A stretch of DNA of 53,338 nucleotides from NCBI GenBank assembly GCA_023954175.1, contig JAMLIM010000018.1, positions 1 to 53,338 of the forward strand, in the 5' to 3' direction. The DNA comes from Rhizobacter sp. (lineage in GTDB: Bacteria; Pseudomonadota; Gammaproteobacteria; Burkholderiales; Burkholderiaceae_C). Positions 1 to 53,338 of this stretch are shown here, one piece after another. The translations under genes and the position numbers were made by a program. The first letter of the stretch is position 1. Every line of letters begins with the position of its first letter. Under the pieces are notes generated by a model that was given only the letters and a program-made list of their open reading frames with translations, was not told the DNA's origin and did no database searches.

Positions 1-273
1 GTCGAGGCGATGATGGCCGCCGCGAAGGAGATGGGACTCAGCGCCGAAGAAGGCCGACAGTTCGCGCTCGCCACCTTCGCCGGCGCAACCGAACTTGCCG
101 CGCGTTCGAGCGATCCGGTCGAGGTGCTGCGTGAGCGCGTGACTTCCAAAGGCGGCACGACGTTCGCCGCGCTGCAGTCGCTCGAAAGCAACCACGTGAA
201 GGCCGCGATCATCGACGCCGTGAAGGCCGCGCAGCAGCGCGCGCGGGAGCTCGGCGACGAGTTCGGCGCCTGA
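1..273 (+). CDS. proC: Pyrroline-5-carboxylate reductase, C-terminal part (cut by window edge)
   Basis: The reading frame is open from the first base and ends with TGA at 271-273, so only about the last 90 residues are visible. The segment contains the VTSKGGTT signature, followed by an AAL(Q)SLE stretch. This is the conserved C-terminal dimerisation and substrate-binding region of ProC, which reduces 1-pyrroline-5-carboxylate to proline with NAD(P)H in the cytoplasm. The N-terminal Rossmann domain lies outside the window. The gene converges on ubiA with only a few bases between the stop codons, and a GC-rich hairpin at 281-299 may end both transcripts. Confidence 0.9.
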   Translation, partial: VEAMMAAAKEMGLSAEEGRQFALATFAGATELAARSSDPVEVLRERVTSKGGTTFAALQSLESNHVKAAIIDAVKAAQQRARELGDEFGA

Positions 274-276
274 CGG

Positions 277-1173
277 TCACACGCCGCGCAGCGCGGCGTC
301 GAGCGCGATGCCCGCGAATACCGAGAAGCCGAGCCAGTGATTCCGCCTGAAGGCCATGAAGCAGCCTTCGCGCGTGCGGTCACGGATCAGCGTGTAGTGC
401 CACAGCGCCTGCGCGGCGGCGACCGACAGGCCTGCGAAGTAGCCCCAGCCGAGACTGATGCGCGCGCCGAGGAAGGCCCATGTGCCGAGGTAGGCCGCAT
501 AGAACGCCATCACGGCCGCGACGTCGAAGCGGCCGAGCGTGAGCGCCGAGGTGCGGATGCCGAGGCGGATGTCGTCGTCGCGGTCGACCATCGCGTATTC
601 GGTGTCGTAGGCGAGCACCCAGAAGGCGTTGCCGAGCAAGAGCCAGAGCGCGAGCGCCGGCACGTCACCGCGCGCCGCGGACCAGTCCCACGAATCACCG
701 CCGCCGACGGCCGCGAAGGCCATCGGGATGCCGAAGCTGAACGCGATGCCGAGCACCGCCTGCGGCATCGAGAAGACGCGCTTGCTGTACGGATAGACGA
801 TCGTCACCGCAAGCGCGACGAACGACCACGACACCGTCGCGAGGTTGGTCGTCAGCACGAGCGCGAAAGCGGCGAGCGCAAGCACCGCGCCGACGGTGAG
901 GGCCTCTTTCGGACTGATCCGGCCGCTCGTCACCGGCCGCTGCGCGGTGCGCTTGACGTGGCGGTCGAAGTCGCGATCGGCGACGTCGTTGATGCAGCAG
1001 CCGGCGCTGCGCATCAGGATCGTGCCGAAGGTGAACACCGCAAGCAGATGCCAGCCCGGAAAGCCGCCGGCCGCAATCCACAGTGCCGACAGCGTCGGCC
1101 ACAGCAGCAGCAGCCAGCCCGCAGGGCGGTCCCAGCGGATCAGGTGCAGCCACAGGGCGATGCGTTCGCGCAT
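277..1173 (-). CDS. ubiA: 4-hydroxybenzoate polyprenyltransferase
   Basis: UbiA joins a polyprenyl chain to 4-hydroxybenzoate in the inner membrane, an early committed step of ubiquinone synthesis. The 298-residue product is strongly hydrophobic, with about eight membrane segments. It has both Asp-rich motifs of the family: NDVADRDFD near residue 68, and [13 protein letters not shown] near residue 190, which bind Mg-diphosphate. The start is placed at ATG 1173 (MRERIALW), because the longer open frame up to 1248 adds an unrelated basic stretch. Its substrate 4-hydroxybenzoate is also consumed by PobA, encoded at 51245-52429, so the two pathways share a metabolite. Confidence 0.95.
281..299. 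terminator. Hairpin between the convergent proC and ubiA 3' ends
   Basis: A near-perfect inverted repeat, ACGCCGCG and CGCGGCGT around a 3-base loop, overlaps the last codons of ubiA just after the proC stop. No T-tract is present on either side, so a bidirectional terminator role is inference from its position. Confidence 0.35.
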
Positions 1174-1253
1174 GGGGTGGCATTGTCGCCGTCGTGCGCA
1201 AGGGCACTCGCTTGTCGATAGAGTGTCTGCCCGACCCTTCGAAGGCACGAACC

Positions 1254-2150
1254 ATGAACGCAGTCCTGAGCCCCGGCGACGTTGAGAACGTGACCCACCC
1301 GCGCGGCGTCGAGCGCATCGTCGCCGGCACGCCGACGAGCGACGGCGCGGGCGTCAAGCTCACGCGCGTGCTGACGCAGCCGCTGCAGCGCCGGCTCGAC
1401 CCCTTCCTGATGCTTGACGCCTTCGGCAGCGACAACCCGGGCGACTACATCGGCGGCTTCCCCGACCATCCGCACCGCGGCTTCGAGACCGTGACCTACA
1501 TGATCGCCGGGCGCATGCGCCACCGCGACAGCGCGGGCAACGAGGGGCTGCTCTCGAACGGCGGTGTGCAGTGGATGACGGCCGGCCGCGGCGTGATCCA
1601 CAGCGAGCTGCCCGAGCAGGAGGAAGGCCGCATGGAGGGCTTTCAGCTCTGGCTCAACCTGCCCGCGAAGGAAAAGATGTGCGCGCCCTGGTACCGCGAC
1701 ATCCAGAACGAGACGATCCCCGAGATCACGGTCGACGGCGTCACCGCGCGGATCATCGCCGGGCGTTCGCACGGCGTCGACGGCGCGATGGCGCCCGGGC
1801 AGCGCGAGGGCACGCAGCCGCTCTACCTCGACCTGCACTTCGACGCGCCCGGCGCGAGCTTCGCGCAGGCATTGGCGGCCGGGCACAACGCCTTCGTCTA
1901 CGTCTACCGCGGCGCGCTCGCGATCGGCGCGACCGAGGTCGCGAGCCAGCGCATGGCGATCCTTGCCAACGATGCCGGCAGCGATGGTGTCGTGCTGCGC
2001 GCGGTGGGCGATGCACCGGCGCGCGCCCTGCTCATCGCCGGCAAACCGCTCGCCGAGCCGATCGCGCAGTACGGCCCGTTCGTGATGAACACCAACGACG
2101 AGATATTCAAGGCGGTCGAGGACTTTCGCGCCGGCAAGTTCGGGGGATGA
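1254..2150 (+). CDS. Pirin family protein (bicupin)
   Basis: The 298-residue protein has the pirin architecture of two cupin barrels. The N-terminal barrel carries [12 protein letters not shown] and, about 40 residues later, GRGVIHSE. Together these supply the His, His, His and Glu metal ligands of pirins. Bacterial pirins vary in role: some have quercetinase activity, and others bind regulatory or metabolic partners. The sequence alone does not say which applies here. The start at ATG 1254 (MNAVLSPGD) is preferred over an upstream in-frame ATG at 1083 that lies inside the opposing ubiA gene. The gene diverges from ubiA across about 80 bases. Confidence 0.88.
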
Positions 2151-2182
2151 GCTTGCCTGGGTCGTCGGCAGCCATCCCGTAG

Positions 2183-3571
<1,389 letters not shown>

Positions 3572-3581
3572 CCGCCAGTCT

Positions 3582-4070
3582 CTAAACCGGCGGCTTCGCG
3601 AGCGCCCGGTCGATCTTGTCTTCCACCTCGCCGATGTAGGCCGACAGGGTACGTGTCGATTCGTCGAGCTTGGCCTGCAGCGTCTGCCCGAGGTGCTCGA
3701 AGCGGGCGTCGGTCTCGCTCTTCGATGCCGCGCCCTGGGCTTCGATGCGGCGCATCTCGACCTCGAGGAAGGCACGCAGCTCGGTGAAGCGTGAGGCTTC
3801 GGCGCGGTCGGCGAGTTCGCGCTGGGCCTTCATCTCCTTCGCATAGCGCCGTGCCTCGAGCAACGCGCCGGCCTGCTGGAACAGCAGGTAGACGATGAAC
3901 AGCACGCACAGCAGCGCGCTGATGCCGAGCATCACGACGCCGAGCGGCGCCTGCACCTGCGCAAAGCCGAGCGAGAGCTCGGCCGGCGTCATGAGGGCGG
4001 TCCAGTTCAGGGCCGCAAAGCCGACCAGGGCGACCAGGGCAAGCACGATCGCGACACTGCGCAGGTTCAT
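3582..4070 (-). CDS. LapA-like small membrane protein with cytoplasmic coiled coil
   Basis: The 162-residue product has two hydrophobic segments, at about residues 5-25 and 43-67. A long charged helical region rich in Glu, Arg and Ala follows (RYAKEMKAQRELADRAEASR onwards). This is the layout of LapA-domain (DUF1049) proteins, which in enterobacteria support lipopolysaccharide assembly together with LapB. No lapB neighbour is present. The LapA assignment rests on topology and general resemblance rather than a diagnostic motif. A role as a generic membrane-anchored coiled-coil protein is equally possible. Confidence 0.6.
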   Translation of the reverse strand: MNLRSVAIVLALVALVGFAALNWTALMTPAELSLGFAQVQAPLGVVMLGISALLCVLFIVYLLFQQAGALLEARRYAKEMKAQRELADRAEASRFTELRAFLEVEMRRIEAQGAASKSETDARFEHLGQTLQAKLDESTRTLSAYIGEVEDKIDRALAKPPV

Positions 4071-4133
4071 GGCGTCTCCTCGGTTTCGATCGGATGATGC
4101 ACGGCTTCGGGGCTGCGGGGCGACAGCATCATG

Positions 4134-6425
4134 TCAACGCTCCCCGGTGACCGCGAGCGCCGTCAGGTTCAGCACCCGCCGCACCGTGGACGAAGGCGTG
4201 AGGATATGCGCCGGCGCCGCCGCGCCGAGCAGGATCGGCCCGACCGTGATGCCATGGCCGCCGGTCATCTTCAGCACGTTGAAGAGGATGTTGGCGGCGT
4301 CCAGGTTGGGGCAGATCAGCAGGTTGGCGCTGCCCTTGAGCGTGTTCGCGGGCAGGAAGCCGGCGCGCACCTCCTCGTTCAGCGCAACGTCGCCCTGCAT
4401 TTCCCCATCGGCCTGGACGTCGGGCATGCGGGAGACGAACAGATCGCGCGCCGCACGCATCTTGCGGGCCGACGCGCGCGTGCTCGAGCCGTAGGTCGAG
4501 TGCGACAGGAACGCGACGCGCGGCTCGAGGCCGAAGCGGCGCACCGTCCCGGCCGACAGCGCGGCGATCTCGCAAAGCGTCTCGGCGTCCGGATCCTCGT
4601 TGACGAAGGTGTCGGCGATGAAGAGCGTGTGCGCATCCAGCATCAGCGCATTGAGCGCGGCGAAGCGGCGCGCCTGCGGGCTGCGCCCGATGACGTCGCT
4701 GATGTGGTCCAGGTGGTGCTCGTAGCGGCCGACGAGCCCGCACAGCATGCCGTCGGCATGGCCGAGCTTGACCGCGAGCGCGGCGATCAGTGTGTTGGAG
4801 CGCCTGACGGCCGCCTTCGCCACTTCGGGGGTGACGCCGTCGCGGCCCTTGAGCTCGAGGTAGGCCTCCCAGTACTGGCGAAAGCGCGGGTCGTCCTCGG
4901 GGTTCGTGATCTCGAAGTCCTTGCCCGCCTTCAGGCGAAGGCTGGCGCGCTCGATGCGCTGCTCGATCACCGCCGGGCGGCCGACGAGGGTCGGGATGAC
5001 CATCCCTTCCTCGAGTGCGATCTGCACCGCGCGCAGCGTGCGCTCGTCCTCACCCTCGGCGAACACGATGCGCTTGGGCGCGGCGCGCGCGGCGCTGAAC
5101 ACCGGCTGCATGAACATGCCGGTGAAGGTCATGTATTTCGTCAACGACTGGCGATAGGCCTCGAGGTCGGCGATCGGCCGCGTCGCGACGCCGGACTCGG
5201 CCGCCGCCTTCGCCACGGCCGGTGCGATGCGCAGGATCAGGCGTGAGTCGAAGGGCTTCGGGATCAGGTACTCGGGCCCGAAGCGCATCTCCTCGCCCGG
5301 ATAGGCGGCAGCGACCTCGGCCGAGATCTCGGCCTTCGCCAGCGCCGCGATCTCGTAGACGCAGGCGACCTTCATCTCCTCGGTGATGCGCTGCGCGCCG
5401 CAGTCGAGCGCGCCGCGGAAGATGTACGGGAAGCACAGCACGTTGTTGACCTGGTTCGCGTAGTCCGAGCGGCCGGTGGCGACGATGCAGTCGGGGCGCA
5501 CGGCTTTCGCCAGCTCGGGCCGGATCTCGGGCTCGGGGTTGGCGAGCGCCAGGATCAGCGGCTTGGGCGCCATCGCCTTGACCATCTCCTGCGTCACCGC
5601 GCCGGCGGCCGAGCAGCCGAGCAGCACGTCGGCGCCGTCCATGACGTCGGCGAGCGTTCGAAGGCTCGTCTTCTGGATGTAGCGCCGCTTCGATTCGTCG
5701 AGCCGGTCCTCGCGCTTGTCGTGGATCACGCCCTTGCTGTCGCAGACGAAGATGTGGCCCTGCTTCGCGCCCAGGCGCACCAGCAGGTCGAGGCAGGCGA
5801 TCGCCGCCGCACCGGCGCCGCTGACGGCGATTTTCACGTCGCCGAGCTGCTTGCCGGTGAGCTCCAGGCCGTTCAGGATCGCCGCCGCCGAGATGATCGC
5901 GGTGCCGTGCTGGTCGTCGTGGAAGACGGGGATCTTCAGGCGCTCCTTGAGCTTGCTCTCGATCAGGAAGCATTCGGGCGCCTTGATGTCCTCGAGGTTG
6001 ATGCCGCCCAGCGTCGGCTCGAGCGCGGCAATGATCTCGACGAGCTTGTCGGCGTCCTTCTCGGCGAGCTCGATGTCGAAGACGTCGATACCGGCGAACT
6101 TCTTGAACAGGCACCCCTTGCCCTCCATCACCGGCTTGCCGGCGAGCGGGCCGATGTCGCCGAGGCCGAGCACCGCGGTGCCGTTCGTGATGACGCCGAC
6201 GAGGTTGGCGCGCGAGGTGAACTCGGCGGCAAGCGCGGCGTCGTCGCGGATCGCCAGACAGGCGTAGGCGACGCCGGGGGAATACGCGAGCGACAGGTCG
6301 CGCCCGCTCGCCAGCGGCTTCGTCGCGTTGACGCTGATCTTGCCGCGCACCGGGTTGCGGTGGTAGTCGAGCGAGGCGTCGCGCAGAGCGCTTTCGGCGG
6401 GGGTCAAGGCATCTTTGTCGGACAT
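4134..6425 (-). CDS. maeB: NADP-dependent malic enzyme with C-terminal phosphotransacetylase-like domain
   Basis: MaeB decarboxylates malate to pyruvate with NADP. The 763-residue product shows the malic domain ([14 protein letters not shown] near residue 40), a Rossmann region ([15 protein letters not shown]) and a full-length phosphate acetyltransferase-like domain from about residue 430 ([20 protein letters not shown]). In MaeB that last domain is usually regulatory, sensing acetyl-CoA. The chosen ATG at 6425 has an AGGAG ribosome site upstream; the longer open frame to 6569 adds 48 low-complexity residues. With the PEP carboxykinase at 39199 it provides the C4-to-C3 reactions needed for growth on acids and aromatics. 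Confidence 0.95.
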
Positions 6426-6625
6426 ACGCGTCTCCTGAGTTGGCGCTGCGCCATGCGTCGGACGCTGCGAGAAGCCATAGCGTAGCGGCGCGGATGCGAG
6501 TTGGCGAGCATGGGCATTCACGAGTAGCGCGCGGCGCGCGCGCTGCGTCATGCGGGCGCCCGCGGCCAAGCATCGCTAGACTTGGCCCGCAGCCCCGCGG
6601 GGGCGTACCGTGAAAGTGCAGCGCA

Positions 6626-7195
6626 ATGATGTATCTCGTGCTCGGCCTGATTCTCTTCCTCGGCATCCATTCCGTCTCGATCGTCGCACCGGCCTGGCGC
6701 GACGCACGCAGCGCGGCCCTCGGCGAAGGCGCCTGGAAGGGGCTCTACACGCTCGTCTCGATCGCGGGCTTCGCGCTGCTGATCTACGGCTACGGCCTCG
6801 CGCGCCAGCAGCCCGTCGTGCTCTACACGCCGCCCGCTGCGATGCGCCATGTGGCCATGCTGCTGATGCTGCCGGTGTTTCCGCTGTTGTTCGCGGCCTA
6901 CCTGCCGGGGCGCCTGAAGCGCGCGGCCAAGCACCCGATGCTGCTCGCGGTGAAGTTCTGGGCGCTGGCGCACTTGCTTGCGAACGGCACCCTGGCCGAT
7001 GTGCTCTTGTTCGGCGGCTTCCTCGTCTGGGCCGTCGCCGACCGCATCTCGATGAAGCACCGCACGCAGCGTCCGCTGCCGGGCGCGCCGCCGTCCGCGA
7101 TGAACGACGCGATCGCCGTCGTCGGCGGGATCGTGGTCTACCTGTTGTTCGTGTTCTGGGCGCATGCCTGGCTGATCGGCGTCGCGCCGATGTGA
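6626..7195 (+). CDS. NnrU family membrane protein
   Basis: The product has 189 residues, or 188 if the second ATG is used. It is an integral membrane protein with five or six hydrophobic segments. The layout matches NnrU: an N-terminal LVLGLILFLGIHSVSIV, a central PVFPLLFAAYLPGRLKR, and FWALAHLLANG. NnrU was first seen beside denitrification genes, and relatives occur in plants and many proteobacteria that do not denitrify. It resembles heme or carotenoid-related membrane enzymes, but its reaction here is unknown. No nitrogen-oxide genes are nearby. The preceding region 6426-6625 is a divergent promoter region shared with maeB, in which I see no clear operator. Confidence 0.85.
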   Translation: MMYLVLGLILFLGIHSVSIVAPAWRDARSAALGEGAWKGLYTLVSIAGFALLIYGYGLARQQPVVLYTPPAAMRHVAMLLMLPVFPLLFAAYLPGRLKRAAKHPMLLAVKFWALAHLLANGTLADVLLFGGFLVWAVADRISMKHRTQRPLPGAPPSAMNDAIAVVGGIVVYLLFVFWAHAWLIGVAPM

Positions 7196-7247
7196 AGGCG
7201 CGTCGCGTTCGCGTGCAGTCGGCAGCTTCGACGAAAGGGGCAGGCGC

Positions 7248-7970
7248 ATGTGCGGCCGCTACGTGATCGCCTACGGGCCGGAGATGCTGGTGCACGGCTT
7301 CAGCGCGACGCGGGTGGTGCCGTTCCCGCAGCGCTTCAACGTCGCGCCGCAGTCGCCGGTGCCGGTGGTCTACGAAACGCGCGAAGGCGAGCGCGTCGCC
7401 GACCTGATGCGCTGGGGCCTCGTGCCGCACTGGGCGAAGGACGCGAGCATCGGCCACAAGCTCAACAATGCGCGCGCCGAAGGCATCGCCGACAAGCCCT
7501 CGTTCCGTCAGGCCGTGCGCCGCCGGCGCTGCATCCTGCCGGCAAGCGGCTTTTACGAGTGGCAGGCCGCGCCCGCACAGCAGGGCGGGGGCAAGCAGCC
7601 CTGGTACATCAGCCCGAAGGGCGAACCGTTCTTCGCCTTCGCCGGCCTGTTCGAGGCCTGGCGACCGAAGCCGACGGACACCGCCGACGGCGCCGAAGCG
7701 CCCGGCTGGCTGCTCACCTGTTGCATCGTGACGACGGCGCCGAACGCGCTGATGGCGACTATCCACGACCGCATGCCGGTGATCCTGCCACGCGAACACT
7801 GGGACGCGTGGCTCAGCCGCGACCTGCAGGACCCGGCCGCGCTTGCACCGCTGATGCAGGGGCTGCCAGAGGAAGCAATGCAGGCCTGGCCGGTGGCGCG
7901 TGCCGTCAATCGCGGTACGGCGGAAGGCGAAGCGCTGATCGCGCCGGTGACCCTCCAGGACAAGGCGTGA
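7248..7970 (+). CDS. SRAP domain protein (HMCES/YedK-type abasic-site crosslinker)
   Basis: SRAP proteins form a covalent thiazolidine link with abasic sites in single-stranded DNA and shield them during replication. The catalytic residue is the cysteine immediately after the initiator methionine, and here the protein begins MCGRYV. Other family features are NVAPQSPVPVV, MRWGLVPHWAKD, NNARAEGI, CILPASGFYEW and the late HDRMPVIL containing the catalytic His. The length of 240 residues is normal. An AAAGGGG ribosome site precedes ATG 7248. No SOS (LexA) box is evident upstream. Confidence 0.93.
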   Translation: MCGRYVIAYGPEMLVHGFSATRVVPFPQRFNVAPQSPVPVVYETREGERVADLMRWGLVPHWAKDASIGHKLNNARAEGIADKPSFRQAVRRRRCILPASGFYEWQAAPAQQGGGKQPWYISPKGEPFFAFAGLFEAWRPKPTDTADGAEAPGWLLTCCIVTTAPNALMATIHDRMPVILPREHWDAWLSRDLQDPAALAPLMQGLPEEAMQAWPVARAVNRGTAEGEALIAPVTLQDKA

Positions 7971-7994
7971 TCGATCGCGCGATAGCCCTTGGTT

Positions 7995-8008
7995 GCACAA
8001 GGTTGTGC
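7995..8008. promoter_or_regulatory. Short palindrome upstream of the DUF3563 gene
   Basis: GCACAA and TTGTGC form a perfect 6-base inverted repeat around GG. It lies just upstream of the tandem GGGT/ACCC element and could be part of the same control region, or a weak -35. The function is inferred from position only. Confidence 0.3.
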
Positions 8009-8010
8009 GC

Positions 8011-8050
8011 AATTAGGGTGCACCCTAGGTAATTCGGGTTTACCCTATGT
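8011..8050. promoter_or_regulatory. Two tandem 20-bp palindromic units, likely operator
   Basis: Two adjacent 20-base units (8011-8030 and 8031-8050) match at 16 of 20 positions. Each is centred on a GGGT-NN-ACCC palindrome: GGGTGCACCC at 8016-8025 and GGGTTTACCC at 8036-8045. A spacing of exactly 20 bases, close to two helical turns, is what cooperative binding of two protein dimers on one DNA face would need. The block lies 31 bases before the start of the DUF3563 gene. The sequence is seen directly; the operator role is inferred. Confidence 0.55.
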
Positions 8051-8081
8051 CTGTTGGCCCTTTCGGCCGACGGAGCACATC

Positions 8082-8249
8082 ATGAATCTATTCACCGCCT
8101 TCATTGCCTGGATCTTCGATCCGCAACCCACTTCCCAGGAGCGCGACGAGCGCTATCTTGCCGCCGCGGTCGACATGGCCGACCTCGAGCGCCGCATGCG
8201 CATGCTCGACGAGCGCCGCCCGGCCGGCCCCTTCGGCCAAGGCGCCTGA
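8082..8249 (+). CDS. DUF3563 family mini-protein
   Basis: The 55-residue product starts MNLFTAFIAWIFDP and contains ERYLAAAVDMADLERRMRML. That is the core of DUF3563, a family of very short proteins found mostly in Burkholderiales with no known function. The N-terminal dozen residues are amphipathic or hydrophobic, and the second half is a charged helix. ATG 8082 has GGAG eight bases upstream; the longer open frame from 7989 would run through the palindromic control element and is rejected. The gene is monocistronic: a tandem palindrome lies upstream and a strong hairpin downstream. Confidence 0.8.
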   Translation: MNLFTAFIAWIFDPQPTSQERDERYLAAAVDMADLERRMRMLDERRPAGPFGQGA

Positions 8250-8266
8250 TCGTCACCGCGACATCG

Positions 8267-8290
8267 CGACGGCGCGTTTGTGCGCCGTCG
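8267..8290. terminator. Strong hairpin after the DUF3563 gene
   Basis: A perfect 9-base stem (CGACGGCGC and GCGCCGTCG) closes a 6-base GTTTGT loop, 18 bases after the DUF3563 stop and before the next gene. There is no T-tract, so efficient intrinsic termination is not certain. Confidence 0.5.
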
Positions 8291-8325
8291 ACCGGCGACG
8301 GGTCGGGTGCGTCTAGCATTGCCGG

Positions 8326-9321
8326 ATGACGCCACCGCTTTCCATCCTCGATCTCGCGCCGGTGCCGTCGGGCGGCAGCGCTTCGGAGTCCGTGCGCCGC
8401 TGCGTCGAGCTCGCGCAGCTCGGCGAGCGGCTCGGCTTCGTGCGCTGCTGGTATGCCGAACATCACGGCATGCCGAGCGTGGCGAGTTCGGCGCCCGAGG
8501 TATTGATCGCCCACGTCGCCGCACACACGCGCACGCTGCGCCTCGGGTCGGGCGGCGTCATGCTGCCGAATCACGCGCCCTTGCGCATCGCCGAGGCGTA
8601 CCGGACGCTTGCCGCGCTCCATCCGGATCGCATCGACCTCGGCCTGGGCCGCGCGCCCGGCGCCGACCCGCGCACGAGCCAGGTGCTGCGCGCGGTGGAT
8701 GGCGAGCACTTCCCGCAACTGCTGTCCGAGCTGCTGATCTGGGGCGGCGAGAACGAACTTCCTGCCAACCACCCGCTGCATTCCTTGCAGGCGATGCCGG
8801 TCGACGCGCCGCTGCCGCCGATCTGGCTGCTCGGTTCGAGCGGCGCCAGCGCGCACATGGCGGGTGACGCCGGCATGGGCTATTCGTTTGCCAGCCACTT
8901 CAGCCCGGCGCCCGCGAAGCCGGCATTCGATGCCTACCGTGCCGCCTTCAAGCCGTCGAAGGCCTTTGCCAGGCCGCACGCCATCCTCGGCGTTTCGGTG
9001 ATCTGCGCGCAGACCACGGACGAAGCCGAATGGCTCGCATCGGGCATGGAACTCGCGTGGGTGCGCCTGCGCAGCGGCATTCTGGCGACGCTGCCGAGCC
9101 CCGAAGAGGCGGCGGCGCATGTCTACACCGAGGCCGAGCGGCGCCTCGTGCGCGGTTTTCGCGAACTCGTCGTCGTCGGCACGCCCGATGCGGTGCGCAG
9201 CGACCTGCTGGCGCGGGCCGCCGCCTGCGACGCCTCCGAGCTGATGATCGTGTGCAACGTGCACAGCCACGCGGCGCGCCTGCGCAACTACGAACTCATC
9301 GCCGAAACGTTCGCCGCCTGA
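8326..9321 (+). CDS. LLM class flavin-dependent oxidoreductase (bacterial luciferase-like)
   Basis: The 331-residue protein is a single TIM-barrel flavin monooxygenase of the luciferase-like family. It begins with SILDLAPVPSGGSASESVRR, then has GFVRCWYAEHHGMPSVASSAP, which forms the flavin pocket, and LGSGGVMLPNHAPLRIAEAY. DLGLGRAPGADP follows near residue 105. These features place it in the MsnO8-type subgroup. The substrate is unknown; relatives use reduced FMN and oxygen on varied small molecules. It stands alone between the DUF3563 gene and a protease gene, with no flavin reductase beside it. Confidence 0.9.
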   Translation: MTPPLSILDLAPVPSGGSASESVRRCVELAQLGERLGFVRCWYAEHHGMPSVASSAPEVLIAHVAAHTRTLRLGSGGVMLPNHAPLRIAEAYRTLAALHPDRIDLGLGRAPGADPRTSQVLRAVDGEHFPQLLSELLIWGGENELPANHPLHSLQAMPVDAPLPPIWLLGSSGASAHMAGDAGMGYSFASHFSPAPAKPAFDAYRAAFKPSKAFARPHAILGVSVICAQTTDEAEWLASGMELAWVRLRSGILATLPSPEEAAAHVYTEAERRLVRGFRELVVVGTPDAVRSDLLARAAACDASELMIVCNVHSHAARLRNYELIAETFAA

Positions 9322-9471
9322 GCGGAACGCCCGCGCCGCGAAGGCCCGTGCCACGCAGGCTTGGCGAGCCTGTGTTACCTTTCCAGAACCTGCACGTGCA
9401 ACCGCATCGTGCGGGCGCGGCCGGAGGCGAAATCAGATTGCGCTGACCCGGTTGCCACCCGGGAGCAGCGC

Positions 9472-10437
9472 ATGCCGAAGGTGCCTCTCTACAGCCGCGC
9501 CGAGCGACGGGAACGCCCGGAGCGGGCGCCGCAAGCGCCTGGCACGAACGCGAATCCGCAGTCGGCGGGCCAAAGCGGCGGCGATGCGTCGGCAGCGGCG
9601 GGCGACGCAGCGAAGAAAGCCTCCGCGCCGCAGCGGCGCGCCTGGCCGCGCTGGCTGAGCAGCCCGCTGCCGTGGCTCGCGACGAGCATCGTGCTCGCGC
9701 TGCTGCTCGGGCAGGTGCTGTTGCGCGCGCCGGCCAAGCCGCCACCGACGCAGGAGCAGATCGATCGCGCAGTGCTGCACACGCTCGAGACGAAGACGCT
9801 GCCGTCGCCCGCGGCGCGCGCCTACGAGGCGGTGCGGCAGTCGGTCGTGCTCGTCGAAGGCCAGCGCGCGCAAAGCGAGCAGGACGACGAGGACGAGCCC
9901 GAGCGCATGGTCGGCACCGGCCTCGTGATCGTCGACACCGGCGTGATCCTGACCAATCTGCATGTCGTGCTCGGGGCCGACAAGCTGCGCCTGCGCTTTG
10001 CCGACGGCACGGAATCCGACGCCGCGGTGGTCTCGATTCAGCCCGAGAACGACCTCGCGGTGCTGCAGGCCAGGACGCTGCCCGACGACCTGCAGGCGGC
10101 GACGATGCGTTCCACCGGCGATCTGGCGCCGGGCGACCAGGTGATCGCGGTCGGCTATCCGTTCGGCATTGGCCCTTCGGTGTCGGCGGGCGTCGTGTCC
10201 GGGCTCAAGCGTGACTATGTGTCACCGCAAGGTAAGCGCGTACTTACGAATTTGATCCAGTTCGACGCCGCGGCCAACCCCGGCAACTCCGGCGGGCCGC
10301 TCGTGACGATGGACGGCGAGGTCGTCGGCATCGTCACCGCGATCCTGAATCCGGGCGAATCACGCACCTTCATCGGCATCGGGTTTGCGGTGCCGATCGA
10401 GAATGCCGCGGCCGGCGCCGGCCTGCCGCCGTTCTGA
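9472..10437 (+). CDS. Membrane-anchored S1C trypsin-like serine protease without PDZ domain
   Basis: The 321-residue product has a proline- and alanine-rich cytoplasmic N-terminus. One membrane segment (PLPWLATSIVLALLLGQVLL) lies near residues 63-82, and a trypsin-like domain lies outside. The catalytic triad is visible as TNLHVV (His), ENDLAVLQ (Asp) and NPGNSGGPLV (Ser). It resembles the DegS/DegQ protease domain but ends at AVPIENA without a PDZ domain, so regulation must differ from the DegS type. ATG 9472 follows GGGAG. It lies 28 bases before moxR and may be co-transcribed with the MoxR/DUF58/VWA genes. Confidence 0.88.
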   Translation: MPKVPLYSRAERRERPERAPQAPGTNANPQSAGQSGGDASAAAGDAAKKASAPQRRAWPRWLSSPLPWLATSIVLALLLGQVLLRAPAKPPPTQEQIDRAVLHTLETKTLPSPAARAYEAVRQSVVLVEGQRAQSEQDDEDEPERMVGTGLVIVDTGVILTNLHVVLGADKLRLRFADGTESDAAVVSIQPENDLAVLQARTLPDDLQAATMRSTGDLAPGDQVIAVGYPFGIGPSVSAGVVSGLKRDYVSPQGKRVLTNLIQFDAAANPGNSGGPLVTMDGEVVGIVTAILNPGESRTFIGIGFAVPIENAAAGAGLPPF

Positions 10438-10465
10438 CCCCCTTACTTTCGCTCCGAAAGACCGC

Positions 10466-11494
10466 ATGGAACCGAGCCCGCACGCCGACACCGCAACGCT
10501 GATGGAGCACATCCTCTACGAGGTGAAGAAGGTCGTCGTCGGCCAGGATCACTTCCTCGAGCGCGTGCTGGTCGCGATCCTCGCCCAGGGGCACCTGCTC
10601 GTCGAGGGCGTGCCGGGCCTGGCCAAGACGCTGACCGTGAAGACGCTCGCCACCGCGCTGCGCGGCAGCTTCAAGCGCATCCAGTTCACGCCCGACCTGG
10701 TGCCGGCCGACCTCGTCGGCACGCGCATCTACAACCAGAAGACGGGCGAGTTCGCGACCTCGCTCGGCCCGGTCTTCACGCACCTGCTGCTGGCCGACGA
10801 GATCAACCGCGCGCCGGCCAAGGTGCAGAGCGCGCTGCTCGAAGTCATGCAGGAGCGCCAGGTCACGATCGCCGGGGAGACGCACAAGGTGCCCGAGCCC
10901 TTCCTCGTGATGGCCACGCAAAACCCGATCGAGACCGAAGGCACCTACCCGCTGCCCGAGGCACAGGTCGACCGCTTCATGATGAAGGTCCTCGTCGGCT
11001 ACCCGACGGAAGAGGAGGAGTTCGTCATCGTGCAGCGCGTGACGGGCGAAGCGGCGCAGACCGCCCCGGTCGCGAGCACGCAGCAGCTGCTCGCGCTGCA
11101 GCGCGAGTGCCGCGACGGCTACGTCGATCCATCCCTGGTGCAGTACGCGGTGAAGCTGGTCGCGATCACGCGCGACCCGGCGCGCCACGGCCTGCGCGAG
11201 CTGGCCCCCTTCCTGTCGTACGGCGCGAGCCCGCGCGCCTCGATCAACCTGATCGAGGGCGCGCGCGCTCTCGCCTTCCTGCGCGGGCGCGCCTACGTGC
11301 TGCCCGAGGACGTGACCGACATCGCGCCCGACGTGCTGCGCCACCGGCTCGTGCTGTCCTACGAAGCGCTCGCCGAAGGCAAGACGCCGGACGATCTGGT
11401 GCGCCGCGTGATGCAGCATCTGCCGGCGCCGCCCAAGCCGCTGCAAACCCATGTCCGCCTCGATGACCGGGCCGCTGCCGCGTCACCCGCCTGA
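10466..11494 (+). CDS. MoxR family AAA+ ATPase
   Basis: The 342-residue product carries Walker A as VEGVPGLAKTL near residue 47 and Walker B as LLLADEINRAPAK. Sensor 1 is the segment MATQNPIETEGTYPLPEAQVDRF. MoxR ATPases act as chaperone-like partners of VWA-domain proteins in metal insertion or complex maturation. The C-terminal lid domain is complete. ATG 10466 (MEPSPHAD) is chosen over an upstream ATG that would overlap the protease gene. The DUF58 and VWA genes follow at once, which is the classic MoxR-DUF58-VWA order. Confidence 0.93.
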   Translation: MEPSPHADTATLMEHILYEVKKVVVGQDHFLERVLVAILAQGHLLVEGVPGLAKTLTVKTLATALRGSFKRIQFTPDLVPADLVGTRIYNQKTGEFATSLGPVFTHLLLADEINRAPAKVQSALLEVMQERQVTIAGETHKVPEPFLVMATQNPIETEGTYPLPEAQVDRFMMKVLVGYPTEEEEFVIVQRVTGEAAQTAPVASTQQLLALQRECRDGYVDPSLVQYAVKLVAITRDPARHGLRELAPFLSYGASPRASINLIEGARALAFLRGRAYVLPEDVTDIAPDVLRHRLVLSYEALAEGKTPDDLVRRVMQHLPAPPKPLQTHVRLDDRAAAASPA

Positions 11495-11504
11495 GGCTGG
11501 TGTC

Positions 11505-12482
11505 ATGCCGCCGCGGCAGCCTGAATCCGGCGTCGGGCCGACGCCGGGGGCGCGCGCCACGTCGGCCGAGGCGATCCTGCGCCGGCTCGAGTGGACCGTG
11601 CTGCGCCGCCTCGACGGCCTGTTGCACGGCGACTACCGCACGCTGATTCGCGGCTTCGGGCTCGACCTCGCCGATCTGCGCGAGTACCAGTACCACGACG
11701 ACGTGCGCCACATCGACTGGAACGTCACCGCGCGCCTGCAGACGCCCTATGTGCGCCAGTTCCAGGAGGATCGCGAGGTCAGCGCCTGGTTCGTGCTCGA
11801 CCTCAGCCCGTCGCTCGATTTCGGCTCCGGGACGCAGGCTAAACGCGCGGTCGCGATCGACTTCGTCGCCGTGCTCGCGCAGATCTTCAGCCGCCGCGGC
11901 AACCGCGTCGGCGCGATGTTCTTCGGCGCGCAGATGGACACCGTGATCCCGGCGCGCACCGGCCGCCGTCATGTGCTGCACCTGTTGCAACGCATGCTGT
12001 CGCGCCCCGCGCCCGCGGCCGCGCCGGCGACCGATCTGGGTGCCTTCCTGAAGGCGGCCCATCAGGTCATGCCGCGCCGCTCGCTCGTCTTCGTCGTCTC
12101 GGATTTCGTCAGCACGCCGGGCTGGGCGCGCCCGCTGGCGCAACTCGCGCGACGCCATGAGACGCTCGCGGTCCGCCTCTACGACCCGCTCGAATCAGAA
12201 TTGCCAGATCTCGGCCTGCTGACGATGCAGGACGCGGAGAGCGGCGAACAGATCTTCGTCGACACCCACGACAAGGCCTTCCGGCGCCGCTTCGCTGCCG
12301 CCGCCGAGCGGCGCGAGTCGGAACTGCGCAGCGCGTTCATGCAAGCCGGTGTCGACGCGCTCGAGCTCTCGACCGAAGGCGATCTGGTCGACGCGCTGAT
12401 GCGCTTTGCCGACCTGCGCAAGCAGCGCAGCCGGCTCGCCGCCGGCGCGAGCCTGCCGGCCCATCTGGGAGCGTTGCGGTGA
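11505..12482 (+). CDS. DUF58 domain protein, partner of MoxR
   Basis: The 325-residue protein has the DUF58 signature YQYHDDVRHIDWNVTARLQTP near residue 65. A degenerate VWA-like region then begins FVLDLSPSLDFGS. DUF58 proteins accompany MoxR ATPases and BatA-type VWA proteins, but their exact role is not settled. ATG 11505 has a GAGG site eight to twelve bases upstream. An alternative start at 11463 would overlap the end of moxR. The stop overlaps the GTG start of the next gene in a GTGA arrangement, which implies translational coupling. Confidence 0.88.
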   Translation: MPPRQPESGVGPTPGARATSAEAILRRLEWTVLRRLDGLLHGDYRTLIRGFGLDLADLREYQYHDDVRHIDWNVTARLQTPYVRQFQEDREVSAWFVLDLSPSLDFGSGTQAKRAVAIDFVAVLAQIFSRRGNRVGAMFFGAQMDTVIPARTGRRHVLHLLQRMLSRPAPAAAPATDLGAFLKAAHQVMPRRSLVFVVSDFVSTPGWARPLAQLARRHETLAVRLYDPLESELPDLGLLTMQDAESGEQIFVDTHDKAFRRRFAAAAERRESELRSAFMQAGVDALELSTEGDLVDALMRFADLRKQRSRLAAGASLPAHLGALR

Positions 12483-13519
12483 GCTTCCTCTGGCCCGACG
12501 CCCTGTGGCTGCTGCTCGCGCTGCCCTTGCTCGTGCTGCTGTACGTCTGGTTGCTGCGGCGGCGCAAGAAGGGCGCGCTGCGCTTCGCGAATCTGGCAAT
12601 GGTGAAGGACGCGATGGGTGCCGGCCAGCGCGTGCGGCGCCATGTGCCGCCGGCGCTGTTTCTGATCTCGCTCGCGTTGATGATTGTCGCCATCGCGCGC
12701 CCGACGTCGGTGCTGACGCTGCCGTCGCAGCACGATCTGGTGGTGCTCGCGATGGATGTCTCGCGCAGCATGCTTGCCGAGGACGTGCAGCCCAACCGCA
12801 TGGTCGCCGCGCAGGCCGCTGCCCGCGCCTTCATCGAGGAGCAGCCCTCGCGCACACGCATCGGGATCGTCGCCTTCGCCGGCACGGCGTCGGTCGTGCA
12901 GTCGCCGACCAACAACCGCGACGACCTGCTGGCCGCGATCGATCGCTTCCAGTTGCAGCGCGCGACGGCGATCGGCAATGCGATCGTCGTCTCGCTGGCG
13001 ACGATCTTCCCCGACGCGAAGATCGATATCGCCGCAGTCAACAGTACCCGCCGGGGCGGCGGCGTGCCCTTGCCTTCGGACGCCACGCCCGACGGCCCGG
13101 CGTTCAAGCCGGTGCCGCCCGGCTCCTACCCGTCTGCGGTCATCATCCTGCTCACCGACGGTCAGGCGACGACCGGCGTCGACCCGATCGAGGCGGCGAA
13201 GATGGCGGCCGATCGCGGCGTGCGCATCTACACCGTCGGCATCGGCACCAAGGAGGGCGAGATCCTGCGCACCGAGGGCTGGTCGATGCGCGTGCGTCTC
13301 GACGAGGAGTCGCTCAAGACGATTTCGACGCTGACGCGCGGCGAATACTTCTACGCCGGCACGGCGATGGACCTGAAGAAGGTCTATTCGGCGCTGAACA
13401 CGCGCTTCACGCTCGAGAAGCGCCAGACCGAGGTGACCGCGCTGTTCGCGGCGGCGGCAGCGGTTTTCGCGGTGTTGGCCGCCGGCCTGTCGCTGCTCTG
13501 GTTCAACCGGGTCATGTAG
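12479..13519 (+). CDS. VWA domain membrane protein (BatA-like)
   Basis: The 346-residue protein starts at GTG 12479 with two N-terminal membrane helices (LWLLLALPLLVLLYVWLL, and a second near residue 60). A von Willebrand A domain follows, and a last helix lies near the C-terminus (LFAAAAAVFAVLAAGLSLLWF). The metal-adhesion site DVSRS is intact near residue 93, and LLTDGQATTGVDP follows later. It matches the BatA half of aerotolerance-type operons. No BatB or TPR BatC gene follows, so this is a reduced version of the locus. Confidence 0.88.
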   Translation: MSFLWPDALWLLLALPLLVLLYVWLLRRRKKGALRFANLAMVKDAMGAGQRVRRHVPPALFLISLALMIVAIARPTSVLTLPSQHDLVVLAMDVSRSMLAEDVQPNRMVAAQAAARAFIEEQPSRTRIGIVAFAGTASVVQSPTNNRDDLLAAIDRFQLQRATAIGNAIVVSLATIFPDAKIDIAAVNSTRRGGGVPLPSDATPDGPAFKPVPPGSYPSAVIILLTDGQATTGVDPIEAAKMAADRGVRIYTVGIGTKEGEILRTEGWSMRVRLDEESLKTISTLTRGEYFYAGTAMDLKKVYSALNTRFTLEKRQTEVTALFAAAAAVFAVLAAGLSLLWFNRVM

Positions 13520-13600
13520 GCGGTCGGTCGCAGCGCAGCCGGCGAACGTTCGTGTTTTGGCAACGCAGCATTGCCATTCTTCATCTTTGTTGTGTCAGCG

Positions 13601-13617
13601 TGAACGTATAAAGTTCA
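13601..13617. promoter_or_regulatory. Inverted repeat overlapping a -10-like TATAAA
   Basis: TGAAC and GTTCA flank a 7-base spacer that contains TATAAA at 13607-13612. The -10-like hexamer thus lies inside a perfect 5-base inverted repeat, the usual position of a repressor site. A further palindrome, CGAACGTTCG, occurs about 60 bases upstream. A good -35 is not obvious. The next ATG is only 10 bases downstream, so any transcript from here would be almost leaderless. Confidence 0.4.
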
Positions 13618-13621
13618 TCGC

Positions 13622-13834
13622 ATGGACACCAACAACAACATTTCCATCGTGCACGAAGCCCGCACGCAAACGGCAGAATCGTCTGGCAGGGATGCGCCGC
13701 GCTGCAACTTCAGGAATCGCGGCCTGACGCTCGCGACCTTCGTCGTCGCGCTCGCCGGGTTCGCGAGCACGGCATTCTCGGCCGTGCCCTCCGAGATCTT
13801 CGGTCAGCCGGGCGCCTGCATCGTCTCGCACTGA
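13622..13834 (+). CDS. Small hypothetical protein with one hydrophobic segment
   Basis: I do not recognise this 70-residue ORF. It has a polar N-terminus (MDTNNNISIVHEART) and a hydrophobic stretch, LTLATFVVALAGFASTAFSA, at about residues 35-54. A short tail with one cysteine follows. This could be a late signal sequence or a single membrane helix. No ribosome site is visible. The promoter-like TATAAA lies 10 bases upstream, and its 3' end overlaps the end of the opposing methyltransferase gene by 31 bases. The local base composition is more AT-rich than the surroundings, which favours a real short gene, but it could be spurious. Confidence 0.45.
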   Translation: MDTNNNISIVHEARTQTAESSGRDAPRCNFRNRGLTLATFVVALAGFASTAFSAVPSEIFGQPGACIVSH

Positions 13835-15129
13835 GCGGGGGCGAGCAGCGTTTCCAGGCACTGCTCGCGCACGCCGTAGAAGGCCTTGATCTCGGCGATC
13901 TGGCGCAGCAGCGCGTCGCGCGCCACGTGCCGCTCGCGCTTCACCGCGAGAATCATCTTGTTCTTGCTCGTGTGTTCGAGCGAGACGAATTCGAACACCT
14001 GCGTCGCGTAGCCCTCGGTTTCGAGCAGCAGCGCGCGCAGGCCATCGGTCACCATCTCGGCCTCCTGCCCCATATGGATGCCGTGCTGCAGCAGCGGCTG
14101 CAACGGCGCCGGGCTGCGCATCTGCGGGCGCAACTCCTTGTGGCAGCACGGCGAACACATGATGATCGCCGCGCCGGCCCTGATGCCGAGCGCGATCGCA
14201 TGGTCGGTCGCGGTGTCGCAGGCGTGCAGGGCGATCATGATGTCGATCGCCCCCGGCGCGTAGTGCCGCACGTCGCCCTGCTCGAACGACAGACCGGCCA
14301 GGCCCTGACGCCGCACGACGTCGTTGCACTGGCGCACCAGGCCTTCGCGCAGTTCGACGCCGATGACGTGGGCGTCGCGCGCGAGGGCACGTGAGAGATG
14401 CTCGTGCACGGCGAAGGTCAGGTAGCCCTTGCCGCAGCCGAAGTCGAGCACGCGCAACTCCGACTGCTGCGCGAGCGGGCTCGAGCCGAGCGCGTGATCG
14501 AAGATCTCGACGAACTTGTTGATCTGCTTCCACTTGCGCGCCATCGCCGGGACGATCCGGCCCTGTGCGTCGGTGACGCCGAGCTCCGCGAGGAAGGGCC
14601 GCGCGGGATCGATGTAGCGGCGCTTGGCGCGGTCGTGCGCGACGAGCCGGGCCTCCCCAGCGTCCTCGTTCGCGGGCGCGGCCGGACCGGATACCGCGTC
14701 CGCCTGCGCCGCCGCCTTGACCAGCCTGCCGCGACGCAGCGACTGCCGGCCCTTGCGGCTGAGCGACCATTGCGTGTCGTGTTCCAGCGTCAGCAGGTGC
14801 GCGTGCTCAAAACCCTGCCGCAACGCGTCGCTCACCGCGGCCACGCCCTGGTCGAACGGTAAGTTGCGGGTGATGTCTCGTGTCGCGTGACGGTAGACGA
14901 AGGACAGCTGGTCGTCGCCGCGCAGGCTGACGCGGCGCACCGCCACACCGTTCAGATCCTTCAACGAAGGGTCTGCACCACGGTAGCGGCCGAGCAGCAC
15001 CTTGACGAAGCTGCCGTCGTCCAGGCTCGCCGCCATCAGCGCGGCGAAGCGGGCGTCGGGCGTGTCGCCGTCGGCGGGCCCATCGGCCGGATCAGCGGCA
15101 TCAGCAGTCTTGCGGCTGGGCTCGGTCAT
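13804..15129 (-). CDS. SAM-dependent methyltransferase (Methyltransf_32 / GSTCD-like)
   Basis: The 441-residue protein has an N-terminal region of unknown fold with a basic, lysine- and arginine-rich part. A Rossmann methyltransferase domain lies in the second half. Motif I is LRVLDFGCGKGYLTFAVHE near residue 227, motif II is VIGVELRE, and a later motif is IMIALHACDTATDHAIA. IMCSPCCHKEL is typical of the Methyltransf_32 family, which includes the eukaryotic GSTCD protein. The basic N-terminus suggests an RNA or ribosomal substrate, but that is inference. The gene converges on the small ORF at 13622. Confidence 0.82.
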   Translation of the reverse strand: MTEPSRKTADAADPADGPADGDTPDARFAALMAASLDDGSFVKVLLGRYRGADPSLKDLNGVAVRRVSLRGDDQLSFVYRHATRDITRNLPFDQGVAAVSDALRQGFEHAHLLTLEHDTQWSLSRKGRQSLRRGRLVKAAAQADAVSGPAAPANEDAGEARLVAHDRAKRRYIDPARPFLAELGVTDAQGRIVPAMARKWKQINKFVEIFDHALGSSPLAQQSELRVLDFGCGKGYLTFAVHEHLSRALARDAHVIGVELREGLVRQCNDVVRRQGLAGLSFEQGDVRHYAPGAIDIMIALHACDTATDHAIALGIRAGAAIIMCSPCCHKELRPQMRSPAPLQPLLQHGIHMGQEAEMVTDGLRALLLETEGYATQVFEFVSLEHTSKNKMILAVKRERHVARDALLRQIAEIKAFYGVREQCLETLLAPAQCETMQAPG

Positions 15130-15200
15130 CGGGCGGCTTCATCGGCAAGGGGATCACGCCGCCGATTGTTGCACCCCCTGCCGTGCCCGGCGGTGCGGGA

Positions 15201-16280
15201 TCAGGGGGGCGCCGGGTCGCCCGGGCCGGACGCCTGTGCATCGCTCTCGACGAGCCGCAGCGTCGTGCCGTCGAACTTGCGGCCGAAGAAGTTCCAGCGC
15301 CGCTCGTATTCGCGCCGTGCTGCTTCGAGGGCCTGCTCGGCCTGCGCGAGCAGGTCCGACGCGGACTCGATCTTGTCGGTGTAGGCGGCGATGCCGATGC
15401 ACACGCGCACGCCGACCGCTTCACCGCTCGCGAGCGCCAGGGGCTGGCGCACCGCGTCGACGATGCGCGTGGCGAGCACCTCCGCGGCCGCTGCCGCACC
15501 GTGGCGCATGACGATGCCGAACTCGTCGCCGCCGAGCCGCGCGAGCACGTCGCCGAGCCGAACTTGTTGCGCCATGCGCGCCGACACCTCGCGCAGCGCG
15601 CCGTCGGCCTCCACGTTGCCGAAGCCGTTGCGGATGTCGCAGATGCCGTCCAGGCTCAGGCGCAGCAGCGTGAACGGCTCGCCGGTGCGCATCGAATGGT
15701 GCAGCTCGACCTGCAAGGCCTGATCGAACGGCCGGCGGCTCGCGAGGCCGGTCAGCGCGTCCTGCATCGCCTGGCGCGCGAGGTCGTCGATCTGGCGGCG
15801 CGCCTGCAGCGCGAGCCGCACGACGGTCGACAAGTGGCGCAGGCCGGCGCGCTGGTCGGCGTCCAGGCTGCGGGCGCGCACGTCGAGCACAGCGAGCGTA
15901 CCGAGCGCGATGCCTTCGCGGTCGAGCAGCGGCATGCCCGCGTAGAACTGCAGCCACGGCGTGCCGGCGACGAGCGGCAGCGCGCCGAACTGGGCGTCCG
16001 CTTCGAGCGACTCGATCACGAGCGGCGCGTCGCCGTTGGCTTCATGGGCGCGCAGTGCGAACGCACGGTCGAGCTGGCGCGCGCCGATGCCGACGCTCGC
16101 CTTGAAGGACGGCGCCCCGGTGTCGAACAGCGCGACGAAGGCAATCGGCGTCGCCGTCAGTTGTGCCGCGAGGCGCGCCGCGGCTTCGAGTTCGGTGTCG
16201 GGCGCCACCTCGAGCTGGGCCGCGGGCTTCGCCGCGCGCGGCGGTGCGCCGGCCGGCGCTTGCGTCTGGATTCTGGGCAT
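15201..16280 (-). CDS. GAF-GGDEF diguanylate cyclase
   Basis: The 359-residue protein makes the second messenger c-di-GMP from two GTP. A GAF sensor domain covers about residues 25-165 (LEAAARLAAQLTATPIAFVALFD and onwards). A GGDEF domain follows, with an intact active site at ARLGGDEFGIV. RLGD lies five residues before the GGDEF motif and matches the RxxD inhibitory site, so product feedback is expected. There are no membrane segments, so it is a soluble sensor. ATG 16280 (MPRIQTQ) is preferred; the frame to 16400 adds a low-complexity leader. It is divergent from the STAS/phosphatase operon across about 200 bases. Confidence 0.92.
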   Translation of the reverse strand: MPRIQTQAPAGAPPRAAKPAAQLEVAPDTELEAAARLAAQLTATPIAFVALFDTGAPSFKASVGIGARQLDRAFALRAHEANGDAPLVIESLEADAQFGALPLVAGTPWLQFYAGMPLLDREGIALGTLAVLDVRARSLDADQRAGLRHLSTVVRLALQARRQIDDLARQAMQDALTGLASRRPFDQALQVELHHSMRTGEPFTLLRLSLDGICDIRNGFGNVEADGALREVSARMAQQVRLGDVLARLGGDEFGIVMRHGAAAAAEVLATRIVDAVRQPLALASGEAVGVRVCIGIAAYTDKIESASDLLAQAEQALEAARREYERRWNFFGRKFDGTTLRLVESDAQASGPGDPAPP

Positions 16281-16479
16281 GGCAATGCTTTCGCAAAGGC
16301 TGTCCAGGGGATATCGGCAGCGGCGGCGGGAACTCAATGCGCCGGCCGCCACGGCGCGCCGCGCGGGTGTGCTGTACGGGTGCGCTGCGAGGGGCGACAC
16401 ACCGGCCCTGCGTGCCTACAATGACCTCGCCGGTCGGCACCTCGGCCGGCCTCACGGGGCCGCATCGACGGAGACCGCC

Positions 16480-16866
16480 TTGGACGTTTCAAGCCGCCGA
16501 TACAACGATGTCGTCGTCGCCACGCCGGCCGGGCGCGTCGATCATGCGAGCGCCGATGCGCTGCAGCAGGCGCTGGCGCCGGCCATGACGGACGCCGGCA
16601 GCGCGGCGCTCGTGCTCGATTTCACGAATGTCGAGTACATCAGCAGCGTCGGCCTGCGCGTGCTGATGATGGCCTCCAAGCAGCTGCGCGGGCGCGAGGG
16701 GCGTATCGCGGTTGCCGCGCTGCAGCCGGTGGTGCGCGAGATCTTCGAGATCGCGCGCTTCCAGCACGTGGTCGAGGTCTTCCCGTCGGTGCGCGACGCG
16801 CTCGCTGCGCTGTCGCCCGCCGCACTCACAGCGTTCGACGCCGGGGCCGGGTCGCCGGCGCCATGA
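16480..16866 (+). CDS. STAS domain anti-sigma factor antagonist
   Basis: The 128-residue protein is a stand-alone STAS domain of the SpoIIAA/RsbV type. It has LVLDFTNVEYISSVGLRVLM near residue 45, with the paired serines at the position phosphorylated by anti-sigma kinases. The start is TTG 16480 (MDVSSRRYND), six bases after a GGAG site. Upstream in-frame ATGs would run back into the cyclase gene. In partner switching the unphosphorylated form binds an RsbW-like kinase and frees its client; a matching kinase gene is at 21177. The stop overlaps the next start as ATGA. Confidence 0.9.
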   Translation: MDVSSRRYNDVVVATPAGRVDHASADALQQALAPAMTDAGSAALVLDFTNVEYISSVGLRVLMMASKQLRGREGRIAVAALQPVVREIFEIARFQHVVEVFPSVRDALAALSPAALTAFDAGAGSPAP

Positions 16867-17822
16867 TGCGCGTGCGCTTCTGGGGGACGCGCGGCTCGCT
16901 GCCGATCGCGCTCACCGCGGCCGGCGTGCGCAAGAAGGTCGCAGCCGCGCTGCGCGGCGCGGCGGGACGCAGCTTCGCCGACGATGCCGAGCTCGATGCC
17001 TATCTCGACAGCCTCGACTTCACCATCGTCGGCACCTACGGCGGCCACACGTCCTGCGTCGAGATCGAGACCGGCGGGCCCGAGTACGTGTTGTGCGACA
17101 TGGGCAGCGGCCTGCGGCCCTTCGGCCAGGCCGCGATCGCGCGCCATGGGGCCGGCGCGCCGCAGACCTATCATGTGTTCGTCTCGCACGTGCACTGGGA
17201 TCACATCATGGGCCTGCCGTTCTTCACGCCGGCCTACATCCCGGGCAATCGCGTCGTCTTCTACGGCGGCCATGCCGGGCTCGAGGCGGCGCTGCGCCGC
17301 CAGCAGGAGCAGCCGTCGTTCCCGGTCGGCTTCTCGACCTTCGGCGCCAGGATCGAGTTCGTGCAGCTGACCCCTGGTGACACGATCGAAGTCGCGGGCT
17401 TGCGCGTGGACACCAAGCTGCAACGCCACTCGGGCGATTCGTACGCCTACCGCTTCGAGCGCGAGGGGCGCGCCGTCGTCTATTCGACCGACTCCGAGCA
17501 CAAGCTCAGCGACCCGGCGGAGACCCAGGGCTTCATCGACTTCTTCCGCGATGCCGACGTCGTCATCTTCGACGCCATGTATTCGCTCGCCGAAAGCATC
17601 TCGGTCAAGGCCGACTGGGGGCACTCGAGCAACATCGTCGGCGTCGAGTTGTGCCAGGCGGCCGGCGTGCGCCATCTGTGCCTGTTCCACCACGAGCCGA
17701 TCAACGGCGACGAGACGCTCGCGCGCATCCTGACCGAGACGCGGCGCTATGAGTCGATCTCGCGCAGCGGGCCGGCGATGCAGGTCAGCACCGCCTACGA
17801 CGGGATGGAAATCGACTTGTGA
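16863..17822 (+). CDS. MBL-fold metallo-hydrolase
   Basis: The 319-residue protein starts MMRVRFWGTRGSLPI, a beginning shared by a group of stand-alone metallo-beta-lactamase-fold hydrolases. The metal site is intact: SHVHWDHIMGLPFF near residue 112, a later His in QRHSGDSYAYRF, Asp in VIFDAMYS, and HHEP near residue 280. Related proteins include RNase Z-like and cyclic-nucleotide phosphodiesterase-like enzymes, but the substrate here is unknown. It overlaps both neighbours by 4 bases (ATGA in front, GTGA behind), so it is translated as part of the partner-switch operon. Confidence 0.88.
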   Translation: MMRVRFWGTRGSLPIALTAAGVRKKVAAALRGAAGRSFADDAELDAYLDSLDFTIVGTYGGHTSCVEIETGGPEYVLCDMGSGLRPFGQAAIARHGAGAPQTYHVFVSHVHWDHIMGLPFFTPAYIPGNRVVFYGGHAGLEAALRRQQEQPSFPVGFSTFGARIEFVQLTPGDTIEVAGLRVDTKLQRHSGDSYAYRFEREGRAVVYSTDSEHKLSDPAETQGFIDFFRDADVVIFDAMYSLAESISVKADWGHSSNIVGVELCQAAGVRHLCLFHHEPINGDETLARILTETRRYESISRSGPAMQVSTAYDGMEIDL

Positions 17823-20008
17823 ACGATGCCGACGCCGCGCGGCGCGCGCCCGCCGGCGGCGGCAATGGCAGACCACGCGCCGGCCGGCGCTTCCTCGAAG
17901 GACCCAAGGCACGCCCCGGCAAGAGCGCGATGCGGCGCATCTGGGGCATCGGCCTGCTCGTGCTGCTCGCCCTTGCCGTGCTGCTGTGGTGGCGCACGCC
18001 GTGGGGCGATCGATTGCAGGCCTACAGCTTCGACAGCCTGCAGATCCTCTCGCCGCGCAAGATCGAATCGCTGCCGGTGACGATCGTCGCCATCGACGAC
18101 AAGAGCATTGCCGCGCTCGGCCAGTGGCCGTGGCCGCGCACCGAACTGGCGGAACTGGTGCGTGCCGTCGCCCGCGAGCAGCCGGCCGCGATCGGCATCG
18201 ACGTGCTGATGCCCGAACCCGACCGGCTTTCACCGCAGCGCATGCTCGAACGCGTCGGCGCGCTCGACCCGGCGATCGAGCGCACCGTGCGGGCGCTGCC
18301 GTCGAACGACGCGATGCTCGCGCAGGCGATCAGCGAAGCGCCGGTCGTGCTCGTCGCCGCCGGCGTGCCGGAGGCGACAGGCCGCGCGTTGCACGCGCCG
18401 CCGTTCATCGTGACGGGGTCGGGCTCGCCACCGTTGCCGCACCTGGGCGGTGTCGTGCCCAACATCGAGATGCTCGACGCCAAGGCCGCTGGCCACGGCT
18501 TGATCTCGGTCGAGCCGTCGAACACGATGTTCCGGCGCTTCGCGCTCGTCGCCGACGTCAACGGCACGCTCGCGCCGGCGCTGTCGATCGAGATGCTGCG
18601 CGTCGCGCTCGACGTGCCCGCGCTGCGCCTGCACGTGCGCGGGGATGCGGTGCGCGGCATCTCCGTCGGCAAGGTGTTCGTGCCGACCGAGGCCGACGGT
18701 GCGGTGCGCGTCTACTACTCGCGCGGCGATGCGCGGCGCTATGTGTCGGCGATCGACGTCCTGCAGGGCAAGGCGCCGCCCGATGCGCTGCACAGGAAGC
18801 TCGTGCTGATCGGCCTCACCGGTCTGGGGCTGCGCGACGACTTCCACCTGACCGCGCTCGGCGAGCCGATGCCCGGCAGCGAGATCCACGCCCAGCTGCT
18901 CGAGAACCTGTACGACCAGACGCTGCTCGTGCGGCCCCCCTGGGCGCCGCAGTTCGAGCTCGCCGTCTTTGTTGCGCTCGGCCTGCTGCTGATCTGGTTC
19001 ACCCCGCGCCTCAAGCCCCTCGTCGCCGCCGCCCTCGCGCTTGGCTGCGTGGCGCTCGCGCTCGCCGCCGCCTTCGCCGCGTTTCGCACCGAGCGGCTGC
19101 TGTTCGACGCCACGCCCGGCCTGAGCCTGATGCTCTTCTTCGGCGTGCTGCTGCTGCTGACGCTCGCCGAATCGCGTCAGCGCCGCAAGGCGATGCAGCG
19201 CGTGCTGCAGGAGCAGCGCGAGCGTTCCGCCTACGTCACCGGCGAACTCGAAGCCGCGCAGCGCATCCAGACCGGCCTGCTGCCGGGCGTCGCCGCGCTG
19301 TGCGCCGACGGTCGGGTCGATCTCGCGGCGACGATGACGCCGGCGCGCGAGGTCGGCGGCGATCTGTACGACTTCTTCATGCTCGACGAGCGGCGGCTCT
19401 TCTTCCTGATCGGCGATGTCGCCGGCAAGGGGCTGGCCGCGAGCATGTTCATGGCCGTCAGCAAGGCGCTCGTCAAGAACGCAGCGCTGCGCGCGCCGGG
19501 CGCGGCATCGATCGGCGCGCTGATGACGGCCGCCAACATGGAGATCGGGCGCGACAACGCGGCGATGTTCTTCGTCACCGCCTTCGCTGCCATCCTCGAT
19601 CTGGACAGCGGCGATCTCGACTACTGCAACGCCGGGCACGACAACCCACTGCGGCTGGCGCCGGGCGCCACCGACCTGCAGACGCTGGCCGACGGCGACG
19701 GCCCGCCGCTGTGCGTCGTCGACGGCTTCGAGTACCGCGGCGCACGCGTCCGGCTGCGGCCCGGCGAACTGCTGTGCCTCGCGACCGACGGCGTGTTCGA
19801 GGCGCAGGACGCCGACGCTGCGCTCTATGGCCATGCGCGGCTCGAGGCGATCCTGCTGCGCAGTGATCTGCGCGACGCAGCGTCCGCCGATGTGGTCGCT
19901 GCCGTGCAGGCCGATGTCGCCGCCTTCGCCGGTGACGTCGAACCGGCCGACGATCTGACGCTCGTGTGCCTGCGCTGGAAGGGGCCGCGCGGCAGCGCGA
20001 CGGCCTGA
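17819..20008 (+). CDS. CHASE2 sensor with SpoIIE-type PP2C phosphatase
   Basis: The 729-residue membrane protein begins at GTG 17819. A first helix (IWGIGLLVLLALAVLLWW) lies near residue 40, and a CHASE2 periplasmic sensor covers about residues 60-340 (VTIVAIDDKSIAALGQWPWP). Three further helices lie at about 375-460. A coiled-coil linker (QRVLQEQRERSAYVTGELEA) leads to a PP2C phosphatase domain. The phosphatase metal motifs are EVGGDLYDFF, IGDVAGKGLAASMF, NAGHDNPL and ATDGVFEAQ, and AQRIQTGLLPG is typical of RsbU. It most likely dephosphorylates the STAS protein encoded two genes upstream in response to a periplasmic signal. Confidence 0.93.
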   Translation: MNDADAARRAPAGGGNGRPRAGRRFLEGPKARPGKSAMRRIWGIGLLVLLALAVLLWWRTPWGDRLQAYSFDSLQILSPRKIESLPVTIVAIDDKSIAALGQWPWPRTELAELVRAVAREQPAAIGIDVLMPEPDRLSPQRMLERVGALDPAIERTVRALPSNDAMLAQAISEAPVVLVAAGVPEATGRALHAPPFIVTGSGSPPLPHLGGVVPNIEMLDAKAAGHGLISVEPSNTMFRRFALVADVNGTLAPALSIEMLRVALDVPALRLHVRGDAVRGISVGKVFVPTEADGAVRVYYSRGDARRYVSAIDVLQGKAPPDALHRKLVLIGLTGLGLRDDFHLTALGEPMPGSEIHAQLLENLYDQTLLVRPPWAPQFELAVFVALGLLLIWFTPRLKPLVAAALALGCVALALAAAFAAFRTERLLFDATPGLSLMLFFGVLLLLTLAESRQRRKAMQRVLQEQRERSAYVTGELEAAQRIQTGLLPGVAALCADGRVDLAATMTPAREVGGDLYDFFMLDERRLFFLIGDVAGKGLAASMFMAVSKALVKNAALRAPGAASIGALMTAANMEIGRDNAAMFFVTAFAAILDLDSGDLDYCNAGHDNPLRLAPGATDLQTLADGDGPPLCVVDGFEYRGARVRLRPGELLCLATDGVFEAQDADAALYGHARLEAILLRSDLRDAASADVVAAVQADVAAFAGDVEPADDLTLVCLRWKGPRGSATA

Positions 20009-20042
20009 CGGCGGACGACTTGCGCGGTGCGCAGGCGCCGCG

Positions 20043-20636
20043 TCAGCGCACGATGATCTCGACGCGCCGGTTGCGCGGCTCGGCCACGCCATCGGCGGTC
20101 GGCACGACCGGCGCGCGCTTGCCGCGCGCGATCGCCTGCACGTTGGCGGCAGGCACGCCAAGCCGGATCAGCTCGCCGCGGATGAAGTCGGCGCGCTGCT
20201 GCGCAAGCGCGTCGTTTGACGCATGGCTGCCGACGGCGTCGGTGTGGCCGACGACGAGCACGTCGGGCACCGGGCGCTGCGCGATCTCTCTGAGCGTGCG
20301 CTCGACCAGCTGGCGCGAGGCATCGGTCAGCACGTCCTTGCCCTCGACGAAGTAGAGCGTGAAGGTCGATGCGCGCGCGGGTTGCGCGGCGAGCGCATCG
20401 CCGTAGCGCGCCTGCACCTCGGCCTCGGTCGTCGTGTAGGTGGTCAGGCCCGTCGCACCGTCGCGCGCCGCCGCGTAGGGCTGGTCGAGCACGACCTGCT
20501 TGTCGCCATGCGTGACGGCGACCGCGCTGCTCTTGCCGCCCGCCTCGGGCAGCAGCACGGCGTTCGTGATCGGCGCGCACGCCGCCAGCAGCGCGAGTGC
20601 CGCAAGCGCGGCGAAGGCACGAAGCGAGCGCTTCAT
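20043..20636 (-). CDS. OmpA-family outer-membrane lipoprotein
   Basis: The 197-residue precursor has a lipoprotein signal with LLAAC, acylated Cys at about residue 20. After a linker it carries a C-terminal OmpA peptidoglycan-binding domain, with FTLYFVEGKDVLT, VVGHTDAVGS and the terminal RNRRVEIIV. ATG 20636 shares one base with the FecR stop (TGATG), so the two are coupled. OmpA-like lipoproteins and FecR-domain proteins often sit beside CHASE2 genes. This pair converges on the CHASE2 phosphatase gene with 34 bases between the stops. Confidence 0.9.
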   Translation of the reverse strand: MKRSLRAFAALAALALLAACAPITNAVLLPEAGGKSSAVAVTHGDKQVVLDQPYAAARDGATGLTTYTTTEAEVQARYGDALAAQPARASTFTLYFVEGKDVLTDASRQLVERTLREIAQRPVPDVLVVGHTDAVGSHASNDALAQQRADFIRGELIRLGVPAANVQAIARGKRAPVVPTADGVAEPRNRRVEIIVR

Positions 20637-21079
20637 CAATCGACGCTGACGGCGAACTCGGTGCCGCGCGCGCCGAGCACGGCGGTCGGCGTGCGCACCG
20701 TCATCGCGTCCGGCGCCTGCTTGGCGATGCGCCCGGAGACGACGACGAGCGTGCCCTTGTTGAGCGCGGCGTCGAAGCGCCCCTGACTCGTCGCCGGGTC
20801 GAGCGCGTAGTGTTCGAGCACGAGGACGCTGTTCGGTCCGGCCGAGAGCAATGAGTCGTCGTTCATCGTGATGCCCGCCGAGCCGTTGGCGCCGGTGCGC
20901 AGTATGTCGGCCGCCTGCAGCCGCAGCCCGACGGTGCCGGGCAGGGTGGCGCCGGCGCGCTCGATGTTGACCTCGCCGCGCGACACCTTGATCTGGCCGA
21001 TATCGGCTGCCAGGGCCGATGCGTAGAGCCCTGCGGTGACGGCAGTTGCGAGGGCGATGCGGGCGAGGCGTCTTGTCAT
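20636..21079 (-). CDS. FecR-domain periplasmic protein
   Basis: The 147-residue precursor has a signal peptide (ARIALATAVTAGLYASALAA) and a single FecR domain. The domain starts GQIKVSRGEVNIERAG and ends VRTPTAVLGARGTEFAVSVD. Such short secreted FecR proteins lack the cytoplasmic anti-sigma part of true FecR. They are thought to act as periplasmic ligand or scaffold proteins, often with CHASE2 sensors. ATG 21079 is chosen; the frame to 21178 extends into the divergent gene's promoter region. It heads a two-gene operon with the OmpA-type lipoprotein. Confidence 0.87.
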   Translation of the reverse strand: MTRRLARIALATAVTAGLYASALAADIGQIKVSRGEVNIERAGATLPGTVGLRLQAADILRTGANGSAGITMNDDSLLSAGPNSVLVLEHYALDPATSQGRFDAALNKGTLVVVSGRIAKQAPDAMTVRTPTAVLGARGTEFAVSVD

Positions 21080-21176
21080 GTTGGCTCCGTAGGCATGAAA
21101 CCGCCGCGAAGGCGGCCGCCTAGAATACGCCGAAGCCCCAGACGCCGCCACCCTGCGGCGTGCCCCTCGCACCCGC

Positions 21177-21635
21177 ATGACGACCTCTCCTCAAGCGCCG
21201 CACGGCGAACGAAGGGTGTTCACGGCGCGCCTGGCCGCGCTGCCGGAGACGGCGGACTTCGTGCGGGAGTTCTGCGCGCGCGAGCACATTGCACATCCGG
21301 TGGCGCTGCGCCTGACGCTGGTGGTCGAAGAGCTGTTCACGAACACCGTCACCCACGGCCATGGCGGCGACTGCGGTGCGACGATCGTCATCGGCTTGTC
21401 GGCTGCGCCGACCCGCGTGAGGCTGGGCTATGCCGACGCCGCGCCGCGCTTCGATCCGCGCCCGTGCCTTCGCACACCGCCCGAGAGCCTGAGCGCGCCG
21501 GCTGCGGCGCGGCCGGCAGGCGGGCTCGGCCTGCATCTGGTCGGGCAGATGGCGTCGCGCGTTCGTTACGCATACCGGGGCGGCAACCGGCTCGCGCTGA
21601 CGCTCACCATCAAGGACGGCAACCCCGGCGCTTGA
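21177..21635 (+). CDS. RsbW/SpoIIAB-like anti-sigma serine kinase (HATPase)
   Basis: The 152-residue protein has a GHKL ATPase fold without a histidine phosphorylation domain. The N-box is LTLVVEELFTNTVTHG near residue 50, and the G2 region is PAGGLGLHLVGQMA near residue 115. The usual DxGxxFDP part is altered to YADAAPRFDPRP, so nucleotide binding may be atypical. In partner switching such kinases phosphorylate the STAS antagonist and hold a sigma factor or other target. No sigma factor gene is adjacent. TAGAAT at 21121-21126 could be the -10 of this gene. Confidence 0.87.
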   Translation: MTTSPQAPHGERRVFTARLAALPETADFVREFCAREHIAHPVALRLTLVVEELFTNTVTHGHGGDCGATIVIGLSAAPTRVRLGYADAAPRFDPRPCLRTPPESLSAPAAARPAGGLGLHLVGQMASRVRYAYRGGNRLALTLTIKDGNPGA

Positions 21636-21718
21636 AGCCGGCGCGGTTGCGTCAATCCGCACACACCGCGCCGGCACCTGCCGGCACGCGGCGACACCTC
21701 GCGCGGCGACGGCGTCGC

Positions 21719-22216
21719 CTACCTGGCGCCGACTTCGCCGAGCACGCGTTGCAGGGTGGCCGTCATGGCCGGGATCTCGCCCGGCGCGAGGCCGCCGTGC
21801 GTGCGCAGGAAGTCAGACACCGGGCGCCCGCTCACCTTGCCGGTCAGCACGCCGTCCTTCAGCACGAGCGACTTGCGGGCGAGCGCCGCGGCATCGCCGT
21901 GGCAGGCGGCGCAGTGCGACTTGAAGAGCGGCGTCGTCGTCGCCTGCGCGATCAGCATCGCCGTCACCGGCGCGACCAGGTCGTCGGCAAGGTAGTGCTG
22001 GTGCAGGAAGCGGCCCAGATCCTCGCGATGGTGGGCGCCGACGAGCCGGCCGTCCTCGACCCGCAGCGTGCGGCGCGCAAAGGCGCCGGCGTCGTCGTGG
22101 CATGCCTTGCAGCGGTCGTCCCAGTAGGCGTGCAGATCCACCGCGACGGCGGCGCCCGGCATGCACGGCGCGAGCAGCAGCGCGAGAACGACCAATCGTT
22201 TGGGCAAGGCCTTCAT
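21719..22216 (-). CDS. Periplasmic di-heme cytochrome c
   Basis: The 165-residue precursor has a signal peptide (MKALPKRLVVLALLLAPCMP and on to AVA) and two c-type heme sites, CKACH at residues 36-40 and CAACH at 102-106. The two halves look alike (ARRTLRVEDGRL and ARKSLVLKDGVL), which suggests duplication of a small cytochrome domain. It would carry electrons in the periplasm, partner unknown. ATG 22216 is chosen; the longer frame to 22393 adds 59 residues with no signal-peptide character. It is divergent from the TDT transporter gene across 187 bases (22217-22403), in which I see no clear promoter. Confidence 0.87.
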   Translation of the reverse strand: MKALPKRLVVLALLLAPCMPGAAVAVDLHAYWDDRCKACHDDAGAFARRTLRVEDGRLVGAHHREDLGRFLHQHYLADDLVAPVTAMLIAQATTTPLFKSHCAACHGDAAALARKSLVLKDGVLTGKVSGRPVSDFLRTHGGLAPGEIPAMTATLQRVLGEVGAR

Positions 22217-22403
22217 CCGGGCGAAGTATGTGGGCCGAGGCTGCGCAAGCGATTGCGGCGCATCAATCGATCGGGTGCCACCCGGGCCGCGCGCGGCCAC
22301 GCCCGTGTTCGGGCCTGCGGTCGGGGCAAGCGCGGCGACAATCTGCGCGTGAGCCCATCGCACCACTTTCATCCGGCCCCGCGCACAGCCCAAACGACAC
22401 GCG

Positions 22404-23510
22404 ATGAAGCCTGAGCCCGACGCGTCCCGGCCCCCGCCGCAACGCCGCGCCGCAGCGGACCGCGGGTTCGCGGGCCTGGCCGATCTGTCGCCCGCCTACT
22501 TCGGCATGGTCATGGCGACCGGCATCGTTTCGATCGCGACGCACCTGGCGGGCCTGGCCGTCATCTCGAACGCGTTGTTCGCGCTCAACGTCGTCGTCTA
22601 TGGCGTGCTGTGGGTGCTCGCCGTGTTGCGCATGCTGCGCTTCCCGCGTCGCTTCTTCGGCGACATGATCGATCACCTGCGCGGCCCGGGGTTCTTCACG
22701 ATGGTCGCCGGCACGGGTGTCCTCGGCAGCCAGTTCGTGTTGCTTGCGGCCGACTTCCGCACCGCGACCCTCCTCTGGGGCGTGGCCATCGTGTTGTGGG
22801 TCGCGCTCACCTACACGATCTTCACCGGCTTCGCCGTCAAGGAGAACAAGCCGACGCTCGACAAGGGCATCAGCGGCGCCTGGCTGCTCGCGGTCGTGTC
22901 CACGCAATCGATCGCCGTGCTCAGCGCGCTGCTCGCGACGCACATCGGCCAGCCCTACAAGCTCGAGGTCAACTTCTTCGCGCTGTCGATGTGGCTGTGG
23001 GGCGGCATGCTCTACATCTGGATGATGTCGCTCATCTTCTACCGCTACAACTTCTTCGCGCTGTCGCCCGGCGATCTGTCGCCCCCGTACTGGATCAACA
23101 TGGGCGCGATGGCGATCTCGACCCTCGCCGGCTCGCTGCTCATCGTCAACGTTGCGGATGCGCCGTTCCTGCACTCGCTGCTGCCCTTCATCAAGGGCTT
23201 CACCGTCTTTTACTGGGCGACCGGAAGCTGGTGGATACCGATGCTGCTGCTGCTCGGTTTCTGGCGCCACGTCTACAGGCGCTTCCCGCTGAAGTACGAC
23301 CCGCTCTACTGGGGCGGCGTCTTCCCGCTCGGCATGTATGCCGTGTGCACCCACATGATGATCGAGGCGATGGGCTTCGATTTCCTCGGCTGGCTGCCGC
23401 AGACCTTCGTCTATGTCGCGCTCGTCGCGTGGACCGTCACCTTCGTCGGGCTCGTTCTCAGCCTGTTGCGCCGTTTCGGCGTGATCCCCGCGCCGGCCGC
23501 GCCGCAATGA
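22404..23510 (+). CDS. TDT family transporter (TehA/SLAC1/Mae1-like)
   Basis: The 368-residue integral membrane protein has about ten helices. It contains the N-terminal SPAYFGMVMATGIVSIATHL typical of the tellurite-resistance/dicarboxylate transporter family. That family exports or channels anions such as C4-dicarboxylates, sulfite or chloride. The start ATG 22404 is followed by a short polar, proline-rich cytoplasmic tail. Its neighbours do not define the substrate. Tellurite resistance by TehA homologues is a side effect of overexpression, so a C4-acid or general anion role is more likely. Confidence 0.88.
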   Translation: MKPEPDASRPPPQRRAAADRGFAGLADLSPAYFGMVMATGIVSIATHLAGLAVISNALFALNVVVYGVLWVLAVLRMLRFPRRFFGDMIDHLRGPGFFTMVAGTGVLGSQFVLLAADFRTATLLWGVAIVLWVALTYTIFTGFAVKENKPTLDKGISGAWLLAVVSTQSIAVLSALLATHIGQPYKLEVNFFALSMWLWGGMLYIWMMSLIFYRYNFFALSPGDLSPPYWINMGAMAISTLAGSLLIVNVADAPFLHSLLPFIKGFTVFYWATGSWWIPMLLLLGFWRHVYRRFPLKYDPLYWGGVFPLGMYAVCTHMMIEAMGFDFLGWLPQTFVYVALVAWTVTFVGLVLSLLRRFGVIPAPAAPQ

Positions 23511-23601
23511 AGCCGTGTTCGGCGCCCGGGCGGTGCCGCGCCCCCCGCGGCCGTGCCGGCGTCGCCGTGCGCCTTCCCGATCGGCGGCGAAGACGGATGT
23601 C

Positions 23602-24078
23602 GTGAAGCTCGTCTGGTTCTTCGGCGTCGCCGCCGTGCTCGCGTTTGCCGGTCTGGCGTGGCTGCTCGCACCGCTCGACCCGGGTGTGCTCGCACTCCAG
23701 TTCGCATTCACGCCGCAGGCGTTTGCAAGCGTCATCCATGCCTGGTCGCCCGCGCAGTTGGCGCTCTATCGCGCGCACCTGCCGTTCGACTTCGTCCTGC
23801 TCGGCTGCTACGGCGCCTTCGGCTGTCTGCTCGCCGCGCGATCGATGCTCTTCGCTGCCTGGCGGCCCGCCGCGCGCACCGCCGTGCGCTGGGCCTTGCC
23901 AGCCGCAGCCGCGTTCGACGGCGCCGAGAACCTGCTGCATGGATGGCTGACGGCGGCGCCGCGCTTCGGCGTGACACTGCCCTACGCCGCTTCGGCGCTG
24001 TGCTCCACCCTCAAGTGGGCACTGCTGTGCGGCTTCGCGCTCGCGGTGGCGGCGGCGCTCGCGCAGGCTCGGCGCTGA
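23602..24078 (+). CDS. Hypothetical integral membrane protein
   Basis: I do not recognise this family. The 158-residue version from GTG 23602 starts MKLVWFFGVAAVLAFAGLAWLL. It has four or five hydrophobic segments, with AALPAAAAFDGAENLLHG-like central residues carrying the only conserved-looking acidic pair (DGAEN). An alternative GTG at 23515 adds a basic, low-complexity leader and is less likely. It follows the TDT transporter by less than 100 bases on the same strand and could be co-transcribed with it. Confidence 0.6.
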   Translation: MKLVWFFGVAAVLAFAGLAWLLAPLDPGVLALQFAFTPQAFASVIHAWSPAQLALYRAHLPFDFVLLGCYGAFGCLLAARSMLFAAWRPAARTAVRWALPAAAAFDGAENLLHGWLTAAPRFGVTLPYAASALCSTLKWALLCGFALAVAAALAQARR

Positions 24079-24152
24079 TTCGGCGGCTTGAAGCCCCAGC
24101 GCCGGACGTCGTCGCGGAATGCGTCCTTGGCTAATATCGACATCGCGATCAG

Positions 24153-24371
24153 ATGAATTCCATGCGCCAACCCAAACTCCACGCCTGCGCCGCGATCGCA
24201 GTGCTCCTCCTGACCGGCTGCACCTCGCGCGAGATCTACGACGCATCGCAGGGCTGGCGGCGCAACGAGTGCAACAAGATCGCCGAGCAGGAAAAGCGCG
24301 ACCGATGCCTGAAGGAAGAGGCTGGCCGCTCCTACGACGACTACCGCGCGGCTTCGCAAGTCTCGCGCTGA
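24153..24371 (+). CDS. Small hypothetical lipoprotein
   Basis: The 72-residue precursor has a short signal sequence ending in the lipobox LLTGC, with the acylated Cys at residue 23. A mature part of about 50 charged residues follows, with two further cysteines (NECNKIAEQEKRDRCLKEE) that could form a disulfide. No family is recognised. Its stop is 14 bases before the thioesterase start, and the Shine-Dalgarno of that gene begins at this stop, so the two are probably one transcript. Confidence 0.7.
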   Translation: MNSMRQPKLHACAAIAVLLLTGCTSREIYDASQGWRRNECNKIAEQEKRDRCLKEEAGRSYDDYRAASQVSR

Positions 24372-24385
24372 AGGAGGTCAAGGAC

Positions 24386-24790
24386 ATGGACGAACTCGCA
24401 TCCCTGCAGCAGCGTCTCGCGCCGCTGTTCCCCGGCCTCATGGGCCTGCAGCTGACCGAGCTCGGGCCCGAGCGCGTGACGGCGACGCTGCGCGTGCGGC
24501 CCGATCTGTGCACCGCGGGCGACATCCTGCACGGCGGCGCGGTGATGGCGTTCGCCGACACGCTCGGCGCGGTCGGCACCTTCGTCAACCTGCCGCCGGG
24601 TGCGCGCACGACGACCGTCGAATCGAGCACCAAGTTTCTCGCCGCGGCGCCGGTGAACTCGACGGTGACGGGCGAATGCACCGCGTTTCACCGCGGCCGC
24701 ACGACGATGGTGTGGCAGACAATGGTGCGCACCGAAGCCGGCAAGCTGTGCGCGGTCGTGACGCAGACGCAGCTCGTGATCGCGGGCTGA
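24386..24790 (+). CDS. PaaI family hotdog-fold thioesterase
   Basis: The 134-residue protein is a single hotdog domain. It has PDLCTAGDILHGGAVMAFAD near residue 40, the helix-capping segment of PaaI-type acyl-CoA thioesterases. VESSTKFLAAAPVNSTVTGE follows later. Such enzymes hydrolyse aryl- or acyl-CoA and often prevent CoA from being trapped during aromatic catabolism. ATG 24386 is set by a strong AAGGAGG site eight bases upstream. The longer frame from 24119 runs through the small lipoprotein gene and is rejected. Confidence 0.88.
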   Translation: MDELASLQQRLAPLFPGLMGLQLTELGPERVTATLRVRPDLCTAGDILHGGAVMAFADTLGAVGTFVNLPPGARTTTVESSTKFLAAAPVNSTVTGECTAFHRGRTTMVWQTMVRTEAGKLCAVVTQTQLVIAG

Positions 24791-24866
24791 GGCGCCGCCA
24801 GCGGTCGCGCGCGCCGCGTGACCACGTCGGCACCACCGCGAAGCCGGAGCGACAGCGCGTCGGTGC

Positions 24867-26105
24867 TCAGTCGAAGCGTTCGTCGCCGTTCGGCTCGTAG
24901 TGCGGCACGGCGTTCATCTCGTGGCGCAGCTTCGACAGCTCGTAGTACATGCGGCGGCGCGCACGGCTCTGGTTGCCGAGCGGGCGGTGCTCGGCGATGC
25001 AGTGCCAGGGGTTGTAGGACAGCCGCTTGGCGAAATCGAGCTGCGCCGGTGAATCGAAGGTCTGGCGCGGAATGCGCAGCGTCGCGACCGGCACGCGCGG
25101 CGACAGCCGCTCGGGCCAGAGCACGCCGGCGTTCTCGATCGGCATCAGGTGCGGGTCGGTCTGCAACTGCAGCCGCAGCTCGAGTTCGACGTCGCCCTCG
25201 GCAAGCGCCTGGACCATCGCGAGGCGCAGGTAGTCGTCCGGCGGGCGCAGCGGCAGGCGCGGGATCGGCGTGCGCCGCCGGCTCTTGGGCCAGACCGAAT
25301 ACTGCATCGCCTGCCCTTCGCCCAGCAGGTAGGGCACGCAGCTGAAGTACGGCGCCTCGAACGGGCTGCTCTGCGTCTTGATGAACAGCCCCTGCATGAT
25401 GCCGTCGAGCAGGTGCGGGCGGTGCAGGTTGACGAAGTAGAAGATCGACGCGTTCTTCAGGCTCTCCTTCTGCAGCTGCGCGTTGTCGCGCACGTCGCGC
25501 GTGACGAAGGTCGGCGGCGAGACGCCGAACATGTCCTGCGTGAACTGCTCCTCGTCCATCAGCTTGGGCCCCGGCACGCCCATCAGCTTGATGCTGATGC
25601 TCATGAAGCCGACGTCGTCGATGTCCGGCGTCACGTACGGCCCCGGACCGGAGAAGCGCACCCAGGCGCGGTAGCTGCGCGGGGTGGCGAAGATGCCGCG
25701 GCGCATCGGCTCCGGCAGGTCGTCGTGCACGATCAGTTCGGCGCGCACGATGCCCTGCGTCTTCGTGTTGCCGCCGCGCTCGAAGCCGCCCGGCTTCCAC
25801 AGCAGGCGCATCTGCGCGCGAAAGCTTTCGATGATCGAATCGACACAGGCTTCCTCGTCGGGCAGCAGGCGTTCCTCGGCCAGCGCCAGATTCTCGAGCG
25901 GCCGCTGCCAGTTGATCAGCGCCGTCACGCCGCGCGCGAGCGGATCGCGCAAGGTCGCGTCGAACAGCGGGCGAAAGAGCGGATCGATGCGACGCTCGAG
26001 CTGGATCAGCTTCAGCGACGCGTCGGAGATGAAGTTCAGCAGCGCCGAACCGGTGTTCGCCGGCGGCACCGGGCGGCTGGTGTTCGAGTTTATCGCGCCC
26101 TCCAT
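24867..26105 (-). CDS. Catalase-fold heme protein (y4iL-like), apparently without the distal His
   Basis: The 412-residue protein shares the catalase-superfamily pattern VRAELIVHDDLPEPMRRGIF, RSYRAWVRFSG, FMSISIKLMGV and the C-terminal SYNPWHCIAEHRPLG. It belongs with the small catalase-like group typified by rhizobial y4iL. By my manual alignment, the place of the distal catalytic His (HAKG in relatives) reads NTKT at residues 113-116, so ordinary catalase activity is doubtful. A peroxide- or hydroperoxide-rearranging role, as in catalase-fold allene oxide synthase, is one possibility. There is no signal peptide. It is the last gene of the six-gene operon, 8 bases after the DyP peroxidase. 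Confidence 0.82.
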   Translation of the reverse strand: MEGAINSNTSRPVPPANTGSALLNFISDASLKLIQLERRIDPLFRPLFDATLRDPLARGVTALINWQRPLENLALAEERLLPDEEACVDSIIESFRAQMRLLWKPGGFERGGNTKTQGIVRAELIVHDDLPEPMRRGIFATPRSYRAWVRFSGPGPYVTPDIDDVGFMSISIKLMGVPGPKLMDEEQFTQDMFGVSPPTFVTRDVRDNAQLQKESLKNASIFYFVNLHRPHLLDGIMQGLFIKTQSSPFEAPYFSCVPYLLGEGQAMQYSVWPKSRRRTPIPRLPLRPPDDYLRLAMVQALAEGDVELELRLQLQTDPHLMPIENAGVLWPERLSPRVPVATLRIPRQTFDSPAQLDFAKRLSYNPWHCIAEHRPLGNQSRARRRMYYELSKLRHEMNAVPHYEPNGDERFD

Positions 26106-26113
26106 CGTTCGGT

Positions 26114-27571
26114 TCAGCCCAACGCGGCCAGGACCCGCAGCGCGCGCAGGCCGGGCAGGAAGAAGTAGGCGCCACCCCGGACGGTGACGAACTGCGGCAG
26201 CATGTCGAGGCGCCGCGCGGGGCCGAGCGGCTGCGGGATCGAGAACGCATCGGTGGCGCTGCCGTCGCGTGCGGCTTCGCGATTGCCGAGCAGCGGGTCG
26301 CTCTCGCCGCTCAGGCCGTCGAAGTGCGCGCCGGCGATCCACGCCGCCTGCACGAACTCGAACTGGCGGCCGATGCTCGCGTTCAGGCAGACGAAGTGCA
26401 GCCCCTGCTCGCCGGCACCGTGCTCGCCGTATTCGCGTCCGCGCCGCAGCAGCCGATGAAAGCGCGTCGACGCCACCAGGTCCTGCGCCAGCGCGTCGGC
26501 GTCGAAACCGAGCGTGCGCATGGCCCACGACACCAGGCCCGGCGTGCCCGGCGGCAGGTCGGCATTGCGCGGATTGGCGCGCCGCACGTGCGCGCCGAGC
26601 GGGCAACGCACGCCGTACGGGTCGTCGCGGTAGGTAAACGCATTCAACGCGTCGGCCGGGTCGTTGCCCTCGATGGGGGTGCGGCTGACGGCGGCGAGCG
26701 GCTCGCCGTTCACCCTGCGGCCGACCATCGCTTCGGCGAGCTGCCGGCCGCCGGCCGCATCGCCGCCGGCGAAGTGCGTCAGGGCCTGCCAGAAGCCGTC
26801 CACGTCCTGTCGCAGCTGGCGCAGCACGAGGTAGCTGCCGTTGCGGCCGAGGTCGGCGCGCGCGGGCGCTTCCTCGGCGCGCGGCAGCCCGGCGGCGGCA
26901 CCGTGCGGGTCGAGCAGCGGCCGGTCCGTGTAGGCGCCGTATTCGTTCGGATAACCGAGCACGAATTCGCCCAGGCAGGCGAGGTTGGTGTAGTCCTGCA
27001 GCTCCACATCGCGCGCCGGCCGCGTGCGCTGCCAGTCGAGCGCCGGTTGCGAGATGCCATCGGCGAAGCCGAACGGCTCGGTGTCACTCAGGTGGCTGGG
27101 CAGGCGCGCGATGATCTCGAAGCCGGCCGCGATGCCTTCCTCGATGCCGCGCTGCCAGTCGGCCAGCGCCCCGGGCAGCGCATACAGCAGCAGCGCCACG
27201 TGCGGCAGCCGCGCCTGCGAACCCCAGTCCCAGCCCCCGGGCGCGTTGCTGCCGATGTCGCCGAGGCGGCGCTCGCGGCTCGGGTTGCCGCTCATGCCGT
27301 CGACGAACTCGACCGAGAAGCCGCCGACGACGGCGTCGGGAGTCCCGAGCGCGCGCAGGCCGGCACTGCTCAGCGCGACCTGCAGCACGACCGGCGGCGG
27401 CTCGGCCAGCGTGGCGGCGCTCGCCACCGGCGCCGCGGCGAGCCAGCGGCGCGCGGCGTCGCGGTCGGTGATGCGCAGCAACAGGAAGCAGGCTTCGGCA
27501 TGGCGCCCGTAGCCGAAGCGCAGCAGGCCCTGCATGTCGTCGAGCTCGACGTTGATGGCGGCATCGCTCAC
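26114..27571 (-). CDS. DyP-type heme peroxidase
   Basis: The 485-residue protein has the DyP hallmarks. FGFADGISQP at residues 167-176 contains the catalytic Asp (GxxDG). NGSYLVLRQLRQDVDGFW lies near 244, and GAHVRRANPR holds the proximal heme His at about residue 328. DyP enzymes use hydrogen peroxide to oxidise bulky aromatics and some act on lignin units. No signal peptide or encapsulin-targeting tail is seen, so it is probably cytoplasmic. Translation starts at GTG 27571, eight bases after GGAGGG. It lies between the membrane protein and the catalase-like gene in the six-gene operon. Confidence 0.92.
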   Translation of the reverse strand: MSDAAINVELDDMQGLLRFGYGRHAEACFLLLRITDRDAARRWLAAAPVASAATLAEPPPVVLQVALSSAGLRALGTPDAVVGGFSVEFVDGMSGNPSRERRLGDIGSNAPGGWDWGSQARLPHVALLLYALPGALADWQRGIEEGIAAGFEIIARLPSHLSDTEPFGFADGISQPALDWQRTRPARDVELQDYTNLACLGEFVLGYPNEYGAYTDRPLLDPHGAAAGLPRAEEAPARADLGRNGSYLVLRQLRQDVDGFWQALTHFAGGDAAGGRQLAEAMVGRRVNGEPLAAVSRTPIEGNDPADALNAFTYRDDPYGVRCPLGAHVRRANPRNADLPPGTPGLVSWAMRTLGFDADALAQDLVASTRFHRLLRRGREYGEHGAGEQGLHFVCLNASIGRQFEFVQAAWIAGAHFDGLSGESDPLLGNREAARDGSATDAFSIPQPLGPARRLDMLPQFVTVRGGAYFFLPGLRALRVLAALG

Positions 27572-27629
27572 TGGACGACCCTCCGCAGTTCGTGCTCCGC
27601 GATTCGCGCTTGGGAGCGGCCCGGCGCGC

Positions 27630-28928
27630 TCACAGCAACCTCAGCCAGGCGAGCGCCTGCGTGTCGCTGATGCGCGCCCGCTCCAGGCCGGCGCGGATGC
27701 GTCCCGCGCGCTCCAGATCGGTCAGCGTCAGCCCGGCGTAGGCCATGTACCAGACCTGCGTCGGTACCTGATGCCGTCGCTGGTAGCGCTTGAACAGCAA
27801 CTCGCGCCGCGCGCCGCGCTTGACCAGCCAGTCGGTGCGCGGCCAGCCGACGCCATTGCTGAACAGGATGTTGAGTCCCCAGCCGACCTTGTTGATGAAG
27901 TCGTCCATGTAGGCCTCGTGGCTGCCGTCGTAGTTGCTCACGAACGCGACGCGCGATTTGCCGTCGAGGAACACCCAGCGCGCAAAGTGGATCGTCTGGA
28001 TGCGCGTCAGGTGGCCGCGATTGAAGATGTGCCGGCACGCGTAGTCGGCCGCCAGCAGCAGCACGGTCAGCAGCCAGCGGCGGAAGACGCCGGGCTTGAC
28101 CGCGCCGATCGCGGTGAACTGGTTCGTCGGGTCGTGATCCTCGATGCGCTGCAGCGCGAGCAGCGCCGCCGGATCGAGCGCGGGACAGAATTCGGGATCG
28201 CTGCGCTCGTGGCGGCGCAGCAGCACGATCAATAGCGGCGCGAGCAGGATCAGGAACGGCAGCGCGACGAGGGCGAGCAGCGGCACGCCGAACAGGTGCA
28301 AGGCGTTCCCGATCTGCCAGCCCAGCGGCGTCGACGCCGGTGGCGTCAGGCGCAGGCGGCCGGCCTGCTGCTCGCTGGCGACGAACTGCGCCAGTTCGCC
28401 GCGCAACTGCTGGGCCGCCTGCGGCGATGGCGCGACATCGCGTGCAACGCGCGTTGCCAGCGCGCGCCACAAGGCATGCTCCTCGCGCACCTGGCGCACC
28501 GTGCGGCCGCGGCGGCAGGCGTAGAAGGTGGCGACCGGCACGTCGTGCGCGAGCATCCAGGCCAGCAACTCGGTGCCGGCGCCGAAGCCTTCGCAGTGCT
28601 CGAACAGGCGCCGCAGGCCGGTGCCGGCACGCTGCGCCATGTCGCCGAGCACGTCGCGCGCCACGCCGTCGCAGTCGCCCATGAAGACGAGCACCGTCGG
28701 CAGCCGCGGCGGCGTGACGCCGTGCACCGCGAGGTCGGCCATCATGCTGTCGTCGAGCAGCACGAGGCGCGCGAAATGCAGCTGCTCGAAGTCACCGAAC
28801 GGGAGCACCGCGTTGTGCGGATCGGCACGGCCGGGCAGCGTCGTCATCGAGTCGAGCAGCGCGCGCAGCGACGCCTCCCGGCCCGCGGCCAGCGGGGCCA
28901 CGATCGTGAACGGCGACTGCGGCGTCAC
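27630..28928 (-). CDS. Unknown membrane protein with duplicated domain
   Basis: I do not recognise this 432-residue protein. It consists of two related soluble domains around a hydrophobic centre. The first copy, about residues 48-115, has LHFARLVLLDD, then LVFMGDCDG and LRRLFEHCEGFG. The second, about 311-362, has IHFARWVFLDG, then VAFVSNYDG and LNILFSNGVGWP. Between them is a long hydrophobic hairpin at about 206-237, with another at 284-296. The repeat pattern could be a ferredoxin-like half of the dimeric alpha-beta barrel fold that DyP peroxidases also use, but that is inference. The start is GTG 28928, and 16 bases separate it from the upstream gene. Confidence 0.75.
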   Translation of the reverse strand: MTPQSPFTIVAPLAAGREASLRALLDSMTTLPGRADPHNAVLPFGDFEQLHFARLVLLDDSMMADLAVHGVTPPRLPTVLVFMGDCDGVARDVLGDMAQRAGTGLRRLFEHCEGFGAGTELLAWMLAHDVPVATFYACRRGRTVRQVREEHALWRALATRVARDVAPSPQAAQQLRGELAQFVASEQQAGRLRLTPPASTPLGWQIGNALHLFGVPLLALVALPFLILLAPLLIVLLRRHERSDPEFCPALDPAALLALQRIEDHDPTNQFTAIGAVKPGVFRRWLLTVLLLAADYACRHIFNRGHLTRIQTIHFARWVFLDGKSRVAFVSNYDGSHEAYMDDFINKVGWGLNILFSNGVGWPRTDWLVKRGARRELLFKRYQRRHQVPTQVWYMAYAGLTLTDLERAGRIRAGLERARISDTQALAWLRLL

Positions 28929-28944
28929 GCCCGGCTCGCAGGGC

Positions 28945-29376
28945 TCAGAACTGCAGGCAGAAGTGGATCAGCCGGTCCTTGTCCCAGTACACCTGACCGA
29001 GGTAGAAGTTGGGACCGATGAGCCGGATCTCGTCGCGCACGCGGCGCGCGAGAAGCGAAGTCTCGGAATAGTCGAGGACGATGCACTCCTTGTTGTCGAG
29101 CCAGCTCGGCGCCTTGTAGACGCGGGCGAGGATCGCCTCCAGCCCGATCACGAGGATGCGGTTCTTCAGCACGCCCTTCTTCGCGTCGAACACCTTGCCC
29201 TGCCAGCCAAAGTGGTTGATGAGCTCGGCGATCGTCTCGCTGATCTTGGTCCCCGGCGCGATGATCGCCGTGCCCTTGGCGGCACCGTCCGGGATGTCGC
29301 CCGCCGGGCTTGCCTTGAAAAGTTCGTCGAGCTGCTCTGCCGACATGTCCAGCAGTTGTGCTGCGTCATAGGCCAT
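28945..29376 (-). CDS. Unknown 143-aa protein of the peroxidase operon
   Basis: The start at ATG 29376 is fixed by a GGAGG site just upstream. The N-terminal third is polar (MSAEQLDELFKASPAGDIPD). The rest has alternating hydrophobic patterns ending VLDYSETSLLARRVRDEIRL and then PNFYLGQVYWDKDRLIHFCL. That shape resembles small lipocalin-like or GXWXG-type beta-barrels, in which a ...GxYLG... strand precedes the C-terminus. I cannot assign a family. There is no signal peptide. A ligand-binding role for the operon's substrate is a guess from size and neighbours. Confidence 0.7.
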   Translation of the reverse strand: MAYDAAQLLDMSAEQLDELFKASPAGDIPDGAAKGTAIIAPGTKISETIAELINHFGWQGKVFDAKKGVLKNRILVIGLEAILARVYKAPSWLDNKECIVLDYSETSLLARRVRDEIRLIGPNFYLGQVYWDKDRLIHFCLQF

Positions 29377-29420
29377 GGTTTCCTCCTTGTGCGGTTGCCC
29401 GCTGTGAACGAGATGGGGTG

Positions 29421-31277
29421 TCAGTGCGGCGCATGTTCGGGTGCCGATCGCAGGATCGTGTCGGCCGCCTTCTCGGCGACGATGTAGACCGCGCTGGCGA
29501 TGAAGAAGCCCGGTATGCGCGGGAACACCGAGGCGTCGACGACGCGCAGCCTGCGCGTGCCGTGTACCGCGAAATCGCTGCCGAGCACGCCGCCGTCGGC
29601 CTGCGCCCCGATCGCGCAGGAGCACGACGCGTGATGGCCCCAGGCGGTGTCGCGCACGTAGTCGCGCAAGGCCTGTTCGCCCTGCACGCCGGGGCCGGGC
29701 AGGATCTCCTCGGCGATCACGCCGCGCTCGATCAGCGGCGCGCAAAGCCGCCGCACGAACGTGATCGCCTGCGCGACCGCGCGCAGGTCGGCGGCGTCGG
29801 GGTCGTCGTCGGCGTCGAAGCAGTTGAAGTCGATGCGCGGCATCGCGCGCGGGTCGGCGGAAGCGAGGCGCACCGTGCCGGCGCGGTTGCGCGTGTGGGC
29901 CTTCAGCACCGCCCAGGTGAGCCGGTCGTCGTGGTCGCGGATCAGCGACGAGAAGCCGGGGAAGTAGCCTTCGAAGCGCGCCGGCAGCGCCATGCAGAAG
30001 ATGTCCGGCTCCGGCAGCGCGGGGTCGGATTTGCGGATCAGGCCGATCGCGGCGCCGCTCGACGCGTACATGCCGTCGCGTGACGCGTTCCACGCCTGCC
30101 ACAGCGCATCGCCGCGCTCGTAGCGCGCGCCGGCCAGCACCTCCCAGGGCCGGCGCATGCGGTGCGTCACCGCGACCTCGTAGCGGTCCTGCAGATTGCG
30201 GCCGACGCCGGGCAGGTCGACGCGCAGCGGCAGCGCGTGCTCGCGCAGCGCGGCTGCCGGCCCGATGCCCGACAGCATCAGCAACTGCGGGCTGTTGAAG
30301 GCGCCGCCGCAGAGGATGACCTCGCGTCGCGCCCGCACTTCGCGCCGTTCACCGGGCTGGCCGCTCGGCTGCGCGTGGGCGCCGTAGAGCCGTTCGCCCT
30401 TGAGGAACTCGACGCCGCTGGCCGCGCCCTCGGCATCGAACAGCACCCGCGTCGCGAGCGCGTCGAGTTCGATGTGCAGCCGCTGCGGATGCGCCGCCTT
30501 TGCCTGCAGCAGGCGCTCGCGCGCGCCGACGCGGCCGTGGTTGCGCGTCGCCAGCGGCGTGTAGCACAGGCCCTCGAAGCTGCCGCGCCCGGCCGGCTTG
30601 GCGTTCGGGTCGCCCTTGCCGCGCAGCCAGCGCAGCGCACTCGCGAGCGGGTGCGGCAGGGTCTTGACGAAGGCGCGCGAGGTGCCGGTGACGAGCGCCA
30701 CCATCTCCTCGTCGCCGAGCGCTTCCAGCGGCATCGCCTGCTCGACGTCGAGCCAGCCGTCCCAGCCGTGGCCGGTGGGGTCGATGCCGATGCGGCGCAG
30801 CGCGCGCCACAGCGGGCGATGCCGGCAGGCCTCCACGCGGCGCGCGAAGACGCGCATGCGCTTCGCGCGCCACGACGGGTCGCCGGTACGCAGTGCGATG
30901 TCGTCCCAGTCCGACTCGTGCGGCCTGACGAAGATCATCGCGTTGTGCGCGGTGCAGCCGCCGAGCGCCGCAGCGCGCGGATAGAGCACGCCGACGCCGG
31001 GGCGATACTTCGGGTCACGCGCCTGGCGCGCCTCGTCGGCGTAGTGGCGCACCTGGAAGTTCCAGCTCATCGCCGGGTTCTCACAGGCGAAGGCGTGAAA
31101 GCCCGGCACCTCGTAGTCCTCCGGCAGGCGCGCGGCAGACGACGCCTGCGGGTCGCCGCCCGCTTCGAGCACGCACACCCGCATCCCGGCCTCGACCAGC
31201 CGCGCCGCCAGCGTGCCGCCTGCTGCGCCCGAACCGACGATCACGTAGTCCCATTCGGTTGCCTCGGCGTCGGCCAT
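29421..31277 (-). CDS. GMC family FAD-dependent oxidoreductase
   Basis: The 618-residue flavoprotein begins with the dinucleotide-binding motif DYVIVGSGAAGGTLAARLVE. The GMC signatures follow: LYPRAAALGGCTAHNAMI, GAFNSPQLLMLSGIGPAAAL and the C-terminal HHASCSCAIG with the catalytic His region. GMC enzymes oxidise alcohols, sugars, sterols or cholines, passing electrons to oxygen, quinone or a cytochrome. No twin-arginine or Sec signal is visible. The gene is 10 bases after the large cytochrome gene. A functional pair is likely by operon logic, although the two products appear to be in different compartments. Confidence 0.92.
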   Translation of the reverse strand: MADAEATEWDYVIVGSGAAGGTLAARLVEAGMRVCVLEAGGDPQASSAARLPEDYEVPGFHAFACENPAMSWNFQVRHYADEARQARDPKYRPGVGVLYPRAAALGGCTAHNAMIFVRPHESDWDDIALRTGDPSWRAKRMRVFARRVEACRHRPLWRALRRIGIDPTGHGWDGWLDVEQAMPLEALGDEEMVALVTGTSRAFVKTLPHPLASALRWLRGKGDPNAKPAGRGSFEGLCYTPLATRNHGRVGARERLLQAKAAHPQRLHIELDALATRVLFDAEGAASGVEFLKGERLYGAHAQPSGQPGERREVRARREVILCGGAFNSPQLLMLSGIGPAAALREHALPLRVDLPGVGRNLQDRYEVAVTHRMRRPWEVLAGARYERGDALWQAWNASRDGMYASSGAAIGLIRKSDPALPEPDIFCMALPARFEGYFPGFSSLIRDHDDRLTWAVLKAHTRNRAGTVRLASADPRAMPRIDFNCFDADDDPDAADLRAVAQAITFVRRLCAPLIERGVIAEEILPGPGVQGEQALRDYVRDTAWGHHASCSCAIGAQADGGVLGSDFAVHGTRRLRVVDASVFPRIPGFFIASAVYIVAEKAADTILRSAPEHAPH

Positions 31278-31287
31278 GTGCGCTCGT

Positions 31288-33825
31288 TCAGAACGTCTTC
31301 AGGAACGCGATCAGCGCGCGCTTGTCGTCGTCGCTCAGCGCCGGCTCGGTGCCGAACGACTTCTCGTCCTCGGTCAGCCCGTCCTGCCGGTTGAACTGCT
31401 CGGTGCCGAAGTAGTGGCCGCGGTTGACGATGAGGTCGGGGCACTTGCTCAGCGCGAGCATCGGCTCGCGCAGGCTCGAGAAGTGCTGGCGCAGTTCTTC
31501 GTCGCTCGCTTCGGCCGGCGCCGATGCCAGGTTGATCTTGAGCTTCAGCGCGAACTCTCCCATGGTCTTGACGAACGCCACCTGCTCCGAGAGATCGTCG
31601 CTTTCGGAGCGCAGCTTCAGGTTCGCGAGCAGGCCGACCGGCGTGTCCTTGGGCACCGGGCCGAGCGTGATGTCGCCGCCGGCGTCGACCAGCCAGGGCA
31701 GCAGGCGATGCGCCCAGCCCTGCAGCGGCTGCAGCGCCTCGGGCACGAAGCCGACCGGAATCGTCACCCAGCTGCGCTCGGTGGTGCGGTCGATCATGCC
31801 CGGCACCTTTTCGCCGAACTTGGCGTCGTGTTCACGCTTCTCGGGCCACAGCATCTGCTCGATCGAGGCGTCGAACGACTTCATGCGGCTCGCGACCGAC
31901 GGGTCGGGGTCGAAGGGGCCGACGGTGTTGGCGAGCATGAACGGCGCGCTCGACCACAGCGCGATCAGGGACGGCACGCGCGTGTAGCCGCGCCCGCCGG
32001 CCGGCATCTTGTAGGCAAACGGCGCGCCGTCGAACGGGTCGTACATCGTCAGGCTGCCGACCGAGGGCAGTTGCTTGTACGACTGCGACGAGAAGTTGTC
32101 CCAGATGTTGCCGCCGATCGCGTTCGTCGCCAGCGGGCTGCAGGCGTTGGTGCGCAGCAGCGTCACCGGGATGCGCGCGTCGGACGACAGGTAGTTGCCC
32201 TGCAGGAAGTCGCTCGCGTGGACGACCTCGCGCATCTGCGCCTTGAACTCGTCGCTCTGCGTCCATTTCCAGTAGCGCTTGAAGCAGGCGAGGTAGTTCG
32301 CGCCGGCGCAGTTCTCCGGCTTCAGCTCGAGCGACGCGGGCGGGCGCGGCCCCTTGCTCGAGTGGCAGCGCGCGCAGGTGTTCGCGAACACGTCCTTGCC
32401 GTGCTCGACCATCGCCGCATCGGCGTCGAGATAGCGCTCGCCGCCCGGTGCGTCCTTCAGATGGTCCGGCTGCGCCGCCTTCAGGAAGAACAGCGCCGTG
32501 TTCGGCGTGCCGGCCTCGGTCGCGTTCCAGTACGTCGAGTTCTTCTGCGCGTCGGCGATGCGGATCGGCGTGATCGTCTTGCCGCCGACGATCGGATTGA
32601 AGTGCAGCAGCCACTCCTCGCTGAAGAGACCGATGTTCACGTAGACGCGGTTGAGCGCGCCGAGCAGGCCGACCGAGTCGGCGCCGTCCTTCAGCACGTG
32701 CGGCGTCATCACCGTCGACGTTGCCTTGTCGAAGAACTCTGTCAGCGGCCCTTCCTTGATGAAGTCGTTGAACTGCTTGTTGTCGAGTTCGCCGCCGGCG
32801 AGCTTCTCGTGCCACAGGCGTTTGGCCATGCCCATGCGTCCGACGAAGTCGTAGACCGAATTCATCGTGCGCGGATTGTTGATGCTGTCGGTCGAGACGA
32901 GCGAGGTGTCCATCGTGCCGGGCCGGAACGTGTGCGCCAGCTGGTACATGAAGTTCCTGCGGCCTTCGGGCTTGTTCGAGTCGACGATGAAGAGGCGATC
33001 GACCCACATGTACTGCGCGCCGACCGACGAGCTCAGGTTGGCGAACTTCGGATGCTCCGGGTCGTCCGGCGGCTTCACCGGGCTTGGGCCGACGTGGCAG
33101 AAGCCGCACGACATGCCGACGCGGTACGGGCGCACCAGATCCTTGCGGTTGTAGTACGCCGGGTCGGTGTAGTAGCGCTCGGCGTCCCAGGCCTTGGCCG
33201 CCTTCTCGTCGAAGTCGGGGTTCGGGAACAGGCGCAGGCCGATGATGCCGGTCGCGTAGCCGTAGTAGGAGCCCACCGGCTGCGTCGTGCCGTCGCCGAG
33301 CGGCTTGCCGCGCGCGCCGATGACGACGCCGGGGTACTTCTTCTCGTTCTCGAACGGGTCGGGCGCGCACTCCTTGCTGCGCACGTCGAGCCACAGGCCG
33401 CGGCGGTTCGGGTCCGGCCCGCTCGCCTTGTCGAAGCAGGGTTCGTTGATCAGGCCCAGATAGGCCCAGCGGTTCTCGCGCGAGAAGCCGAGCGACGGGT
33501 GCGAACTGATCATCTTCAGCAGGTCGAACGCGCCGAAGGTGAAGTCGCCCATCTGGTTCCAGAAGCGGTCGTTGCCGCCGCTCCAGACGATCCACATGTT
33601 GCGGCCCTTGATCTCCTCCGGCGTCAGCGCGGGCGCGCCATCCATGTCGTGGAAGTAGTCCTCGTCGGCATGCGGGAACGAGGCCGCGTCGCGGCCGGCG
33701 AGCTTGGCTTCGTCCATCACTTCGCCGGGCCCGGGCTTGCCTGAGCAGGCCACGAGCAGCATCGGCGCCAGCGCGAGCGCCGCAGCCTTGATGATTCGAA
33801 ATTTCGCAGGGAGCGAGGCCTTCAT
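31288..33825 (-). CDS. Large di-heme cytochrome c lipoprotein
   Basis: The 845-residue precursor has a signal with lipobox LLVAC (Cys 27) and two c-type heme sites, CGFCH at residues 240-244 and CARCH at 484-488. The two heme regions are about 240 residues apart, as in di-heme peroxidase/MauG/RoxA-like proteins rather than in small electron carriers, and the protein is larger than typical members. ATG 33825 follows a strong AGGAGG. It is the first gene of the six-gene operon. It may accept electrons from the GMC enzyme or be an oxygenase or peroxidase itself. A link to RoxA-type polymer oxygenases is only a size-and-layout analogy. Confidence 0.85.
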   Translation of the reverse strand: MKASLPAKFRIIKAAALALAPMLLVACSGKPGPGEVMDEAKLAGRDAASFPHADEDYFHDMDGAPALTPEEIKGRNMWIVWSGGNDRFWNQMGDFTFGAFDLLKMISSHPSLGFSRENRWAYLGLINEPCFDKASGPDPNRRGLWLDVRSKECAPDPFENEKKYPGVVIGARGKPLGDGTTQPVGSYYGYATGIIGLRLFPNPDFDEKAAKAWDAERYYTDPAYYNRKDLVRPYRVGMSCGFCHVGPSPVKPPDDPEHPKFANLSSSVGAQYMWVDRLFIVDSNKPEGRRNFMYQLAHTFRPGTMDTSLVSTDSINNPRTMNSVYDFVGRMGMAKRLWHEKLAGGELDNKQFNDFIKEGPLTEFFDKATSTVMTPHVLKDGADSVGLLGALNRVYVNIGLFSEEWLLHFNPIVGGKTITPIRIADAQKNSTYWNATEAGTPNTALFFLKAAQPDHLKDAPGGERYLDADAAMVEHGKDVFANTCARCHSSKGPRPPASLELKPENCAGANYLACFKRYWKWTQSDEFKAQMREVVHASDFLQGNYLSSDARIPVTLLRTNACSPLATNAIGGNIWDNFSSQSYKQLPSVGSLTMYDPFDGAPFAYKMPAGGRGYTRVPSLIALWSSAPFMLANTVGPFDPDPSVASRMKSFDASIEQMLWPEKREHDAKFGEKVPGMIDRTTERSWVTIPVGFVPEALQPLQGWAHRLLPWLVDAGGDITLGPVPKDTPVGLLANLKLRSESDDLSEQVAFVKTMGEFALKLKINLASAPAEASDEELRQHFSSLREPMLALSKCPDLIVNRGHYFGTEQFNRQDGLTEDEKSFGTEPALSDDDKRALIAFLKTF

Positions 33826-34153
33826 CGAATCCTCCTGTCCGAGCACCGTGCCAGCCGGGGTCGCGACGTCATGCCCGTTGTGCGGCGTCATTGCGATGCC
33901 GACGAACACGTGCTCTCAAAACTCGAAGCCCCAGTTTGCTACCGAATTTCCTTGTCGGGGCCTGTGGACCGGCCCGACCCCCCTAGGTTCAAGCGCCGAA
34001 AGCGCTCCCAATTTCGGGTCGTGAAAGGATGGGTCGGCAAAGCCCGTCAACCGGGCCCGATGACACGCTCAGCGATCCGACGCAGACGCGCGAGCCACCG
34101 CGTGCGCCATGCGATGGCGCGAATGGTCGAGCGCGATGGGTCCGGTGTGTACG
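33826..34153. other. Intergenic region upstream of the cytochrome-peroxidase operon
   Basis: These 328 bases lie between the first codon of the large cytochrome gene and the stop of aroQ; both are transcribed leftwards. The promoter of the six-gene operon should be here. Somewhat AT-richer bases occur around 33918-33953, but I find no convincing sigma-70 or sigma-54 pair, no T-rich terminator and no ORF with coding character. Confidence 0.5.
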
Positions 34154-34597
34154 CTAGAGATCGGCGAGCGCGCGGATCGCGAGTGCGTAGCCGGCAACGC
34201 CGAGGCCGACGATCACGCCGCGCGCGACGGGCGAGATGTACGAGTGGTGGCGAAACGCCTCGCGCGCATGCACGTTGCTGATGTGCAGTTCGATCACCGG
34301 CACGCCGGTGCCCTTGATCGCGTCGTGCAATGCGATCGAGGTGTGCGTGTAGGCACCGGCGTTGAGGACGACGCCGGCGAGCGTGCCGGCCGCGTGCCCC
34401 TGGCCGGCCTCGTGAATCCAGTCGACGAGCACGCCTTCATGGTTCGATTGGCGAAAGTCGAGCGCAAGGCCGTGCGCGCCGCAGGCCTCGCGGCAGAGCG
34501 ACTCGACATCGGCCAGCGTCTGCGCGCCGTAGACGGCGGGTTCGCGCATCCCGAGCAGGTTCAGGTTCGGGCCGTTCAGGACGAGGGCGGTCTTCAT
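34154..34597 (-). CDS. aroQ: Type II 3-dehydroquinate dehydratase
   Basis: AroQ converts 3-dehydroquinate to 3-dehydroshikimate in the shikimate pathway. The 147-residue length and motifs are standard: NGPNLNLLGMREPAVYG with the catalytic Tyr, NAGAYTHTSIALHDAI, and ELHISNVHAREAFRHHSYIS with the catalytic His. ATG 34597 begins MKTALVLNGPN; the longer frame adds an unrelated leader. It stands alone here rather than beside accB/accC, where aroQ often sits. Confidence 0.96.
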   Translation of the reverse strand: MKTALVLNGPNLNLLGMREPAVYGAQTLADVESLCREACGAHGLALDFRQSNHEGVLVDWIHEAGQGHAAGTLAGVVLNAGAYTHTSIALHDAIKGTGVPVIELHISNVHAREAFRHHSYISPVARGVIVGLGVAGYALAIRALADL

Positions 34598-34646
34598 GGT
34601 GCGGTCTTTCGGATCGGGTGGGGGCGGGTGCGGTGCTCGCGCGCGC

Positions 34647-35228
34647 TCAGAGTTTCGCGCGGCTGCTGCGTGAGCGGAACAATTCGGCGATGCCGACCTC
34701 GCGCGGGCCCGGCACGAGCGTGAAGCGCTCACCCGCGCGCAGCGTGCCGGGCTTGCGCACCGCGAGATAGAAGCCGCACCAGCCGTTCGTCACCATCAGC
34801 TTCATGGCCTGGTTGAAGCCCATCACGGCGTTGAGCTTGAAGCACGGGAAGCGCGGCTCGCTGATCGCCAGATCACAGTCGGCGAATCGCAGCACATCGC
34901 CGACCCAGGCCTGGGATTCGAGCAGGCCCGAGAGCGTCAGGTTCTCTCCCAGGAAGCCGCTCGGCAGCGGCGCCTCCCAGGCCGAGACGCGGGCCTGCGC
35001 GCGCACCGTCTGCCAGAACGCGTAGTGCTCGCTCGGGTAGGCATAGACCGCCTTCGACAGGCCGCCGTGCACCGACAGGTCGGCCTGCTCGTCGCCCTCG
35101 AGGCCGAGCATGCGTACGCTGACGGGGCCTTCGACGCTGCGCTTGCCGATGCCGCTCATCACGCCGCGGCCATCGACGTCGATCTCGCGCGCGAGGCTGA
35201 CGTTGACGCTGAGGACTTGTCCGCTCAT
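34647..35228 (-). CDS. MOSC domain protein (YiiM-like)
   Basis: The 193-residue protein has the MOSC features GLEGDEQADLSVHGGLSKAV and FLGENLTLSGL. It also has RFPCFKLNAVMG, with the conserved Cys that binds molybdenum cofactor or carries sulfur. YiiM-type MOSC proteins detoxify N-hydroxylated bases. ATG 35228 is used; GTG 35234 is an alternative. It is divergent from modE and shares the short region containing a ModE-like operator, which fits molybdenum-dependent control. Confidence 0.88.
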   Translation of the reverse strand: MSGQVLSVNVSLAREIDVDGRGVMSGIGKRSVEGPVSVRMLGLEGDEQADLSVHGGLSKAVYAYPSEHYAFWQTVRAQARVSAWEAPLPSGFLGENLTLSGLLESQAWVGDVLRFADCDLAISEPRFPCFKLNAVMGFNQAMKLMVTNGWCGFYLAVRKPGTLRAGERFTLVPGPREVGIAELFRSRSSRAKL

Positions 35229-35285
35229 CCGCACATGATGCCCGAGCGCCGCCTGTCACGGTGGATGCGTATGCCGCCTCGGGTA

Positions 35286-37717
<2,432 letters not shown>

Positions 37718-37754
37718 CCGCGCAGCAGGGGCGTCGCCCAGCGAGCCGCTTCGC

Positions 37755-38831
37755 ATGACGAGCGCCATCGAAGCGCGCCTCGCGCTCGCCTACCCCGGTT
37801 TCAGCCTGGACGTCGACATCCGGCTGCCGGGTGCCGGCTTCAGTGCGCTGTTCGGTGCGTCGGCGAGTGGCAAGACGAGTTGCCTGCGGGCGATCGCCGG
37901 TTTGCAGCGTGCGCGCGGGCGCCTTTGCATCGGCGGCGAGCTCTGGCAGGACGACGCGCGCGGCATCTTCGTGCCGCCGCACCGGCGCGCGCTCGGCATG
38001 GTGTTCCAGCAGGCGGCGCTTTTCGCGCACCTGAGCGTGCGCGGCAACCTCGAGTTCGCGCGCCGGCGCGTGCCGGCCGGGGAGCAGCGGGTCGACTTCG
38101 ACCAGGTGCTCGCCCTGCTCGACCTGGCGCCGCTGCTCGAGCGCCGGCCGGAGCGGCTGTCGGGCGGCGAGGCGCAGCGCGTCGCGATCGGCCGTGCGCT
38201 CGTCGCGAGTCCGCGCCTCTTGTTGCTCGACGAGCCGCTCGCGTCGCTCGACCTGCCGCGCCGGGCCGAACTGATGGCGTGCCTGCAGAAGTTGCAGTCG
38301 GAGCTGGCGATCCCCGCGATCTACGTCAGTCACGCGCCGGAAGAGGTGGCGCAACTGACGCGCCACACGGTGCTGCTCGAAGCGGGGCGGGTGCGTGCGA
38401 GCGGGCCGACGGCCGAGTTGCTGACGCGGCTCGACCTGCCGCTCGCGCACGGCGACACCGCGCAGGCTGCGCTGGATGTGGAAGTGAGCGCCTACCACAC
38501 ACACGACCGCATTGCCTGCGTCACCTTCGATGGCGGCGAGCTCCTGCTGCCGAGTGCGGACGCAGCCCCGGGCACGCGCCGTGTGGTGCGCGTGATGGCG
38601 CGCGACGTCAGCCTGACCCTGTCCCGACACGCCGATACCAGCATCCTGAACATCCTGCCCGTCACCGTGCTCGGCGTTGCCGACGACACGCCGGGTCACG
38701 TGATGGTGCGCCTGGGCACGGGCCGCTCGACCACGCTGCTGGCACGCATCACGCGCCGGTCGGCGGACGCGCTCGCGCTGCGCCCCGGGCTGCCGGTGCA
38801 GGCGCAGATCAAGGGCGCGGCGATTGCCTGA
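37755..38831 (+). CDS. modC: Molybdate ABC transporter ATP-binding protein
   Basis: The 358-residue ATPase energises ModAB. It has Walker A GASASGKTS near residue 33 (Ala where ModC usually has Gly), Q-loop GMVFQQAALFAHLSV, signature RLSGGEAQRVAIGRAL, Walker B LLLLDEPLASLD and the switch SHAPEE. A C-terminal Mop/TOBE domain (ILNILPVTVLGVADD onwards) binds oxyanion and may regulate transport. ATG 37755 lies 37 bases after modB and the operon ends here. Confidence 0.95.
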   Translation: MTSAIEARLALAYPGFSLDVDIRLPGAGFSALFGASASGKTSCLRAIAGLQRARGRLCIGGELWQDDARGIFVPPHRRALGMVFQQAALFAHLSVRGNLEFARRRVPAGEQRVDFDQVLALLDLAPLLERRPERLSGGEAQRVAIGRALVASPRLLLLDEPLASLDLPRRAELMACLQKLQSELAIPAIYVSHAPEEVAQLTRHTVLLEAGRVRASGPTAELLTRLDLPLAHGDTAQAALDVEVSAYHTHDRIACVTFDGGELLLPSADAAPGTRRVVRVMARDVSLTLSRHADTSILNILPVTVLGVADDTPGHVMVRLGTGRSTTLLARITRRSADALALRPGLPVQAQIKGAAIA

Positions 38832-39198
38832 GCGGCGTGAAGGGCCATCCGCGCGGGCGATCCGCAGCCGCGGCAGGCAGTGCCGGACGAACCCGGGTCC
38901 CCCCGCGCCTCGGCGGGGCAATGCGGCCCGGGGCACCTGGAAAAGTAGATAGACTTGTTGCCCTGCCCTACCGGCAGGACAGGCCCGTGAACCGGGGGTG
39001 ACGCGCCGCCACGATGGCGCGAGAATCCGCCCCCCGGGGCGTGCCGGCTCGATCACAGCCGGTTTCGCAGTGGGTGTCACAGACAACGGCCCCGACCCTT
39101 GGGCTTCGAATCACGCGGCATTGGGTGAGCCCCGCGCAACCTGCGAGGGGTTGACCCAATTCCGACATTTCGATTTATCAACTCCAGGGACTGGCCCC
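38832..39198. other. Intergenic region between modC and pckG
   Basis: This 367-base stretch has no ORF with coding character. It holds several GC hairpins, including CCCCGC/GCGGGG around 38900 and CCTGCC/GGCAGG at 38962-38978, none followed by a T-tract. It probably contains the end of the mod transcript and the pckG promoter, plus possibly a structured leader. I cannot assign a riboswitch class. Confidence 0.45.
39151..39179 (+). promoter_or_regulatory. Candidate sigma-70 promoter of pckG
   Basis: TTGACC at 39151-39156 and TTTATC at 39174-39179 are separated by 17 bases, about 20 bases before the pckG ATG. The -35 is close to consensus and the -10 weak. The region is clearly AT-richer than its surroundings. 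Confidence 0.45.
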
Positions 39199-41088
39199 AT
39201 GAACTCGACCGCGAGCGCGACCGCGCGCCTGAACGTACCCCCGCATGTCAAACACGAGCGCCTGATCGCCTGGGTCGGCGAGATGGCCGCGCTCACCGGC
39301 GCGAAGGATGTCGTCTGGTGCGACGGCAGCGACGAGGAATACGACCGCCTGTGCCAGCAGCTCGTCGATGCAGGTGCCTTCATCCGGCTGAACCCCGAGC
39401 TGCGCCCGCACAGCTTCCTCGCGCGCAGCGACCCGGGCGACGTCGCCCGCGTCGAGGGCCGCACCTTCATCTGCTGCGAGCACAAGCAGGACGCCGGGCC
39501 GACCAACAACTGGGTCGCGCCGGCCGAGATGCGCGAGTTGTTGCAGACCGGTGAAAAAGCGCTCTTCAAGGGCAGCATGCGCGGCCGCACGATGTACGTC
39601 GTGCCGTTCAGCATGGGGCCGCTCGGCTCGCCGATCGCGCACATCGGCGTCGAGCTGAGTGACAGCGCCTACGTTGCCGTCAACATGAAGCTCATGACGC
39701 GCATGGGCCGCGGCGCGCTCGACGTGCTCGGTGCCGACGGCGATTTCGTGCCCTGCATGCACACCGTGGGCGCGCCGCTCGAGCCGCAACAGCAGGATGT
39801 CGCCTGGCCGTGCAACGACACCAAGTACATCGTCCACTACCCCGAGACGCGCGAGATCTGGAGCTACGGCTCGGGCTATGGCGGTAACGCCCTGCTGGGC
39901 AAGAAGTGCTTCGCGCTGCGCATTGCGAGCTGGATGGGGCGCGAGAAGGGCGCCGAACTCGGCTGGCTCGCCGAGCACATGCTGCTGCTGGGCGTGACCT
40001 CGCCCGAAGGGAAGAAGCACCACGTCGCCGCCGCCTTCCCGAGCGCCTGCGGCAAGACCAACTTCGCGATGCTCGTGCCGCCGGCCGGTTTCGAGGGCTG
40101 GAAGGTGACGACGATCGGCGACGACATCGCCTGGATCAAGCCCGGCGACGACGGGCGCCTGTACGCGATCAACCCCGAGGCCGGCTATTTCGGCGTCGCC
40201 CCCGGCACCAACGACAAGACCAACGCCAATTGCATGGCGACCCTGAAGCGCGACGTGATCTTCACCAACGTCGCGCTCACCGACGACGGCGATGTCTGGT
40301 GGGAGGGCATGACCGAGACCCCGCCCGCGCACTGCATCGACTGGCAGGGCAGGGACTGGACGCCCGCGATCGGCAAGGAGACCGGCGCCAAGGCGGCGCA
40401 TCCGAACTCACGCTTCACCGTCTCGGCGACGCACAACCCCGCGCTCGACCCCGAGTGGGACAACCCGAACGGCGTCGCGATCGACGCCTTCATCTTCGGC
40501 GGCCGGCGCTCGACGACCGTGCCGCTCGTGACCGAGGCGCGCGACTGGGTCGAAGGCGTCTACATGGCAGCGACGATGGGCAGCGAGACGACGGCCGCCA
40601 TCGTCGGCCAGACCGGCGTCGTGCGGCGCGACCCGTTCGCGATGCTGCCGTTCACCGGCTACAACATGAGCGACTACTTCCAGCACTGGCTGGACATGGG
40701 CAAGCGCATCGCCGCGCTGTGCACGAAGAGCGGCGCCAAGGTGCCGAAGATCTTCTGCGTCAACTGGTTCCGAAAGGGCGCGGACGGCAAGTTCATCTGG
40801 CCCGGCTACGGCGAGAACATGCGCGTGCTGAAGTGGATGCTCGACCGCGTGCAGGGCCGCGGCGAGGGCGTCGAACATGTGTTCGGCACCAGCCCGCGCT
40901 ACGAAGACCTGAACTGGACCGGGCTCGACTTCCCGCCTGCGCGCTTCCAGCAGGTGACGAGCATCGACCCGAGCGCCTGGCAGGCCGAGATGACGCTGCA
41001 CGACGCGCTGTTCGAGGAGCTCGCCTGGCATCTGCCGACCGAGCTGAAGGCGACCAAGGCGCGCATCGTGGAGCGGCTCACCGCGTAG
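39199..41088 (+). CDS. pckG: Phosphoenolpyruvate carboxykinase (GTP)
   Basis: PckG converts oxaloacetate and GTP to phosphoenolpyruvate and CO2, the entry to gluconeogenesis. The 629-residue length matches the GTP class. Landmarks are the kinase P-loop [15 protein letters not shown] near 280, [16 protein letters not shown] near 130, and [17 protein letters not shown] near 434. ATG 39199 is chosen over the long open frame from 38998, which runs through the candidate promoter. This enzyme fits a cell growing on aromatic acids, whose 4,5-cleavage products enter as pyruvate and oxaloacetate. Confidence 0.97.
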
Positions 41089-41100
41089 GGCGGGCACTGC

Positions 41101-41895
<795 letters not shown>

Positions 41896-41955
41896 GGAGG
41901 CGAGCCCCGGACTCGTCGGCCGCCGCATCCGACCCGCGTTAGCGCAATTCGACGC

Positions 41956-42741
41956 ATGCGGCTGCAACTGCTCTCCGATCTGCATCTCGAAACCGAGGTC
42001 TTCGAGCCCGCACCGGCGCCGGGCGCCGACCTGCTCGTGCTCGCGGGCGACATCGACAGCACCTGGGCCGCGCTCGAGCGCTTTCGCGGCTGGCCGGTGC
42101 CGGTCCTCTATGTCGCCGGCAACCATGAGTTCGACGGCCGCGAGCTCGGCACCGCGTGGCCGGCGCTGCGTGCGCGCTGCGACGCGATCGGCATCCGGCT
42201 GCTCGAATGCGAGAGCCTGTGCCTGACCGACGCGCAAGGCCTGCGCGTGCGCTTCGTCGCGACGACGCGCTGGAACGACTTCGACCTCTTCGGCGCCGAG
42301 CAGCGCGAGCGCGCCATGCGCGCCGCCGGCTACTTCATGCGCCTGATGCAGGCGACGCGCAACGGCCGGCCGTTCGACGCCGGGCAGTCGCGCGAGGAGT
42401 CGCTCGCCTGCCGACGCTGGCTCGAGGCCGAGCTGCGGCGGCCGCGCGGCGACTGGGACGTGACGGTCGCGATCACGCACTTCGCCCCGAGCTTTCGCAG
42501 TGCCGACCCGCGCTACGGCGCGCAGCCGACGACGGCGAGCTTCTGCAACGCGGACGACGATCTGCTGCCGCTGGCGAACCTCTGGATCCACGGCCATGTC
42601 CACTGCCGGCACGACTATCGGGTCGAGGCCACCGATGGGCGATCGACGCGTGTCGTGTGCAATGCGCGCGGCCATACGCGAAAGGGCGAGGTCGATGGCT
42701 TCGACCCCTTGCGCCTGTTCGAGGCAGACGGCCGCCAATGA
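41956..42741 (+). CDS. Calcineurin-like metallophosphoesterase
   Basis: The 261-residue enzyme has the full di-metal motif set: SDLHLE at residues 7-12 (D8, H10), AGDIDS near 31, GNHE at 55-58, ITHFAPS near 172, and GHVHCRHDY near 213. The substrate is unknown; related small proteins hydrolyse phosphodiesters or nucleotides. ATG 41956 begins MRLQLLSDLHLE, the usual start for the family. Confidence 0.9.
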   Translation: MRLQLLSDLHLETEVFEPAPAPGADLLVLAGDIDSTWAALERFRGWPVPVLYVAGNHEFDGRELGTAWPALRARCDAIGIRLLECESLCLTDAQGLRVRFVATTRWNDFDLFGAEQRERAMRAAGYFMRLMQATRNGRPFDAGQSREESLACRRWLEAELRRPRGDWDVTVAITHFAPSFRSADPRYGAQPTTASFCNADDDLLPLANLWIHGHVHCRHDYRVEATDGRSTRVVCNARGHTRKGEVDGFDPLRLFEADGRQ

Positions 42742-42816
42742 CACGCGTCAAGACATCGCCTGCCGATGGCGCCACACTGTGAGCGTCGCCCATCCGACAA
42801 CCGAAGGAGTCAGGCC

Positions 42817-43239
42817 ATGAAGATTCTCGTCGCCGTCGACGGCAGCCGATTCACGAAGCGCATGCTCGCCTACCTGGCGGCGCACGACGAGTGGCTCGGC
42901 GCGCACCACGACTACACGCTGCTGACGGTGGTCTCGCCCATGCCCGGGCGCGCCACCGCGGTGATCGCCAAGGAGGTCCTCAAGGCCTACTACGAAGAGG
43001 AGGGCGCGAAGGTGTTCAAGCCGATCCGCGCCTTTCTCGCGCGCCAGGGCATCGAGGCCAGCTACGTCAGCCGCGTCGGCCAGCCCGCCGAGCTGATCGT
43101 GCGCCAGGCGACGAGCGGACGCTACGATCTGCTGATGATGGGCTCGCACGGCCACGGCAACCTGAGTGGCCTCGTGATGGGCTCCGTCACCGCCAAGGTG
43201 CTCGCCCACTGCAAGACGCCGATGTTGCTGGTGCGCTGA
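42817..43239 (+). CDS. Universal stress protein (UspA family)
   Basis: The 140-residue single USP domain starts MKILVAVDGSRFTKRMLAYL. It ends with the ATP-binding loop MGSHGHGNLSGLVMGSVTAK and then CKTPMLLVR. The Gly pattern (G-2x-G-9x-G-S/T) is intact, so it probably binds ATP. Such proteins are induced under starvation or stress. ATG 42817 is chosen; the longer frame from 42766 begins inside the region between genes. Confidence 0.92.
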   Translation: MKILVAVDGSRFTKRMLAYLAAHDEWLGAHHDYTLLTVVSPMPGRATAVIAKEVLKAYYEEEGAKVFKPIRAFLARQGIEASYVSRVGQPAELIVRQATSGRYDLLMMGSHGHGNLSGLVMGSVTAKVLAHCKTPMLLVR

Positions 43240-43270
43240 ACGGCGCGCACCGGGCGGTCGCTTCCGCCGG

Positions 43271-43495
43271 TCAGCGTTTCGGCCGCCGGCTGCGCTGGTG
43301 CAGCCAATCCATCGGCGCATGCTCGCTGCGCGCCACGCCGTCCGTATCGTCGTCTTCGGCGTCCAGATCACCGACCGGGCCGAGGCTTGCTTCGAGGCCG
43401 AACGCGGTCCCCATGTCCGCAGGGTCTTCCTGCGTCGGCACGGGTTGCCGGTTCACGAAGCGGCGGAAGAACGAGTTGTGCGGAGTCGAGGCCAT
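43271..43495 (-). CDS. Small acidic hypothetical protein
   Basis: The 74-residue ORF starts MASTPHNSFFRRFVNRQPVP at ATG 43495, with GAGG correctly spaced upstream. It has an acidic middle (DLDAEDDDTD) and a basic C-terminus ending RRPKR. No family is recognised and it has no membrane segment. The ribosome site supports translation. The longer open frame to 43681 is not supported. The 223 bases between this gene and ubiH (43496-43718) show nothing I can name. Confidence 0.5.
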   Translation of the reverse strand: MASTPHNSFFRRFVNRQPVPTQEDPADMGTAFGLEASLGPVGDLDAEDDDTDGVARSEHAPMDWLHQRSRRPKR

Positions 43496-43718
43496 TGCGA
43501 TCCTCGCGGGCGGCGGGTAGAAGCAGTGTGCATCCGCAGGGTCGCGCGCGAATGCGAAATCTGACACGCAATCGCCTGTCAGTTCGATAACGGCTCGGAC
43601 GCGTCGCTCAATCCGCGCATCGGCGACGCACTCGCGACGCACTCGCGAGGCCTTCGACGCGCACCTCGCCGCGGGCAGCACAATCGAATCGGAGCCGCCC
43701 GGCGGTGGCCGGGCCAGG

Positions 43719-44975
43719 TCAGCGCGAACCGAACATCATCTGGCGCGCGATCGCCGACTTCAGCGGCGCGAGTGCCTGCAGCGACGCGAGCCCGAGCCCG
43801 CGCGCCGCGCCGAGGCCGGGCAGCTGCCAGGTGAAGCTGCGGGCGAGGAAGTCGGTCGCGGCGATCATGCCCCAGCGGTCGGGCGCGCGCTGCCATTCGA
43901 GGTGGCGCAGGACGGCATCGATGTCGCCGACACGCGCGCCGACCCCCGCGCCGACCCCCGCGCCGACCCCCGCATCCGCGGCGAGCGCGCGCACGAGCTC
44001 GAAGGCGTCGCGCAGGCCGAGGTTCAACCCCTGGCCGGCGACCGGATGCAGCGTCTGCGCCGCGTTGCCGATGCGTACCGTGCGCCCGTCGACCAGGGTG
44101 CGCTCGGCGTTCAGGCCGAGCGCGAAATGTTTCAGCGGCGACACGCCGGTGAGCCGCCCGACGCACGGATGGAAGATGCTCGCGAGCACCGTCAGGCGCT
44201 GCGCGTCGTCGAGGTCGCGCACCGGATCGTCGTCGGCGTTGACGCACCAGACGAGCGCGGCGCTGTGCCGCGGCCCCTTTGCACCGTCGCCCTTCAGGGG
44301 CAGCAGGGCGGCCGGGCCCTGGCGCGTGAATCGCTCGTACGCCGTTCCGGGGGCGCCGCCCTCGATCGTCACCCTGCCGACCCACGCGGTCTGCTTGTAG
44401 TCGTGGGCGATCGCCTTGCGCGCCTGGTCGGAGAACACCCCGCCTTCGGCGACGACGGCCAGATCGAAACGTTCGGCGATGCCGGCGTCGACCTCGACCC
44501 CTGCATCGAGGTTCTTCAGCGCCGACACCGGCGTGCCGAAACGGCTGCGCAGGCGCTGCGGCTCGTGCGCGGCCGCCGCCAGCCAGGCCGCCTGCAACGG
44601 GGCGACGATTTCGCCATAGCTGAGCACCGCGCCGAGCATCGGCACCGATTCGTCGCTCGCGCGGATGCGCAATTCGGGTTCGCCGAACGGCCCCCAGCTC
44701 GGCGGCTGCTGCGACACGTGGACCTCGAGGATGGCCTGCGCGCGTTCGCTGTTCCATGCCTCGAGCCGCTGCAGCAACTGCACGCTGCCGAGCGACAACG
44801 CGATCGTGCGCGGGTCGCGTGCGATGTCCACATCCTCCGCACGCGCGTCGTAGATCGTCACCGTCGCCTTCGGCAGCGCGCGTGCGGCGTGCAGCGCGAG
44901 CGCGAGGCCGGCGGGCCCGGCGCCGATCACGGCCAGATCGAGATCATGTTTCAAGGCTGGCGCGGCGTTCGTCAT
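43719..44975 (-). CDS. ubiH: UbiH/COQ6 family FAD-dependent ubiquinone-ring hydroxylase
   Basis: The 418-residue flavoprotein monooxygenase hydroxylates the ubiquinone precursor ring. It has LAVIGAGPAGLALALHAARA at the N-terminus, DPRTIALSLGS near residue 54, and IGNAAQTLHPVAGQGLNLGL near 300, the form typical of UbiH. Near residue 337 it carries a low-complexity insert of Gly-Val-Gly-Ala units, encoded by a 12-base tandem repeat. The choice of UbiH over UbiF or UbiI is by motif resemblance only. It is 124 bases downstream of dctM on the same strand. Confidence 0.85.
   Translation of the reverse strand: MTNAAPALKHDLDLAVIGAGPAGLALALHAARALPKATVTIYDARAEDVDIARDPRTIALSLGSVQLLQRLEAWNSERAQAILEVHVSQQPPSWGPFGEPELRIRASDESVPMLGAVLSYGEIVAPLQAAWLAAAAHEPQRLRSRFGTPVSALKNLDAGVEVDAGIAERFDLAVVAEGGVFSDQARKAIAHDYKQTAWVGRVTIEGGAPGTAYERFTRQGPAALLPLKGDGAKGPRHSAALVWCVNADDDPVRDLDDAQRLTVLASIFHPCVGRLTGVSPLKHFALGLNAERTLVDGRTVRIGNAAQTLHPVAGQGLNLGLRDAFELVRALAADAGVGAGVGAGVGARVGDIDAVLRHLEWQRAPDRWGMIAATDFLARSFTWQLPGLGAARGLGLASLQALAPLKSAIARQMMFGSR
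43936..43971. repeat. Three perfect 12-bp tandem repeats inside ubiH
   Basis: GCGCCGACCCCC occurs three times in a row without mismatch. On the coding strand each copy encodes Gly-Val-Gly-Ala, so copy changes keep the reading frame. The insert lies in a loop before the C-terminal helices of UbiH. Confidence 0.9.
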
Positions 44976-45035
44976 GCATGGGCTTCCCGCGGCAGCGACG
45001 GGCCGCGCAGGCGACCATTATTGGCTGCCTGCATC

Positions 45036-45074
45036 GGCCATCCGCGTGGGCCATCCGCGTGGGTCGCCCGCGTC
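45036..45074. repeat. 13-bp tandem repeats between dctM and ubiH
   Basis: GGCCATCCGCGTG is present twice in tandem (45036-45048, 45049-45061). A third, degenerate copy matches at 10 of 13 bases (45062-45074). A related GGCCATCCGCG occurs after modC near 38850. The function is unknown. Confidence 0.7.
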
Positions 45075-45099
45075 GGCCGCATGCTGCACGCCGCCCCGC

Positions 45100-46416
45100 C
45101 TACCAGCGCAGCACGAACAGCGTGATCGCCGGGAACAGCACGAGGACGACGACGCGCAGCAGGTCGCTCGCGACGAACGGCCAGACGCCACGGTAGGTCT
45201 CGCCGATCGCGATGTCGGGCGCCATCGACTGGATGACGAACAGGTTCATGCCGACCGGCGGCGTGATGAGACCGACCTCGACCACGATCAGCACGAGGAC
45301 GCCGAACCAGATCGCGGTGTGCTCGGGCGACAGGCCGAAGTCGAGCCCCGAGACCATCGGGAAGAAGATCGGGATCGTCAGCAGGATCATCGACAGCGAA
45401 TCCATCACGCAGCCGAAGACGAGATAGAAGACGAGAATCGCCGACAGCACCGCATAGGGGCTCAGGCCCTGCATGCCGACCCAGGCGGCGAGCTCCTGCG
45501 GCAGTTGCGACAGCGCAAGGAAGCTGTTGTAGGCGGCGGCGCCGAGCACGATCAGGAACACCATCCCGGTGCCGCTCGCGGTCGCCTCGAACGAGCCGAG
45601 CAGCCGGTCGCGGCTGAAGCCGCCGCGCCACCAGGCGAGCAGCCCGGTCGATACGGCGCCGACCGCGGCGCCTTCGGTCGGCGTGAAGATGCCGGTGTAG
45701 ATGCCGCCGATGACGACGACGAAGATCAGCATCACCGGCCACACCGCGGCGAGCGCCTCGATCCGCTCCGGCCAGGGCATCGGCGACATGGTGCCGGCCA
45801 GGCCGGGCTTGAGCCGAACGACGATCGCGATCACCGCCATGTATCCGAGCGCGGCGAGGATGCCGGGCACGAAGGCGGCGGCGAACATCTTGGCGATGTT
45901 CTGCTCAGCCAGGATCGCGTAGATGACGAGCACGATCGACGGCGGGATCAGGATGCCGAGCGTGCCGCCGGCGGCGAGCGCGCCGGTGGCGAGGCTGCCG
46001 GCGTAGCCTGCACGGCGCAGCTCGGGCAGCGCGACCTGGCCCATCGTCGCCGCCGTCGCGAGCGACGAACCGCAGATCGAGCCGAACCCCGCGCAGGCGC
46101 CGATCGCCGCCATCGCGACGCCGCCCTTGCGGTGGCCCATGAAGGCCTCGGCCGCCTTGAACAGCGCGCGCGACATGCCGCCGAGCGCGGCAAACTGCCC
46201 CATCAGCAGGAACAGCGGCACGATCGAGAGCGAATGGGTGGAAAACGTGCTGTAGGCCAGCGTCTTCATCTGGTTGAGCAGCGGTGCCGCGCTGCCATAG
46301 ACCTGCCACGAGCCGACGAGGCCGACGGCGAGCATCGCCAGGCCGATCGGCACGCGCAGAAAGATCAGCAGCAACATGACGGGAAACGACGCCGTCGCGA
46401 GCCAGAGCGGGTCCAT
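45100..46416 (-). CDS. dctM: TRAP transporter large permease (DctM family)
   Basis: The 438-residue protein has about twelve membrane helices. The DctM signatures are visible: FGSICGSSLATAATMGQVAL, GTLGILIPPSIVLVIYAIL, and ITPPVGMNLFVIQSMAP near the C-terminus. TRAP systems import organic acids using a sodium gradient and a periplasmic binding protein. ATG 46416 overlaps the dctQ stop as ATGA. It is the last gene of the aromatic operon, so an aromatic acid or a ring-cleavage product is the likely substrate. Confidence 0.95.
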   Translation of the reverse strand: MDPLWLATASFPVMLLLIFLRVPIGLAMLAVGLVGSWQVYGSAAPLLNQMKTLAYSTFSTHSLSIVPLFLLMGQFAALGGMSRALFKAAEAFMGHRKGGVAMAAIGACAGFGSICGSSLATAATMGQVALPELRRAGYAGSLATGALAAGGTLGILIPPSIVLVIYAILAEQNIAKMFAAAFVPGILAALGYMAVIAIVVRLKPGLAGTMSPMPWPERIEALAAVWPVMLIFVVVIGGIYTGIFTPTEGAAVGAVSTGLLAWWRGGFSRDRLLGSFEATASGTGMVFLIVLGAAAYNSFLALSQLPQELAAWVGMQGLSPYAVLSAILVFYLVFGCVMDSLSMILLTIPIFFPMVSGLDFGLSPEHTAIWFGVLVLIVVEVGLITPPVGMNLFVIQSMAPDIAIGETYRGVWPFVASDLLRVVVLVLFPAITLFVLRW

Positions 46417-46934
46417 CAATGCACGCTCCCTTCCGGGACCAGCGCTGCAGGCGGCGCGGCCAGGCCGAGCGCTTCGAGCAGCCGCAAGCCGTAGGCGAGG
46501 CAGCCGAAGGCGGCCGGCAGCATCGACGCTGCATAGCCCCACCAGACGGGCATCTGCAGGATGAAGCTGACCTCGCCGTTGGCGCGGTAGTCCAGCATCG
46601 AGACGCCCATGCGCCAGACGAGCAGCAGCCACACGAAGAGCATCAGCGCTTCGGTGAGGATCTCCAAGCCACGCCGCATGCGCGTCGGGTAGTGCGACCA
46701 GAGCATGTCCACCGTCGCATGGCCGCGCTTCAGATGGCACCACGGCAAGAAGCAGAACACGGCCAGCGCGGTGCCCGCCTCGACCAGCTCGAAGTCACCC
46801 GGTATCGGGCCGAGGCCGGCGAAGGCAAAGGCACGCCCGGCGATGCTCAAGACGCTGATGACGGCGATCGTCACCAGCACGAGCGTGCCGAACCATGCGA
46901 AAACGCGGCTCGCGCCGTAGATGGTCTTGCTCAT
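46416..46934 (-). CDS. dctQ: TRAP transporter small permease (DctQ family)
   Basis: The 172-residue protein has four membrane helices in the DctQ pattern, with the conserved central PWCHLKRGHATVDMLW segment near residue 65. It pairs with DctM to form the membrane part of the TRAP transporter. It lies 53 bases after dctP and overlaps dctM by a few bases. The start ATG 46934 has no strong ribosome site. Confidence 0.92.
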   Translation of the reverse strand: MSKTIYGASRVFAWFGTLVLVTIAVISVLSIAGRAFAFAGLGPIPGDFELVEAGTALAVFCFLPWCHLKRGHATVDMLWSHYPTRMRRGLEILTEALMLFVWLLLVWRMGVSMLDYRANGEVSFILQMPVWWGYAASMLPAAFGCLAYGLRLLEALGLAAPPAALVPEGSVH

Positions 46935-46987
46935 GAGGGCGACACGGCGGCGCGCCGCGCCGCCGTATCAGGTGAAGACAAGGGCGC

Positions 46988-48016
46988 CTACTTCTTCGAG
47001 TACTTCTCGACCAGCGCATCGGCGTCGGCGGCGAGCTTCTGGCCGTCGAGCCCCTTGCTCGCCACTTCTTTGTACCAGATGGCGCGCGTGCCGTTCGCGA
47101 CGCGCTTCCAGCGCGCCGTCTCTTCCGGGCTCAGGGTGATGATGTTGTTGCCGGCCTTTGTCGCAACCGCCAGGCCGCGCTTGTCGCCTTCGTCCATGGC
47201 CTTGCCGAACATCGCTGCGGCGACCATGCCCGAGTTGTTGTCGATGACCTTCTTCAGGTCCGGGGGCAGCTTGTCGTAGGCGGCTTTGTTCATCGCCACC
47301 GCAAAGGTCTGTGTGTACAGGCCCTTGTTGCCCGAGAAGCCGGTCGAGTTCTTGGCGAGTTGCTCGACCTTCAGCGCCGGCACCACTTCCCATGGGATCG
47401 TCGTCGCCTGGATCACGCCTTTCGAGAGCGCCTCGCTGACGGCCGGCACGGGCATGCCCACCGGCACCGCGCCGAGCTGCTCGAGCATGATGTTGACGAC
47501 GCGCGATCCGCCGCGCACCTTCATGCCCTTCAGGTCCTCGAGCTTGGTGATCGGCGTCACGCTGTGAAAGAGGCCCGGGCCGTGCACGTGGACCGCGATC
47601 AGGTGCACGTCCTTGAACTCGTCCATCGCGTACTTCTCGACGAACTCCTGGAACGCGCGCGAGCCGGGTTCGGCAAGACCGGTGGTGAACGGCAGCTCGA
47701 AGGCCTCGGTCTTCGGGAAGCGCCCCGGCGTGTAGCCGAGCACGGTCCAGACGATGTCGACGATGCCGTCCTTGGCCTGGTCGAAGAGCTCGGGCGGCTT
47801 GCCGCCGAGCGCCATGCTGTCGAAGCGCTGCACCTTGATGCGCCCGCCGCTCTCCTTCTCGACCTTCTCGGCCCAGGGTTTGATCGCGATCGAGGGGATC
47901 GTCGCCTGCGGCGGCAGGAACTGGTGGAAGCGCAGCGTCACGTCGGCCGCGTGGCTCGCCTGCGCGGCGCCGACGAGGGCGATCGCACCGAGGATCTTGC
48001 GAAGGGCATGTTTCAT
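46988..48016 (-). CDS. dctP: TRAP transporter substrate-binding protein (DctP family)
   Basis: The 342-residue precursor has a signal peptide cut after ASHA. The DctP fold follows, with LRFHQFLPPQATIPSIAIKP and the specificity segment LKGMKVRGGSRVVNIMLEQL. The latter contains the Arg that binds the carboxylate of the ligand. Its operon suggests 4-hydroxybenzoate, protocatechuate or a related acid as ligand. A clear AAGGAGA site precedes ATG 48016. It lies 39 bases after ligC. Confidence 0.94.
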   Translation of the reverse strand: MKHALRKILGAIALVGAAQASHAADVTLRFHQFLPPQATIPSIAIKPWAEKVEKESGGRIKVQRFDSMALGGKPPELFDQAKDGIVDIVWTVLGYTPGRFPKTEAFELPFTTGLAEPGSRAFQEFVEKYAMDEFKDVHLIAVHVHGPGLFHSVTPITKLEDLKGMKVRGGSRVVNIMLEQLGAVPVGMPVPAVSEALSKGVIQATTIPWEVVPALKVEQLAKNSTGFSGNKGLYTQTFAVAMNKAAYDKLPPDLKKVIDNNSGMVAAAMFGKAMDEGDKRGLAVATKAGNNIITLSPEETARWKRVANGTRAIWYKEVASKGLDGQKLAADADALVEKYSKK

Positions 48017-48055
48017 GGCTTGTCTCCTTGGGGTTGAAAGTCTGTTGTCGATCGC

Positions 48056-51244
<3,189 letters not shown>

Positions 51245-51248
<4 letters not shown>

Positions 51249-52429
51249 AGATGCGCACCCTCGAACGGCATGCCCGCGTACTGCTCGGCGACGCTTGCGT
51301 GCGCGTGATGCGAGGTGGCGAGGAAGTTGAGCTCGGCCTCCTGCGCGCGCTGGTCGAAGTCGCTCATGCCGGGGAAGCGGTGCATCAGGTTCGTCAGCCA
51401 CCACGAGAAGCGCACCGAACTCCAGACCCGGCGCAGCGCCATCTCGCTGTAGCTGTCGAGCATCGCGTCCGAGCCGTGGTTGAAGTGGCTCGCGAGCGCG
51501 CGCGACAGATAGAACACGTCGGACACCGCGAGGTTGAGGCCTTTGGCCCCTGTCGGCGGCACGATGTGGGCGGCGTCGCCGGCGAGGAACAGGCGCCCGT
51601 GGCGCATCGGCTCGGCGACGAAGCTGCGCAGCGGCGCGATCGACTTCTCGATCGACGGGCCGGTGACGATCGCGTCGGCGATCTCCTTCGGGTAGCGCGC
51701 CTTCAGCTCTTCCCAGAAGCGGTCGTCCGGCCAGTCCTCGATGCGATTGTCGAGCGGCACCTGGATGTAGTAGCGGCTGAGCATCGAGTGACGCATCGAC
51801 GCCAGCGCAAAGCCGCGCGGGTGGTTCGCATACGTCAGGTGCTCGATCGGCGGCGTTTCGGAGAGGACGCCGAGCCAGCCGAACGGGAAGACCTTCTCGT
51901 AGAACTTGAGCACGTCGGCCGGGATCACGGTGCGCGACACGCCGTGCGAGCCGTCGCAGCCGGCGATGTAGTCGCAATCGAGCCGGAAGCTTTCGCCGCG
52001 ATGCTTGAAGGTGACGTAGGGGTGCTCGCTCGTCACGTCCATCGGCATGACGTCGGTCGTCTCATCGAGCACGGTCGCGTTGCGCCGGTCGGCGGCGGCG
52101 AACAGGTCTTCCTGCACCTGCGTCTGGCCGTACGTCGTGAAGCGCTTGCCGGCCTGCTTGTAGCAGTCGATGAAGAAGCTGTCGCGCCCGGCCCAGACGA
52201 GCTGCGCGCCGTCGTGCACATGACCTTCGCGCAACAGGCGCTCGCCGAGGCCGTTCTCGCACAGCACCTCGACCGCGCCCTGCTCGATGACGCCGGCGCG
52301 GATGCGGCCGAGCACGTAGGCGCGGCTGCGCTGTTCGAGCACGACGCTTTCGATGCCGGCGCGGTGCAGTATCTCCGAGAGCAGCAGCCCGGCAGGGCCG
52401 CCGCCGATGATGGCGACTTGGGTCTTCAT
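51245..52429 (-). CDS. pobA: 4-hydroxybenzoate 3-monooxygenase
   Basis: PobA hydroxylates 4-hydroxybenzoate to protocatechuate with FAD and NADPH. At 394 residues it has exactly the length of the classic Pseudomonas enzyme. It carries VAIIGGGPAGLLLSEILHRA, the RIRAGVIEQG FAD-contact segment, DYIAGCDGSHGVSR, the substrate-site LSRYYIQVPL (Ser and Arg that bind the carboxylate) and LAGDAAHIVPPTGAKGLNLA. It overlaps both the upstream dehydrogenase and ligI by 4 bases. Its product is the substrate of LigAB in the same operon. Confidence 0.97.
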
Positions 52430-53338
52430 TCTTCGATCTCCGTTGTTTCGGGTTTCGGCTTCGGGTCGGTTGCGAGGATGCGATCCGCCTCGACGCGCCA
52501 GTCGGCGCTGCGCGCGAAACCCTTGGTATCGCGCGCGCCGAAGCACCCGGCGTCGGCCAGATCGGCGACCCAGGCCTGGCGCGCCGCGGTGCCGCTCGCC
52601 GACCAGGGCGTGAGGCCGATCTCGCGCACCGTTTCGGCGACCTCGTGCACCTCCTCGCTGCGACGCCGCCCGTGCTCGATCACGCGCTGGAAGAAGTACG
52701 CGCCCTGCTTCTCCCAGTCGATGCCGGGGAAGGTCTCGTGCAGCGACGCGATCACCGCGTCCTCGACGCCGTAGGCGCGCGCCGTCGTGAAGCTCTCGAT
52801 CACCATCGCCTCCAGCCCCTTGATCATCACGCTGCGGCACATCTTGGTGGCGGAGGCGACGCCGAGCTTGTCGCTCACGACTTCGGCGGCGAAGCCGAGC
52901 GCGGCCAGGTGTGGCTGCAGCGCTGCCGCGTGCGGCCCGCCGAGCAACAACGGCACCTTGATGCGATAGGGCGGGATCGAGGTCATCACCGCCGCCTCGA
53001 CATAGCTGCCGCCGGCCGTGTCGATCAGGCCCGCTGCGCGCTGCTTGGCGCCGGGCGAGGCCGAATTGAAGTCGAGAAACCAGGCGCCGCGCCGCACCGC
53101 CGGTGCGCAGGCCTGCGCCACCGGCACCGCCTGGCTCGCGGTCACGGCGCTCACGATCAGGTCCCGCTGCGCCGCGAGTTTCGCGTGCGTCGCCGCGAGC
53201 TGCACGCCGTGCGCTGCCGCATGCGTGCGTAGCGCGGCGCCCTGGCCGAGATCGAGCTTCGTGTCGTAGGCGCTCACGGCGACGCCCTGCTTGCGCAGAT
53301 CCTCGGCCAGGATGCGGCCGACTTCGCCGTAGCCGACG
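52426..53338 (-). CDS. NAD(P)-dependent 6PGDH-like dehydrogenase with DUF1932 domain (cut by window edge)
   Basis: About 304 residues are visible and the frame stays open to the end of the window. The first visible residues include a Rossmann motif, VGYGEVGRILAEDL. A 6-phosphogluconate dehydrogenase-like core follows (FLDFNSASPGAKQRAA, SYVEAAVMTSIPPY) and then a DUF1932 helical domain (TKMCRSVMIKGLEAMVIESF). It overlaps pobA by 4 bases, so it is part of the aromatic operon. No established step of the protocatechuate 4,5 pathway requires it, and its substrate is unknown. The true start lies outside the window. Confidence 0.85.
   Translation of the reverse strand, partial: VGYGEVGRILAEDLRKQGVAVSAYDTKLDLGQGAALRTHAAAHGVQLAATHAKLAAQRDLIVSAVTASQAVPVAQACAPAVRRGAWFLDFNSASPGAKQRAAGLIDTAGGSYVEAAVMTSIPPYRIKVPLLLGGPHAAALQPHLAALGFAAEVVSDKLGVASATKMCRSVMIKGLEAMVIESFTTARAYGVEDAVIASLHETFPGIDWEKQGAYFFQRVIEHGRRRSEEVHEVAETVREIGLTPWSASGTAARQAWVADLADAGCFGARDTKGFARSADWRVEADRILATDPKPKPETTEIEE

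Follow-up and report, generated by a model that had tools for sequence, protein, structure and literature searches.

What could hold together, in one bacterial locus, a di-heme cytochrome c, a GMC-family flavoprotein, a DyP-type peroxidase, a catalase-fold protein (Cat) and two further proteins, here called S143 and U432? The six genes lie on the minus strand of a 53,338-nucleotide stretch of a Rhizobacter sp. genome (contig JAMLIM010000018.1; hereafter the window). ORF coordinates confirm the six close-set genes described in an earlier note on this DNA, with intergenic gaps, from the cytochrome to Cat, of 10, 44, 16, 58 and 8 nt, against the 8 to 57 stated in that note. A 328-nt leader (33826-34153, minus strand) extends from a dehydroquinase gene to the cytochrome gene and carries GGAGG immediately 5' of the cytochrome ATG; as no sigma-70-like promoter match was found in 24300-34700, we place a putative promoter in this leader on the basis of the gap only. 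S143, U432 and Cat have no match in Pfam (E up to 0.1) or NCBIfam. An anti-phage defence system was dropped as a candidate, since no PADLOC model matches any of the six proteins (E 0.01).

Relatives of all six families are co-located in other genomes, and the grouping is therefore not a matter of chance. Three Verrucomicrobia loci contain all six, and four further loci contain five of the six; gene order varies. Most relatives lack the GMC gene. The earlier note had proposed a single conserved gene set and had named rarely neighbouring homologues as the outcome that would speak against it; the families instead recur together across phyla. Judged by its sequence, the set is a real, conserved operon of two modules, one comprising cytochrome c, S143 and GMC, and the other Cat-U432-DyP.

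Within the second module, the DyP gene (26114-27571, minus strand; 485 aa, GTG start) encodes a protein that matches Dyp_perox_C at 32.8 bits (cut-off 20) and TIGR01413 at 79 bits, below the cut-off of 100.5. It contains GFADG (residues 168-172, with Asp171), His328 and RRG (376-378), which we take to be the site of the catalytic Asp, the proximal heme ligand and the motif with the distal Arg, respectively, and the Asp and His positions are conserved in a 15-sequence alignment. Going by these intact motifs and the Dyp_perox_C match, the protein is a DyP-type peroxidase. PF04261, the DyP N-terminal model, gave no hit in the window genome and so missed this DyP, which reflects a limit of the model. 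To our knowledge, it is not settled what bacterial DyPs do for the cell.

The closest associate of this peroxidase is U432 (27630-28928, minus strand; 432 aa, GTG start). Among loci collected with U432 alone (the best 80 of 423 relatives), U432 and DyP are encoded on the same strand, at most 400 nt apart or fused, in 80/80, a count that overstates the number of independent events because 48 of them carry Mesorhizobium in their title. The two share one reading frame in 69 of these best 80 loci. One DyP relative (G119) lacks U432. Across 97 U432 loci, a third partner is usually present: 77 have a P450, mostly fused, and 14 a catalase-fold protein, with both in none and neither in six. The P450-U432-DyP proteins, which come from Rhizobiales and others and are annotated as 'cytochrome P450' or 'Dyp-type peroxidase domain-containing protein', have U432 and DyP in an order identical to that of the window, but the P450 replaces the catalase-fold protein and the whole is usually one polypeptide. 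This form often adjoins a cyclase (59/80 loci) and a CRP-type regulator (54/80), again among the best 80 of 423. In 12 of 14 aligned partner P450s, Pro replaces the I-helix acid, which, given the role of that acid, suggests that they use peroxide rather than O2; one P450 partner (L030) retains Glu-Thr.

The AlphaFold2 model of U432 (pLDDT 85.9) consists of two beta-alpha-beta-beta-alpha-beta halves. Its best Foldseek matches are WhiE-ORFI (9lmn, E 3.8e-6) and Abx(+)O, a polyketide decarboxylase (9ltx, E 1.6e-4), and the comparison with 9lmn (TM 0.40/0.46, rmsd 8.2) gives modest scores for a predicted structure. No ABM sequence profile was recognised in U432 by Pfam or NCBIfam. Between the halves, within residues 202-243, is a strongly hydrophobic helix (hydropathy 2.98 at residue 219), and we predict that U432 is a membrane-anchored, tandem ABM-like protein of the dimeric alpha/beta barrel type. 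It thus resembles ABM and SchA-like proteins such as WhiE-ORFI and Abx(+)O in its predicted tandem barrel domains, but differs from them in the hydrophobic helix between its halves, its linkage to DyP and its lack of a Pfam match.

In the window, the position taken elsewhere by the P450 is occupied by Cat (24867-26105, minus strand; 412 aa). Although PF00199 does not match Cat itself, we assign it to the catalase fold because of profile comparisons and matches among its relatives. In hhalign, an alignment of Cat relatives that includes an outgroup aligns with nine PF00199-passing proteins over 281 columns (probability 98.6, E 1.2e-15), and a second profile of Cat relatives aligns with catalases at E 3.1e-10; when PF00199 was run on ten catalase-like relatives, L103 scored above the cut-off and L013, L019, L102 and L110 matched below it. 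A search of the PDB with the second Cat-relative profile found neither a catalase nor coral allene oxide synthase (AOS); its only match, to a stretch of isocitrate dehydrogenase (E 4e-4), was taken as false. Cat keeps Arg110, Arg150, Tyr387 and Arg394, and its proximal RxxxY motif (Arg383-x3-Tyr387) is invariant in the alignment of Cat relatives with the outgroup; from these retained heme-binding residues, Cat probably carries heme. On the distal side, His is replaced by Asn113 and Asn by Ser196. Asn stands in place of the distal His in 11/11 distinct proteins of the Cat clade, the window included, and the His is kept in 6/6 outgroup relatives.

These residues can be compared with those of the coral catalase-related AOS, to which Cat has one direct sequence link, a weak match of E 0.007 over 60 residues. 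In the available text of PMC5617202, the distal residues of the coral enzyme are Thr66, His67 and Asn137, which by alignment and spacing become Gly112, Asn113 and Ser196 in Cat. Like the coral catalase-related AOS and hydroperoxide lyase, as far as that text describes them, Cat keeps equivalents of the heme-coordinating Arg residues and the proximal Tyr, but unlike the coral AOS, it is not fused to a lipoxygenase. The lipoxygenase model PF00305 has no match in the window genome, but it also matched 0/14 controls. The same available text gives allene oxides as products of both catalase-related and unrelated P450 enzymes (PMC5617202).

We propose, with a probability of about 40%, that the locus encodes a module that oxidises a hydrophobic substrate with peroxide or a hydroperoxide, in a manner resembling oxylipin chemistry. 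In this scheme, for which we infer complex formation, cell location, substrate class and reaction order, the Cat-U432-DyP module would work at the inner membrane, where it would act on a hydrophobic substrate by means of peroxide. The complex would be anchored by U432, whose ABM-like barrel would also hold the substrate; DyP, using H2O2 or an organic hydroperoxide, would carry out one-electron oxidations; and a third member, X (Cat here, a P450 elsewhere), would rearrange or cleave the hydroperoxide in the manner of catalase-related and CYP74-type oxylipin enzymes. Outside the cytoplasm, the cytochrome module would oxygenate or oxidise the lipid-like substrate and transfer electrons elsewhere. 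By eye, the cytochrome has an export signal and DyP and Cat have none, so the two modules may occupy different compartments.

There are precedents for such partnerships. In AOS chemistry, P450 enzymes (plant CYP74) and catalase-fold enzymes of different lineages perform the same role, and in fungal dioxygenase-P450 fusions, a heme oxygenase/peroxidase-type domain works with a P450 on hydroperoxides. The proteins described here likewise pair a peroxidase-type domain with a P450, putatively also acting on hydroperoxides, but unlike in the fungal fusions, the peroxidase is a DyP and is joined to an ABM-like membrane domain. More tentatively, DyP-U432-X might represent a class of bacterial synthase, driven by peroxide and as yet undescribed, with a membrane-anchored ABM barrel that couples DyP to an interchangeable hydroperoxide-processing heme enzyme. 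X would then be either a catalase-fold protein with distal His changed to Asn or a P450 without the I-helix acid, and the whole, at a similarly speculative level, a bacterial counterpart of oxylipin synthases that could make lipid signals. In rhizobia, its genes usually have a cyclase and a CRP-type regulator as neighbours. No DyP-ABM-P450 or DyP-ABM-catalase system is described in the titles and abstract openings of the literature searched, with preprints and most subscription journals lying outside that search. If correct, this reading would give a function to a family found beside DyP in every U432 locus collected, of which the member tested matches nothing in Pfam or NCBIfam. It would also provide a bacterial case of a catalase fold and a P450 apparently interchanging at one pathway position. 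The reading is testable in a laboratory bacterium that is not a pathogen, as Novosphingobium aromaticivorans DSM 12444 encodes the fused form in its gene SARO_RS19865.

As to the compound that is oxidised, the earlier note's lipid or polymer may be correct, and the neighbours of related loci count for the lipid side: patatin-like proteins occur at L014/L029, L024, L025, L105 and, by profile, L138, and an Agrobacterium trio is adjoined by genes for oleate hydratase and 3-hydroxyacyl-CoA dehydrogenase. No specific pointer to lignin emerged among the results. Since the nearest solved folds to U432 are polyketide proteins, an aromatic substrate fits equally well, and the operon might instead tailor a secondary metabolite, with U432 as an ABM/SchA-type oxygenase or decarboxylase acting with DyP and P450 or Cat on an aromatic polyketide-like compound. 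The Foldseek matches favour this, as does the frequent involvement of P450 and GMC enzymes in tailoring, but we consider it unlikely given the transmembrane-like helix of U432 and the lack of a polyketide synthase among 10 window flank ORFs and the scanned neighbour proteins of relatives.

We regard as similarly improbable that the operon serves in defence, detoxifying hydroperoxides and protecting membranes. The intact DyP motifs and predicted membrane anchor of U432 would suit such a role, and an ordinary catalase encoded elsewhere in the window genome leaves room for an organic-peroxide specialist. For detoxification, however, the GMC enzyme and di-heme cytochrome would be superfluous, the catalase distal residues are lost in Cat, and the usual neighbours of the P450 form, a cyclase and a CRP-type regulator, argue against it.

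In the first module, the cytochrome (31288-33825, minus strand; 845 aa) has a lipoprotein-type signal (LVAC, by eye) and exactly two CXXCH motifs, CGFCH at residue 240 and CARCH at 484, both conserved in a seven-sequence alignment; Pfam cytochrome-c models match around the second only. It is thus an exported-type, two-heme-motif c-type cytochrome, as are RoxA-type rubber oxygenases and di-heme cytochrome c peroxidases, but it differs from these in its length, its lack of a PF21419 (RoxA-like) match, its partner S143 and, elsewhere, the additional presence of a second two-CXXCH protein. The least probable reading, polymer degradation, follows the earlier note: the exported cytochrome would cleave a polymer, either lignin-derived or rubber-like, and GMC and DyP would assist it. 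In its favour, oxidation of lignin constituents is within the reach of DyPs according to the available text of PMC11561623, and PF21419 recognises a C-terminal stretch of one cytochrome relative (L022:1-2637, 27.6 versus a cut-off of 26.7 bits, with the others below), but the window cytochrome is not itself recognised, RoxA (4b2n) is matched only at E 0.027 over 25 residues, and by eye DyP and Cat lack export signals.

S143 (28945-29376, minus strand), a 143-aa protein without an assigned fold, has 55-66% identity to six Verrucomicrobia copies. It is present at 21/26 cytochrome loci (duplicates included). Of 16 other genomes of the order, 12 have it together with the cytochrome, in most cases with DyP and Cat missing from the vicinity, so that its tie is to the di-heme cytochrome and not to DyP/Cat. 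Thus, of the two proteins for which the earlier note proposed checking whether they occur only with the DyP and catalase-like genes, U432 is tied to DyP, and S143 follows the cytochrome. Its structure model, from a seven-sequence alignment, was useless (pLDDT 40). The sole Pfam match at E up to 10, DUF4944, was taken as chance (E 0.095, 1/7 members), and a likeness to GXWXG/DUF4334 proteins, noted by eye, found no support.

The GMC protein (29421-31277, minus strand; 618 aa) matches PF00732 (GMC_oxred_N, 79.5 bits) and PF05199 (GMC_oxred_C, 88.9 bits) well above cut-off. It keeps the catalytic His549 but has Phe592 at the second catalytic position, which is His or Asn in 5/5 solved GMC relatives aligned and Phe in 5/5 cytochrome-linked GMCs aligned, the window included. 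This substitution makes oxidase activity doubtful, and with it the earlier suggestion that GMC supplies peroxide to DyP; together with the missing distal His of Cat, it also leaves a scheme in which GMC makes and the catalase removes peroxide without support. What is supported of the earlier interpretation is the conserved set and the tie of U432 to DyP, and not the peroxide scheme as stated.

Because a CHAT protein, nucleases, a RES/Xre pair or an alpha-amylase lies next to some relatives, we also weighed the idea of a conflict or toxin island. These neighbours vary from locus to locus, and the idea was set aside.

The six genes described in the earlier note stand as observed: they are tightly spaced on the minus strand at 24867-33825 of the window, with intergenic gaps of 10, 44, 16, 58, and 8 nt. 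Upstream, a type II dehydroquinase gene on the same strand ends at 34154, leaving a 328-nt leader before the operon, and downstream, a 4HBT thioesterase gene on the plus strand points towards it. A sigma-70-like promoter gave no match in 24300-34700, a weak test given the ~70% GC of the window. In Pfam searches, both GMC domains are matched in the GMC enzyme and Dyp_perox_C in the DyP peroxidase (nearest solved relative by sequence 8re3, E 5.8e-37), and matches in the cytochrome are confined to short cytochrome-c stretches. The 143-aa protein (S143), the 432-aa protein (U432), and the 412-aa catalase-fold protein (Cat) have no Pfam match at E 0.1 and no NCBIfam match.

The gene set is conserved, as the neighborhood comparison proposed in the earlier note confirms. 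In profile searches of loci fetched from other genomes (L numbers), all six families occur together in three Verrucomicrobia loci (L022, L024, and L025, the L024 cytochrome being split across two frames). Five families, with GMC absent, occur in L020 and L021 (Verrucomicrobia), Sulfuricella sp. T08 (L029), and Sulfuriferula multivorans (L026), the cytochrome lying >5 kb from Cat in the latter two; fewer families were found in L023, L027, and L028, whose sequences are truncated or short. Gene order varies, with Cat before U432 in the six- and five-family relatives versus after DyP in the window, an order shared by L101, whose contig ends within DyP. In a set of 300 genomes of the order that includes the window genome, relatives of U432 are found in 7, of Cat in 14, of DyP in 13, and of the cytochrome in 17; S143 is found at E 1e-5 in the window genome alone.

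The U432 alignment, when searched against 84,980 species genomes, yielded 443 stretches and 423 confirmed relatives, the best 80 of which were taken further as loci. U432 and DyP are on the same strand and ≤400 nt apart in 80/80 of these loci, and in a single open frame in 69/80, although the loci were selected through U432 alone and 48 are titled Mesorhizobium, hence they are not 80 independent events. In the reverse test, 10 of the 12 other DyP-bearing genomes of the order have a U432 match within ~1 kb, including two (L111 and L112) whose own stretches are part of the U432 profile and which tblastn found first, at 26-28%. G119 has a DyP relative without a U432 match nearby, and the G144 contig begins at DyP, so its neighbor cannot be judged. 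On a Rhizobium leguminosarum plasmid (L011:585-13316), the U432-DyP protein sits among a CHAT protein, nuclease-type genes, and a heparin lyase-like gene, and in Sulfuriferula, a large DUF6603 protein flanks the DyP module, with an alpha-amylase further off (L015:3677-6928, 15812-17854).

Across 97 U432 loci (the window included, two genomes counted twice, and four loci picked by DyP), the third partner is a P450 in 77, a catalase-fold protein in 14, both in 0, and neither in 6 (L011, L018, L027, L079, L135, and L136, with L027 cut by a contig end). The system is assembled from known enzyme families, and its interchange of catalase-fold and P450 partners is unusual. In a tree of 45 DyPs, which has several long branches and unsure deeper forks, those of the window, Sulfuricella, Sulfuriferula, and Verrucomicrobia form one set of nine (support 100/100, L027 included), whereas the small-catalase trio of Agrobacterium and G056 is placed elsewhere; catalase-fold partners may therefore have joined the system more than once. 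Among the best 80 of 423 relatives, P450 and U432 share one frame in 67, and a cyclase-TPR gene family accompanies the P450 form at 59 loci and a CRP-type regulator family at 54, each named from one representative. At what we take to be the normal position of the I-helix acid, 12 of 14 aligned partner P450s have Pro, with Thr kept; the L030 P450 retains Glu-Thr and that of L012 has neither. A pattern allowing P, E, D, or Q matched 71 of 92 loci, with Pro alone in all.

A profile of Cat relatives matches a profile built from nine proteins above the PF00199 cut-off (E 1.2e-15, 281 columns), and in a further alignment of this kind, N113 falls at the catalase distal His and S196 at the distal Asn. 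The coral catalase-related AOS holds its heme by R64, R102, R360, and Y353, while T66, H67, and N137 are its distal residues (PMC5617202). In our own assignment, based on spacing and alignment, the former correspond to Cat R110, R150, R394, and Y387, all invariant in an alignment of Cat relatives with six outgroup proteins, whereas the latter become G112, N113, and S196. The distal position is Asn in 12/12 matched Cat loci (10 distinct proteins) plus the window, and His in 6/6 outgroup relatives, two of which (L102 and L103) lack the distal Asn as well. An ordinary catalase is encoded separately in the window genome (G000:C58). A 1,023-aa frame in G238 (L104:8427-11498) joins a catalase-like region (34% to Cat) to L-lysine epsilon-oxidase (LodA N and C) domains, and a 396-aa protein adjoining the six-gene set of L022 (6916-8106), with no Pfam match, resembles by eye a second catalase-fold protein.

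The AlphaFold2 model of U432 (29 sequences, pLDDT 85.9) is built of two beta-alpha-beta-beta-alpha-beta halves with a long helix between them, 202-243, which is the most hydrophobic stretch of all six proteins (2.98). Foldseek relates the model to WhiE-ORFI (E 3.8e-6) and Abx(+)O (E 1.6e-4), with modest TM-scores of 0.40/0.46 and 0.33/0.60, respectively. In the N-terminal half, all 7 rows of a 12-row alignment (A1) that cover the site carry the His of an (I/L)H(F/V) motif, and His314, in the C-terminal half, shows no variation in A1 or in a further alignment, A5.

The operon combines a cytochrome module with a DyP module, since elsewhere the cytochrome is accompanied by S143 and by F11, a further protein bearing two CXXCH motifs, and in L100 by GMC, with no match there to the DyP module. 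Judged from its sequence, the cytochrome carries two heme motifs and resembles an exported lipoprotein. The fetched stretches of 12 of 16 other cytochrome-bearing genomes of the order hold an S143 relative, the one examined, that of L026, being longer and lipoprotein-like; none was found in those of G003, G193, G126 (a 4.3-kb contig), and G063. All 12 of the S143-bearing genomes also encode F11 close to these two genes (examples include L026:4048-5721, L105:4013-6025, and L108:11406-13553). GMC adjoins the cytochrome in L100 (G193), where 19.9 kb of sequence yielded no match to U432, DyP, Cat, or S143.

In five alignments to solved GMC enzymes, His549 aligns with the presumed catalytic His and Phe592 occupies what we take to be the second catalytic His/Asn position. 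This Phe is kept in 5/5 cytochrome-linked GMCs aligned. The substitution weakens the earlier proposal that the GMC enzyme produces H2O2.

Patatin-like proteins are found close to the cytochrome, or between it and GMC, in L014/L029, L024, L025, and L105, and, by profile, in L138. An oleate hydratase is encoded in the vicinity of the Agrobacterium trio, and a protein beside the GMC-cytochrome pair of L100 has alpha/beta-hydrolase matches below cut-off. These neighbors are suggestive of lipids but not proof. Of the roles considered for the operon, the likeliest is peroxide-driven remodelling of putatively hydrophobic substrates. Further out in the window, a FecR-domain ORF (20636-21178) and a CHASE2-SpoIIE protein (17819-20008) are separated from the operon by ~4 and ~5 kb, respectively, and a FecR domain is also encoded near the Sulfuricella copy (L014:14329-15618).
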